From assembly GCF_026210795.1 (NCBI RefSeq), contig NC_089441.1, positions 4,092,001 to 4,156,000 on the forward strand: a stretch of 64,000 bases of DNA, given 5' to 3'. Under the pieces are notes generated by a model. The model saw nothing but the letters and a program-made list of their open reading frames with translations, made no database searches and was not told the DNA's origin. Numbering within the stretch: position 1 is the first letter of the stretch; every line of letters starts with the position of its first letter. A program made the position numbers and the translations under genes. This DNA is from Rhizophagus irregularis (lineage: Eukaryota; Glomeromycota; Glomeromycetes; Glomerales; Glomeraceae). Of this stretch, positions 1 to 64,000 are shown in pieces.

Positions 1-547
1 TCACATGACGATTTTATTGCAGAGGGGTACGAATAACAGAAGTGGAATGTAATTATTGTAAAATAAAAAAATATATCAATATAAAGTATATGCTGTAGAA
101 TTAAATACTGTAAAGTGAAATATAATTACTGTATTAATAGTATTATATACTAATTTACTAATAATATAAAATAAAAAGTTAAAGTAACAAATAAAAAATA
201 CATAAATCATATAACTATATGTTAAGTTCCATGGTATGTCTTATAATTTTCATTTTTTAAAATAAATAAAATATAATAAATATTATATTTGCAGTTAATA
301 TAATATTATTATTGGTGTAATATGTAATTAATGGGTTTTTTTTTGAATTCGCATAAAATTAATTTTATTAAAAGGGATATTAAATATAAGTTATATTCAA
401 TTGGTTAAAAATGTAATATAATGCAAGAATATTATTTCAGTCATTAATAAAATTAATCATTATACTAATTTATTACATACCTGATGCATGATGAAATTTA
501 ATATATTTCTATATTTTCGGAGTTAAAAAGTAGGAAAAAAAAAAGTT
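1..547. other. AT-rich non-coding stretch
   Basis: No open frame, repeat or RNA that I can support. It is the downstream flank of the 5S rRNA gene that reads leftward from 660. Confidence 0.6.
535..544 (-). terminator. RNA polymerase III T-run terminator of the 5S gene
   Basis: Ten consecutive A on the plus strand (T on the transcribed minus strand) lie 3 nt after the 5S 3' end. Confidence 0.75.
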
Positions 548-660
548 ACAGCACCCAGTATTCCCACGTTGTCCCCAACCGTAGTACTGACTGGGCCATC
601 AGTGGCTTAACTTCGGAGATCGGACGGGTTCCGGTGCTTTTCACTGTGTATGGCCGTAAC
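548..660 (-). rRNA. 5S ribosomal RNA
   Basis: Read on the minus strand, the segment starts near GTTACGGCCATAC and ends with GGGAATACTGGGTGCTGT, the classic 5S start and 3' end. The internal promoter block GTCCGATCTCCGAAGTTAAG is intact. The length of about 113 nt is slightly below the usual 118-120, so one end or a short internal segment may differ from the typical gene. A run of ten T on the same strand follows immediately and would stop RNA polymerase III. A lone 5S gene surrounded by AT-rich DNA fits fungi in which 5S genes are dispersed and not linked to the rDNA unit. It may be functional, although mild divergence cannot be judged without an alignment. Confidence 0.9.
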
Positions 661-2267
661 TAAAAACAGAGGTTAAATTTTATTATTTAACTAATTTTCA
701 CAAACAAAAAATTAGATTCTTTGATTGTATATGTAATGGTGGGCCAGCAAATAATGTATAAATTTATTTTTTCGGTATCTTAGAATATTTGATTATTAGT
801 TTTTCTCATTGTCAAAAGTATGTGAATACTCTCTATCTCCAACTATATTTTGTACGTAAAGGATCTATGTATACAATATGTGACCCAAATTTTAGATATT
901 AATTAATTATTTCGAAATAGATCAAAAAAAATTACATGTATTGTCTTCTCATAATATGATAACCTTTTCTATTACAATTATTAAGACATAAATATCATTT
1001 AAGTTCATTCATCAAGAAACTTACACATCAAATACTTTATATCCCCCTATTCCGCTATTCGTATCTGAGGCACAAATCAGAGGCTGCTTTTCCCGTTACG
1101 GCTATATACAGTATCTTTACCATGGCTTATTCAGCCAATCAAATTCGTAATAAGGTAATAAAATAGAACAATTATAGGACGGTAAGTATATTATCGAATA
1201 ATACGACCCTTTGAAATATTGGATATAAAATAGGAACGATCTGTTGAAGCCAGCAAAAATCAATGCAATTTTTTTTTACCGGGATTAACGAATAATTTTC
1301 TTATATAAATTATGGTATTTACGTATATATGTAATAGGAACAGCATCGAGAAGACAGGAAGGCACATAACGATATTACGAATAAATGCGTTTCGGAAAAT
1401 TTTAGAAATCCAACGTGGAAACACAAATCGAATGATAATAATGCAGTAATAAATAAACGATTAATAAATAATATTATTTTGCTAGAATTATTTTTGTTTT
1501 CATTTATAACCTGATATTGGCTTTTCAGATATAAAATTTCATGATAAAATTGTCAAAAATCACGTTCAAGTTCATGCTTTAATTTAAATTACCATAATTA
1601 AACGTCATTACCTCTAAAATTATTGACATTTAGGGGATAGCAACAGGTAAAATCTTAAATCTCATTAAAACTTTCATAATCTATTATGGTATTGAAAGCC
1701 GAACTTTTTTTTTTGTTTTTGGTTTATAAACTAAGATATTAAATTTTTTATAGTAAAAATTGTATTATTGAAATTATCATAATTAAACGTCACTATTTCT
1801 AAAATTATTGACATTTAGGGAATGGCAGCGGGTAAAACCTTTAAATCTTATTAGTAATTCTCATAATTTATGTATTGAAAAGCTCTATTTACAATGATCT
1901 ATTTTTTGCTATACAGTATTCTCTATTTCCATTTTCTATGGTAATTTACTTTCAAATAATTCTTATAATCTAAGTTTAATATTTTACAGTATTAGTAAAA
2001 CCATTGTTTTCACATGAAAATATTTCATAGCCACAATCGTCTATAGTATTACGAAATGGTATCACGTGTGACCACAGCTGCGGTAATGGTAATTTAGGTA
2101 ATTTACCGATAAATTTTGGTCCTTAGTATCCGGAGAAGTTTGTTATTTAATGCGTACTTTTTTTTTTTTTTTTACCTTTAAATAAAACATTTTTGGTTTA
2201 TTTCTTTCTCATAATATAAATATTTAAATTATAACAATTTTGATATATACTTATTATTTTCGAAGAC
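661..2267. other. Non-coding stretch upstream of the RNase III-like gene
   Basis: Nothing coding is visible. The only structure is a diverged direct duplication at 1589-1885, listed separately. Confidence 0.5.
1589..1885 (+). repeat. Diverged direct duplication, period about 185 bp
   Basis: The blocks at about 1589-1700 and 1774-1885 share the core CATAATTAAACGTCA followed by ATTATTGACATTTAGGG, then a purine-rich stretch with GGTAAAA. The differences are mostly transitions and small indels. Confidence 0.7.
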
Positions 2268-2795
2268 ATGTTACGATTTCAACAGAATTTACAGAATTTA
2301 AAAAATCTAAAATCTATTGCTTTTGTCTCGTCAATATATAAACAAAATCAACTTCCATTACATCTTCCGAGATTTCTTTTTTCAATTTCTGATTCCACCA
2401 AAACAATCACTCTCCCAAAAATTAATGATGAAAAACTTCTTGCCTCAATTTTTACAGTTCCTGGTAATAGTCATAGATTCTATCGTTTTTATGGGGACAA
2501 AGCATATAATTATTATGCAGTAAGAGCATTAAAATTAAAACTTCCAGATGCAACTAGGAAGGAATTTGTAAAAATTACTGGTGTATTAGTTACAAGAAAA
2601 TTTTTATCAGAAGTGGCAAAAGTTTGTGAATTAGATAAAATGATGTTGAGTTATAATAAAGCTGGTGTTAATTGTAATTTAGGAGAAATGATGGAAGCTT
2701 ATTGTTCGGGAATGTTATTTAATGGTATGGAAGAAGAAATGAAGAAATTTACTTCAGACGTAGTAGATTATTATTTGAAAAATTACAATAAATGA
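2268..2795 (+). CDS. Mitochondrial RNase III-fold protein (mL57/Mrpl15-like)
   Basis: This is a 175-residue open frame. Residues 1-41 contain Lys, Arg, Ser and hydrophobic residues but no acidic residue, as in a mitochondrial targeting presequence. Residues 70-170 follow the RNase III fold: FYGDKAYNYY aligns with the signature around the FLGD motif, ITGVLVTRKFLSEVAKV with the conserved helix before the second half, and LGEMMEAYCSGMLFNGMEEE with the DVFEAxxGAxxxDGG motif. The aspartate of GD and the last glutamate are kept, but the signature glutamate is replaced and the usual Asp of the second motif is Glu, so cleavage activity is doubtful. No dsRNA-binding domain follows. In fungi a short, inactive mitochondrial RNase III-like protein is a large-subunit ribosomal protein (mL57). 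The alternative is a stand-alone RNase III of bacterial type. No intron is needed, and there is no close neighbour. Confidence 0.65.
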   Translation: MLRFQQNLQNLKNLKSIAFVSSIYKQNQLPLHLPRFLFSISDSTKTITLPKINDEKLLASIFTVPGNSHRFYRFYGDKAYNYYAVRALKLKLPDATRKEFVKITGVLVTRKFLSEVAKVCELDKMMLSYNKAGVNCNLGEMMEAYCSGMLFNGMEEEMKKFTSDVVDYYLKNYNK

Positions 2796-5700
2796 CGTAT
2801 TACAGATAATGTTATTCAAGAAAAATCTCTATAGAAAAATTCCGAAAAAAAATTATATTCTAGTTTAAAGCTCAGATATGTGATAAAAAAATTTTTTTTT
2901 TATAGGGAACAAGGAAAAAAAATGGATAAATTACGCATACATTCTCAGCGGGCCGATCGAAGGATTATTTACTGTATTATTACTTAATTACGTAGTTATT
3001 TTATTATGCTATAGATATAAAAATAATTATTAAAATAATTTGGATATATAATTTTCTATTTTAAAAATTTCTTTTGTTATAAATTTTTCTATCAGGGTTG
3101 AGTAACAAATTATGTGAATTAAACTTGAATTATGGATGATTTTCATAATCAATAATAATTTATGATTATATATAATGATATATTTATGATTTTAAAGTAA
3201 AATTTTTTTCTACTACGAGGGGAGCGGCCATTTAGTATCGAGCGAGGTGGAGATTGGATAGGCCATTTACTCATTATAATATGTAGTTAGCTTTTTTTAC
3301 TCTTTTTTTTTTGTATGTATCTTATGACGTTATTGTGTGTTTTTTTATGATGTATTTAGATTTAACACATTTCGAGTCCGGTGCTTGACGCGTACAAGGT
3401 TGTATTGCGGGGCGCGAACACCTTATTAATAAAGTTATGTTTTAAAAAAAGACAGTTTTTCTTGTAAAAAAGGATCAGAGTTTATATGAAATTCTCCAAG
3501 GTAGGGCCGGAAATGTAGGTCCGGAAAACTCCTTCAAAGTTCAAGCCTCCAGAAAACACATGGAAAAAGGCGCGGCCAAATTTTAATTTTTTTGCACTGA
3601 ACTGAGCACAATATTCTTATATACTTATCATGCTTAATTTGTCCGGCAAGTTATCCCTTCATCTGTAATGTGACAAATTTAAACGTGAACTTTGCGATTA
3701 ATATTTTAGTTTTGCAGAGTTAAATCTGATAATCTAATTACATAGCTAAAATTTGTTATTTATGATTGTAAGCTTATTTAATATTAATAAATTATGGAAT
3801 CGCCTTAAGAAAATTTTTGTTACCGTAAAATACAAACCTAAGCTATATGGCAATTATGGCTGATTTAAATTTTCGAAATTTTCTATCTAAAGCAGTGTAT
3901 TTCTATAACTCATTAAGTAGGTTAGTCAGCATTATTAGGCACCCTGATTGAAATCGATTTTACTAAATCGAGATAATCGAAAAATTCGAAACGAATCTGT
4001 TTTGAATCATTCACCAACTTTTTTTTTTTGACACGTAATAAATTTTGAATACTATTGCACATAGAATTGATAATCAAGATTTGTCGTAGGGTTTTATGCA
4101 GGAAAAAGTAATGTACAGTTGTTATATTAAGGATTTACTGTTAGTCAAAATCATTGATCCACAAAATGATCAGACATTTAGATCGAATCATCGACTGATC
4201 ATCATTTATATATATATGCAAGGGTAACTAATAGATCTTATGCATTTATTTCGATCGAAATCTTAAATCGTCACCCGAGGCACAGCATATTTACATCAAA
4301 TGACGCAACTTCAACGATTATGTTAAGATTCTATTCATATAATCACATTATTTTTTAACATGAATCTTATATGAAAAATATCTAGAAATTTAATATGGAT
4401 ACGTTCAAAGTACATTAACACAAAATATTTTAATGGTTTAATAGCGGGCCATCCCTTGCTGAGCACAAAAATGAGTTGTTTCAAGTTTGTAAGCAGATTT
4501 CCAACAAGCAGAGCCTCGATTGTATATTGGCTAAGTTTCGGCATAATTTGTAAAACTCCGCAAGTCCGCATACGTGCATGATCAGGGTCAGATGCTTACT
4601 TTCATCAGGATATCTATTTTTAATTTTTTTTTATCAATATAAATATTTGCAGGGATAATATTAATAATGAAAAAGAAACATCCAATGACAAGTTTTAATC
4701 GGCTATAAAAATGTTTCATAGTTCATCGTAGATATCAAAATTTGTTTGAGCCACTTAATTTAGGTTAAGGTACATCATAACAGGATTAAAATAATTAAAA
4801 TAATTATTTGAAAATGTGAGAATAAAAGTAAAATTTTTTTAAAATTATCACGATTTTTAATACTCTAAACAAACCATCCGATCAATTATTACAAATAATG
4901 AAGATACCGATTTCATTATTATGATAACCAATTAAAAAAAAAATCTCTCTTATCAATTAGAGATAATTTTCTCAAAGACATAAGTCAATATTACAACAAA
5001 AAAAAAAAATTTTCGTAGGTATTCTTATATTTTTTTTGTCAAGAACTTATTCCTACGTCTACCGAATTTCTTTGCCAAAGGTATTGTAAAAGAACCAGTA
5101 ATTTTTTTCGAAATTTTAATCTTTAATTAGTTCATGATAACCAATAAAAGAGAATTGAAATCGAATTCAATTACCGAAACAACATGCGAAAATTTCCCCT
5201 ACATTTTATGAGGCCACGTACAAATATTTTAGTACCCACGCTAATTTCCGGAATAATCGTAATAATACGGAATAAAGAATGTTTCTAAAACCATAAGACA
5301 ATAAATATGTATCTTTTAAGGAAAAATTATGAAAAAATTTTTTTCCATTTATTTCTGTTATAAACTTCAATAAAAAAAAAAAGGTACAATTAATGATTTT
5401 TTTATTGCTTAATAAACAGATAATATAAATAAAATATGCAACGGAGTATTCAAAAATGCAATCCAATTTATCTTTAATATTTCTCATTATTTACATTATT
5501 TATATTTAAAGGTAGCACGAATTTATGGAATCGATAGTCTCAATTCCAAACAAAAAGAACATTTATATATTTTTTTTCGTGCGACAGTTTTAAGAAAAAA
5601 AAAAAATTTCTTTCAACTTTTTTTTTGCATAAATTCTTATAATTAATAATGATAACTTATTATTAAAACTGCGTTGTTTTTCCCGACGAGTTAAATGAAT

Positions 5701-5947
5701 GCACTTCTATGTTTGTTACTAGAAGTTTTACTTTGATTACATCTATTAACTTAAAAGAGTAAATTTTGATTCGTAGTAAATTAAATAAGATGTTACACGA
5801 CGAATTTTGTGCCGATCTATCCTACCTTGTTGGTCAAAGTATTTGTATTAATTAAAATTTGGTAAAAAGTTGAAACGATGTAACCACAATAGCAAAATTA
5901 TCTCAATTAATCATTTGTTTGTTATACATAACTTACGAATTTTTACT
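2796..5947. other. Long non-coding stretch with GC-richer islands
   Basis: No gene is supported; short frames here lack domain character and run through A/T homopolymers. Two islands stand out as GC-richer than their surroundings: about 3205-3270 and 3365-3600 (GTCCGG, GGGGCGCGAAC, AAGGCGCGGCC). They could be ends of an old mobile element or a non-coding RNA. I see no terminal repeats around them. Confidence 0.5.
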
Positions 5948-5955
5948 TATATAAA
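5948..5955 (+). promoter_or_regulatory. TATA box for the secreted-protein gene
   Basis: TATATAAA lies about 190 bp before the start codon at 6142, and a T-rich leader separates the two. Confidence 0.45.
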
Positions 5956-6141
5956 CACCAGAATTGTTCTGCCTTTGTAAAAAATTCTTCAGTTCCTTTA
6001 GGTCCAAAATAAAAAATACATTCATTTTTTTTGATAAAAAGTGGAATTTATCATTTTTTTTTGATAAAAAGTGCAATTCTTTCCTTCATTACACATTTAA
6101 ATCGCATTTTCCTTTTTTTAACACCTTTTTAAATCAACAAA

Positions 6142-6750
6142 ATGAAATTTACTTTCGCTGTTACCCTTTTATTAGCTATTGTTTCTGTCGCAAATGCAGT
6201 TGACACTATAAAACCTTTAGCACCAAGTAATTTTTGTAAAGCCAGTAAACTTACTCCTGCTGATGGTACTCAACTCAAGCAACCTAGTTGTGTCAGTCTC
6301 GAGATTGGTCAAATTCCCGCTGTCGATAAGATGGTCTCGGCTTTAATCGTCAATCCAAGGAATGGCCAAGCAATTAAACGAAATACAGCATTCAAAGTTG
6401 ATACAAAAATTTCAAATTTAGCTACTGGATTCTTTTCTGATCCAGCTGTAGATTATTATCAAATTCAACAAACTCTTGATGGTAATGGTGTAATTCAAGG
6501 ACATAGTCATATTACAATTCAAAAACTTAATGGAAATAATCTTCTCGATCCTCAAGTGTTTGCGTTCTTCAAAGGGTTAAATGATGCAGCTGTTAATGGT
6601 GTATTGAGTGTACTTGTTGAAAAAGGACTTCCTCAAAAAGGTCAATATCGTATTTGCACGATGAACTCTTCAAATTCTCATCAGCCCGTCGTTATGCCAG
6701 TTGCTCAAAGAGGTGCTCAAGACGACTGCATTAGAATTAATGTCATTTAA
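6142..6750 (+). CDS. Small secreted protein, 202 residues
   Basis: Residues 1-19 form a signal peptide (MKFTFAVTLLLAIVSVANA, with an ANA cleavage site). The mature part has four cysteines, near residues 30, 50, 173 and 196, that could form two disulfides. It contains the blocks NPRNGQAIKRNTAFKVDTKI and IQGHSHITIQKL, which I recall from a family of fungal secreted proteins of unknown role. There is no membrane segment after the signal and no catalytic motif that I recognise. The start is chosen because it gives the signal peptide; a TATA box lies upstream and the frame is uninterrupted. The codon pattern is regular and the protein more complex than its surroundings, so this is a real and probably expressed gene. 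In a symbiotic fungus it could be a wall-associated protein or a candidate effector; that is inference only. Confidence 0.85.
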   Translation: MKFTFAVTLLLAIVSVANAVDTIKPLAPSNFCKASKLTPADGTQLKQPSCVSLEIGQIPAVDKMVSALIVNPRNGQAIKRNTAFKVDTKISNLATGFFSDPAVDYYQIQQTLDGNGVIQGHSHITIQKLNGNNLLDPQVFAFFKGLNDAAVNGVLSVLVEKGLPQKGQYRICTMNSSNSHQPVVMPVAQRGAQDDCIRINVI

Positions 6751-9129
6751 AATAATGAAAGTAAATAACTAAAAAAGGTATAACCTGCCCAAATTTTAGT
6801 TAATAGTGCATTTTTTTAATAGACAGATTTGTAAATTTTCTAAAAAATTTTTTGGCAAGTCTAAAAAATAAATGAATTTACAAAATATCAATTAATTTTT
6901 TCTTTATTATTTTAGTATATTTAGTTTTATTTTAATTCTTTAGATAAGATTAAATAAAAATTAGTAATTTAATTAATTTTTGGGCTTTTCTTCTTTTTGT
7001 AATTTACAAAGTGTTATAATATAATAAATGCGAATTTAGATATAATCAAATTTTTTTTACTTTTTATTTTTTTTTTTCGCCAATGTATAATAAATAATAT
7101 ATAGTCTGGAATTTTAGACGATTTTGTTTTTTTTACTATATATATTTTAAAATAAATAAAATAATAATTTTTAAAATTAAAATTATTTGATAATTATTTT
7201 CTTTTGTTTTTTTTTTCTTAAAATTTACGATTTATCGTTTACTACGCGATGTTTTTATAAACAATTAACCTTAAATGATAAATATGCATATATGTTATTG
7301 TAATAATCAATTTTGTGTAACCATCAGAAATTTCTTTCTTTTTATATTTCGTAATTGTAAATGACAAAAAAATAAACAGTCGATTCGTTGTCCGATCCAG
7401 TAAAAAAAAAAAGAAATTCTTTATATAGAATCGATTAAATTACTTTAATTTTTATAACAAAGGAAGATTTTAAATTGTTCTATTAATTATAATGAATACA
7501 TTTGTTATAAATAGAATTATTACACAGATCTCGGCGTTGAGCTTTTCAACAAACCGATTAAAGATAATAAAACTATACCTTAATAAAAGCTATTGTGTAA
7601 AAATGTTCTCACTCGAAATTAAGACTAACGATTCGAATTATAACAATAAAAAAAGAACAAAGAAAAAAAAAGAAAATTTCTTTTAATCAAAATTTAATTA
7701 CATATTTTTTTTTTGTACCCATATTATTTGCTATTAATATTAATAACATTATCGAACATAATATTAGAATATTATGATAAAAATTATTTACAAATACTAA
7801 TTTTTTTTTTGTTTTTTATAATTAAAATTACCCTGTTTCAAAATACAAAAAATGAACACATGTACACATGGATTATCCCTAAATAACGTAAGTGATTGTC
7901 AACTTCTGAAACGAATAATTTAATTAATGTTTGTCAAATTGATTTTGCGCATAGAATATCTAATCTAGCACATATTAAATACGAAAAACCCCGTATAGAG
8001 TAGTATCAAAGATTCTGCAAATATATGATATTCAGGATAAAAAAAAGATCAAGGGAATTAATTAATAAAAGATAACTGTAATTAAGACCCTATCCTAAAT
8101 TAGTTATCATGTGGCTAATGGAGAATCTATCTAACGTGCATACGGTCGAAACTCTGAAACTGTATATGTTATATACATAAATTCAACAATCAACAATAAT
8201 CATATCGGAATCGCCCCCATTCATTAAAATGTAGTCTTATGACGTATGTTTTTCTCTGTAATTTTTTATAAAATTTTGTGGGAGTGTAGTTATAGAAACG
8301 TTCTACATATTCTGTACTTTGAACATTGTGACAATTATAACGATCATAATTGGTCTTTTTTGGTACATTAGTCATTTTAAAACTGTTAAAGGTATCTCTA
8401 ACCCCGTAAATTTAGATTCCATAAATGTAAGTAGCAATAATCACGGAATTTTAATTGTAAAAAAATGGAAAAAGCCAGATTGCTTAGCTCAACCAGTTGT
8501 GATACGCTGAGTCATTCACGTATTTAGCATTTTTTTTAATGCTTTTAATTATTATTTTTACGTAATGACATATAAATTATTATTTATTTACTTCACATTT
8601 AATTTTAAAGGTTAAGATTAGGTTAGGCTAAAATGTTTAGGAATACAAACTCTAAAAGATTTCTCATATCCTTTTTTTATTCTCAATGTACGAGGTCGTA
8701 AAAATTTCGTTTCGAAATTTGTCTTTTTATTTCAAATTTTGTCTTTAAAAAATTACTATAATTCAATGATGATTATTTTTCTTGTTCTTTTAAAGAAGTT
8801 ATTTTTAAGAAACGATCATATTTTAAAGTTTAAACGATTGTATAAAATATTAATAAAATACAAATATCTTCGGTATATCGAGATATAAGAATAAATTAGA
8901 TATCGCTACGTTCATGATTGAATAGTGTAATCAATTATTTTATAAATGAGTAAAATATCGGTCTCCTACTTAAGTCATAAGTGTAAGACTAATACGATAG
9001 TAGCGAATCGACAATCGATTAATGTGGATATCAATCTGTTAAGAATAAGTATAGCTTATAATAAACCTTCCTTTAAATTTACCAAATCATTGTATCTTAA
9101 CATATATTTATTGCTTATAACAGCATATA
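6751..9129. other. Non-coding stretch with A/T homopolymers
   Basis: Nothing supportable. Frames such as 7492-7686 and 8319-8510 are short, low in complexity and without a domain. Confidence 0.5.
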
Positions 9130-9326
9130 CAGTGAAATTCGATATACCGGAACCTCGATATAACGGATCATGAGCAAAATCTTGATACTTTATATCGGAA
9201 TTGGGATTATCATAGCGTATAATTAATTTACCCTCGATAATAACGGAATTCGGAATTCTTGATATAACAGATTTTTGACAAATTTTACTAATGGAACAGA
9301 TGGTTCCATTATATCGAATTTCACTG
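9130..9326. mobile_element. MITE, 197 bp, pogo/Tc1-mariner type
   Basis: The two ends are perfect inverted copies over 16 bp (CAGTGAAATTCGATAT and its complement). TA precedes the left end and TG follows the right end, so the TA target duplication has decayed on one side. The inside is non-coding and has further imperfect inverted repeats built from GATATAAC. The CAGT-starting end and the TA target resemble the pogo element at 21724-24212, although the rest of the end differs. Confidence 0.75.
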
Positions 9327-11793
9327 TGAATAACTTTTTTTTTTTAATAAGCATATAATGTATATTGTATATATACAGCATGGAACGATCTTTATTAAGG
9401 TATTATTATTATGTATAAATTCTTCCAAGCTAATATTTAAATATCAAAATTTAAATCATTGAAAATAAAAAAGAACTTCATATTTCTGAATCTTATAAAA
9501 ATAAGGTATTTGAAAACTAGGATATCGCGTAATGCAAAGTAATAGATAATAATCACATCGTAAGTTTTAACGTAAATATCATGTGATTCCTAAGATTATA
9601 TAGTCTTTCATTTTTCAAGTTTTGTAGAAAGTTTTACCTTCATAAATTTGGAACAAGTTACTTGATTATAGTCTATAGAGAGATTAAGTTTGGCATAGAT
9701 TAATTGTTAATTATTGATTGATAAAATTCAGGTCGTAATTCAAACATCGAGAGATTCTCGTAGTATGCAATTGAGAAAAAATTGTTACAAGAAAATATAA
9801 TTAATTAATGACAAAATATTAATAATATAGTCGACAAATTGATTGTTCTATCAAATGATGATGTAATTAATGTAATTAATTGTTTTTAGAAATTAGCCAA
9901 GAATTAAAAAAAATTATTTCTACATAACACTACCAGAATCGTGAAATAATAGAAGTACGGTATTTCGATATAAAATTAAAAATAAATATAAAATTTTTCT
10001 GCAGTCTCCACTAAAATTTAATAACATATTAAAAGATTATTTGATACATAGAGACTACATAGACAAATAAACAATGTTTTGGTAACTTATTGATTAATAA
10101 AATTATATTTAATGCATTTAATATTAGTTGAAAATTTGAACGATCAATGTTCCATATTTGGATATCTTTCGTATACGGTTATCGAATTATTAAATTTTTT
10201 GTTGTCAATTATTTTTGGAAAAACAATGTATGATAAATTTATATTAAATATCCTAATTTAGATAGTAATTCTCCAAATCGATTAATTTGGAATAATGAAT
10301 TCTGGGAATTACCAACACATTTATGGTAATACTAGTTTATTATTGGTTATTAAATCTTTCATTATGTTTAACATCATTTTCATAATGAATAAATGAAATA
10401 CATGTATGATTTAACCCCGATATTGAGTCACATTTTTTTACCTAAAGAAACTACTAACTTTTTTTTTTGTTCATACGATGTGTGCGTGTGACAACAAAAT
10501 TAATATTAGTATTTTATAGCTCCATTGGTCTAAATAAAGAATAGAATAAATTTCCATTATAATCTTTATTCTTTCCATAAAGAACATTAAATATGCACGA
10601 TTTTCTTTGTTAATTAATTAAATTTTAAAATAGCATTCTTAGTTATGATGCATTCGTTACACAATACATAAGACGCAGCAAAGCAGGGGTAGGCAGTGCC
10701 GAAACATTACCGAACCGTCGCAATGTCAAATTGCCGAATTGATATAGTGAAGTACACCTTTACCGGCCTTACGGCGATTCGGCAATTTTGCCATAATTAT
10801 ATTGCCGAATTACCATGGGTTAATTCAACCCACGTAAAATCTAATTTAATAAATATGCTTTTAGCAAATCAGAGACAAAATTTCTCTAAAATGGAATTTT
10901 AAATGTTTCTTTTGTAACATCAAACTTCAGTTGCCAGAAAAAAATAAAAATACTAATTATAAATACTAAATATAAATATTTATGTCACAACCATCATCGA
11001 TGAATTTTTCTTAAAAATAATAACCTAAATTCTAACTTTAAACCCAACGCGTGACGTATAATTTGTGACAAATAGATTTTTAAAATCATATTAATCATAT
11101 AATCATATTGCAAGTTTATACTTATCTAAAAAATTTTCATATATTAGTATATTACTACAAGTCTATAACAATACTCAGTGTTTCTAACACTTCCTGCTGA
11201 ACTTGATATAAATTGATACTAAAATTAGCAATAGTAATTATAGGTGGAATTGTTATGATATATCAAAGACCCGTAAAATTTTAAAGTGAAAATTTCTTTC
11301 TGACCAAAAATTTCGATTTTGGCCAGAATTAAAACTTCGTCGATTCTGACTGGAATTAAGATAATCACGTGTTCATTTTACGCCTCTCCATGATTTTTTT
11401 TTTTGAAAAAATTGCTTTTGAAAATTTTACAGGTTTCTGTGATATATTCAGCACTAATAAGTAATAATATATATATATAAAATAAAAACTCTAGTTTATT
11501 AAAAAAAAATAAAATTAAAAAAATGCCATTTGTGGTAATAATTTACAAAAATTATAAATCACACCACTGGTGTTCAACATCACAATTATTTTTTTATTTA
11601 TTATATAATTTTTTTATTCTATATTATTAAGAAATTAACTAAGTATAACCGTAAGTGATATCACTTAACTCAAATCACATGATTAATATAATATGACATC
11701 ATTTAATAGTTAATTAAAATTAGACTACTATTTATACTAATTTCCACATTTCCCTTTTTTAGTTTCTTTTCTTTTCTTTCCCTATATTATAAA
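9327..11793. other. Non-coding stretch, possible small hAT-like remnant
   Basis: No gene. At 10683-10820 a GC-richer patch begins CAGGGGTAGGCA, which resembles a hAT end. It repeats TTGCCGAATT in both orientations, but I do not see a matching right end, so it is left uncalled. Confidence 0.4.
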
Positions 11794-12126
11794 ATGGAAT
11801 ACGAAAACCCTGAAGATAATCCTATGGTTGAAAGTGATAAAAATGATCCTATATTATATAGTGACAAAAGTATTGAATATCATGATACTAATGTAGAAAT
11901 TACACTATGTTCTGGTATGCAATTTCAGTTGTGGGAAGAATTAGAAATCCACCTTAATATTTACGCTTTTCAAGAAGGGTTTTCTTACAAAAAAACAAGG
12001 CTTGAATATTATATGAGTCAAACAGAAATGAACAATTTTACAGATGAAAAAAAAGCTGCACAGATTAAAAGACGTACTTATAAATGTTCACATTTTCACA
12101 CTCACACATCTAAAAAGGTTGTATAA
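11794..12126 (+). pseudogene. FAR1-type DNA-binding domain fragment of a MULE transposase
   Basis: The 110-residue frame holds an acidic start and then the block GMQFQLWEELEIHLNIYAFQ followed by GFSYKKTR and RRTYKCSHFHTH. This is the N-terminal FAR1/WRKY-GCM1-like zinc finger found on Mutator-like transposases and on the FAR1 proteins derived from them. A full protein would continue with the rest of the finger and a DDE domain. Here the frame stops just after the first Cys/His part and unrelated sequence follows, so this is a truncated 5' piece. A host FAR1-like gene that lost its 3' part is the alternative. Confidence 0.65.
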
Positions 12127-12425
12127 CTTAATAAACAAAGAAAATGGGATATTCCACAGGTAAAACGCTGACCAATCAGGTACCTACCTAATTGGTAACT
12201 TTTTTTTTGATCAGTCACCTAATTTATTCAATAGTTAGAAATTGGTATACACTTCAATCAAATATTAATCAGATTAATACCCGATTGATAACTATCTTTT
12301 AGTTTAAATTTACCGATTGCTTTCTTTAAAACAAATAGTGACCGATTATTAGTAATTTATAAATTTAAAACAAATTGTAATCCGATTATTAGTAAATTAT
12401 AAATTTATTTATCAGATAACTTATT
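12127..12425. repeat. Short repeats at the 3' side of the CACTA remnant
   Basis: The motif GACCGATTATTAGTAATTTA recurs with small changes, together with variants of (A)CCGATTG and CCAATCAGG. Repeated motifs close to the ends are typical of CACTA elements, so this may be the subterminal region of the adjoining transposon. Confidence 0.4.
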
Positions 12426-14826
12426 TTAAACATAAATGGACTCTGTTTTATTACAAATGAAATTGTCTATTAATTGGTATGACTGCCATATAAGTAGTTG
12501 GATTTTATGTGCCAACTGTAAATTTTCTAGGTAAGAATCAACTGTATATGTTATGAATCGGCATGATGGCATCTCTAGATAATTCGTGGAAATCATATTT
12601 CCACAATTCAACGTTGCAACTTTTATCATCCCAATTGCCGATTCTGCAATGAAATCTTGTTTTTTCATTTGGTGCCCATAAATACCAGTTGACAAAAACG
12701 AGCCAATGCGTCTTAGGACCGATTGGCAGCTGAACTATATGCTCAAAATAATACTGAACATGACCAGGGTAAATGTCTATGGACTCATCATCCTGTATAA
12801 ATTTGGCTAGAATATATGAACTTCTTTGATATCAAGGTGTACTTTTTGACCCAAAAATTTTGGCAGCAATCTGAATACGACCAAATTGGATTACGATTGG
12901 TAATACAACAATTGATTAATTGGAATCTCTTGATGATAAATTACTCGAAGCTAAATCAGCAATTGATGTAAAATTCCAATTGTATATATCATTATAATAT
13001 TTCACCAATAGTTATATGTGGCATTTGGTAATGATACCCGATTTCTTGGAGTAAGCATCTCTTTCAGAAATTTTTCGCTACCAGTAGTAATTGTGTTATC
13101 GATATTTTGATGAAAATTTTACATAAAATGGTAAAGTTCATTAAAATCAAACCCATCATAAGCTGCCAAACTTCCAGTTGTTAATCGAAATTGAACTAAA
13201 GGTAATGCATTCATCAATTTTGCATTATCTAATTAGTGGATATTAAGCTGTCTAACCACGAATTTTACACAATAATTCGCAACAATTCTAATTCAATAGT
13301 ACGTTTACTATTAGGAAGGGAACCTATTTAAACAATAAGTTTATCTGTTACCAATTTGCCAATTAGAAATTTTGATTTTTAACAATCAACATATTTTACC
13401 TAATACGCCATTCATTCGTTCAAACGAATAACACCAGAACAAATAAAGCGGTCCATAATCTTGGCAACATTCAACAATGTGGAAAAATAAATGGATATTT
13501 GAAGTTATTTTCTCCTGTCCGTAATTTTTCTTAATTAAATGAACTACTTGATGCAGTTGGTAATGAGCTTCAAGCAGTGCGCTTTTGTTAACAATTCGAT
13601 AAACAAGCAAAGTACAGGCTCTTACAAAATTTGCTAAAATTTTTTGATCAGCCTCGTCCAAAAGATCCCACATAATCGGTATTGCATAAATCATAATAAA
13701 CGACTTCTATTGATCAGCTATATATCCACCATCCAGAAAATCCTTTTCCGATTGCTATTTTAGAAGGTATCCTTTCTAAATCAACCAGAATTTGGATCTT
13801 TTTTGCTTTTTTTTCCATCAATTTAAGATGGGTTTTTGTTATTTTCCCGCCATCTATCCACTACCTTTTCACGATTTAATGCACGATTTCCAAAAATAAA
13901 TTATGCATTAGATCAACCACAAGAAATCTAATCGGGTTGAAATACAGCAATCTTAACAACTCTGACCAACGTACGTGAGTTTCAAAAACATATTTTTTCT
14001 TTTGTACTTAGATTTACACAACCGCTAACGTTTAGCATTGCATCGATATTCATTTAGATTTTTTTGTACAAACTACTCGATCATGTCATCAAACCCTCTG
14101 TAATTAAGCTTTCTTCTGCTGATGTTAGCTATTTTATAGTATCAATGGCAGCCAACTAATGCTGAAATATGATTGCATAATTTTCTAGCAGTCAATATGT
14201 CATTGCTGCAGCAAATTACCGCCATCCAGATTTTTTTACCAGTTGAATGCAAATCGGTAGAAGGTAAATCAACACTATTCCAAAATTCTAACAATTTGTC
14301 AACAATTGGACTAAGATAATGATTTATCTTGTGTAATTTTACTTCTTCCATTCCTAGTAGAAGTCCAAGATATAGTATGTTTTTTCGTTTAAATCTAATA
14401 TCACAGGAAAGATTACATGTGACTCCATAGATAACACCAGAACTGTAAGTTGACGAATTAAATGGTTGGAACCAGTCTAAATTAATCATGATCCCAAGAT
14501 TAGAATCGGCTGTCTCATTTGTAAAAAATTGAGTATCTGGATTATCTAAGGAAGATGGAAATGTTTTCCATACTTCTCCATCATAAATATTGATATATAA
14601 ATTTGCTATATTAACCCGATTTGTCCATTTTTAAAGTAACTCTACAAAATCCGGATACTGATATATCGATATTATTTGGGTCTTTAAACTGGCAGACTAC
14701 TACATGAAGATTTGAGAAGTTTGATTTAAAGTACAGTATATATAACTCTGCCTGCTCATTTATTTTATAGTTTAAAAATTTTATATTATATAAAATCTGA
14801 ACTATATTATCGATGAGAACTGTCAT
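12426..14826 (-). mobile_element. Degenerate CACTA/EnSpm-type (Tnp2) transposon
   Basis: Several minus-strand pieces belong to one transposase. The piece at 14142-14489 has INLDWFQPFNSSTYSSGVIY, then LHKINHYLSPIVDKLLEFW and VICCSNDILTARKLCNHISA, matching the Tnp2 (Transposase_21) core with its first aspartates. The piece at 13386-13694 has the C-terminal block SNIHLFFHIVECCQDYGPLY, then FWCYSFERMNG, which is highly typical of this family. The frames at 14611-14826 and 12426-12695 fill the N-terminal and C-terminal sides. Stops and frame changes separate the pieces, so it is dead. No convincing CACTA terminal repeat was located. The family is a cut-and-paste DNA transposon. Confidence 0.75.
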
Positions 14827-15087
14827 TTTACAGCCTTATTTTGCGATTGTCATTGTAAAAAGTATTTGGCATTTTCTTGAATGAGACGAGAATAAATGTG
14901 TGAAAATTAATGTATTACCACTGTGACCGAATATGTATCTTTTTGTTATTAAACAAATCTTTGGGTTAAACTTAAAAACATTCATATTTCAGAAATTTAA
15001 ACTTTGACGTAAAGCTACCAGTTAACTCCAGTTAACTTCTTATCATGATGATCTTGTATCACCAATTAATATTTTTTTAAGTAAATA
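14827..15087. other. Short intergenic stretch
   Basis: Nothing supportable is seen between the CACTA remnant and the next element. Confidence 0.5.
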
Positions 15088-15488
15088 TAAAGCTCTGCAT
15101 GAGCTGGCTTGAAGTTCGAGCTTTATCTTCAGAAAAATGTTTCGCAACATTTTTTATTAAAGCATTGAAATAAACGTTGCGAAACATTTTTTTCTAATAT
15201 AATATAGTGAAAAAAAATATTTTCACAACATTTTTTTACTAAAGAATTAACAAAAAATGTTGCAAAATGTTGCGAATCATTCTTTTTTAATATAATATTA
15301 TACAAAAAATGTTTTCACAACGTTTTTTGTATGATAACTCAAGCCAGCTCGAGCTTTTTGAGCCAAGCCTACTACTGGTTTGAGCTTTTTGAGTCGAGCC
15401 CATTACCGGCTTGAGCTCTTTTCAAGCTGGCTTGTGATCCAATGAGCCAATTTAATTGTAGCTCAGCTCGACTCAGATTGAAACAGCT

Positions 15489-16126
15489 ATAGGTCAGGTC
15501 AGGACAGGTTATATCAGGTTGTCTGTTTGACCTGACCTGACCTGAAACCTGAAAAATTTCAGGACTATTTTATTAAAGTATTGAAAAAAATGGTACAAAA
15601 CTTTTTTTTTTTAATATAATATTATGAAAAAAAAACGTTTTTGCAACGTTTTTTATTAAAATATTGAAAAAAAAATATTGCAAAACGTTTTTTTTAATAT
15701 AACATTATGAAAAAAATGTTTTCGCAACGTTATTATTGAAATATCAAAAAAAAAAACATTACGAAACATTTTTTTAATATAATATTATGAAAAAAACGTT
15801 TTCGCAACGTTTTTTCTCGAAATATTGCGATTCAACATTTTTATATTAAAATCATATAAAAAAGTGAATCGCAATATTTCAACTCACTTTTATTATATAA
15901 AATTAATATAAAAAAGTGAATCGCAATACTGCAACTCACTTTTATTATATAAAATCAATATAAAAAAGTGAATCGCAATACTGCAACTCACTTTTATTAT
16001 ATAAAATCAATATAAAAAAGTGAATCGCAATACTGCAACTCACTTTTATTATATAGTAGAATCAATAGTTTCAGGTCAACAGGTCAATCAGGTTACCTGA
16101 ATTTGGCTGACCTGTTCGGAGCTCTA
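15489..16126. mobile_element. Nested non-autonomous element with 9-bp target duplication
   Basis: The sequence GAAACAGCT occurs exactly at 15480-15488 and again at 16127-16135, flanking the insert. The ends are rich in AGGTCAG/CTGACCT motifs in opposite orientation (GGTCAGGTCAGGACAGGTT on the left, CAGGTTACCTG and CTGACCTGTTCGG on the right). The middle holds two tandem arrays and no coding frame. Nine-base duplications are seen with Mutator-like and some other DNA transposons. Confidence 0.65.
15858..16058 (+). repeat. Four-copy 52-bp tandem repeat
   Basis: GTGAATCGC recurs at 15864, 15916, 15968 and 16020, exactly 52 bp apart. Each unit contains GTGAATCGCAATACTGCAAC followed by TCACTTTTATTATAT, which gives it internal dyad symmetry (AAAAGTGA / TCACTTTT). 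It forms the core of the nested element. Confidence 0.9.
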
Positions 16127-16166
16127 GAAACAGCTCGTGAGCCAGCTCGGCTCATGCGGAGCTTTA

Positions 16167-16437
16167 AACAGACATACGTGTTCAGAAAACAACAATTTTA
16201 TATTACTAAAGATTGATAATGAAAAAGAGTATGACAAACTTTCGATTAAACATTCTAAATTCTAACACTAAATTCTAAATAAAAATATTTATTAAGTAAA
16301 ATGACATGCGATAAAGAACAATTAATGACACATAATCAAATAAGTGAGCATTATTTCTATAAAATATATCACTAAATATTAATGTAAGATCAGAATTGTA
16401 CAAATGCAAGAATTGTGTTGAAAAAATCATAGCTAAA
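16167..16437. other. 3' flank of the His-rich gene
   Basis: AT-rich; nothing else is seen. Confidence 0.4.
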
Positions 16438-17097
16438 TTAGTCTTTAATAGGGAATGTTCCTGCACCTGCATCACTATTAATTTGAGTTAATTGAACAGC
16501 TTCACCAGCTAAGCAACCCTCACCAGTGCAACGAATAATGCCACTATCATTGAAAGTAATCAAAGTTGGCGAAACACATGTGGTTCCCTTATTGTGTGAA
16601 CAAACACCACCTATTGCAAATGCCCATTGTGCGCAACCTGGATCAGCCAAACATGATCTACAACAACCTTCCGGTGTTGTATCATTTGTAAGGACTGCAT
16701 TACCACCAGGTCTAACCCGATTCTGGAATCCAGTACCACCACGTTCACAGCAGTCTGGGCAAACTGTAACGGTTGGTGTAATAGTTACAGTTTTCGTTGG
16801 TTTATGATGGTTACATTCGTGATTATGGTGATGATGATTATAGTGATGGTGATTATCGTGATGATTACAGTGATGGTGATTATCGTGATGATTATAGTGA
16901 CGTTTGCGAGCGGGGGTGGGGGTGGGTGTGGGTGTTTGTGATTCACTGCATTGGGTAACGGTTGCGGTTTCAGAACTAGTTTCAGTAACAGTGCAACGAT
17001 TGTTAAAATAATGATGATGATGACGATGACGATGAGCATCGATAGTTTGCGCCAGAATACAAAAGAGCAGAATAATTGAGAACAATTTGCGATTCAT
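16438..17097 (-). CDS. Histidine-rich secreted protein with PAN/Apple-like domain
   Basis: The protein has 219 residues. Residues 1-21 are a signal peptide (MNRKLFSIILLFCILAQTIDA). The mature protein begins HRHRHHHHYF and has a second long histidine block (about residues 66-100) of HNH, HHDNHHH and NHHHH units, with a TPTPTPTP linker between. This fits zinc, nickel or copper binding. Residues 112-170 hold a Cys-rich module: CPDCCERGGTGFQNR, then GCCRSCLADPGCAQWAF and CSHNKGTTC. It resembles the PAN_4/Apple fold, which binds carbohydrate or protein. The architecture suggests an extracellular or wall-attached metal-binding protein; substrate and role are inference. A TATA box lies about 130 bp upstream. 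The frame is intact, and the low-complexity His region also opens meaningless frames on the other strand. Confidence 0.85.
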   Translation of the reverse strand: MNRKLFSIILLFCILAQTIDAHRHRHHHHYFNNRCTVTETSSETATVTQCSESQTPTPTPTPARKRHYNHHDNHHHCNHHDNHHHYNHHHHNHECNHHKPTKTVTITPTVTVCPDCCERGGTGFQNRVRPGGNAVLTNDTTPEGCCRSCLADPGCAQWAFAIGGVCSHNKGTTCVSPTLITFNDSGIIRCTGEGCLAGEAVQLTQINSDAGAGTFPIKD

Positions 17098-17228
17098 GTT
17101 TGTATTTAAGGATTCGGTATAGAGGATGATAATAAGGTAAGTTTAGGGATATGGTAATTTAAAGAATGTATGTAGAGGATGTGGAGGATGTGGAGGATGT
17201 GGAAAATACACTGGATAAACCTTCATTT

Positions 17229-17236
17229 TATATAAA
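17229..17236 (-). promoter_or_regulatory. TATA box of the His-rich gene
   Basis: TATATAAA on the minus strand lies about 130 bp before the start codon at 17097. Between them is a short run of 12-bp repeats of the type GGAGGATGTGGA (about 17170-17205). Confidence 0.45.
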
Positions 17237-17485
17237 AAAAAGGGTTGCCGGAATTAGTGTTATTTCTGGTTGGTCAAGTTTTCATTTGCTTTGTTCGAAC
17301 CACATGAATAATAAAATAACAATTCATTAATTTGGTCGAACATTCGTACTTAATCACAAAACTATAATTGGATTTCCCGGTACGGAAACCAGTGATGTAA
17401 GCCACTAAAATCTATTCTAATTTTACCGATTTTGAGAATTCAAAAAATTGTTGTCGGTATTTGTCGGCTTTTCCGAAAACTGTCG

Positions 17486-17597
17486 AATTTCTTGCGCGAC
17501 CAAATATAGACTAAATATAGTCGTTACCAATCAATTTCTTGTGCGTCCAATATAGACTAAATATAATCAATTTCTTGTGCGTCCAAATATAGACTAG
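17486..17597 (+). repeat. Short direct repeats with ATATAGACTA
   Basis: The block ATTTCTTGTGCGTCCAA then ATATAGACTA occurs three times (starts near 17487, 17533 and 17568). The spacing is uneven (46 and 35 bp). The surrounding 17098-18212 shows no gene. Confidence 0.6.
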
Positions 17598-18212
17598 ACC
17601 ATTAATAACGCAAAAGTATGGTTCGGAGATTGCTGTTTATTAAGATCTGTAGCAAGATGATTAAATTTAGTGATACAATATATTAAATTTCTTGTTCGAG
17701 AGGATATTGTACGACCAGTCTTCTTGATAGAACTATATGATCGTATCATATAAACTTTACAAAAAACCACAGATTTAATATAAGGCTAATAAAAGTATTT
17801 TCGTGTGCTAGTAATAGCAATAAATCAGCCCTATCATCAAGCTCGTTAATAGTGCTAGTAAGAAAATTGTAAATAAATATTTTAGGAACGGAATAGTCTA
17901 ATTTCAGGCTTTTTTGCAATAATAATATTAGGCTAGTATACAACATTTATAATCACAATAAAAGACATTTGTAATAACAATAAAAGACATAAAAAGGTAT
18001 TTTTTAATAACAATATAACTAATTTAACATTACATTTATTTCAACTAAAATATTTCACCTGTAATTATTATTATATTGCCGAAAATAAAAAATTATTACA
18101 GATATATTCAAAATTTGAAGTTTTATGATAATCTACTGATAAATTCGATACCAAGAATCATTAGTATCTTTTTGTAATTGGTATGTTGGACATGAAAGTA
18201 ATTAATCTCACC

Positions 18213-18581
18213 TTACCTTGAAACATTTTCAAACAGGCAATATGTAAAAATATAATATTGCCCATTATTTCCATGGAGTTTGAGGATTGCTCTAACACCT
18301 GCAAAGCTTTCAACTTTTACTGAAGCAATTCCAACCACATCACCAACGCAAATGTTAATTTTTTTGATAATCACCATTTTCTTCTTGAAAAGTATAAGAT
18401 GCAAAATTATAAAAATTGACGTGAGTTGATAATAAAGCTTGTTCCATTGAACAATATGAAGAATAAACTTGCATAGCATCACCTGAGAGGTCATTTTTAT
18501 AGGGATTGGAAGAAATAAATCCAGCAGCTTCAATACGCCATTTGGATTGTAAGTATATATCAGAACACTTAAATTAAACAA
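18213..18581 (-). pseudogene. Remnant of a BAH-like transposase C-terminus
   Basis: The minus frame contains INICVGDVVGIASVKVESFA then AILKLHGNNGQYYIFTYCLF. It aligns with the C-terminal module of the Plavaka-like transposase at 60534-61061 (VHLHIGDVVTIHEEDSG, IIKGIFKYKGNDDKYYAFIT). The N-terminal half of the frame is Leu/Ile-rich and not recognisable. A GT splice donor (GTGAGATT) follows the conserved part. It is best read as a decayed copy of the same transposon family, reading leftward. Confidence 0.5.
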
Positions 18582-20099
18582 TATTATCTCTAAATAATTG
18601 TGATTTTTTTGCTAAAAATTTATTTACCATTTATTTAAAACTCTGAATCATTATGATGTTGATCATGGAAATATGGATCCAAAGGACTGGGAGATCACGA
18701 CCCTAATTCTGTACCTTGTTGCATATGAGTAATATTAGAATCAAGTGACTACTATTAAAAATAGTATCAGAAGAAAATAGTTGTTAAATCTCTTTGTATA
18801 ACATGATTAAATTATTTATGTAGAGATGTGATCTCATCTAATCCAAAGCCAGATAGCGGATGATTTTCTGGATACATCATCCATTATGGATTAATCTGTC
18901 AGACAATCCATTATCAATTATCAGTTAAAAAATTCAAATGTGAAGTCACATGATTTTTGGTACTGGCCAGCATTACAAATTTTCCACTGGCACTATGATT
19001 AACTTCCGGATATCCCGTAATCAGATCTTCTTGCCAAAATTCTTCACATATTTATTGTAAACTCCTGGCTCCATATATCAATAATAGGATTTGCAATATT
19101 CGTTTAAGATGTTCAAAATAAACTTAAATTATTTCTTTGGTAGTAGGAGATTCGTTAATGTTGACTGGTATTTTATGACTTTGTTTCCATTAATAATGGT
19201 AATGTTTCATGGTAGTTCTTGAGTTTTATAAATTAAAATATAATTCGTTAACTTTTGAATAAGATTTTCAAAATTACCATTTTTTTGTTCAAACTCATTT
19301 TTTGTTTACTCAAAATCATAATCATCTTGATAATTTTTTCATCCCAAAGTATTATTTTCATTTTTTGATCATCTTATTAATTATAATTATTTGATAGTTA
19401 TCTTTAGATACTTAGCTAGATCATACTTTATTAAAAATAGCCAATTTTTTGAAATATTTTTATAGACCTAGATACAATGGCTTTCAAAACAATTGTGCAA
19501 TTATTTTGTAAAATTTTTAAAATATATCAAGATATATTTGAGGTATTTTGAGATTAAAATATTAAAATAATATCAAAGTTAATTATATTATAATAATAAA
19601 ATAATAACAAAAACATTAAAAAATTATTGTAATATTATTTTGAGTTATTTTTATAGACCTAGATACAATATAATTACAAAATAATAACAAAATTTAATAA
19701 AAATATTTTGATATGTTAAATGTATTTTTGTAATATTTTAAAATTATTACAAAATTATTTCAAAAAATTGTCCATTTTTAGTAAAGTAGTGTAGATGCTC
19801 TTATTTAAAATTGAGGATATTAATAAGATTTCTGGTTAAAAAAGATGATGTCTATTAGACATATTGACTTTTAGAATTATAAAAAAAAAATTCAAAGAAT
19901 AAAAAAAGTTTAATTACAAGAAAGAAATGTTTTGTATTGTTAAGCTGATTTAAACTGATTTATACTGATTTAATTTAAGGGATAAATCATCACTCATTAG
20001 GATAAAATGATCAGCAATCTATAATTAATTTTACAGGCTTTGTATTAATAAAAAAACCATTTTTTGGAATGTTCTGTTCTTTATATTAAAATTTTTCTA
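18582..20099. other. Decayed non-coding stretch
   Basis: I find no reliable coding segment. At 19480-19770, A/T-rich units built from AAAATATTTTGATATGTTA-like and AAAATTATTACAAAATTATT-like words recur irregularly. Fragments of older transposons are likely but not identifiable by eye. Confidence 0.4.
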
Positions 20100-20345
20100 A
20101 TGAGTAAAAAAAAAACAGTATACAATAACTCTTCTAGCCAAGGGGAGATATTATACAAGACTTACATTATGGTATTCATACACGATATTGGTGGAAACCA
20201 TACAAATTTAACCAAACTAGCGAAACTAGCGTTAAGTCTAATCAAATCTGTATTAAAGCAATACCTTATTGAATGTTTATGTCTATTAATTGCTGTTTAA
20301 ATGATGAGAACTTGCAATAACAATTCTTGATAATAAACAAACACA

Positions 20346-21723
20346 CAAGCCAAGTTTTCATTGTTTTTATAATGGCAAAGATTCTGGAATTCAACAATCG
20401 ACTTCTACAGCTATTAACAATACGTATAAACAAGTTTTTAGAAAGAATAAGACAGAGTATTCGGAAATGGTTGTTATAGGATTTGAGGATGAAATAATTA
20501 CTAATGAATTATTGTCTGATATTTTATTTATTCCAATTTTTATTCGTAATAGATCGAATTTTAATTGTGGTTAGTCAAATTGGTATTTCATCTCATAAAG
20601 GTTATTACGGTGCTGGTCTAGAATTTCTTTCTACACTTATAACAAAATATAAGGGCAAACAATCACTTTTTATACAATCTATAGAAGATAATTGTAATTT
20701 AGATGTTTATGATGGCGATATTAATCAATACCATAATGAAGGAATTACTCCTGATGAAATTTGGAAGTCTATTAATATTCTTAACAAGTTTGATGGAGCA
20801 GCTTTATTTGGAATTACCAATTCATATATTTAACAAGAATTGGACAAGTTAAGAAATAATTCAATCACATGTACGAGCAATGATTGGAATGATATTGATA
20901 AGTTAAATCTTATATTTAGACAACAAATAAAAACTCGTAAAATTGCCAGTCCATTTTCAGATTGGTCAAAATTATTTAAGAATTAGTACGAACAAAATAA
21001 TACAATAATTCAATTTCCTAATATTTTATTTCAAATCTATCCAGCTAATTATCAGTTTCAAGAAAAAGAATTAGGTGCATGGCGAGCAATATTTCGTGCC
21101 TCTGGTTGTATTAATATTACTCCATTTACAAAAAAACAACACATAATTGAATTTTGGACAAAAGCACCAGATCTTTTATCTGATAGAGACAATTTAGCAA
21201 ATCTTTTTAAATCAGGAATGTTATTGTTGGTAGAAAAGAAATCTTCTTTTCAGCTTAATAGTGAAGGTAAAATACTTTAGAAAAGTCTGCAAGAAGCTTT
21301 AAAGGCAAATGTAAGAGGAATTGATGGAAAAATAAGAATTCTTTCAATTATTGCTGAAAATTTTACATATAAAAAAACTCAAAGAAAAGCTTAAGGTAAA
21401 ATCTTTTTACCATCAATTTCCAATTTCTTCTTTGTCACTAACCTTCAATTCTTTTTCATTACAAATCTTCAATTTCTTCTTCGTCACCAACCTTCAATTC
21501 TTCTTCGTCACCAATCTCCAATTTCTTCTTCATTACCAATTCTTCTTTGTCACGTCACCAATCTTCAGATTTTCTTTGTCACTAATTTCCAATTTCTTCA
21601 TCATCATTAATCACTAATTTTTCTTTGTTATCAATCCCAATTCTTCATCATTGATTTTCAAATCTTTATTTTCATCAGGTAGAAAATGATATAGTTAATT
21701 CTGCACAAAAACACGTAAGACTA
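20346..21723 (+). pseudogene. 5' half of a broken gene with an FYR-like domain (FYR-DDE gene)
   Basis: Coding character begins near 20346 (KQTHKPSFHCFYNGKDSG); the true start is not located. About 20560-20860 encodes GYYGAGLEFLSTLITKYKGK, then QSLFIQSIEDN, and TPDEIWKSI with DGAALFGITN. This order matches FYRN followed by FYRC (F/Y-rich domains of chromatin proteins such as MLL and TBRG1): the WKxI and LFGITN parts are FYRC hallmarks. A second conserved block (ELGAWRAIFRASGC, AENFTYK) follows. A GTAAAATC donor near 21392 and a CAG acceptor near 21679 bound an intron filled with short repeats. The frame is broken by at least two stop codons at conserved tryptophan positions and one frame change. 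It continues beyond the inserted pogo element at 24213. Confidence 0.55.
21415..21645 (+). repeat. Irregular minisatellite inside an intron
   Basis: Words CAATTTCTTC, TTCGTCACCAA and CTTTGTCACTAA recur at about 20-30 bp intervals across the intron of the FYR-DDE gene. The repeat is pyrimidine-rich on this strand. Confidence 0.65.
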
Positions 21724-21754
21724 CAGTCAAAGTTCGTTATAGTGAATCCTGTTT

Positions 21755-21996
21755 AAGGTTGCTTGCTGAACCTAGGAGTTTAGGCAAGATGGCGTTTCGC
21801 CAAAAAGCGAAATTCTGCTGAAACTATATTAAAGTTATATTAAAAAACTGGTGAAACTTTAGAGAAAGGCGAAACTGCCAAAACTTATTATAAATGCTGA
21901 AACTGCCGAAACTCTGCCGAAACTATAATAAATCTATAGTAAAATTTTGATGAAACTAATCGTAAGATTTTGAAAAGGTTTAGACAAGCAACCTTA
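21755..21996. mobile_element. MITE 'AAGGTTGCTTG', copy 1 (242 bp)
   Basis: It starts AAGGTTGCTTG and ends CAAGCAACCTTA, which are inverted copies. Inside it repeats GCGAAACT/GCCGAAACT words. It matches copy 2 at 33757-34000 along its whole length with scattered, mostly transition changes. The flanking 9-mers (ATCCTGTTT and ATTCCATTA) agree at only 5 positions, so any target duplication is decayed. Confidence 0.85.
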
Positions 21997-22277
21997 ATTC
22001 CATTATAGTAAATTTGGCTTTTAGTGAACTTTTTTTATTTCCCCAGTTCATTCTATATAAAATTATATCTGTTATAGTGAATTTCTTAATTAAATCTCGA
22101 TATTAGATATAGTAAATTTAATAAAAATTTAAATATAGAACATATATTATAAATTTATACTCGTTATAGTGAATATCACGTGATATTAATATTTGTTCTG
22201 TAATACAATATCATTTTTAGTTAATTTAAACGCCCATCTATTGTAACCATTAACACTTTTTTTTCTTTGTTCTCAAG

Positions 22278-24050
22278 ATGCCACCCGATAGAAAAGGGAA
22301 AAGAAAAGTAGCGGAAGGAACCAGTAAAAGGAAAAGTTTATCTTTTGCAGAAAAAAAAGAATTATGCGAGTGGAAAAGAGATAATCCATCATATAATCAG
22401 GAAAATCTTGCTAAAAAGTTTGGTATATCAAAGCCACAAGTTTGTAAAATATTAAAAGAAAAAGATAAATGAATATCCATCGATATTTCAAATAAGGAAT
22501 TTAAAGATCAAAAATGGGATAGAGGTGCCAAGTATCCAGAAATTGAATCTGCATTGTATTTGTGAATGCAGCAAACATTAGCATCAAATCTAACTATTAC
22601 AGGAGATATATTAAAATCTAAAGCTTTGAATTTTGCAACTAGGCTACAAATAACATCTTTTACCGCTTCAGATGGATGGTTAACAAAATTTAAAAAATGA
22701 TATAATGTAAGGCAAATTAATAGAGCTGGTGAAGCGAATAGTGCACCTTTAGAAATACTGGAAGAAGAGCGCAAAATTTTGCAAGAAATTATTAAACAAT
22801 ATGATCCTTGTAATGTTTATAATGTTGATGAAACAGGTAAAAACAGGTTAAATTTAGTGCAAATTTATAATTTTATTAACTAATTTTATGTACATACATC
22901 AGCTTTATTTTGGAATTTAGAACCATCAAAAACGCTTTCAGATCATTATATTTCTGGTACTAAAAAATCAAAGAATCGTATTACAGTTGTTTTAACTTGT
23001 AATGCCGATGGTAGCCATAAATTACCTGCATTAGTAATACATAAGTGGCAAACTTCACGTGTTTTAAAAGGAATTAAAAAAGATGATCTTCCTGTTTGGT
23101 ACTATTGGAATCGTACTGCATGGATGCAAGTATCAGTGTGACGTGATTATTTAAATAAACTTAACCAATTAATGAAACGGCAAAATTGTAAAATATTATT
23201 ATTGGCAGATAATGCGCCTACACATTTATTAGACGAAACTATTCAATTATCAAATATTAAAGTATATTTTCTTCCTCCTAATACAACTGCTCATTTACAA
23301 CCATTAGATGCCGGTATTATCAATAGCTTTAAGGTAAACCCAATTATTGAATTTTTTCTATTAATATTTCGTTACTTATAATTTAAATTTCCTTTAATAT
23401 TTATTCATATATTTATAATTTTAGGCTCAATATAGAAAATTATTAGTTGCAAATAGAGTAGAAACGTACGATTTAGCTCAAAAAAGCGGTTCTAATATAA
23501 CACCAGTTGATATTCTTGATGCTATAACATTTGTTAGTGAAGCATGGAACATTGTAAAATCAAGTACAATTGAACACTGTTGGAAAAAACAGGTATTTTA
23601 CCTGATTTTGAAGGAAATAATCCTGAAGAAAATAATTCCGATTGGAATTAAAATATTAATGATGATATTAACAGAATTACTTTAGAATTACAAGAAATGA
23701 TTGATGAATTAAATTTACAAGATTCTATTACAGCTGAAAGATTTATTCATATTGATGATAAAATACTAATAGAACTATTATCCGATGAAGAAATTATTGC
23801 TGCAATAATTTCAAGACCTGAAAATGATGACATAGAAGAGGACGATGAATCAGAAACAAATATTAGTATTTCTAATAAAGAAGCTTTGAGTAGTTTAGAG
23901 AAAGTGGTTCAGTATTTTAAAAATCCACCTGATAATATTTTGGTTGATTATACAGAGTTAAAAACTCTTAATGCTTTAAAATCAAAAATTAACAAGCAAA
24001 TTCAAGATAATGCAAAACAAACCACATTAGATAGTTTTATGCAACATTAA
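22278..24050 (+). pseudogene. pogo/Tigger transposase (CENP-B-like HTH and DDE_1)
   Basis: The first frame (22278-22472) has a basic start and a helix-turn-helix: SLSFAEKKELCEWKRDNP, then NLAKKFGISKPQVCKILKEK. After it comes a CENP-B-type second HTH (ASDGWLTKFKK) and then the DDE_1 nuclease: YNVDETG near 22830 (first D), LLLADNAPTH near 23208 (second D) and TAHLQPLDAG near 23300 (third D). Two introns fit GT..AG (from about 22836 and 23333). The last exon runs to TTLDSFMQH at 24050. About five premature stops, mainly TGA where the family has Trp or Arg, show that it no longer makes a transposase, although catalytic motifs and ends are all recognisable. Similar proteins were domesticated as CENP-B, but nothing suggests that here. 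Confidence 0.85.
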
Positions 24051-24214
24051 ATATTCAAGAAAATAATAAAGTTTAAAAAATTCGTGTTATAAGAAACTTT
24101 TTTTTTTATTCATATAAAATTCACTATAAAGAAATCTCCCGTTTTTGTGAATATTCGTTATAGTAAACAAAATTGGATGGAACCGAAAGTTCACTATAAC
24201 GAGCTTTAACTGTA

Positions 24215-25620
24215 TATGGTCCAGGAGTACCAACCTTAGTAAAAACAAAAAGAACTGTTAAACGTATGTCAGAAGTTAAAGAAAAACAATTTTTAATGTT
24301 TTTTAAGATTGAAGTATAGTTACACAAAGTTCTTACCGGGTTGATAAAAATGGATTACCAATATTATATATGTGTAATCAAAAAATTAAATTGTGAAAAA
24401 AATTCAAAGAAACTTTTCCTAATGGAATGAAAAAAACATCATTTATGGGTCGATTAGCAAACTGCAGTAATATTAAATATTGAGATGATATAGGTGGACT
24501 TTATCTTACCTGTAATGATTATGGCTATATTCCATTTGAATCCTTAATAGTTATTGCACGCAATATATTTTTACAAAAAGATCAACTAGTAAGTAAAAAA
24601 ATATTCTTTGATAAATATATTATTGTAATAAAATACATAATAATCATAATTTACCTATTTATCACATCATTAGAATAGTGTATTACAAAAAATTGATGCT
24701 TTGAAACATCATCTGCATCGTGGTTATAAAAGAGAATTAGTAGTTAATGCTGATGGTACAACAAAACATAATTCTTGTATTTCTTATTATTTGCCATATG
24801 CTTTTGGAAATTGTCTTGAAAATCATAACTCACAATGCTCAGAATGTGACCAATTTTTTGAATTTTTTGAATTCATACATCTACATATAAAAGAAGATCA
24901 AATAGCTACTTTAGAAGAAACTAAAAAACACTTACAGTATTATTTGGCCCATTCAACACGAAAGATATATTTAAATTCTCAATTTAAAGCTACTTTGGCA
25001 AATCTTGATGAGAATGGTGCATTATTTGTTGCCGATTACAAGATGAGAATTTTGCCAAGATCTGCTTGAGAAACAAAGACAGAGTTTTTTGGTAAAAGAG
25101 GATGGGCCCTTCATACGATCTTAATGTTTAGAAAAAAAGAAAATTGTGAAGAATTAGAGATAAGAGTTTATGATCACTGGTCAACTGATACTAAGCAAGA
25201 TGCTTGGTTTACCGCCTCTTCATTTGAAGCTGTTTTTGAAACAATAAAACATAAACCAAAATGGATCAGAATAATGTCAGACAATGGAGCACATTATCAT
25301 TCATCAGAACTTATAGTTATAATTGCACATTGGAATAAATGGTACCAAATTGAAGTTCGTGATTGGCAGTTTCTTGAACCAGGCGAAGCTAAAACAATTA
25401 TTGATTCCCATCATGCTGCAGTAAGTATTCTATTGCTTATTGCTGTGTAATAAATTACACATTAAAATCATATTTATCTTTAGATTGCTCATTCAATTAG
25501 AAGATATGTTCGAATTGGATATGATGTTTGTGAAGGAAAAGATATAACGGAGGCGGCTAAACATTTATCTGGTACATTATTGGCAAATTTAGAACCAGAT
25601 CGAGATCAATTGGGATCAAA
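24215..25620 (+). pseudogene. 3' half of the FYR-DDE gene, DDE-like nuclease core
   Basis: The coding text resumes with YGPGVPTLVKTKRT right after the pogo element. The exon 24701-25069 has a Cys-containing segment (CLENHNSQCSECDQFF). The core follows: Asp at 25034 (LFVADYKMR), Asp at 25280 (IMSDNGAHYHSSE) and Glu at 25385 (FLEPGEAKTIIDSHHA). This gives D-x81-D and D-x34-E, like DDE transposases and integrases. IAHSIRRYVRIGYDVCEGKD continues after a GT..AG intron (about 25420-25484). Introns also fit at about 24590-24673. Several stops interrupt it (three TGA plus others), so this copy is dead. At 25650 it runs into an (AT)n tract and a LINE fragment, and its 3' end is lost. I cannot name the family. 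A transposon that carries an FYR module is one reading; a multicopy host gene that captured a DDE core is another. Confidence 0.6.
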
Positions 25621-25647
25621 TATCAAAACGATAAAGGGCATTTCAAA

Positions 25648-25649
<2 letters not shown>

Positions 25650-25682
<33 letters not shown>
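25650..25682. repeat. (AT)n microsatellite at a junction
   Basis: About 16 AT units lie exactly between the end of the FYR-DDE gene and the broken 3' edge of LINE copy 1. Confidence 0.95.
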
Positions 25683-25683
<1 letters not shown>

Positions 25684-27050
25684 TCGCGATCTTGAACGAG
25701 AATTAGAAGAGTCACGTGATTGGCGTGAGTCCTGACGACCACGCTTAGGGCCAGCATTGAAGCGTGAATAAAGTTTATTAAGGCGATCATCCACTTTACG
25801 TGTAGGACGAAGGCTGCATACAGAAGGGGAGCAACCTTGACGTCCGCATACATGACACAAGGTATGTGCTTCGTTGGGAGGGTGCCATGTCAAACCTTTG
25901 CCTCAGAAAGCCACGGATAATTCTTTAGCAGCCTCAAGGGTATCAAACGAGGAGAAATTTAAATAAACATAAGGTTTGGGCTTGTAAGAATTGACAGAAA
26001 GAGGTACGTTAAGAGCTTTCGCGTTCACTTGGTAGCGATTTCGAGAAGGTCAGCTTCTTTGATATTTTTTGGAATACCGGCGAGGATAGCAACATGTTCT
26101 CTGTGGCTATCACGTTGGGATTTTGAAAAAGATGCCGGGCAGATATGTAAAGAATTGCCTAGGCAGATAATCGCCCAGATATTATTAAATTGGGCAATTG
26201 CATCAGCAGAGGAAAATTGGATATGGCCGTTGTAATAATGTTTTTTAGGAGTGAGTTTGCACTTAATCACAGTGCCATATCGGGAAAACGCCTGGCGGAC
26301 TTGCGTCTCATTTAGGAAAAGTGGGATGTCGGTGACAAACAAAGACTTCGCTTCGTCATTGAGTTTGGCATCTGCAGGGGAATAATGAGTAAAGACTAAA
26401 TTAAGAAGATCTGCACGTGGAGAGCTGACACAATCGGTATAATCATGCTGATCATTAAAGAAGACAAGGATCTTTTTATTATCACCTGATCCTTCACAGC
26501 GTGCGCGGGCACCATAAGAGGGATATCGGAAGAGTGAACAATCACTTGTCAGCGCGGAGGGCGATTGGCGGTAAATTTAGTTTTGAACGCGTTAGGCGCG
26601 TCACGTAGATAAGCCGCAGCATGATAACGAGTGGGTGCGGATTTGATAGCAGCAGCATTACCATCGGGGGATGGTCGACGTTCAGGTATATCGAAGGCAA
26701 CAGTTTTGCCTTTACCATCAGCGTTAGAGGGAGCATAGATAGAAGCGTCAACAGTTTCAACAGGAGTAGTAATAGTATGAGGAGAGGTGATCACTTGGAC
26801 TTTGTTGACAGGAAGACCAGAAGGAACGGTAGAAATAAGGTTGGGAGCGGGAGCGAGAGGGCGAAGTTATATCAACATTCATCGACGTCGTAGAGACAGG
26901 TACGTGTACGTTTATTAGGTGCGCCGGCGGTACTAGTGGGAGATAAAGGTCAATCTCCAGAGGGAGTAGAAACAACAGGACGTGGTGTTGGCGGAATATC
27001 TGGGTTAATAACAGAAGGAGCTGGAGGTGTAGTCATAGTATAAAGCTCAG
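25683..27050 (-). mobile_element. LINE copy 1: 5' part only, ORF1 fragment
   Basis: Reading leftward, the copy begins CTGAGCTTTATACT with ATG at 27036, the same as copy 2, and covers most of ORF1. It includes the RRM (LFVTDIPLFLNETQVRQAFS, YGTVIKCKLTPKKHYYNGHI) and the zinc knuckle CHVCGRQGCSPSVC near 25840, then stops in the Arg/Ser-rich part at the (AT)n tract. It therefore keeps the 5' end and lacks all of ORF2 and the 3' end, the reverse of usual LINE 5' truncation. Frame changes and a TGA at codon 29 make it non-functional. Confidence 0.85.
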
Positions 27051-27190
27051 AAAGAGGAAAGCAACTGTGTGGAAATATTAGTATTTATGAACGAGCACTT
27101 AGAAATTTTCGAACGAAAATTTCAAAAATAAATTTTATTAGTATTTTCAAATTCAGGAAAGAGTTGCGATGATCCTCATATTTGGTGATT
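27049..27190. repeat. 140-bp repeat 'S', copy 1, between the two LINE copies
   Basis: The block begins AGAAAGAGGAAAGCAACTG and ends CATATTTGGTGATTA. It is nearly identical to 63709-63853, with a few single-base and homopolymer differences. It lies exactly between the 5' end of LINE copy 1 and the 3' end of LINE copy 2. It is non-coding. Confidence 0.85.
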
Positions 27191-27457
27191 ATGAGCAAAC
27201 AGTCTTATGACTTTATCTTTTATTATTAAATTTAAACGAAAAGTACAATAAACAGATCGAACAATATTACAAATATCAAATATAGAAAATAAACATAAAA
27301 AATAAAAAGAACAAGCTTCACGATTCATACAAGTAAAGAAATCTAAACAAAATAAATTTAAGTAAAGAAAAACTAAACTATTACAGAAACGCATGCCCCA
27401 TCTTTACCCGAAGGCCAGTGTGAGTCAACTATCCAGCATGTCCTAAGATCCAATCCG

Positions 27458-30400
27458 TTACCAAAAAGAAATCCTAAGTAGAGGCTGAACTGTTAAGCGG
27501 CGCCAAAAATCCAAATGCGAAATCCAAGATCCCCCACGGATTATAGAAGAGGAAACCCAAGAAACCCAGGAATCCAAGGAAGCTGTCGCCAAGGAAGGTG
27601 TCGAAGAGTCAAGAGGAATGTTAGAGGAAGGTCGAAGAATAGAAGAAGGCCCAAGAGCTGACGATTTCATTTTTTTTGTAATGCCTTGAGCTAATTCCCA
27701 ATGATGAAAGAAAATGGATCGGCACAACCAGATTTGAACATAAAGGTCAAAATGAAAGTCGTGCAAAGGTGTATCTAAGATAGACCATATGGTAGATGAA
27801 GAAAAATAAATTCCAAGAAATTCTGTCAAAGATATCGGTATAAGTCCTCTCGTGAGTCGCAGGCAGGAAATTGAAGGAGAGTCACAATCCCAACAATTAA
27901 GAGCCATAAATTCAGCAGCAAAAGAGTCCGGTAAAGGGATTAAAGATGACGCGGAAAGGAAATTATCAAGATAAGTAGTCCGAAGAGCCAATAGTAATGT
28001 TTTAAAAGTTTGTAAAGGGCTAAATTCCGGTAAAATATAAGGACAAGTCTACAAGTGGTCTAAAGTCTCAGGAAAGGAATTACATTGAGGACAAAGCCAA
28101 CTTGGATTATAAAGATGAGGCTTTCGTTCGAAGAGTTGTAAGCGTTGGAAGCATATCTAAAAGTAGCTTGATACGGAAACCACAAAATTCGGAACGGCCA
28201 TTCCGATGAGAGACAAAAAGCTTATTGTTATTGAGACAAAATTTGGTGCAAGCCCAATCAATATCAGAAGTTGAAGAATAGGAATTAAATCTTGGTAATA
28301 CAGCAAGAGTTAAAAGACTTTTAGCGTCAAAAATATCTCTAATAAATTTCTGGATATTTATATCCACAGGTAAGGAATTAAATTGTAAAATGCAAGGAGC
28401 CAGCAATTTTGATGATGGACGAGAAGAAAGATATGAGTCATTATGAGCGGCTTTGGCTAATGCATCCACATGATTATTCAAAGGGTCGTCAGCATGAGCA
28501 GGAACCTTGATCAAGGTAACATCCAGATTCTTTTGCAACATAATAGTGCGTATGGAGGACCACAAAAGGTGGTTGAATTCTTTAAGCATTCTGGGAATAA
28601 AAGGAGCATCCACATACAAAGACCATAAAGAAAGTAATTGAGCACAATCAGTGGCGACAGTAATCTTTGAATTCCAAGGAAGGGAGTCCAATCCATGCAA
28701 TAAAGCAAAAACTTCTGAACGTAAAGCAGAAGGAAAAATGGAAGAGATGATATTATAATGGGATTCCAAAATAAATCCATCAGGATCTATAGCAGTCCAT
28801 GCATAAGCCATCGAAGATGCCAGATGACTAGAAGGAGAAAGGAAGGAACCATCAATATAAAGGGTAAACACCGAAGAAGGAAGTTGGATATCAGAAATCC
28901 TAAGCACTAGTTCATTCGTAGGAGGTAAGCGAACCGGAGCAAAAAGATGAAATAGTAAAAGAGATTTGGCATAGCCTAACGAGGCAGAAAGTGAAACCGA
29001 ACGAGTATCCGCATGTATATAAGTACGAGGTTTCGTAGGATAACGGATCAAACTTGATAACGGAACATATGAGAAACATCCTTCAGAGGGACATCGTTTA
29101 ATCAAAGTCTTAGAGGTAGAGGATCGTGGAATAGCAGAGGCACAACCTTGGCATGCAGTAAATTCAGAAAGTAAATCATCAACCGATGGCGCAATCCAAT
29201 GTGAAATAAGAGCTTCATTACGTGGAGCAGGATAGGTAGTAATCACACGGCCAACGAGGAAAGAGTTAGTATTGCGATTAAAAGAAATAGCCCATTGAGG
29301 GTTAAACCAATAATTTCGATTAATATCTATAAAAGAAATAGAAGCTACGGTATGAGAACTAGGAATTCTAAATTGTTGTAAAATAAAAAAAGAAGGTGAA
29401 TTAGGAATAACAATAAGATTGAACAAATAATTAAACCAAGCAGGCACAGATCCTTTGTTCGATACTCGTTTAAAAAAACGTAAATCTTTCCATGAGAGAA
29501 GTCGAGAGCCACACGGTGTAATCAATTGAGCAAGAAAATGAGTGCAGAAATTTTTCCGAACATTTTTCATGGAAGTAAATAAATCTTTTGGTAAAATAGA
29601 CCGGAGTGGAATCGCCGGACGTAAATCTTTCCTCGGAGGTCGGAACAGTAAAGACCACGTGATATTTAAACGAGAAGAGAACAATAGAGAATTAAATAAA
29701 GAATGTGTTCGCAAAGAAAAGGTGTGGGATCATGGTTCCAGGTCAATAGTAGAAGGGCAGACATCACAGTCCAAAAAGCCTTGGAGATAAGTAATCATAT
29801 AATTAGCAAAGAGCTTATATGAAGGGTGAGAAAAAATTTTCTGCCATGAAGCCACATGAGATGATAGAAATCGACCAAACGCTTGTTGAATAGAGAAAGG
29901 CAACAGTGTGAAGAGTGTGGAAAGAGGAGTGACTGAGGCCAAACCAGCCTTCTGACGAATAAGAGAAAGCATTGGAGAAACCATGCGATTAATGGTGGAT
30001 TCTGCAAATAATGTGGTTTGTAGGCGAAATTCTAGCCTCGGAAGTAGGACAACGTTATAAAGATAAGCTATATGTTGTGCTAAAAGTTTTTTAGGACTGA
30101 GTAAAGCAGCCATGTCTTTAACCATGGAAGTAGTTTGGTTGTGAACAAAACGAGAAGAAGCTGAAAGATTAAACCAAACACCTAAAAAACGGAAGGATGT
30201 AGATAAGGCTAACACCTTTAAAGTAAGGGTATGAATCGTATTTAGAGAAGATGGGAATAGATCAAATACAATAATTTGAGAAAATTGTTCAGAAGAAAGA
30301 AGGATATATTTTGCTGAATTTGCTTGAGTATTATTTAAAGTGTAAAATTCAGCAGTGATGGAAAGGCGATCTTCAATTCCTTGTTTAGATGAAGCAATCA

Positions 30401-32933
30401 AAGTAGAGTCATCCATGAATGTAATATGTGAAACAGGAAGATTATGTTGTTCATATTCAATTGGAGAATAATCCAATAATGCAGAAGATTTCAAAATAAA
30501 GGGATCACAAGCTCGATTAAGTGTGGTAAGTAATGGATCCAAGTATATAACCCATAATAGTGGAGAGATGATTTCACCTTGGTCAATACCAATTCTAACT
30601 CTATATCCGAAGTATCACCATGATGTGTAATAATTTTGTTATTACGCCGTAAAAAAGGTTAATGATAAATTTGATCAATAAAGACGGAATATGCAGACGG
30701 ATTAAAAGCCAGTCTAAACGTGTTCAAATCAATTGAGTCAAAGGCCTTAGAAATGTCCTGAGAAACAACCCATAGTTCTTGGTCATCGCTTTTATCAAAG
30801 CGTCGTTGATGAATAATAGCATCAAGCATCTTAATAGGAATGTCGGTGGAGCCGCCTGGTAATCCGGCAAAATTACCACCTTGGAGCACTTGATTGTCGG
30901 CTAAGATTTTTGATAGTCGAGTTGTAACGACCTTAACCACACATTTTCGTACTGTTTCCAATAGAGTGATAGGTCGCGTATTCTTCAATTGGGCGTCAAA
31001 TTCATGAGGCTTTGGAATGGGATAAACAAGCGCTTCACGCCAATCGGCAGGAATATCTCCATGAATGAGACAAGCATTGGCTAATACAAGGGACAAATTG
31101 AAAGTTTCTCCAGTTAAATGTTTGAGCATCTGCATAAGAGATCTTGGAAGGACCAGAGGCTTTATTATTAGGCATAGAATTGAGAGTGTTTTTCCATTCA
31201 TCGGCCAGAATAGGAGACATAACCAAGTTATATAAGGACGAATCAATATCTAGAAGAGGAGTATAAGCTCGTTGCCATCGTGGAGGAAATGAATCCGTAG
31301 AAGAATACTGGACCAAAGGAGGAGTGACAACCGATTGGAAGTGTTTAATAGCAGCTTGTTTGATATCTGAAGGATCAGTAAGTAATGTGGGTTTGGAGTC
31401 AATAACAACCAAAACTCTATCAAGGACAATAGAACGATGTTCCACTGATAGGGCTAAAGAAATAAAAGAGCCCGGGGATGTAGAGAAATGTTCATCTCTA
31501 AGAGCAGTATAATATTCAATGGAATCTACACGATGCTGATGGAATTGTGTGGAAAGATAAGCTGAGACCAAAGCTTTTTGTGAACGTAAAAATTTGACAA
31601 AAGTAGGAAGCGGTGTTGTACTATAAGAAGGTATAGTATAATCTGTTAAAAGAGACTTAAGGAGGATTAATTGGGTTGGTAAAGAATTAATCATTTGTAA
31701 AATTTGAGCAGGACGACCAGGCCTAGATGTGGTCAATTTAAACAATAATCTATCCAAGAATTTGTTGACAGCAATAAGCATGGTAAGTTCAGGAGGATAT
31801 TTATGGTGATGAGTATTGGATACATGTTGGAATGGTAGAGAATCAATGGCACCACCAAGAATAGAACGTTTAAGAGCGTGCCAAAGTTTGTCCAATGAAA
31901 GGGCTGAAAGTGAAGATACTGAAGGGTGGTGTATGGTCAAGTATAACTCAAGACGTGAGTTTACTTCATTGGAAAATTTGTCCCAAGTGTCATCTTTCAA
32001 ATTTTTGTAAAGAAAGATGGTGCGTTGTTCGCTTTTCTGCTTTAATCGAGCTTTGGATAAAATAGCGAAACATGAGCTAAAATCAAAGGCCGTTATAAGC
32101 ACACGATGATCAGTAAATTGATTATCATTCAGCATAGGACAAGTTGCAACTTGAGAGAAAAGACCGGGAGCAGGAAATCCAGGGGATGACCAGATATAAT
32201 CAAGTTTTGAAGAACCATTTTGATAATAAAAGGTAGGACTAGGACCTGAAATTGAGGAAATATGGGATTGATGATCCGTAAAATATTGAGAAGAGAGTGA
32301 TCGTAAAATTTTTAAATGATGTTGAGGGAGATGTGAATGTGAAATTTCATCTGCATTAAAATCACCAAGGATAACTACGTGATAGTTATTGGAACGGGCT
32401 TTATCAAGCCATAAATTAAGTTGAACAAGAATAGCATCACGTTCTTTATAATGAATAGAATGATAAGGAGGAATATAAACAGAAATAATAAAAATTTTTG
32501 TCTGATGAAAAAAAAGATCTAATTTTAAAAGACGACCTTTCCAGGGATCAATCTTCTGAACATGTTTGTGTAAAGGATGGCGAAGTAAAAGACCAACACC
32601 ATCATGTGGTCGCGAATTAGAGGGGGAAGGAGCCCAATAAGATTTAAAATTGGATTGAGAGTGTTCATTTTGATAAATAAATTTAGCACTGGAAGAAGTA
32701 AGACGAGTATCATTTAAAGATAAAACGCCAAAAGAAGAATGAAGGAAATAATTTAACAAATGCAATTGTCGTACAGGGGAACATAATCCATTAACATTGA
32801 TTTGTCCAAAGTTAATAAGAGGGGAAGAAAAAGGAGGAGAAGGGGGATTATTAGGACTATTAAAATTAGGTATCGCACTATCAGGGGGGTGAAATCCCTG
32901 CGAGACACCCGATACAAGTTGGTGTTCAATCAT
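27458..32933 (-). pseudogene. LINE ORF2: endonuclease, reverse transcriptase, RNase H
   Basis: ATG at 32933 overlaps the ORF1 stop (ATGATTGA). The endonuclease (about 32800-32050) shows INVNGL, NDTRL, HDGVGLLLR, GDFNAD, KLDYIW and FTDHRVL. Reverse transcriptase blocks are RPITLLETVRK, NFAGLPGGSTD, VSQDISKAFDSID (catalytic Asp), IGIDQGEIISPLLW and ITFMDDSTLIASSK (FMDD). RNase H (about 28870-28430) keeps YIDGS, LRSEVFALLHGL, VATDCAQLL and NNHVDALAKA, the complete D-E-D-D set. Near 28090-28040 is a knuckle, CPQCNSFPETLDH, with a stop where Trp is expected before the last Cys. Breaks: a frame change near 31140, a CAA-to-TAA type stop at 30659 with a frame change just after, an in-frame TGA at 29730 and a frame change near 28110. 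Confidence 0.9.
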
Positions 32934-35299
32934 TAGAAGGGGAGTGTTTTGAAGGAGAGAAAGAGTCCAATTTTTCCATAATCGAACCAAGTTGGGCAGA
33001 AAGATTCTTTTGTGTAGTAGTAACATTAAAAATTTCTGATTGCAAACGGGAAGTGTTAGCGTCGGGGGTGATATTAGTAAGTCGGGAAACAGGTAAGGGA
33101 TGTCGTTTTGATAGGATGGAGCTAGGATCCAAAGCTAAGAAGGAAGCATCAGGAGAAACGTCCATCAGAGAAGAGGAAGTATGGGGAGGAAGATTGAAAC
33201 CAGAATTCGTGTCATGTGTTGGAGCATCATCCCATCCACCATTATCATAAGAATAATTTTGATTTTCATGATCATCACGAGGCGGATACAAATCAGAGTC
33301 ACCAGGGTTATCATAATTCATCATTAATTCAAGCTCAGATAGCCTATATTCATGGGACGTGATAGTATCATTCATCCAAGAGACAGTTTCCTCGAGAGTA
33401 TGGAGGGTGTTAGCGATCTCTTTAATCTGCGCCTTTAGTTCATCAATAATATGTTGAGGAAGCGTAGGGGCAAGATTGTCAGATGAAGAAGTAGGAGTTG
33501 TAGAAATAATAGGATGAGGTCTGTGCGGAAGTTGAGTAGGTCCGGAAGAATTTCCATTGTTCCTGGGATTAATATTATTATTGTTAGTCCGGTTACTACT
33601 TCGAGGAGTATTGGGACGAGAAGTGTTAGACTTATTATTGCTGTTGTTAGAGCGGGATGAAGAGGAATTATTATTGCGAGATCGAGAATTGGAACGCGAT
33701 CTAGAACGGGAATTAGAATTGTCACGTGATTGTCGTGAATCCTGACGGCCACGTCTAAGGTTGCTTGCCGAAACCTAGGGGTTTAGGCAAGATGGCGTTT
33801 CGCCGAAAAGTGAAATTCTGCCGAAACTATATTAAAGTTATATTAAAAAACTGGCGAAACTTTGGAGAAAGGTGAAACTGCCGAAACTTATTATAAATGC
33901 CAAAACTGCCGAAACTCTGCCAAAACTATAATAAATCTATAGTAAAATTTTGACGAAACTAATCGTATGATTTTAAAGAGGTTTAGACAAACGCACCTTA
34001 GCCACGTCTAGGGCCAGCATTGAAGTGAGAGTAAAGTTTGTTAAGGCGATCGTCCACTTTTCGTGTGGGGCGAGGGCTACATACAGAAGGAGAGCAACCC
34101 GAACGTCCACAGACATGACATAAAGTGTGAGCTTCATTAGGAGGGTGTCAAGTTAAACCTTTGCCGCGGAAAGCCACGGTCATTTCTTTGGCAGCTTCAA
34201 GAGATTCAAATGAGGAGAAGTTCAAATATACGTAGGGTTTAGGCTTGTAGGAGCTGATAGATAGAGGAACGTTAAGGGCTTTAGCGTTAACTTGAGTAGC
34301 AATTTCCAACAGATCAGCTTCTTTAATATTCTTTGGGATGCCAGCAAGGATGGCGACATGTTCTCTACGGCTGTCGCGTTGGGTTTTCGAGAAAGATGCC
34401 GGGCAGACACGTAAAGAATTACCAAGGCAAATGATCGCCCAGATATCATTAAATTGGGTAACTGCATCCGCGGAGGAAAACTGGATATGTCCATTATAGT
34501 AATGTTTCCTAGGAGTAAGTTTGCACTTGATTACAGTACCATATCGGGAAAATGCCTGACGGACTTGAGTCTCAGTTAGAAAAAGTGGGATATCAGTGAC
34601 GAATAAGGACTTCATCTCGTCACTGAGCTTGGCGTCTGCAGGGGAGTAATGACTGAAGGCCAAATCGAGGAGATCGGCACGTGGAGAGGTGATACAATCG
34701 GTATAATCATCATGATTATTAAAGAAGACAAGGATTTTCTTGTTATCGCCTGATCCATCGCATCGTGCGCGAGCACCATAAGAGGAATAACGGGAGAGTG
34801 AACAATCCACCTCGTCACACATAGAACGATTGGTGGTGAATTTAGCTTTGAACGCGTCAGGCGCGTCGCGTAGATAGGCCGCAGCATGATAACGAGAGGG
34901 TGCAGATCTGATAGCAGCAGCATTACCATCGGGAGATGGTCGTCGTTCTGGGACATCAAAGACGACAGCTTTGCCTTTACCACTGGTGTTAGAGGGAGCA
35001 TGGATAGAAGCGTCAATAGTTTCAACAGAAGTGGTAGTATTTTGAGGAGAAGTAATCACGTGGACTTTGTTGACAGGAAGATCAGAAGGAACGGTAGAAG
35101 TAAAGGTGGGAGCAGGAGCTGAGGGCGAAGTTATATCAACATTCATAGCATCATCAGTGACAATATGTGAACGTTTGTTAGGCGCGCCAGCGGTAGTCGT
35201 AGGAGACAAAGGTCAGTCTCCAGAAGGAGTAGAAATAATAGGACGCGGTGGCGGCGGAATATCCGGGTTTATAACAGAAGGAGCTGGAGGTGTAGTCAT
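32926..35299 (-). pseudogene. LINE ORF1: RRM and zinc-knuckle RNA-binding protein
   Basis: From ATG at 35299 the frame runs 28 codons (MTTPPAPSVINPDIPPPPRP...) to a TGA that copy 1 shares at the same codon. The same frame then continues with DVPERRPSPDGNAA and YHAAAYLRDAPDAFKAKF. An RRM follows at about 34400-34620 (SLFVTDIPLFLTETQVRQAF; YYNGHIQFSSADA). After a second TGA, where copy 1 has Trp, comes a zinc knuckle (CHVCGRSGCSPSVC, near 34120-34080). The Arg/Ser-rich tract is split by the MITE at 33757-34000. The C-terminal part (33375-32926) is acidic and then coiled-coil-like (LQSEIFNVTTTQKNLSAQLG). Its stop overlaps the start of ORF2. The role known for ORF1 proteins is binding LINE RNA. 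Confidence 0.85.
33757..34000. mobile_element. MITE 'AAGGTTGCTTG', copy 2 (244 bp) with 9-bp target duplication
   Basis: GCCACGTCT lies at 33748-33756 and again at 34001-34009, exactly flanking the insert. The left end AAGGTTGCTTG matches copy 1. The right end has changed to ACGCACCTTA from AGCAACCTTA. LINE copy 1 has the uninterrupted ORF1 sequence at the corresponding place (near 25737), confirming the insertion. Confidence 0.95.
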
Positions 35300-35406
35300 A
35301 GTATAAAGCTCAGTAACTTTACAGAAACCTTGAAAATTTGAGCGATGTTGAATTGATATGGATACGATATAAATTTCATGTCATAATGGTATCAATTTCC
35401 GTGATG

Positions 35407-36035
35407 ATATTGTTATAATGTTGATTCGATATCGTTACTTCATCACCATAATTTATCGCGAAAATATCGTGGCGATATCTATTTAAAAGAATATCAAATC
35501 GGCACAGTCTTGATATCATTACGATGTCAGTAATTTCAAAAAAAAAAGATGTAGTATTTTCGATATTGATTTGATATCGTCACTTCATCACCATAATTTA
35601 TCGCGAAAATATCGGGACAACATTTATTTAAAAGAATATCTGATCGGTATAGTCTTGATATCGTTACGATATTGTTAATTTCAGGGAGAAAAAAGATGTA
35701 TTTACGATATTGATATGATATCGTCACATTATCACCATAATTTATCGCGAAAATATCGTGACGATATCTATTCAAAAGAATATCAAATCGGCACAGTCTT
35801 GATATCATTACGATGTCAGTAATTTCAAAAAAAAAAGATGTAGTATTTGCGATATTGATTTGATATCGTCACTTCATCCCCCAATTTATCGCCGAGATAT
35901 CATGACAATATCTATTCAAAAATATCTAATCGGCACAGTCTTGATATCATTACGATGTCGGTAATTTCAAATAAAAAAAAAAAGTATTTACGATATTGAT
36001 TTGATATTGTCACTTCATTGCCGCAACTCATTTGT
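35407..36035 (+). repeat. 144-bp satellite, about 4.3 copies
   Basis: GATATTGATTTGATATCGTC recurs at 35562, 35706 (one change), 35851 and 35992, with a diverged first copy from 35407. Each unit also has ATTTATCGCGAAAATATCG and GGCACAGTCTTGATATCATT. It is rich in GATATC words. The array begins about 95 bp beyond the LINE 5' end. Confidence 0.9.
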
Positions 36036-36568
36036 GGTATCGCAACTCATCCGCAATACCGTAAATATTAAACTTTATTTTTTTACAAATTAATAAAAAA
36101 CTTTTAAATGTATAACGTGCTGTCATATTAATAAAATAAAATTCTGATATTTTATGCGATTTTGAGAAGCTATTACTGATAGAGTTGCATTTTACCTTCT
36201 AATTTTAACATTGCATCCTTAAAACATACGAATATCGTCAAAAAATCCATGATTTCTCAATATTAATTTTATTTGTGATTATCTAGAATTCAATTAAGTA
36301 ATATTTTTAAGTAATATACATTAGTTATCTCAAAAAGTAACTTCTTCTTAATAGACTTAGAGAATACAATGTTGCAAAGCATCTTTTAACGCCAGATTGA
36401 GCTTGTGCATTCATACACCGTCATCCACCTTGTCTCCACGTACGATTTTAGACCTCCTCCTTGTATATTTTTTAATTGAATAGCGCTTTAAGTAATGCCG
36501 CGCCTATAGCCGAATTTTTGAAAAATCTTGTGAGATTACATTTGCGCATTTAATCATGTCAGAACTGA
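36036..36568. other. Non-coding stretch
   Basis: Nothing supportable beyond GCGGTATC/GCAACTCAT words at its left edge, shared with the nearby satellites. Confidence 0.4.
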
Positions 36569-36919
36569 TTAAATTAACGCAACGCGCAATGCACCGTATA
36601 TCGAGAATTGATGGATGATTTTGAGAGATAATTCGGCGGTGTGGTCCCATAGAGCTGATAAAATGATCATGTGAATCTTAGAATAGATAACAAATAGAAG
36701 AAACAAAATTAAAATCAGAATATTAATAAAGAAATAATAATGAAATTTACCAATCGTACAATTAGTTTCCTTAGCTAATTCATTATAGATTCGTAAATTT
36801 ACACGAGCCAATTCAGCTTGTAATAACGTTCCACTTAAAATTTGTCGAGTTGGTAGTAGGTTGTACGCTGGTTGTAAAGTTTTAATCATATCAATAAACC
36901 AAGGCGTTTTCAATAACAC
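36569..36919 (-). pseudogene. hAT transposase fragment
   Basis: TPWFIDMIKTLQPAYNLLPT then RQILSGTLLQAELARVNLRI and NELAKETNCTIG matches the hAT region encoded at 50546-50815 (NPFFIDLLRTLCPGYNPPCR, EKNLTLG). In that element the intron donor follows at the same place; here too GTAAATTTC follows. Only this middle exon is recognisable, so it is a truncated old copy of the family, reading leftward. Confidence 0.7.
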
Positions 36920-37604
36920 TAAATGGGATGCTACTCAATACTCATATCAAAAGCTTTAGTAACCGAACGGTCAATAGCATCAAAATATCTCTTTTCCAAT
37001 TTGTTGTTTTTTTTGTTAAAATTTTGAATTGATGTATGTTCGTAATTTTGTCTTTGCTTTTATTTGGTGATTACCTCCAGTTTAATTAATCACGATATTG
37101 CAAATTAACTGTGATTAATTATGGTATTGCGGAATAATTGTAACGTTGCAGAATAAATGCGGTTGCGAAATTGCGAAAATTTAGACATCATAATTCGTAA
37201 TGTTCGCAATATCATAACCGTCATCCTTAATTATAACAAAAAAAAATTAATTTGCAAAAAATTAGACTTTTGTTTATTTTATTACTAAAAGCATCATGTG
37301 GTATATTACAAAATTTCCTTGAATATTGAACTTCACGTGATACAAACTTACAATTAATCAAAAAAAATCTTGATATCGCTAATATCGAAGCGGTATATCA
37401 CGAAGACATCCCCATGGTTTTTTTTTTTGCTTTCCCTCCTACGTTCAAAAAAGATTTTTCAGAAAAATTATAGATATTAAAAAATTGTTACGATGTGAAA
37501 ACTGATAATTCCACGTGTATAAATATATATAATAATAAAAACATATAATACACAATATACCTTATTTCGCAATCGTGATTTTCTTTCATCATTACTACTC
37601 TCTT
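36920..37604. other. Non-coding stretch
   Basis: AT-rich, with several ATATTGC/GCAATAT words between 37080 and 37230. No gene or bounded element. Confidence 0.4.
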
Positions 37605-38916
37605 CATTATCAACGGAACGTCAGCGCCTATGTAATAGCGAGATAAGTCCAATGATCTTGCAACATTTATTTTTTCAGCTACGAGCTGTCTTATCGTCTT
37701 TTTTTTAATTAAACATATAATCCAACAACATTTCGAAGAGCTTTTTTCATTTCTTCAGGTAATTCATTTGAAACACACGTTAACCACCGACGAAATATAG
37801 CCAAAACTTCAAGGGGAAGATTGCGAAAATTAGCGCCAATACTACTACTATTTTGATACGCGCTACCTATATTCGGCCACAATTCACTCCTCTTAAATTC
37901 CTAGCAGAATGGTCAAGATGCTGTACGAAAAAATAATGCTCTTAATTCAACGTATATGATGTTTCGATCCCCATTTGGGAGGGAACTATAACGTTGCTTT
38001 CTAATAATTCGCTCATCTATTTCTGACTTTATTCACTAGATCTTTGCTCTTGGGAAGGACTTCTGGGTAGTGACGGTCTTTAACAAAGTAACTCCAATTA
38101 TTAATTAATAGTAGTTGTTCAAATTCGTCTCTATAATAAAAATTAAAATAGGTTCGAAATATATGAATTATAAATATTACAGATTTATTATAATGATACG
38201 TAAATATATTTACCTTGGGAGTACGTGTTTGTGCATTTTTCAAACGCGGAGAACAATATGGAGAACTAGCCGGAGAAGATTCCATCGGAGTTGTTGATAA
38301 TATAGGACTTTGGCTTTTCTTATATTGCCTTCCGGCAACCATATTGACGTATTCAGGAAAACAAGCCCAAACCGACTACTTAATTGCAAGATGATCTGAC
38401 GCTTTACTCGTTATGTTCTCAATTCTTTCTTTTTTAATATTTCGTCTACAATTATTAGATAGATATCAAGGTAAGTGAATTATTCATATCATAAAAAGAA
38501 AGAATACTGAATATCAACTATAAGTCACCTATTTCTTCTTGACCAATTTGAGGCGATGATAGACGATAGAGCGATGATTGAGGTAGCGGCGACGATTGAT
38601 ACTCTTATAGCTATTGAGGTGTTGCGACCATTAAGGTTGAGATTGTTGAAGTTGTTGCGACCGTTGAAGGTTGTTGAGGTTGTTGAGGTTGTTGAGGCCA
38701 TTGAGATTGAGGTGGTTGCGGCCATTGAAATTGTTGAGGTTGAGATTGTTGAAATTGTTGAGGTTGTCGCGGCCACTGAAATAGAGTTTGGGGTTGAGAT
38801 TGTTGCGGTTGTTGAGACTGAGGTTGTTGATATTGCGGTTGCGATGGCTGCCAATGTTTAATAAGCGAGCCTTTTTTACGAATTCCTTGTTCTTTATCAA
38901 AATCTTGAGAAGACAT
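37605..38916 (-). pseudogene. Family member A (Gln-rich N-terminus, shared C-terminal domain), broken
   Basis: The N-terminal exon starts MSSQDFDKEQG at 38916 and has SLIKHWQPSQP followed by a Gln/Pro/Trp-rich stretch (QPQQFQW, QSQWPQ). Member C starts MSSQDRN and has SLIKHWEPSQP at the same place. The reading frame drifts near 38650, then QEEIG precedes a GT donor. Further exons give FPEYVNMVAGRQYKKSQSPI and, after an intron (about 38219-38130), DEFEQLLLINNWSYFVKDRH. The C-terminal part follows with stops: ELRALFFRTAS, IFRRWLTCVSNELPEEMKKA and INVARSLDLSRY. The order and splice positions match member C, so A is a decayed paralogue. The function is unknown. Confidence 0.65.
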
Positions 38917-39104
38917 TTTAATGATAGTTAAAAAATGCAAGTCAAAAAAAAACAAATATCTAAATATAAAAAAAAAAAGAAATAATTAATTGAATAAAAA
39001 AAAAAAATTTTTTTTATCCCTTTTTTTTTGCGTTGATCTTACCACATCATGATCGAAAAAAATTAATTATTAGTTTTTAAATTATAAATTAAATTACAAT
39101 TTTA
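38917..39104. promoter_or_regulatory. 5' flank of member A with a block shared with member C
   Basis: CTTACCACATCATGATCGA lies at 39038-39056 and, identically, at 44444-44462 upstream of member C (about 120 and 85 bp before the two start codons). It could be a retained promoter element or a leftover 5' exon ending in a GTAAG splice donor on the minus strand. Confidence 0.5.
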
Positions 39105-40553
39105 CTAATTTAATATATAAACTTGCCTTTTGGGTAATTCCAGATTTAGAATAACTTCCTTGTCCGGAAAAACTGCTTCTCTTAATAGGCAATTGGATCC
39201 CTCAGGATCTTTTGGCAAATCGTACTCAAATTTGACAAATATGAGTTTCGTATTATTAATATTTACATCAACAGAGAGATTTTTCACATTAAAAATAAAA
39301 ATATCTACAATTAAACAGCTTTACCAAAAAAAAGTAAATAAAATATTAATAAAAACAATTAATATTAATATAAATAAACTAATATTAATACCTATTAATT
39401 TCGACTTCAAAAATATTGTAAGCTGGTAATTGTGATATTAATTTCGACTTCAAAAATATTGTAAGCTGGTAATTGTGATTGTGATGGTTGTGGTGATTGT
39501 GGTGGTGGGAGTTGTACCGGTGATGATTGTGGTGATTGTGGTGGTGGGAGTTGTAACGGTGATGATTGTGGTGATGGTTGTGATAGGGACGGCTGTACCG
39601 GGATTGTAGTGATTGGTTTTGTGTATTCTAATTTTTTATAAAAAATTTTAATAAGTAATAATTCCTTCATTAATTTATATTTCATTAATGTAATAATAGT
39701 GCTTACAGATCGTCCATCATCATCGTCGTCATCATCATCATCATCATCATCATAATCATCATCATCTCCTCCTTTTGACGTGCTTCTGCGAACATGATTG
39801 TTTTACTTAGAGGTCCGATAAATTTTTTGTTTCTCACATAATTGTAAAATCTAGTTTTATCATCATCATTTTCGAAGTGCACAAATCCATGCCTAAATAT
39901 AACAAATGTTCATTTAATTAAATTATTAATTAAAAATTGTATATATTAATTATTTTATTTCATTACCCCCAATCAGGATCCTTTCTGATATGTACAAAAT
40001 TGTAAGAAAATCTATTCTTTAACCATCCCTTAACGTCTTTCGATTTTATCCCTTTTAACTCTTTCGTGTTCTTACCACCGAAGAAAACTGATAATTTATG
40101 ATCACGACAACATTCATGTCTTTTCTTACCTATATTATTATTAAATAAAATTAAAAATAATAAATTAATACTTTATATTAAAAAAAAGAAAAATGATTCA
40201 TTCTTGATATATACTTTTTCATATAATATATTTGATTTCAATAAAGGAATATTAAATATCATATTTTAACAAAGGAATGGGAATGTTAAAGATGAAAGGA
40301 AACATATTTTAGCCTTTCGGGACGAAAGGAATCTTATTTTAGCCTTTCGTGACGAAAGGAATCTTATTTTAGCCTTTCGTGACAAAAGGAATCTTATTTT
40401 AGCCTTTCGTGACAAAAGGAATCTTATTTTAGCCTTTCGTGACAAAAGGAATATCGATTATTTTAACCAAGGATTTAGCCTTTCATGACGAAAGGAATAT
40501 TTTAATTCAGCCTTTGTGACAAAGCGGAATAGCAAGCAAATTTACTTACCCAT
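39105..40553 (-). CDS. RRM RNA-binding protein, multi-exon
   Basis: ATGG at 40550-40553 is followed by GTAAGT. An acceptor before 40129 gives a second exon (40129-39967) and another before 39892 a third, all in phase. The joined start reads MGKKRHECCRDHKLSVFFGG. The RRM covers about residues 13-90: RNP2-like LSVFFGG, then KNRFSYNFVHIRKDPDW, RNP1-like HGFVHFEN and KFIGPLSKTIMFAEAR. After it the third exon enters an (ATC)n tract (39710-39770) whose frame, Met- or Asp-rich, depends on the next splice. Later exons are probably a Pro/Gln/Ser-rich one at 39407-39630 (PLQLPPPQSPQ twice) and a final one, 39287-39105 (FVKFEYDLPKDPEGSNCLLR). The last junctions are uncertain. It sits between family members A and B on the same strand. 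An RNA-binding role is from the domain; the target is unknown. Confidence 0.65.
40294..40526. repeat. 30-bp minisatellite in the first intron of the RRM gene
   Basis: AAAGGAATCTTATTTTAGCC then TTTCGTGACG repeats about six times, more regularly in the middle. CTTTCGTGACGAAAG is a near-perfect palindrome at each unit junction. The array lies wholly inside the roughly 420-nt first intron (40549-40130). Confidence 0.85.
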
Positions 40554-40793
40554 TTTTCTTTGTTTACTAAATCTTACGAAACCCACATTCTTATTGTAAT
40601 TCGAATGCAAAATTCGATAAATTTTATTGGTCAGTTAATGTTAATCATCATGTGAAATCAAATATTTTTTTTAGTCATACTCAAGTTTCACAAACCCAAT
40701 TATATTGCACTATACGTCATAATTACACATCTTAATTACAAAAAAACTTTTCGTGTCACTTATCAGTCCAATCAAAAATAAATAAACCGGATT

Positions 40794-41200
40794 TTGAACA
40801 GGCATAACACGAGATTATATTTAAACGGTACGGTAACACTATTGGCTTTAGCCTTTAAGCAATGTGACGAAAATTATACCCTACCTCCCGCTGTCAACAC
40901 CTTCTTCACCAAGAATATTATATTCTTCGAGAGATGTGTTAATATCTATGACGAACAACAATTGGCTAATTCCTTACAACCATCCAGTATAAAGAGGCCT
41001 GTAAAATTTGTAAGTATTTTGGCCATTCTGTAAAAAGTTGCCCCAATTTAAAATCGCAGTTTTGATGGGGTAATTATTGTATACGCTGCTGGAAAGCTGG
41101 GCACAACAGTAGTGAATGTAAAAATGAACTGGAGGTCGTGCCGTTCAACGAAGAGTTTCGTTCTCCAGAAGAAATTGTAAATTTTTTGATTTATAAATAG
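40794..41200 (+). pseudogene. Fragment with a CCHC zinc knuckle
   Basis: The frame 40794-41033 (LPPAVNTFFTKNIIFFERCV, IKRPVKFVSIL) stops, and a second frame at 41069-41200 encodes GNYCIRCWKAGHNSSECKNE then PFNEEFRSPEEIVNFLIYK. C-x2-C-x4-H-x4-C is a retroelement-type zinc knuckle. It may be part of a LINE ORF1 or another retroelement protein, but no polymerase is nearby. It reads opposite to its neighbours. Confidence 0.45.
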
Positions 41201-41479
41201 TTTATTTTTTTTAAAAAAAAATTTTGAAATTTTTTTTTTCTTACGAAATTTACCATGAGTTTGCTGGTAGCAAAGTGGCAAATTTCGAAAGTTTATCTGG
41301 GCCGTGGTGGCAGGGTGAACTTTTTTTTTTATACTTTTATTGTATGAAATATTTTTCAATTTTTACAACCTAATAAAGAGTTAACGGACATTTTTTGAAT
41401 ATCATCTTGAATGCCAAATTGATATGGTGATAATGTTAAATTCATATTGCAGAAAATATAAAAAAAAATTGTTCAATAT
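41201..41479. other. Non-coding stretch
   Basis: A/T homopolymers; nothing supportable. Confidence 0.4.
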
Positions 41480-41960
41480 GGAAGTCAGTAATTTGATGGA
41501 TCAGTGATGTCAGAATCAACATCAGAAGTACATATTGAAAGATCACGTCGTATTTTGATAAATTTATTGATGTCGCGACGTTATAACCAGAAGTACTTGG
41601 AAAATCGCAGTTAACTGTGTAGAGGCTTCCATTAAACGAGAAAAATTTTTCATGTGCTGCGTCATTGCTCCTCTTCCAAATTAATGATTTCTGCTTGTCT
41701 GGTTGATTGAGATTGTTGTCTCCTCTTCAAAATGTGGACACCTGGGCAATATTGTAAACGAGGTAGTTGTTCATCCTCATAAGGATATTGCAATCGAAAT
41801 GGTCTGTAATTACGTCCAAATTCAGGATAATATTGTGATTGAGGTTTATAAATGGATTGTTGTTGCCGTTGATATTGCTGATGATGTTGTTGTAGATGTT
41901 GTTAGTGAAGTTGATGTTGATGTTGCTGTTGCTGTTTTTAAAAATAACCTTCACGATTAA
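41480..41960 (-). pseudogene. Family member B, internally deleted remnant
   Basis: The minus strand from about 41950 encodes a Gln/His-rich stretch (QQQQHQHQ, QQHHQQYQRQQQSIYKP, QSQYYPEFGRNYRPFRLQYP) with one stop. It continues to LKRRQQSQSTRQAEIINLEE. Immediately after that lies the family's C-terminal block: HEKFFSFNGSLYTVNCDFPS then TSGYNVATSINLSKYDV. The middle of the domain (the LFLRT, VAKS and IFxxWL blocks) is missing, so the N-terminal exon and the last 45 residues have been joined by deletion. It is a non-functional paralogue of members C and E. Confidence 0.6.
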
Positions 41961-42545
41961 CTCAATTTAATATTTTATTATTGTATTATAAAATCCAATA
42001 TACTAATAAAAATGATTTGATTTATTTTAAAAAAACACTGCATAATATCTTCGTGATATCGGTTTGTAATTGTAAAAAAATTATCTAAATGATATCGCCG
42101 TGATGTTTCATAATTGTACCAAAAAAAATCTAAATGATATCGCCGTGTTCAATTCAGTTAAAGAATGCGAATGAATGTTCGTTAATTTTGGTTGCAAATT
42201 TGAAGTTTTATTTTGGCAATAATGTTATACAATAGAAATAAAAATGATAAAGAATATACTATCTACCCGTCTTCTTTTAGATTGTGAAAGTAAAAAAATA
42301 TATATATATATATATATATAGATACAAAGAAAAAAATTATTGTTGTAGTAACAATGATAATTATAATTATTTGACCTGGTTTTTAAAATGATGGTTTTTT
42401 ACATAGAATTTTTTTTTTTAAAAAAAAAAGAAAAATTTGTTTTATAAATTTACATACGAACCTCTCATCAAACTTCAACACACGACCAGATACTTTACTT
42501 TTCTACGCTAAAAATTTAAATTGAAAAAAATCTACATAATATATA
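41961..42545. other. Non-coding stretch with GATATCGCCGTG words and an (AT)n tract
   Basis: CTAAATGATATCGCCGTG occurs twice near 42085 and 42130. (AT)n lies at about 42299-42320. Nothing coding. Confidence 0.5.
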
Positions 42546-44360
42546 TTATTTTTTTCGCTTTTTAGTAGATTTCTTTGATTTCGGCTTTGGTTCATCCTCG
42601 GAGCTGGAATTTGAATCATCATCATCATTATTTTCAATTTCATACTTTGATAAATCAATCGAAGAACCAATATTATATCCAGATAAATTGTTAAAAATAT
42701 TATTAACCGTATAAAGGTTTCCGGTGTGAGTAAAAAAACGGTCACGTGCATCACTGTTATAAATTTCTAAACAGTGGAATCCAAAAAGAATTAAATTTTT
42801 AAGCGAATTTTCATTTTCTTGAGATATCGGCTTGTTCGAAAATTTCAACCAAAGGTTGAATATTTCTTCAATATGACGACCTTTTAAGTACGGCTTGAAA
42901 TCAAGACTTTCGTCTTTTTCTTTACGTTTTTGATAAGTTTCGTATCTAAGCTTGATGTTATCCCATAATGTATTTCTCCAGTACGACCAGGTTTTACGAA
43001 AACTTTTTGCTACATTATGTAATATGTCAGGATGATCGTTCATAAAAGTTGGTAACAATGACGCTAAGAAATCTTCTATAATTTGATTATTGTTGCTTTT
43101 ATCTAAGTTTCTTGTTCTTAGGAATAATGATTTTAATTCGTTAATCACTATTATTCTTAACCACTTTGGGATAGAGTTTTGCAACGATATAATATTAGAA
43201 ATTCTCTTCTGGTTATATGATATATTTGTATCACGATCTGTGAACTTTTCAGGAGAATTTGCATAAGGGCGAATCGATGTTGGATATCTTCGATTCTTGA
43301 GATAGAATTTTGGCAGCTGTAAGCCTGAGCTTAAGAGTTCTTCTTCCATATCATCCCTAATTTTTAAAGAAAACATTGTTATATGAAGATTACAAGATGA
43401 TAAATATGAAAAAAATATATTTGTTACATTGGATTCATCCGAGGGAGAGTTGAAGATGTAACAGAAGGTATAGCAATACCAAGAGAAGAAGTACTAGTAC
43501 TACTTTGAGTTATAAGAGGAATTTCTTCCAAGGTATCCCTAATTTTAAAAAACATTATGTTAATATGAAGATTATAAGATTATAAATATGAAAAAATCAT
43601 ATTCATTACATTGAATCCGTCCGTGTGAGAGTTGGGGTTGTCATAATAGGTGTAGACGATGAGGAAGTGCGGCTTCGTTCTTCACTAGAACGCTTGCCTC
43701 TGTGGATCATCTGCTCGATTTGATCATGTAAATGTTCAGGGAGCGTCATGGCAAAGCGTTCTGCAATAGATTGTCGGACATAAACAGGATTAACGGCTGG
43801 TGGACATGATGTCCTCGATTTGTAGAAATAGTGTAGCGAGTAAATTATCTATATGATAGAAATAACGTTACAAGTTATTGTTCTGTTATTGAAGATTTCT
43901 TCAAATACCGAATATTATAATAATACAGACCAATTTCTTCATCTGAAAGTAATTGTGTTGAAGGATGCTGCAAGTGTTGTGAGGAATACGAGGGGTATGG
44001 AAGCTGTTGTTGTGACGAGGGGTATGGAGACTGTTGTTGTGACGAGGGGTATGGAGACTGTTGTTGTGACGAGGGGTATGGAGACTGTTGTTGTGACGAG
44101 GGGTATGGGTACAAGGGGTATGGAGAATGTTGCCGTGACGAAAAACGTTGAGAGGGATATGGATACTGTTGCTGTGACGAACGTAAGGAAGGTAAAAGTT
44201 GAGATGATTGAGATAAATATTGTTGTGACCATTGAGGTTGAGATTGCGATTGCGAAGGCGATTGCGAAGGCGGTTGCGAAGGTTCCCAATGCTTAATAAG
44301 AGAGCTCCGTCTATGACTTTCTTTTTCTTGTACAGGCTTATTACGATCTTGAGAAGACAT
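42546..44360 (-). CDS. Family member C: repeat-rich N-terminus, shared C-terminal domain, nuclear tail
   Basis: Start MSSQDRNKPVQEKESHRRSS at 44360. Exon 1 has SLIKHWEPSQP, then Ser/Gln/Pro-rich sequence including four tandem SQQQSPYPS-type units. Downstream exons: about 43848-43610 (FAMTLPEHLHDQIEQMIHRG), 43538-43428 and 43356-42546. Introns 43609-43539 and 43427-43357 are both 71 nt with GT..AG and keep the frame; the exon 1/2 junction is uncertain. The last exon holds the shared domain: LLSSGLQLPKFYLKNRR, SIPKWLRIIVINELKSLFLR, HNVAKSF, LKGRHIEEIFNLWLKFSNK and LYTVNNIF, then SGYNIGSSIDLSKY. It ends with an acidic stretch and PKSKKSTKKRKK, a nuclear localisation signal. I do not recognise the domain. 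All frames are open, so this copy looks intact. Paralogues A, B, D and E flank it. Confidence 0.75.
43990..44127 (-). repeat. 27-bp coding minisatellite in member C
   Basis: GAGGGGTATGGAGACTGTTG then TTGTGAC (plus strand) repeats four times and then degenerates. On the minus strand each unit encodes SQQQSPYPS, so length changes keep the frame. Confidence 0.9.
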
Positions 44361-45569
44361 TTTTTGATAATGGTTTATGAGTTAAAAAATGTGGGTCAAA
44401 AATTTTTCAATTGAATTTTTTTTTTTATTTAAATAATTTTAATCTTACCACATCATGATCGAGTAAAAATACGGTTAATTTTGAAAATAAAAATTATTTT
44501 TTGCCATTGATCTATTACATCGTGTAATACAGATTTTTTTAAGGGAAAAAAAATCTGATTAATTATTTAATATAATGATGGATATTGTGATTAAATCATG
44601 AACAAGTAATTTTTTCATATCGTGATTATATTACTTTTTTTCCTTAAAAAAATCATACGGTACAATAAAAACAATGGAAAAAAGAATTTTTTTTTTCTTT
44701 TTCGAAATTAAATAGATTAGATTGAGTCAATAATTAGACTTTTCTTTTTTTCGAAATTAATCTCATCATATGATTACGGATATTGTAATTAAATCATGAT
44801 CGAGTAGAATCTTTTTTCAATTTTTCTTTTTTTTCTTTGTGATCGAATAAAATTCCATATCGTGTTTATACACCTATTAGCAAAAAACTTTTTTTTGCAA
44901 AAAAAAATTGTATTGATATTGGTTTCCTAATAACACTACGGGTTCCTTTGAACCCTCTCAAGCATCTAAAGTTAAACTCTCTCATAAACACAGAGAGCGC
45001 AACTTACCTTAATATGACATGAATACTAAATATGCTTAGTAGTGAGAACGAAAAATTAAATTTTGGGGATCAACAAACTGAAATGGATTTTAACACATGA
45101 ATCCTTCAGATGAAATTACTATGTTAGTAGAAAATTCAGGAGGTGGAAATAAACAGTATAATTATAATTTTGCTTCGCCACAATAACTTTTTATGATGGT
45201 AACAATCGTTATATAATTTTGATTATTTTCTACATGACCAAAATAAGTATATTGTCTTTTTAACAAAATTTTTTTAAGATCATCAAAATATTATTTTGAT
45301 ATTAGCAACTGAATGTTGGAACACATGATCGGAAATCTGATTCTTCAATAATTTAAGTATAATACTTATACGAAAATTTATAGCATATTTTTTTTATTTT
45401 ATATTATAGTGTATTATAAGTTTATTATATTATTATTATCATAAAAAAAAATTGTGACCCGTCTTGCATAATTGCGCTTCTTCACTCCAATGTAAATAAA
45501 ATGTGATAAAAGATAATTTTTTTATTATAGTACCTAATATCATAAAAACGCTAACATTTTATTTATTAG
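44361..45569. other. Intergenic stretch between members C and D
   Basis: Mostly A/T runs. ATCATGATCGAGTA occurs near 44452 and again near 44797. At 45099-45188 a short plus frame MNPSDEITMLVENSGGGNKQ ends at a stop; it could be an upstream exon of member D, but nothing confirms this. Confidence 0.4.
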
Positions 45570-46165
45570 GGATGATATTGAAAAAAGCTTGTTGAAGCTG
45601 GATTATCGTTACCATTAAAATATCTGGAAATTTGATCATTTTTCAAAATTTGATTTGACGAATCGTTCAAGTACATCGTTCCTAAATAATGGCTTCAATT
45701 CGCCGAAAATTATCTTTCTAATCCACTTCGGTAGTGATTTGTACGACTCAAAAAGCAAACGTGCCATTTGAGCTTGAGTAATGCTGCCTGAATTGTGTGG
45801 ATCGATGAATTCTTTTTAAGGATACGCTGACGTGTTACAAATTTATAATAATTTGCATAACGTCCTTTGGAAGAAATTAGTAGAAAGGTACATTAAATAT
45901 AAAAATAGTAAAGAGAAGATTAAGCCGAATGTAAATCTAAAGAATCGACAAATTAAGGAAAATACTAACGGAGGAGAATAAGAGCGCACTTAAAATCTCA
46001 TCATCTTTGGGTTTTATTGTATTGAGAATTTATAAGATGCGCACGACAAATTTTTCTCATTTTACGGAAGCCTTTTCACAGTTACTTGTGATTTTCCAAG
46101 CTCTTCGAGATATAATATTGCGGCTTCTATGGATTTATCAAATTTTTATGTAGTCTTTAAATAAT
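45570..46165 (+). pseudogene. Family member D with an internally inverted segment
   Basis: The plus strand starts just after TTATTAG with GATGATATTGAAAAAAG, the same acceptor and exon start as member C's last exon (DDIEKS, then AGLSLPLKYLEI after a frame change). From about 45640 to 45815 the matching text is on the minus strand: KEFIDPHNSGSITQAQMARL, LFESYKSLPKWIRKIIFGEL, KPLF. From about 45818 it is plus again: YNNLHNVLWKKLVERYIKYK, PNVNLKNRQIKE. The 3' end has FGFYCIENL, DAHDKFFSFYGSLFTVTCDF and SRYNIAASMDLSNF. So one exon carries a roughly 180-bp segment turned around, as well as stops. Confidence 0.7.
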
Positions 46166-46424
46166 AATAATCATACACGTGATAATACAGTGGCCATAAG
46201 TCACACGCTCCTGGGTATAATTTCATGGGATGGTTTTTTCCCGAAGGGAAAAAACCCTGAACTACTGTAGTTACTGAAACAGGAATTATACACGAGATCT
46301 TTACGTTGTACTAAACTAATTTTGACGACAGTACAATTGGACAATTTCCAAAATTGTTGAATCCCAATAATAAATAACATCTTTTTTCGATAAAAAAAAA
46401 AGGTAATTTTCTTTTCATTTAATA
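46166..46424. other. Short intergenic stretch
   Basis: Contains a short inverted repeat TTTTTTCCCGAAGGGAAAAA at about 46227-46246. Otherwise nothing is supported. Confidence 0.4.
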
Positions 46425-46897
46425 ATGGGAAAACCATCATTACATTCTAGGAAAACGGCCTGGCGTAGACAAAAAAAACGACAATATAAAAAATTTAAAC
46501 AAAAAGAAATTGAAATATCTGATCTCCAGATACAGCTCCAGGATTTCCAAAAAGCTGTTGAGACAGCCGGTGAACAAGTGATTTCCAAGCTAGACAAAAC
46601 TGAGCGTGAAAACGCAAATCTATTGAAGTGGATCGATATTTTTTCAAATCAAATCTCAAGTCAGGAAGAAGAGATATATAAGCTTGAATTAAAGAGTTAT
46701 TTAGCACAATCATCATCGTCTCTGTCATCTCCACCACAGCCACCATCATCATCATCATCATCACAATTGTCACCGACATCTTTTAAAAGCATGGATGAGT
46801 ACTTTAAACATAATCAAGTTAGTAATTTTTTAGGTATTGTGCAATTTTTAATGATTTTTATTTTTATAATTAATGAATTGTTCTCATTTTTTAGTAA
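46425..46897 (+). CDS. Basic coiled-coil protein, bZIP-like layout
   Basis: MGKPSLHSRKTAWRRQKKRQ begins a strongly basic stretch (residues 8-28), followed by a heptad-like helix IEISDLQIQLQDFQKAVETA and KLDKTERENANLLKWIDIFS, then a Ser/Pro-rich tail. Basic region plus coiled coil resembles bZIP DNA-binding proteins, but the canonical N-x7-R signature is not clear, so this is by layout only. The unspliced frame runs to 46985 through a very hydrophobic, A/T-driven tail. A GTTAGT donor at 46818 and a TTTTTTAG acceptor at 46894 would remove a 77-nt intron and place TAA directly after codon 131 (HNQ). I prefer that shorter protein. It lies between members D and E and reads opposite to E. Confidence 0.55.
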
Positions 46898-47674
46898 AAG
46901 AAATCTAGTAGTTCATTATTTTTTTTTACTATTCTCATTTTTTTTAAATAAAAGAAATTTTTGTAATATTGAAATAAATACATAAAATAATCAAATTCGT
47001 ATTAATAATATATCGTGTAAAATATGTTTTATTTGCCAGTAAATAATAAAAAAAAATATTTGTAAAGGTTTAACTGGGAAATTTTCGCCTATCAGGAGGA
47101 TATGGGGAAATTTTCGCCCGCTAGAACTCTACGATAATAATCGCCATAAGGTATACATAGTAATCGAACCAGAGACCCGCTGCGATGCGGATTTCCTATC
47201 TCAAACTACTCTACCACATGCGATTATCTGTTTAAGGGATATTTATTGATTACTCTTTATTACTAAATTACTGGATTATTGATTGTGCTATTCCCTAATA
47301 AGGTTTGTACGATCACTGTAAGACCTGTTATGTATGTATATATACATGTTAATTGTTACTGCGTTAAGAGATTGTTAATTTTTTTTTTATCAAAAATTAA
47401 ATGAGAAAACGATTACAGTTATGATAATTGATGATTATAAGGTCAAGGTTACGATAAAAAAATAATTTTTAGAGAATGACATAAATAACAGATTAATAGT
47501 TATATTTTAGCGTCAAATTGTGTTAGTGAAGTTATTACGACATTAACTTATTAACTTGTGAAGTCACATTCTATAAACTTTTAAAACAATATGATATATT
47601 GTAATCTTTATTATAATAAAGGAATAAAAAACATATCAATGTTATCACGGTCTTTTATGTGATATGTACTGTAT
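46898..47674. other. Non-coding stretch with a tRNA-like segment
   Basis: Besides the tRNA-like piece at 47137-47228, no gene is seen. TGGGGAAATTTTCGCC-like words occur twice at 47070-47120. Confidence 0.4.
47137..47228 (-). other. tRNA-like segment (possible tRNA pseudogene or SINE head)
   Basis: The minus strand has TGGTAGAGTAG, a perfect RNA polymerase III A box, and GGTTCGATTAC, a B box with one mismatch, about 45 nt apart. ATAATCGC near one end pairs with GCGATTAT at the other. The T stem and D stem do not pair properly, so a working tRNA is unlikely. Confidence 0.3.
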
Positions 47675-49349
47675 TTATGAAAAAAGATGGAGTTTTAAAG
47701 AGCTAGCAATGTTTCTTCCGCTACGGGAAGGAATTTCTAGATCTTCTGTAATAACATCTAACTCCTTAACCTTTTCTTTGATATTTGCGCTTTCAGTTTC
47801 AACCCAGACTATTTTGAAGCATTTTCTGGAGAATTCTATTAATTTATCTAGTGAAGTTTCCGATAATTTTGTAAAATCGATGGCTGAAACGTATCGGCTT
47901 AAGATTCTCTTTAAAACCACCTCACGTGATATGAAGTTGTTTACTTCCTCGTCGGTAGGATCTGAACTTTCCGTATATTCACTTTAATAGAAAAAAATTT
48001 TAAATCATTAAATCATTGTAGTAAAAACAACATAACGATATGAACGTATCGATCACCTTTCTACAATTTGTCGAAATTCTTTTACTAATGTTGAAAGTAC
48101 ATTTTTCAATTGATATCGATAGTCGGAAAATGATTTACGATATCGTTCGTTAATTGACTTCGCCACGCTTTGATAAGCATCATGCCCAAAAATTTTTTGT
48201 GTTATTTTATCAAACGCATGATCGGGCGGATTTCTAGTTCGCAAAAAAAGACATTTCATTTCTTCGTCAATAAGACGATAATTATCCTAAATAGTAATAA
48301 TATCAATAATACATAATACATCAGTAATTCTGCTGTGTAATAACGATTGTTCTTAATTGGTAAGAATGTAACAACCAAAATAAGAAATGGACTTTACGTT
48401 GTCAGATGATGACGAAGTCGAGGTGGTTAGTGGCAAATTTGTTGATGGCTGCTTCGTCGAGGCATCAAGCATTTTGTTTGCCAAATGTAGCACACTTGGA
48501 TGTAAGACCAACCAATTGCAAATTTGCAATTGATTGGTCATTGCGCCAAACTGAACCGGAATTTCTTCTTCACTCTCTAGAAGTAATATTAAATGAGAAT
48601 AAAATTATATTCATTAATTATGTTCAGATTTTATGTTTTACCGCTTTCATCATTTTCATTTTCTTCTTGTTCTTTATCTTGCTCTCTCCTATCTCTCTCC
48701 CTCTCTTCTTTCTCTCTTCTTTCTTTTTCTTCTTTCTTTTTCTTTTTCTTTCTTTCTTTCTTTTTCTTTCTTTCTTTCTTTTCTTTCTTTTCTTTTTCTC
48801 TTCTCTCTTTATCTCTCCTCTCCATCTCTTTCTTCTCATTTTCTCTTCTTTCTTTTTCAATATTTCTTTCTTCTTGCTCTGGAAGCATATCTTCATTATA
48901 ACGAAGTAAATTTATTTTTAAATAAATTCGCAGAAATATCATTTCAATTGAATAATAAAACAATTATTATAAGGTATTTACCCAAAATAATTCTTTCAAT
49001 ATCATCATCTTGTCTATTATTACCTTCTCCAATATCTACATCTTGTCCATGTAAATTATCTTGTTCATGTTCACTTCCTTCCTCTCTCCTTTCATCTCTT
49101 TCCTTATTATAATCACGTGAAGAGTTGGCAACATATGTACGAATAGTTTTTGTAGTCTTTGCAGCTTTTGTTGCCTTGTCTTTTAGGTATCATTATAATA
49201 GTATTAGGCGCAATTACTATATAAAATTTCAAATCAAAAATATAATTTTATTACCTTTTCCTGTTACTCCTCTGCGTTTGTCACGATAAACAAACAAGAT
49301 GGTACTTATTGGTATTGTGCTAGTAGCAACGTAAAGAAATAGGTGATTC
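47675..49349 (-). CDS. Family member E: Lys/Glu coiled coil plus shared C-terminal domain
   Basis: Six exons fit, all with GT..AG and matching phases: 49349-49255, 49179-48982, 48878-48642, 48576-48398, 48286-48057 and 47981-47675, about 415 residues. A further 5' exon is probably missing, since the first listed exon has no Met and follows a CAG acceptor. It opens with a hydrophobic, possibly membrane-spanning stretch (HLFLYVATSTIPISTILFVY) and a basic flank. Then come an acidic exon and a long charged coil (RRENEKKEMERRDKERREKE). The shared domain follows: EEMKCLFLRTRNPPD, HDAYQSVAKSINERYRKSFS, and at the end LEIPSRSGRNIASSLKL. The VAKS and LFLRTRN blocks equal those of member C. Function unknown; this copy looks intact. 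Confidence 0.75.
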
Positions 49350-49394
49350 CTGACGAAACGAATACAGCATTATCTTTATTTATTTATAGAGATT

Positions 49395-49869
49395 TCTCCT
49401 AATATTAAGAAAAATTACATCGCGACCGCAAAGACATAAAAGGAAATTGGGTTAGCATTCTTAAAAAAAATGTTCATGGTTACATTAAATCTTGGATAGT
49501 TGATCGGAAGAATTTGTTAATGGTTACATCGATTCTTTATGAAGAAAATTTTGGGAAAATTTGATGTCTTAACGGTTACATGTAAAGAAATTATATATGA
49601 GTATCGTAACTGTAGGACATAAACGGAAATTTGGCCAACAAAATTTTCAAATTATTGGAATAATTGATCGGGAAAATCCTTAATGGGTATATTAGCTCTT
49701 TGTCCGCAGAACATTAATGGTAATTTCGAGCAATATTAACGGTTACAAGTAAAGAAGCTATATATGAATATCGTGATCGCAGGACATAAACGGATTTTCG
49801 GGATAATTGATCAGGAGAAAAAATTTGTTAATGGTTACATAATCAGGGTTGAAGAATTATACTGTACGT
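49395..49869 (+). repeat. Dispersed repeat field, left part
   Basis: Units carry GGTTACAT, TCGTGATCGCAGGACATAAA and TTGATCGGAAAAATT-like words at 100-170 bp intervals. The last 95 bp are repeated almost exactly at 55016-55110. The array is cut at 49870 by the hAT element. Confidence 0.75.
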
Positions 49870-50234
49870 TATACATGGCCTGGTAATTCAGTATTTTCGT
49901 ATAAATACGTAATTCGTAATCCTGGTAATTAATTACCAGATTACTTGAAAAATACGTAAATACGTAATTATTTACGTATAACGTAATTATTTATATATGA
50001 CGTAATTAAATTAATATAAATATATATATATAATTAATAGATAATATAGTGCGAAATTATTTTGATCAACTTCCAAATTAATAAAACTATCTAAACCATA
50101 AATAGTAATTTATTTATTAAGTAAAAAAACTATAAAAAGTAATCATTCATTTTTTTTTTAACATTTAAAAAAGAATTTATAATTCTTTCGCGTTATAATA
50201 TACTTCTTTTAAATCTTTTTAAGATATTTTAAAT

Positions 50235-52616
50235 ATGGATGACAGTAATGATAATCAAAATACAATTATTAATCAAAATAAAAAAAAACGTGGTCGTCCA
50301 AAAACTGATATTTGGGATTATTTTAAGGAAGGGCCAAGAAATAGAGGGCATTGTTCAGCAGAATGTAATTTTTGTGGCTGGAAACAACAAGTAGGTCAGC
50401 CTATTGAAATGCAAGGACATATTGCTTTAAATTGTTTAAAGGTATCACCTGAAGTAAAGTCTTTATTCCTGGAAAAAGTAAAAAATAATGGACATCTCGG
50501 TTATAATAAAAAAAATTAAAATTAGCCACAATCAGCCAAAAATAGATGAGATATTTGATTCAACCAAAATTGATCAAGCTTAAAATTGAAATGGCAAATC
50601 GTGCTATTGTAAAATTTTTTGCTTGCTGCGGTATCCCTTTTCATATAATTGAAAACCCTTTTTTCATTGATCTTCTTCGTACATTATGTCCGGGATATAA
50701 TCCACCATGTAGACAAACTCTTACAGAAGATATGCTTAATGCGGAAATTTCACATGTTATTACTGAAATAAATCTTAAATTAAATAATGAAAAAAATCTT
50801 ACATTGGGTACGTAATAATAATTTATTATAAAATATAATAAATTAAATTATTAATTGTAATTTCTTAATTTTTAAAGGAGTAGATGGTTGGACGAGTACT
50901 AGTGGACAATCACTTTATGCATTTGTTATTATTACTGGTGAAAGAAAAGAATATATTCACTCAGTTCAAAATTTATCAAACTATTCACATACGGGAGAGT
51001 TTTTAGCAAATAAAATAATTGAGGTAATTGAAAATGTTGGAGTTACAAAATTTGCAGGAATAGTATCAGATAATGCATCTACAATGGTCATGGCAAAAAA
51101 GCTAGTTAACGATCGATATGGATTTATAATGCCAATTCGGTGCATTGCACATCATATAAATCTATTAACCAATGATATTTGTAAATTAGAGTTTGCCCAA
51201 TCAATATTAAAAAAATGTATGAAATTAGTTCATTTTTTTAAAGCATCTCATCGGGCAGGTGCAGAATTAACAGATGAAATAAAGGAAAATATGGTTAAAG
51301 GTGGTAAATTAAAGGGGTATTGTCAAACGAGATGGATGACTGCATGTGATTGTGTTTCTTCAGTTTTAAGATGCGAAGAAGCTCTAAAAAATGTTGGTAT
51401 TTATTGATTATTTTTAATTATTTATTTTTAATTAATTTTAATAAATTTATCTAATTTTAGATAGCAAATAATAACCCGAATTACCTAAAGCAAAATATCA
51501 AAGAAATTATTACGAGGCGTTTTTTTATGGATATTGAAGAATTACAATTAATTCTTAAGCCAATAAAAGAAGCCATCAAATATTTAGAAATGAAAAATGC
51601 AACGTTAGCAGATTGTTTCTTACAATTAATAAAATTGTCATATTCAATCAAAAGCTTATCAGAAACTCATACTACTTTTCGACAACAATGCATTAAAGCA
51701 TTTAATAAAAGGTGGATGCAGTTCGATTTTAGGTTATATATGTTAGCCTATTTACTTCACCCACTATACCGTGGTACGTATTTGATAAAATAAAATGATG
51801 ATTTTTACCTTATTTAACAATTAATTAATTATTAATTAATTAAAATATCATAGGTAAAGGATTCCGAAATCAAGTATGCCGTAAAGTAGTTTATTGGGCA
51901 ATTGAAAATATATGGATAAAAATGGGAGGCGGAGAAAATTCCAGTTCCAAATTAATTGGGCAAATTGCTGCTTTTCGTGATAATCTTCCTCCTTATAATG
52001 ATGAATTTGTTCCTAAATATTATACAGTTGAGCGTTGGTGGAGTTATGTAGAACAAGATGAAGGAGAAGAAAATTTTATCCAACAACTTGCATTAAAAAT
52101 ATTTTCAATAACTCCACACAATGCAGGATGTGAGAGAATATTTTCCGTGATGGGTTGGTATATGAATAAAAGGAGAACACGGTAAATATTTATTTTATTG
52201 TTGCTAGTTATTAATTTTTTTTTTGAATTTTAAATTTTAAGTAATTCCTTTCAATTAGATTAAGTGTGAATCATTTACAAAATCTTACGAAACTTCACAC
52301 ATATTATGTTTCAAACGCGAAAACTGAATTAAAGTATACGGCTAGAGATATGAATGTCAAGAATGATGAAGAGTTTTATCAATTGGTAAGAAATGGTATA
52401 TATCAAAATATTAATGATGAAATTGGAGAGGAAGAATTAGATAATGAAGACGAAGATTATGGTGATACAGAAGACGAACTTGTTGACATAGAAGAGTATG
52501 AAAAATTTGGGCATAAAAGTAACGATAGTGTTTTACAAAGTGAAAACTATTTTAATTTTGTATCAAAGGAGCTAGTGGAATTATTAAAACTTCAGGGAGC
52601 CGCGAGTAGTTATTGA
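50235..52616 (+). pseudogene. hAT transposase (BED finger, DDE core, hATC)
   Basis: Exon 1 has an AT-hook-like NKKKRGRPK and a BED-type finger (CSAECNFCGW ... HIALNC). Then come RAIVKFFACCGIPFHIIENP and FFIDLLRTLCPGYNPPCR. After an intron (GTACGT at 50810 to AAAG at 50877), VDGWTSTSGQSLYAF gives the first Asp, IVSDNASTMVMAKK the second, IRCIAHHINLL the conserved His/Cys helix and YCQTRWMTACD the RW motif. Later exons reach the hATC dimerisation domain: YYTVERWWSYVEQD then ITPHNAGCERIFSVMG, with the catalytic Glu. Four introns of usual size fit. Breaks are slight: one or two single-base frame changes in A-runs near 50510 and 50580. This suggests a fairly young, recently lost copy. Confidence 0.85.
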
Positions 52617-52999
52617 ACCCGTAAATGTTGATCATATTGTTGACCACGGTAACGAAAATTTCGATATAGAGAAATTATTAGACCAACAATTTAGTGAAGA
52701 TGATGATGTTAACGTTTAGATAGTCCATAACTCATATTCATTTGTTGTATATTTTGATTTGTTTTATTTCTTTCAAAATTTTGAATAAAAGCTTCTAACA
52801 ATTTTGCGTTCTAACATGAAGAATTTCTTCTTAATTTATTTTAAAGACAATAATTTAATACATTATTTCATTTAATTTATTTTTAACAATTTTGTATAAT
52901 TTTACTAATGTTTAACAGTTTTTATTTAATGCTTAACGAAATAGATTAATAATATTTAATGATCTAATTTAACAATTTACTTTAATAATGCTTAAGATT

Positions 53000-54055
53000 T
53001 TCAGAAACTGAAATCTACAAAAAAATAAAAAGAAAGAAACGTACGTTTCTTCAAATTTCAAAAGAATCTGCTCTCATACACGTACTTGTGTTCTAAGAAA
53101 CCGAATCTACAAAAAATAAGAAACGTTAGTACGTTTCTTCAAAGTAAATTTCAAAAGAACCCGCCCCTATACACGTACCCGCGTTTCTTCAAAATAAATT
53201 TCAAAAGAACCCGCCCCTATACACGTACCCGTGTTCTTAGAAACTGAAATCTACAAAAAAAAATAAAAAGAAAGAAACGTTAGACGTTTCTTCAAAGTAA
53301 ATTTCGAAAGAATCCCGCATACACGTACTTGTGTCTTGTGTTCTAAACCGAAATCTACAAAAAAATAAAAGGAAAGAAACGTTAGTACGTTTCTTCAAAG
53401 TTAATTTCGAAAGAACCCGCCCCTATACACGTACCCGTGTTCTTAGAAACCGAAATCTACAAAAAAATAAAAAGAAAGAAACGTTAGACGTTTCTTCAAA
53501 GTAAATTTCGAAAGAATCCCGCATACACGTACTTGTGTCTTGTGTTCTAAACCGAAATCTACAAAAAAATAAAAAGAAAGAAACGTTAGTACGTTTCTTC
53601 AAAGTAAATTTCGAAAGAACCCGCCCCTATATATGTACCCGTGTTCTTAGAAACCGAAATCTACAAAAAATAAAAAAGAAACGTTAGTACGTTTCTTCAA
53701 AATAAATTTCAAAAGAACTCGTCCCTATATATGTACCTGTGTTATAAAAAACCGAAATCTACAAAAAATAAAAAAGAAAGAAAACGTTAGTACGTTTCTT
53801 CAAAGTAAATTTCAAAAGAACCCGCCCCTCTACACGTACCCGTGTTATAAAAAACCGAAATCTACAAAAAAATAAAAAGAAAGAAACGTTAGTACGTTTC
53901 TTCAAAGTAAATTTCAAAAGAATCCGCGCATACACGTACCCGTGTTCTTTATAGAAACCGAAATCTACAAAAAATAAAAAGAAAGAAACGTTAGTACGTT
54001 TCTTCAAAGTAAATTTCAAAGAGCCCGCCTCCATATACTTACCCGCAGATTCCTG
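53000..54055 (+). repeat. 102-bp satellite inside the hAT element, about 10 copies
   Basis: ACGTTTCTTCAAAG recurs at about 53283, 53385, 53487, 53590, 53688, 53792, 53893 and 53996, with shorter copies to the left. Each unit has GAAACGTTAGTACGTTTC (a hairpin) and CCGAAATCTACAAAA. Alternate units in 53283-53690 resemble each other more than their neighbours. Confidence 0.9.
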
Positions 54056-54149
54056 GAAGCCGAAACTTATTTATTTATTAAATAAAAAAAATACAATCTA
54101 AAAAAAAAGAGTACATTTTTAATGATTGGAATTGATAATCTAATCAAAT

Positions 54150-54370
54150 CTATTCCGATCAATTACGTAATTACGTACATCGTAAATAATTACGGTAAAC
54201 GTAAATTATTTACGGGTACATTTGATTAATTACGAAGTCATAAATAATTACGTTAAACGTAATTATTTACGGTAAACGTAATTATTTACGAAATACGTAA
54301 TTATTTACGGTAAACGTAATTATTTACGAAATACGTAATTATTTACGTATTTCGAATTACGAATTACGTT
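54150..54370. repeat. Subterminal motif array at the right end of the hAT element
   Basis: ACGTAATTATTTACG and its variants (CGTAAATAATTACG, GGTAAACGTAATTATTTACG) occur about eight times. A smaller set lies at 49905-50000 near the left end. Clustered short motifs next to the ends are known transposase binding sites in hAT elements. Confidence 0.7.
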
Positions 54371-54400
54371 TTTGGCCAATGATTTACCAGGCCATGTATA

Positions 54401-55760
54401 CTGTACGTACTATATTATGCTGTCCTAATACTTAAATAGAGTACATTTTTTATATGTTTAATATATTATATATTTATTTTAATAATTAGGATTGATAATA
54501 AATTATTAACTATTCTTTTAATCTTAATAGAAAAAATATTATATTAAATATTTAACAGTGCAATATTAATGGGCAATGGAAAAATTGCGGTTACATGTAA
54601 GGTGATCGCAGGACATAAAAGGAAATTTAGATTCAGATTTGGGGATAATAAAAATTATTAATGGTTACACATTGATTTTTATCTGCAGCGCATTGATAGA
54701 ATTCAGGGGTAATCTGAAAAATTTGACAGAAATATCGTGATCGCAGGACATAAACAGAAATTTAGATCAAAAAATTGATCAGAAAAATATTTGTCAACAG
54801 TTCTGTTGATTCTTTATCTGCAAAAGATCTTTATCTGCAGCACATTGGTGGAATCTAGGGTAATGATCTGAAAAATTTGACATGAATATCGTAGTCGCAA
54901 TAAATAAATAGAACTTTAGGTCAATAATTGATCAGAAAAAATTATTAATGGTTACATTGATTTTTTATCGCAGCGCATTGATAGAATTCAGGGGTAATCT
55001 GAAAAATTTGACAGAAATATCGTGATCGCAGGACATAAACGGATTTTCGGGATAATTGATCAGGAGAAAAAATTTGTTAATGGTTACATAATCAGGGTTG
55101 AAGAATTATACTGTACGTACTATATTATGCTGTCCTAATACTTAAATAGAGTACATTTTTTATATGTTTAATATATTATATATTTATTTTAATAATTAGG
55201 ATTGATAATAAATTATTAACTATTCTTTTAATCTTAATAGAAAAAATATTATATTAAATATTTAACAGTGCAATATTAGTGCAATGTATACAGTAAATTG
55301 ATGAATTTTGGGCAATGGAAAAATTGCGGTTACATGTAAGGTGATCGCAGGACATAAACAGAAATTTAGATCAAAAAACTGATCGGAAAAAAATTTTGTC
55401 AACAGTTCTGTTGATTCTTTATCTGCAAAAGATCTTTATCTGCAGCACATTGGTGGAATCTAGGTAATGATCTGAAAAATTTGGCATGAATATCGTGGTC
55501 GCAATAAATAAATAGAAATTTAGATCAATAATTGATCGGAAAAAATTGTTAATGATTACATTGATTTTTATCTGCAGCGCATTGACAGAATTTGTTACAT
55601 TAATTCTCTATCTCGGAATTATTTTAAAAAAAAACTTTTACAAGTTGTTGACCCAAATTTCCTTTTATGTAGTGCAGTCACGATATCACAGTCGTAATAT
55701 TATAAAAAAAATTACTTTGTACTTTTTTCCCAAAGAATTCAATTGATATTTTTTTAAAGT
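54401..55760 (+). repeat. Dispersed repeat field, right part, with internal duplication
   Basis: 54401-54620 matches 55111-55345 almost base for base (CTGTACGTACTATATTATGC, AATAATTAGGATTGATAATA, then AAAATTGCGGTTACATGTAA). Units with CGTGATCGCAGGACATAAA and TTGATCAGAAAAA recur through the stretch. Confidence 0.85.
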
Positions 55761-55851
55761 TTGACTGTCCATATCTTATCAGTTACATATAAAAATACCA
55801 CATCTCAGATCAGAGTTTTTAGATTTCTAATAAAAAAAAGTTAGAAAGAAA

Positions 55852-56119
55852 ATGTCCTCTCCCAAACCTAGTAGAGAAGAAACAGGTATAAAAAAAAAAT
55901 ACCTCATATTAATTCATTAAATAACGTATGATAATATTCATATAATTTCTTTCATATATAGATAATACGATATTGATCTCGCTAGACGATCTAATAAAAG
56001 AACAAACCCGATTGAACGATCTTCGCCAAACCAACATTAAAAAGAAACGGCAACGTCCGTCTCGTAACAACCGAACGAAGACCATGGAAGACTGGGCTCA
56101 GATGGTGAAAAAAGTATGA
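55852..56119 (+). CDS. Small basic two-exon protein, 63 residues
   Basis: Exon 1 (55852-55885) encodes MSSPKPSREET and ends at ACAG before GTATAA. Exon 2 (55962-56119) follows a TATATAG acceptor, in phase, and encodes NTILISLDDLIKEQTRLNDL, then RQTNIKKKRQRPSRNNRTKT and MEDWAQMVKKV, then TGA. The 76-nt intron is of the usual size here. The middle is strongly basic (possible nuclear localisation) and preceded by an amphipathic helix. The GC content of exon 2 is clearly above that of its AT-rich surroundings, which supports coding. No known domain was recognised. The gene sits between two oppositely oriented repeat fields. A fragment of a longer gene is the alternative. Confidence 0.55.
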
Positions 56120-56400
56120 TCATTTGATTCTTTAATATTTTGTGATAATTTGAAATATTTAACACTTTAAAATTATTTGTTAGAATTGATATTGCCATTA
56201 TATGAAGTTATATCTCATTACAATACCGCACAATATTACTATATTCACCTTCTTTTCAATTTATTTCAATAAAAAAATAAATCTTATGTAATTTTATAAT
56301 TGTATATATCCGTAAAGCTCACCACTAGTGATTTTATCATAATAATTGATCGTAATAATTTAAAATCATAAAAATCAAAATTTCATATAAACCGGAACAC
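56120..56400. other. Non-coding stretch
   Basis: AT-rich; nothing supportable. Confidence 0.4.
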
Positions 56401-57380
56401 GAATTGCTAACAATTTTTTTCTGATCATTTGTCTTGTCTAAATGTGCTGCGATCATGATATTCTTAAAATGTAATGTCAATTTTTCAGAAAAGCTTTGTT
56501 AACCCAATTTCCGTTATGTCCAGCAGCCTATATAAATTTCTTTACATGTAATCGTCAAAACATCAATCAAGAGCTTTGTTAACCCAAATTTCTATAGTTA
56601 CGATGTTGTTCATTATATAATTCATTAACAGTTAATGTAACTAACTATTAACGAATTTTTTTTCCGATCAATTATCCCAAAATTTGATGATCTAAATTTC
56701 CGCTTATATCTTGCGGTCACAATATTCATATAAATTCCTTTATATATAACCGTTAAAGAAGTCAACTCATCAGATCATTGCCTCAAAATTTCGTCAATGC
56801 ATTGTAAGTAAAGAACCAATGTAGCCATTAAGAAAATTTCCCGATCAATTCAAATTTCCGTTTATGTCCCGCGGTCACAATATTCATACAAAATTTCTTT
56901 GCACGTCAATTTTAGATCATTTTACCAAAATGTACTGTGGACAAAGAACTAACGAATGTAACCATTGACATTTTTTTCTGATCGATTTTCCCAAAATTTA
57001 AGAAATTAGTAATCTAAATTTCCGTTTATGTTCTGCAGTCGCGCACGATATTCATACAAAATTTCTTTGCATGTAACTGTTGTTAACACGTCAATTTTAG
57101 ATCATTTTCTCCAAGATTTCCATTAATGTACTGCGATCCAAGAACTAATGTAACCATTGACATTTTTTTTTCTCGAAATTTCGTGAAATTCGTAATATAA
57201 ATTTCCGTTTATGTCCTGCGGTCACGATTTCATACAAAATTTCTTTACATGTAACCAGATCATTGCCCAAAATTTCCGTTAATGCACCACGGACAAGGAA
57301 CTAATGTAACCGTTAAGAAATTTGTTAACCCAAAATTTCCGTTTATGTGCTATGGTCACGATACTATGATATCCAATTGA
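56400..57380 (-). repeat. Dispersed repeat field, inverted orientation
   Basis: AAATTTCCGTTTATGTCCTG then CGGTCACGAT recurs near 56503, 56870, 57018, 57200 and 57340. It is the reverse complement of the units at 49395-49869 and 54550-55760 (ATCGTGATCGCAGGACATAA). Spacing is about 150-180 bp with deletions. Confidence 0.8.
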
Positions 57381-57491
57381 AAATATTATAAAAGCAGTTA
57401 ATGAATTAAATACACAAACGCGCATGGACATTTTTTAAATTTATGATTTTATTTCATTTTATTATTCCTTATTATAATTATTGTCATAGCC

Positions 57492-60400
57492 ATGTTACAA
57501 AATAAACCTCGAAAAGCGAATATTGCTGCAATACCTTTTCGTATCCGTAATAATTTTAGAAGGTTGCCCAACAGATTTTTATTATCGGATAATGATGACA
57601 ATGAAAAAATGGTACAAAAAGATTTTGAAGATGATAATATTAGTGGCGAAGAGTATAATGAATATGGCGACGGAGATGATGATTTAGAACAACGAAGTGA
57701 TGATGATCATATAGAACAGCGAAGCGATAATGGTGATGATTTAGAACAACGAAGCAATGATGATCATTTAGAACAACGAAGCGATAATGATCATTTAGAA
57801 CAACGAAACGATAATGATGATGATTTAGAACAACGAAGCAATAATGAAGAAGGTGATACCAACATGATTTCAACATCATCAGAGAATGAAACAGAAAGCG
57901 ATTATATAATGTCCTTAGAAAGTGATGAAGATTATGAAACAATGTCGTCAGATAATGAAGAAAGACATGATTCTGATATCTCAGAAGAAAAGCTATTCGT
58001 TGATGAAGCATTGGCTAAAGATAAGTTACCATCTTTTGATGGTGATTTTGCTCCATATTTTCAAAATTTAACTACTGCTGCCTTATTTTGTTGGATTTAT
58101 AAACATAATATTTCAACAAATGCATATGAAGATCTTGTTGACATTATCATGAGACCAGAATTTAATAGAGATCATATTGTAAAGAATATTCGGAGATTTC
58201 GATCATGGAGGGAGCGTCTTCCTCTTCCCTCAATATCAGCAAAATCTATCTCAATTTCATCAAAAAAAACACCATCAACTTTAAAGGATTCAAAGATGGC
58301 ATATCAACTTTCAATAAGTGATATCATTTGGAATGTTCTTAACAACCCATCACTATTAAAGGAAATGTATTTTGGTGCTGGTGTCGATTCAAAAACAAAA
58401 TCCGAGTACTGACATGTACCTTATGGGCAGAGTCAGCCTCTTTTCGGTCGAACAATTAATGATATCAGGGGGTAATTATTTATTAAATGCAAGCTGATGG
58501 TAGAGAGGCGAAGCAATAAAGTACAAGAGACTAACACTTTTTTCATATGTATATAATAGAGATATACCAATGCGGCGATTTTGTTTACTATTACGATAAT
58601 GAGCGAAAACTTGGCAGATTGAGAGCGATATTATTAAATGAAGAGAACCAACAGTATCGGCTGAGAATCCAAAAAGTTCTAGATTATAGTGACTTGCCTG
58701 GAAATTTTAAGGGAGAATTAAGACAAAATCGCTCTCTTTCTGGAGAAGTTTGGTTACAAGATGAACCATTCTTGACAATAACAACATCACAAATTTCCAA
58801 AAAGGTTGCTGCAGATACACTACGAATTACCGAAATACTTTATAAACATCATACACACTGGCGCATTCGTGATGCAACGTTCTCTTATCAACATCCTTCA
58901 GAATATATTTCCATAAGGCAGCCACCATCTCCAACAATTCCGGTTTATAAGCTGTTTTTGGACATATACTACGATGATTTTGGAACATTTAGGAATGTTT
59001 ATCATTCGTTAGGAGGTGTTTATGTGCAGTTTGGAAATATGCCTGCCCGTCAAGAAAGTTGCTCAAAAATCACTTTGTTCTCGGGTTTGTTCCTTTCGGT
59101 GGTAATTTCAATGAATTCATATTTGCCATTCATTTCTGAAATGAAAGAATTCGAACAAGGAAAATTAATGGAAGTGAATGGCCAAGATGCTTGGGTGATA
59201 GCCGGTTTAGGTGTCGTAACTGCTGATTTACCACAAGGGAATGACATGTGTGGTGTATTACGACATAATGCCAATAAAGGTTGCCGCACTTGTACAGCCT
59301 CTCGAGAATCACTTACCAACTTCTCTCAGGATGTACCAGCAACATCAAGATATCATCACATCACTGACGATCAATTTAAAGAGATATTTGATGAACCTGC
59401 TACCACAAGGCAAAGACGACTTTGTACTGAGTTCGGACTAAGAACAAGGCCTAGCATTTTGGATAGGCTGCTAAGAGAAAGGCATCTACAGACACCTCAA
59501 GATGTATATCATGCAACTGCTGGGAAGATTGGACGACTTCTTAAATTAACGTATGATCTTAGAATTTAATTAACTTTAGCTAGATATGTAACGAACAAAA
59601 TCTTTTAATAAAGCTTTTTGATTTCCACAGGTGCGAATTATTTTCACAAAAAGGAGAGGACGAGTTTATCAAAGCCTGGAAGAACTTAGAGAAACCAAAA
59701 AAATGGTCTCGTTTGCCAAATCCAATTAGCCACAATGCTAGTTTCATGATGTCTGACTATCTTAGGCCCTCGCTATGATAATGCCTTTTATACTTAATAG
59801 TTTTTTAGAATCATCAAGCTTAAAGGAAAATGAATCCAGAAGCATTCTGCGACGAATTCAAGAATCACGCATTAACATGGCGAAAAATGTAATAATTGCT
59901 TGTTGGGTATATGTAACAAAAACAATGAGGATAGTTTTTGAAAGCAAGTTTACATTAGATTCGTATGACGAATTACAAAAATGCCTTGAAGAAGAAATGA
60001 AAATTCTTCCAAAGGTACAATTATTCATAATTCTTATATAATTTTTTATTTTTTATTTATCAATATATAAAATATTATTTAATAATGTGGCTTTAGGTTT
60101 TCCCTGAATTTGCTAACTTACCAAACCTGCATATCAATATCCACTTGCTGGTGCATGCAAGGACTTATGGTACTCTTATAAACACTCAAGTTGGTATCAA
60201 AGAGATGGTGCATCGGATCTTTAAAGCAATGGTACCACAAACAAATTGCAAGAATGTCGAGCTAGACTTGTTAAAGCGGTATACTACGCTCTTTGCAATT
60301 CGTCATTTAGTAGATGGAGGCGCAGATCAAAGATTATCACAACCTTGTAGAGGTTTCGCTACTATGTCCTCAAATTTTAGAAATTTATTGACTAATTGGT

Positions 60401-61061
60401 ATATTACTGAAGACAAGGTATCAAATGAACAAGAACCGGAAGGAAATGAAGAAGGTTTGTATTACAATTTTATAATAATAATATTTCCGCAATTATTAAC
60501 GTATTTTTATTTTATATAGCGATTTCATCTCCAGTGGATTTTATTACAAATATTATCTTAAAGAGGAGCTTATCCCGTCAGGATCGCGAAAATATCATGA
60601 AAAATTTGCCAAATTTCAAATCTGAGCTGCTTCTTTCATTTATGGACATTGGACAAAAGTCAGCTCTTATATATTCTCAAATGAGCTGGTTTGAATTGGC
60701 GACATACACTATGGAAGAAAGCGATGGCGTATTTTCCAAAGTACATCTTCATATTGGTGACGTCGTAACAATACACGAGGAAGACAGTGGTGAATGTTAT
60801 GCGATTATAAAAGGGATCTTCAAATACAAAGGCAATGATGATAAATATTATGCCTTTATTACTATTGATTGGTTTGACAATATTAACAGAATTCACAACG
60901 TATTGAAATGTCCTCTTTTTCGCATTCAGACAAGCCAAGACATTCGCTGGAGAAGAATCTTCCCGATATCAATAATTGACCACGTACAGAAAGTTCACTT
61001 TGTCTATGATACGAAAATTGATTTGTGGATAAAAAATAATTATTATTTTACGGCTATATAG
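57492..61061 (+). mobile_element. Plavaka-like DNA transposon: transposase with two BAH-like modules
   Basis: Exon 1 (57492-58412) begins MLQNKPRKANIAAIPFRIRN, has an acidic repeat region (DDDLEQRS, DNDHLEQR) and a conserved end (MYFGAGVDSKTKSEY) followed by TGA, where related proteins read Trp. From 58547 comes a BAH-like module (CGDFVYYYDNERKLGRLRAI ... GEVWLQDEPF). The catalytic part follows: YKLFLDIYYDDFGTFRNVYH, YVQFGNMPARQ, then LGVVTADLPQGNDMCGVLRH and NKGCRTC. After introns near 59551-59630 and 60015-60096, FPEFANLPNLHINIHLLVHA and LSQPCRGFATMSSNFRNL follow. The last exon (60534-61061) has the second module, HIGDVVTIHEEDSGECYAII. Breaks are few: a TGA at 58410, a stop and frame change near 58475-58545 and one near 59775. 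Terminal repeats were not identified. Confidence 0.75.
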
Positions 61062-61689
61062 CTTTATTATGCAGTACAATGATTCTTTTCGGTATATTTA
61101 TTTATGATAACGTGATTTATTAAATAAATAAAGATAACGATATCGTTACGATATCGTTTGATATCGTATTCATGAATTTATTAGGCACGTGACTTTGCAA
61201 TTTTTATCCAATCAAATCATTGTTTGTTAGACATGTTAAACATTCGCACGATTATGTTTACGTCTACATCTCTCTATTCAATTTTTTTAAATTTTTTTTT
61301 AATACCGAAAAACATTTTGACAGTTTTTGTTATCAACAGTATAATTTATTCAAAAAAATATATTCATATTAACAATTACAGTCAGACCACTGTATATGCG
61401 CGTCTATTTTTATTCCGGCGTATGACAGGTACATATTCTGCTCTCGCTGGGTTATGTTAAACTATCTTTGACATTTATATAACGCGTCAAAAATAATTAC
61501 GCATTCAGTTTTAATAGTTTTTACCTTTTTATAATAATTTTTTTTTCATATCAATACCCAAAGAAAAAGAATAAAGGGAAAGAAGAAGAAAAAAGAAAAA
61601 AACCATTGTGAAAAAACGAAAAAGAGAAAACAAAGGAACGAAAAGAAAGAGAGATTATCCTGAAATTTTTTCACAAAAGGTACTATTGT
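61062..61689. other. Non-coding stretch with purine-rich tract
   Basis: A GATATCG-rich piece at 61135-61180 and a purine-rich tract at about 61560-61650. No gene. Confidence 0.45.
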
Positions 61690-61965
61690 ACTTGGGGGAT
61701 CATTCGAGGGTTTTTTTTTGGCCGCTGATGAAATGCACCATTTTTAAGACCTCTATATGGTAGGCCGTATCATGGAGGCAGGGTATGCACATAGCGAAAG
61801 CGCCGTGCTCCTATGTAATACTTGGGATCTTGTGGTATCAGAAGGTAGTGGTGATGTATCATTGGTCATAGGCAGTTGGGTGCTAATGGCTGACGACCTA
61901 AGGGACACTCTAATGAGGTAGGCCCCGCCGGATGAGCTCAACCCACTTATTGCATTTTTTGATTC
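61690..61965. other. GC-richer island of unknown nature
   Basis: About 275 bp of balanced, non-repetitive sequence (GGTAGGCCGTATCATGGAGG, GCGAAAGCGCCGTGCTCC, GGCCCCGCCGGATGAGCTC) stands out from AT-rich flanks. Open frames are short and stop-bounded. It could be a non-coding RNA, a SINE or a piece of foreign or organellar DNA; I cannot decide. Confidence 0.4.
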
Positions 61966-62374
61966 TTAAGGTTGAAAATCTTGTCAAGATATCCGAGACC
62001 AATTTTTATTTTAAAAAAAAATTTCGTTTGATTTCTATAAATGCAGTACTTTAATTTACGCATCTTTTTTAGGATTAACAACCAGCATTTGCAATGACTT
62101 TAATAAATCTTAAGAACTATCATTTAATTAGGTTGGTTTGTATCTTCAACTCCTGTATTTTCTCATGGACAACTATATGTTGCATGTTCAAGAATAACAT
62201 CAAGAAAAAATTTAAATAATTAAATTTTTACTTTATTTCAAGTTTAGGTTTTAACCATTAACTGCTAATGTAGTTAACAGGTGAATCCTAGTAGTATTTA
62301 ATATTTGTGACGAAATCCGATAATGTTGTGCGTAACTACTCCATTATGTTATAACGATATTGTCACGTTGGTTT

Positions 62375-62830
62375 ATGTTAACCATCCGGGGAGAGAGAGA
62401 TGCGTCTAATTTACCAGGTACGATCGTATCTTTAATTTCGCAGAAACTTGCACCATAATCCGTCGTACTTATTAATTTAACAATTGTCACAAAGTTTCGA
62501 TACAATATTAGTGTCATAACAGTTAACCATCTGGAGAGAGAGATGTCTAATTTACCAGGTACTTATCTTTAATTTCGCAGAAACTTGCGTTGTATGTAAT
62601 ACAGACTCTTGTCAATTCAGTATTTGGTATAATATTAGTGTCTTATGTTAACCGTCGGAGAGAGAAGTAATTTACCAGGTGCGTCGTAATCAGGAAACTT
62701 ACATCAATTCAACATTTATAATATTATTGTCATACCGATATTGTCGCATTGTTTTATGTTACTAGAGAGGGATGCGCCTACATAATTTACCAAGTACGAT
62801 TAAACTTCGCAATACTTATCAATTCAACAA
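62375..62830 (+). repeat. Imperfect tandem repeat, period about 120-145 bp, four copies
   Basis: Each copy has GTTAACCATC or a variant, then GGAGAGAGAGATG, TAATTTACCAGGTAC and TTTCGCAGAAACTT. Copies start near 62378, 62520, 62640 and 62757, with successive deletions in the third and fourth. Confidence 0.75.
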
Positions 62831-63099
62831 TTGTGAATCAATAATGACGGAACGTGACTACTTCAAGCTGTAATAACAATGATATCGATACGTTGTTTTT
62901 ATTTTTCATTTTGACCATCATAATTGCATATTAATAATATATACGGCATTATCAATTAATAAAAATTATTGAATGTACTAGTACCTACGGTTCACAATTT
63001 TTTCATGACCCAAAATTCTTGTCAAATATCATCTTGATACTGTGTAAATGTCGTCCTGATATCTTAATAATATTTTTAAATGAAATAATATTTTTAAAT

Positions 63100-63465
63100 G
63101 ATATCGTAACAGTACGGTTTGATAATTATATCGATACATTTTCAACATCATCGCAACATCTTCACGATAACATCACGATTTTTAAATGATATCGTAACAA
63201 TACGGTTTGATAATTATATCGATACATTTTCAACATCATCGCAACATCTTCACGATAACATCATGATTTTTAAATGATATCGTAACAATACGGTTTGATA
63301 ATTATATCGATACATTTTCAACATCATCGCAACATCTTCACGATAACATCACGATTTTTAAATGATATCATAACAATACGGTTTGATAATCATAACGATA
63401 CATTTTCAACATCATCGTAACATCTTCACGACGACATCACGATTTTTTTGAAGATATCGCGACGA
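63100..63465 (+). repeat. 88-bp tandem repeat, about four copies
   Basis: CGGTTTGATAATTATATCGA recurs with an 88-bp period at about 63117, 63203, 63291 and 63379. Each unit continues with CATTTTCAACATCATCGCAA and ATCTTCACGATAACATCACG. Nearly identical units point to recent expansion. Confidence 0.9.
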
Positions 63466-63674
63466 TATAGTTATGATAGTCTTAACGATACCTTTCCAAC
63501 ATCTTCGCGATATTAAATTACGAAATCAATATGATATCGTTCTGATATCAAAATGTTACCGATTTTAATATCGCGAAGATGTTGGAAAGGTATCGTTAAG
63601 ACTATCATAACTATATCGTCGCGATATCTTCAAAAAAATCGTGATGTCGTCGTGAAGATGTTGAAAATGTATCA
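63397..63674. repeat. Large inverted repeat, arms about 110-119 bp, 50-bp spacer
   Basis: The left arm 63397-63515 (GATACATTTTCAAC ... CGCGATATTA) is the reverse complement of 63566-63674 (TAATATCGCG ... GAAAATGTATC). The right arm lacks about 11 bp, and otherwise the match looks near perfect. The left arm is an extension of the last 88-bp unit. Confidence 0.9.
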
Positions 63675-63708
63675 TTAAAATATTGTGGCAAATTTGAAGA
63701 TTTCAGCA

Positions 63709-63853
63709 AAGAAAGAGGAAAGCAACTGTGGAAATATTAGTATTTTGAACGAGCACTTAGAAATTTTCGAACGAAAATTTCAAAAATAAATTTTTATTAG
63801 TATTTTCAAAAATTCAGGAAAGAGTTGCGATGATCCTCATATTTGGTGATTAT
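63709..63853. repeat. 140-bp repeat 'S', copy 2
   Basis: Near-identical to 27049-27190 (AGAAAGAGGAAAGCAACTG ... CATATTTGGTGATTA), here without a LINE next to it. 63854-64000 shows nothing further. Confidence 0.85.
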
Positions 63854-64000
63854 AAAGAGATGTGACTATATAAAAAATTTCTTATATTTGTATATCATAA
63901 TTCCTGCCAAAAATTAACATAATTTTAGCCAGAATTATACTTAAAACTTTATTGTATCATAACTTCGCCAATATTAATCGTAGAGAGATGATCTTACCGC

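Follow-up and report, generated by a model that had tools for sequence, protein, structure and literature searches.

Genes A to E of the analysed stretch (hereafter the window: 64,000 nucleotides of Rhizophagus irregularis, contig C13, positions 4092001-4156000) reside in a transposon, all five of them within one mobile element situated between window positions 35317 and 63711. The element and its relatives constitute a two-protein transposon system that is CACTA-like but differs in its ends, its target and the family of its partner protein. We regard it as rather probable that A to E are DNA-transposon genes among which E, in the manner of TnpA, binds the ends for a CACTA/EnSpm-related transposase.

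Boundaries, ends and copies of the element

In the genome searched (146.7 Mb, 32 contigs), near-identical copies of C were found at 15 loci on 10 contigs (C1, C2 twice, C8 twice, C12, C13 twice, C14, C15 twice, C16, C18 twice, and C26). When the window was compared with four other copies fetched together with their flanks, the long pieces were mostly 94-99% identical, the C2 copy being only about 70% alike in its A region. Homology sets in at window position 35317 in all four compared copies and stops at 63711 in the three copies whose right end lies inside the fetched stretch. According to these homology limits and to the ends found genome-wide, the window copy comprises 28,395 bp, including a nested hAT element of 4,527 bp (49870-54396, plus strand) with DUF659 over the cut-off and the hAT dimerisation domain below it. 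The nested hAT is absent from all four other copies compared and was therefore rejected as the carrier of A to E.

The copies have the ends CTTTACAG.../...CAGCAAAG in common. The left terminal sequence CTTTACAGAAACCTTGAAAATTTGAGCGA (35317-35345, plus strand) exists at 22 places in the genome with at most 3 mismatches, and the right terminal sequence CAAATTTGAAGATTTCAGCAAAG (63689-63711, minus strand) at 19 places when searched as a 39-base pattern with the same tolerance; the reversed controls yielded 0 places each. The left end CTTTACAGAAACCTTGAAAATTTG and the right end are imperfect inverted copies of one another. All 15 near-identical copies exhibit the right end without any mismatch, and four more places exhibit it with 2-3 mismatches. 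With up to 3 mismatches, the left end is present in 14 of the 15 (the exception being C13:136k); seven other places have it as well, as does an older copy at 3.16 Mb on C15. Calculated from the end positions, the length of the 15 copies with both ends ranges from 23.6 to 39.5 kb.

The window copy is flanked by a target duplication AA (35315-35316 on the left, 63712-63713 on the right), recognised by comparison of the flanks and by a related empty site for this insertion on contig C2. A 2-bp target duplication is found in 12 of the 15 copies with both ends (TA in ten, AA in two), whereas the flanks of the remaining three do not match, which counts against the main explanation. In the C4 relative, the end TTTCAGTAAAG is followed by TA. 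The initial annotation had interpreted the five related pieces, which indeed lie close together, as a chromosomal cluster shaped by local birth and death. The five pieces are, however, part of a mobile element that recurs throughout the genome, and a purely local gene cluster is rejected by the precise common boundaries, the target duplications and the empty site; a relative ending in CTTTACTGAAA, which in the C2 copy is itself inserted at a TA within the transposase gene, also speaks against this explanation, which is left with hardly any probability. Since the stretch carrying A to E lies in a mobile element, the relationship to a transposon protein that the initial annotation had considered as evidence against its own reading exists in substance, whereas a named transposon protein was not encountered.

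The transposase and its position among known transposons

The transposase gene (57447-61061, plus strand) is broken in the window copy by a stop and frame shifts; in a copy on C18 the matched exons are without a stop. Its open reading frames gave at least 152 genome matches at E <= 0.001 (117 of 353 candidates scored), and among the matches listed 115 places were counted, further pieces of one copy being left out. None of the transposase pieces scanned reached a Pfam cut-off, including those of PF18759 (Plavaka) and PF02992 (Transposase_21), and an assignment to Plavaka or Transposase_21 proper was rejected, as there is no match over the curated Pfam cut-off. Compared by hhalign with sequences of the same genome, the transposase profile matched three Transposase_21 sequences with 94% (E 1.4e-7) and four Plavaka sequences with 81% (E 1.3e-5); in 20 shuffles each, the controls reached a maximum of 0.34 and 1.37, respectively. 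For the CMCT clade, the motif order is given as D, D, then CxxC and HxxxH, then E in the cited part of Kojima (PMC12730594). The same succession is traceable by eye in six transposase copies, the catalytic residues being assigned by the analyst's own inspection; the broken copy L048 possesses N at the second D. Judged from the profile comparisons, the transposase is remotely related to CACTA/EnSpm and Plavaka transposases. The genome also holds at least 124 Plavaka and at least 162 Transposase_21 matches; by eye, none of these places coincides with a transposase place on C1, C2 and C13, the nearest being about 5 kb away (C1:4212685).

The organization of the element resembles that of CACTA/EnSpm transposons (maize En/Spm, soybean Tgmt*) in the remotely related transposase (Transposase_21) and the second protein gene, and furthermore in the short imperfect inverted ends, the subterminal repeats and the large size, as far as the cited sections of PMC2613891 describe them; Tgmt* is given there as a CACTA/EnSpm transposon of 20.5 kb. 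There are also differences: the element ends in CTTT..AAAG instead of CACTA, its target comprises 2 bp (mostly TA) instead of 3 bp, its transposase remains below every Pfam cut-off, and its partner protein is without a Pfam family. Plavaka, a member of the CMCT clade reported in the cited part of PMC11075540 to be prevalent in R. irregularis, shares the remote transposase likeness mentioned above and, for PlavakaA, the 2-bp target, whereas its ends are TGT..ACA or CATCA..TGATG (both according to the sections of PMC12730594 used here), and the Pfam Plavaka model misses the transposase of the element. Concerning ESTA (EnSpm-like), the TA target and the CMCT-type motifs, as far as readable from the description in PMC12730594, are like those of the element; the three ESTA families named in that part of the paper carry a TET/JBP gene, a type not recognised among the parts annotated in the present element. 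Among CMC/CMCT transposons in general, target duplications of 2-5 bp include the length found here, whereas the CA..TG ends present in most cases differ from CTTT..AAAG.

The partner gene E and its homologues A to D

E (47675-49349, minus strand; domain exons 48053-48286 and 47675-47983) is the regular partner gene of this lineage, that is, the second protein besides the transposase. With its two exons as query, at least 186 genome matches were obtained at E <= 10 (150 of 229 candidates scored), and 99 places were counted among the matches listed, again without further pieces of one copy. A counted transposase place is situated within 8 kb of 66 of these 99 places, whereas random placement gives 1.5 on average and never more than 6 (200 draws); the other 33 places, without a transposase at this distance among the matches listed, count against the main explanation. 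The end pattern TACTTTACWGAAACCTTSAA was found 111 times in the genome with at most 1 mismatch and 0 times when reversed. For 44 of the 100 listed ends among these 111, a counted E place lies on the inner side no farther than 5 kb away (distances of 2,655-4,614 bp; random mean 0.4, maximum 3), and every one of these genes is aimed toward the end. An E gene outside the end within 5 kb was found in a single case. Within 16 kb, E lies inside at 61 of the 100 listed ends (59 of the 61 aimed toward the end) and outside at 5. For 56 of the listed ends there is no E within 5 kb among the matches listed, which counts against the main explanation.

Judging from codon comparisons, E is under purifying selection: three pairs gave a dN/dS of 0.14-0.16 at a dS of 0.54-1.01. 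A weaker value against this was obtained for exon 1 of the window copy and L055 (0.38). Further exon comparisons were saturated (L053-L054 twice, window-L055 for exon 2, L047-L048 for exon 1), and the close pair L049-L048 (0.52) is uninformative. In their upstream sequence, three other E genes (L021, L048 and L049, the last two near-identical) possess GRP(K/L)GSK, which we take to be an AT-hook-like motif; this exact motif is absent from the E gene of the window.

The initial annotation had ascribed one C-terminal layout to all five members, and this relationship was upheld by tblastn as well as by hhalign. The C family (5 sequences) matched the E family (10 sequences) with a probability of 96.7 (E 4.8e-10, 163 columns), far above 30 column-shuffled controls (maximum 3.63), such that the common layout represents homology. 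The last exon of C, which has 65 genome matches at E <= 10, found D (E 9e-13) and B (E 3e-9, 51% over 41 aa) within the window, whereas E (E 0.19) and A (E 0.32) were matched only weakly.

Concerning the state of the copies, the earlier description of C and E as apparently intact and of the other three as decayed was confirmed. C (42546-44360, minus strand) is an intact multi-exon gene, with splice sites predicted by the analyst from the sequence, and consists of a Gln/Ser-rich head, the conserved C-terminal domain and a basic tail, the last having been noted before as a nuclear localisation signal and being present as such a tail. A stretch of 277 aa of C is still open in 12 of the 15 near-identical copies. 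A (37605-38916, minus strand) is a broken paralogue of C, recognised by sequence match and by an open homologue: L018, a different copy, has at the position of A an open frame of 328 aa with 36% identity to C over query positions 7-271 (E 9.6e-38). The heads of A and C are the same (MSSQD...SLIKHW.PSQP, E 8e-12), and the heads are thus not freely swapped among the members, as had been supposed. B (41480-41960, minus strand) is a remnant, identified by sequence match, of the C-terminal block and a Gln-rich stretch, and D (45570-46165) is a remnant whose pieces have been scrambled, one lying on the minus strand (45651-45815) and one on the plus strand (45859-46152). All 15 C copies are accompanied by a D-like piece interrupted by three stops, so that the decay of D predates the spread. 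As a B-like piece also lies near each of the 15 (one of these matches being weak, E 0.44), B, C and D do not constitute a local cluster. Because of the homology between C and E, A to D are best read from their sequences as additional, diverged copies of the E-type domain, which the giant subfamily would have gained between the left end and E. C, the only one of the four kept intact in the window, may serve as a specialised regulator.

Alternatively, E alone might work for the transposon, whereas C, with A, B and D, would be carried cargo with a function in host regulation or host interaction. C-type genes are far rarer than E, with 27 places (C and A counted together, B- and D-like matches and split pieces left out) against 99 among the matches listed. 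Moreover, the 12 open C copies differ in 37 codons, 25 with and 12 without an amino-acid change; with dN/dS values of 0.39-0.52 in three C pairs and of 0.47 and 0.92 in pairs of A, all based on few changes, C and A are recently under weak constraint or under none that can be measured. Against cargo stands the homology of C to E, as does the fact that 22 of the 27 counted places have a counted E place no more than 15 kb away. The places without a nearby E are C15:1091522, C6, C11, C16:2606229 and C19, of which the last three have E-values above 0.1, and for the two places on C5 that do lie near an E, no transposase was counted up to 99 kb away. Also against cargo, the relatives on C4 and at C2:4.98M keep C, E and the transposase in a row on a single strand, and the last exon of C exhibits a dN/dS of 0.37 (dS 1.40) between them. 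In the giant element, C and E are opposite in direction to the transposase, an orientation contrast which counts against the main explanation. On balance, the cargo reading is considered possible but rather doubtful.

Subterminal palindromes and the presumed role of E

The palindrome GATATCGTNACGAT occurs 41 times in the window (at most 2 mismatches, both strands counted), compared to an expectation of 1.76 and a largest value of 6 in 100 shuffles, although the matches often lie in tandem repeats and hence are not independent. Counted in the same way, 17 matches form a left cluster (35355-35959) and 19 a right cluster (62356-63628); of the remainder, 2 are situated at 61139-61142 and 3 elsewhere. 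Such clusters are also found at the fetched ends of other copies and in a nested relative in L034. Genome-wide, the 17-base palindrome exists at 286 places with at most 1 mismatch (reversed pattern: 2), and the 50 distinct places listed comprise 29 at no more than 1 kb from known ends, 11 more at up to 3 kb, and 10 farther away. The motif was not found in the pieces of L021, L047, L048 and L049 and thus is not common to every relative. L047 includes the C4 relative's right end and still is free of this palindrome, which counts against a role in end binding; this relative possesses C, E and the transposase nonetheless, which suggests that the binding site, if any, varies.

According to the cited sections of PMC2613891, maize En/Spm requires TNPD as well as TNPA, the latter binding the subterminal repeats. 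A TnpA-like partner is a second gene of the same element, as is E, and is associated with repeats clustered inside both ends, as found in the window and in other copies but not in the C4 pieces. The combination of a CMC-type transposase, a second gene under selection and palindrome-packed ends suggests the same division of labour, performed by a different protein family. E, and perhaps C, is most likely a TnpA-like end-binding protein, whose DNA binding, end pairing and regulatory activity we infer by analogy. The element would represent a giant member of a CACTA/EnSpm-related lineage that has spread across the fungal genome, and its transposase would cut and paste at 2-bp, mostly TA, targets. 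The all-helical domain of E would bind the palindromic repeats just inside both ends and join the ends for the transposase, and E may in addition repress promoters of the element itself.

The initial annotation had also held that the family fits no named domain, and this assessment stands: no Pfam family came over its cut-off for those pieces of A, B, C and E that were scanned, and neither C nor the E profile gave a significant hit when PDB was searched by sequence. The E domain was modelled by AlphaFold2 (15 alignment rows) for L049, a relative on C5 whose domain lies in a single frame, the window E being split into exons; the model is all-helical and confident (pLDDT 92.6, pTM 0.88). Foldseek with this model found nothing at E <= 0.001 in PDB or BFVD. 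Of the 93 PDB matches at E <= 10, 50 were listed, and among these the DNA-binding homeo-Prospero domain had the best TM-scores (1mij: E 1.6, TM 0.44/0.53; 1xpx: E 4.1, TM 0.43/0.51; by target, 0.53 and 0.51). The match in fold is not significant at these E-values, which counts against the main explanation, and homeo-Prospero was not among the PDB sequence hits of the E profile. The C model is moderate (pLDDT 70.4, pTM 0.69), and the PDB fold search with it found no match. Scans of IMG/VR with one transposase and one E protein led nowhere, and in titles and abstract openings no published description of the transposon lineage or of the E/C family was found. The E/C protein family is unnamed in the libraries searched.

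That no DNA-binding protein is matched significantly by the E model, although the model is confident, would fit a further explanation, in which E and C act on the protein side without binding DNA, for example as a chaperone of the transposase, as an assembly factor or in counteracting silencing. The palindrome clusters at the ends call for a binder, however, and the presumed AT-hook-like motif in the three E genes named above likewise points to DNA, such that we judge action on the protein side to be unlikely. More tentatively than the TnpA-like role itself, E and C might constitute a new class of end-binding proteins with a helical fold of its own in a separate CMC-type lineage spread throughout the genome of an arbuscular mycorrhizal fungus, the duplicates A to D of the giant subfamily being diversified binders; if this were true, these binders could re-target or restrain one another.

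According to the cited part of PMC11075540, two out of three transposable elements in R. irregularis were unclassified before the curation in that study of 2024. A widespread lineage has now become searchable by its ends, target, palindrome, transposase and second gene, and an apparent orphan gene family shifts into the transposon pool. With the lineage, a system of two proteins becomes available for testing at a great distance from the CACTA model of plants, and gene catalogues of such fungi may list transposon partner genes as lineage-specific.

Gene C and further reading frames of the giant element

In C, the intact multi-exon gene of the giant element, the introns at 43341-43473 and 43523-43655 are 78% alike, a pattern as if one exon had been duplicated in tandem together with its intron. 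Also situated inside the giant element are an ORF for a basic coiled-coil-like protein (46407-46985, plus strand) and a short multi-exon gene (39105-40172, minus strand); a Pfam scan of pieces of these two yielded no family over the cut-off. The nested hAT insertion contains tandem repeats with a unit of about 102 bp (53015-54070), and a perfect inverted repeat of 99 bp (63419-63662) adjoins the right end of the giant element.

Remaining content of the window

The giant element, beginning at 35317, is placed at the edge of a stretch of LINE-like ORFs (25739-35316), in which endonuclease and reverse transcriptase were recognised by eye and which also holds a direct repeat with a spacing of 8.26 kb. 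Judged by eye, minus-strand ORFs at 12426-14630 resemble a Transposase_21 (CACTA) transposase of the ordinary type that this genome carries (cf. the comparison sequences L089 and L090); they belong to an element distinct from the giant one. Furthermore, the window comprises a 5S rRNA gene (543-661, minus strand) and two ORFs whose starts appear secretion-signal-like by eye (6133-6750, plus strand; 16438-17142, minus strand), one of them His-rich.

Neighbour of the C18 copy

An additional palindrome cluster (797-2025 of L035, a stretch at the C18 copy of the giant element) immediately adjoins this copy, and a CTTTACAG end lies within the cluster at L035:830. Together, cluster and end represent a relative neighbouring the C18 copy.
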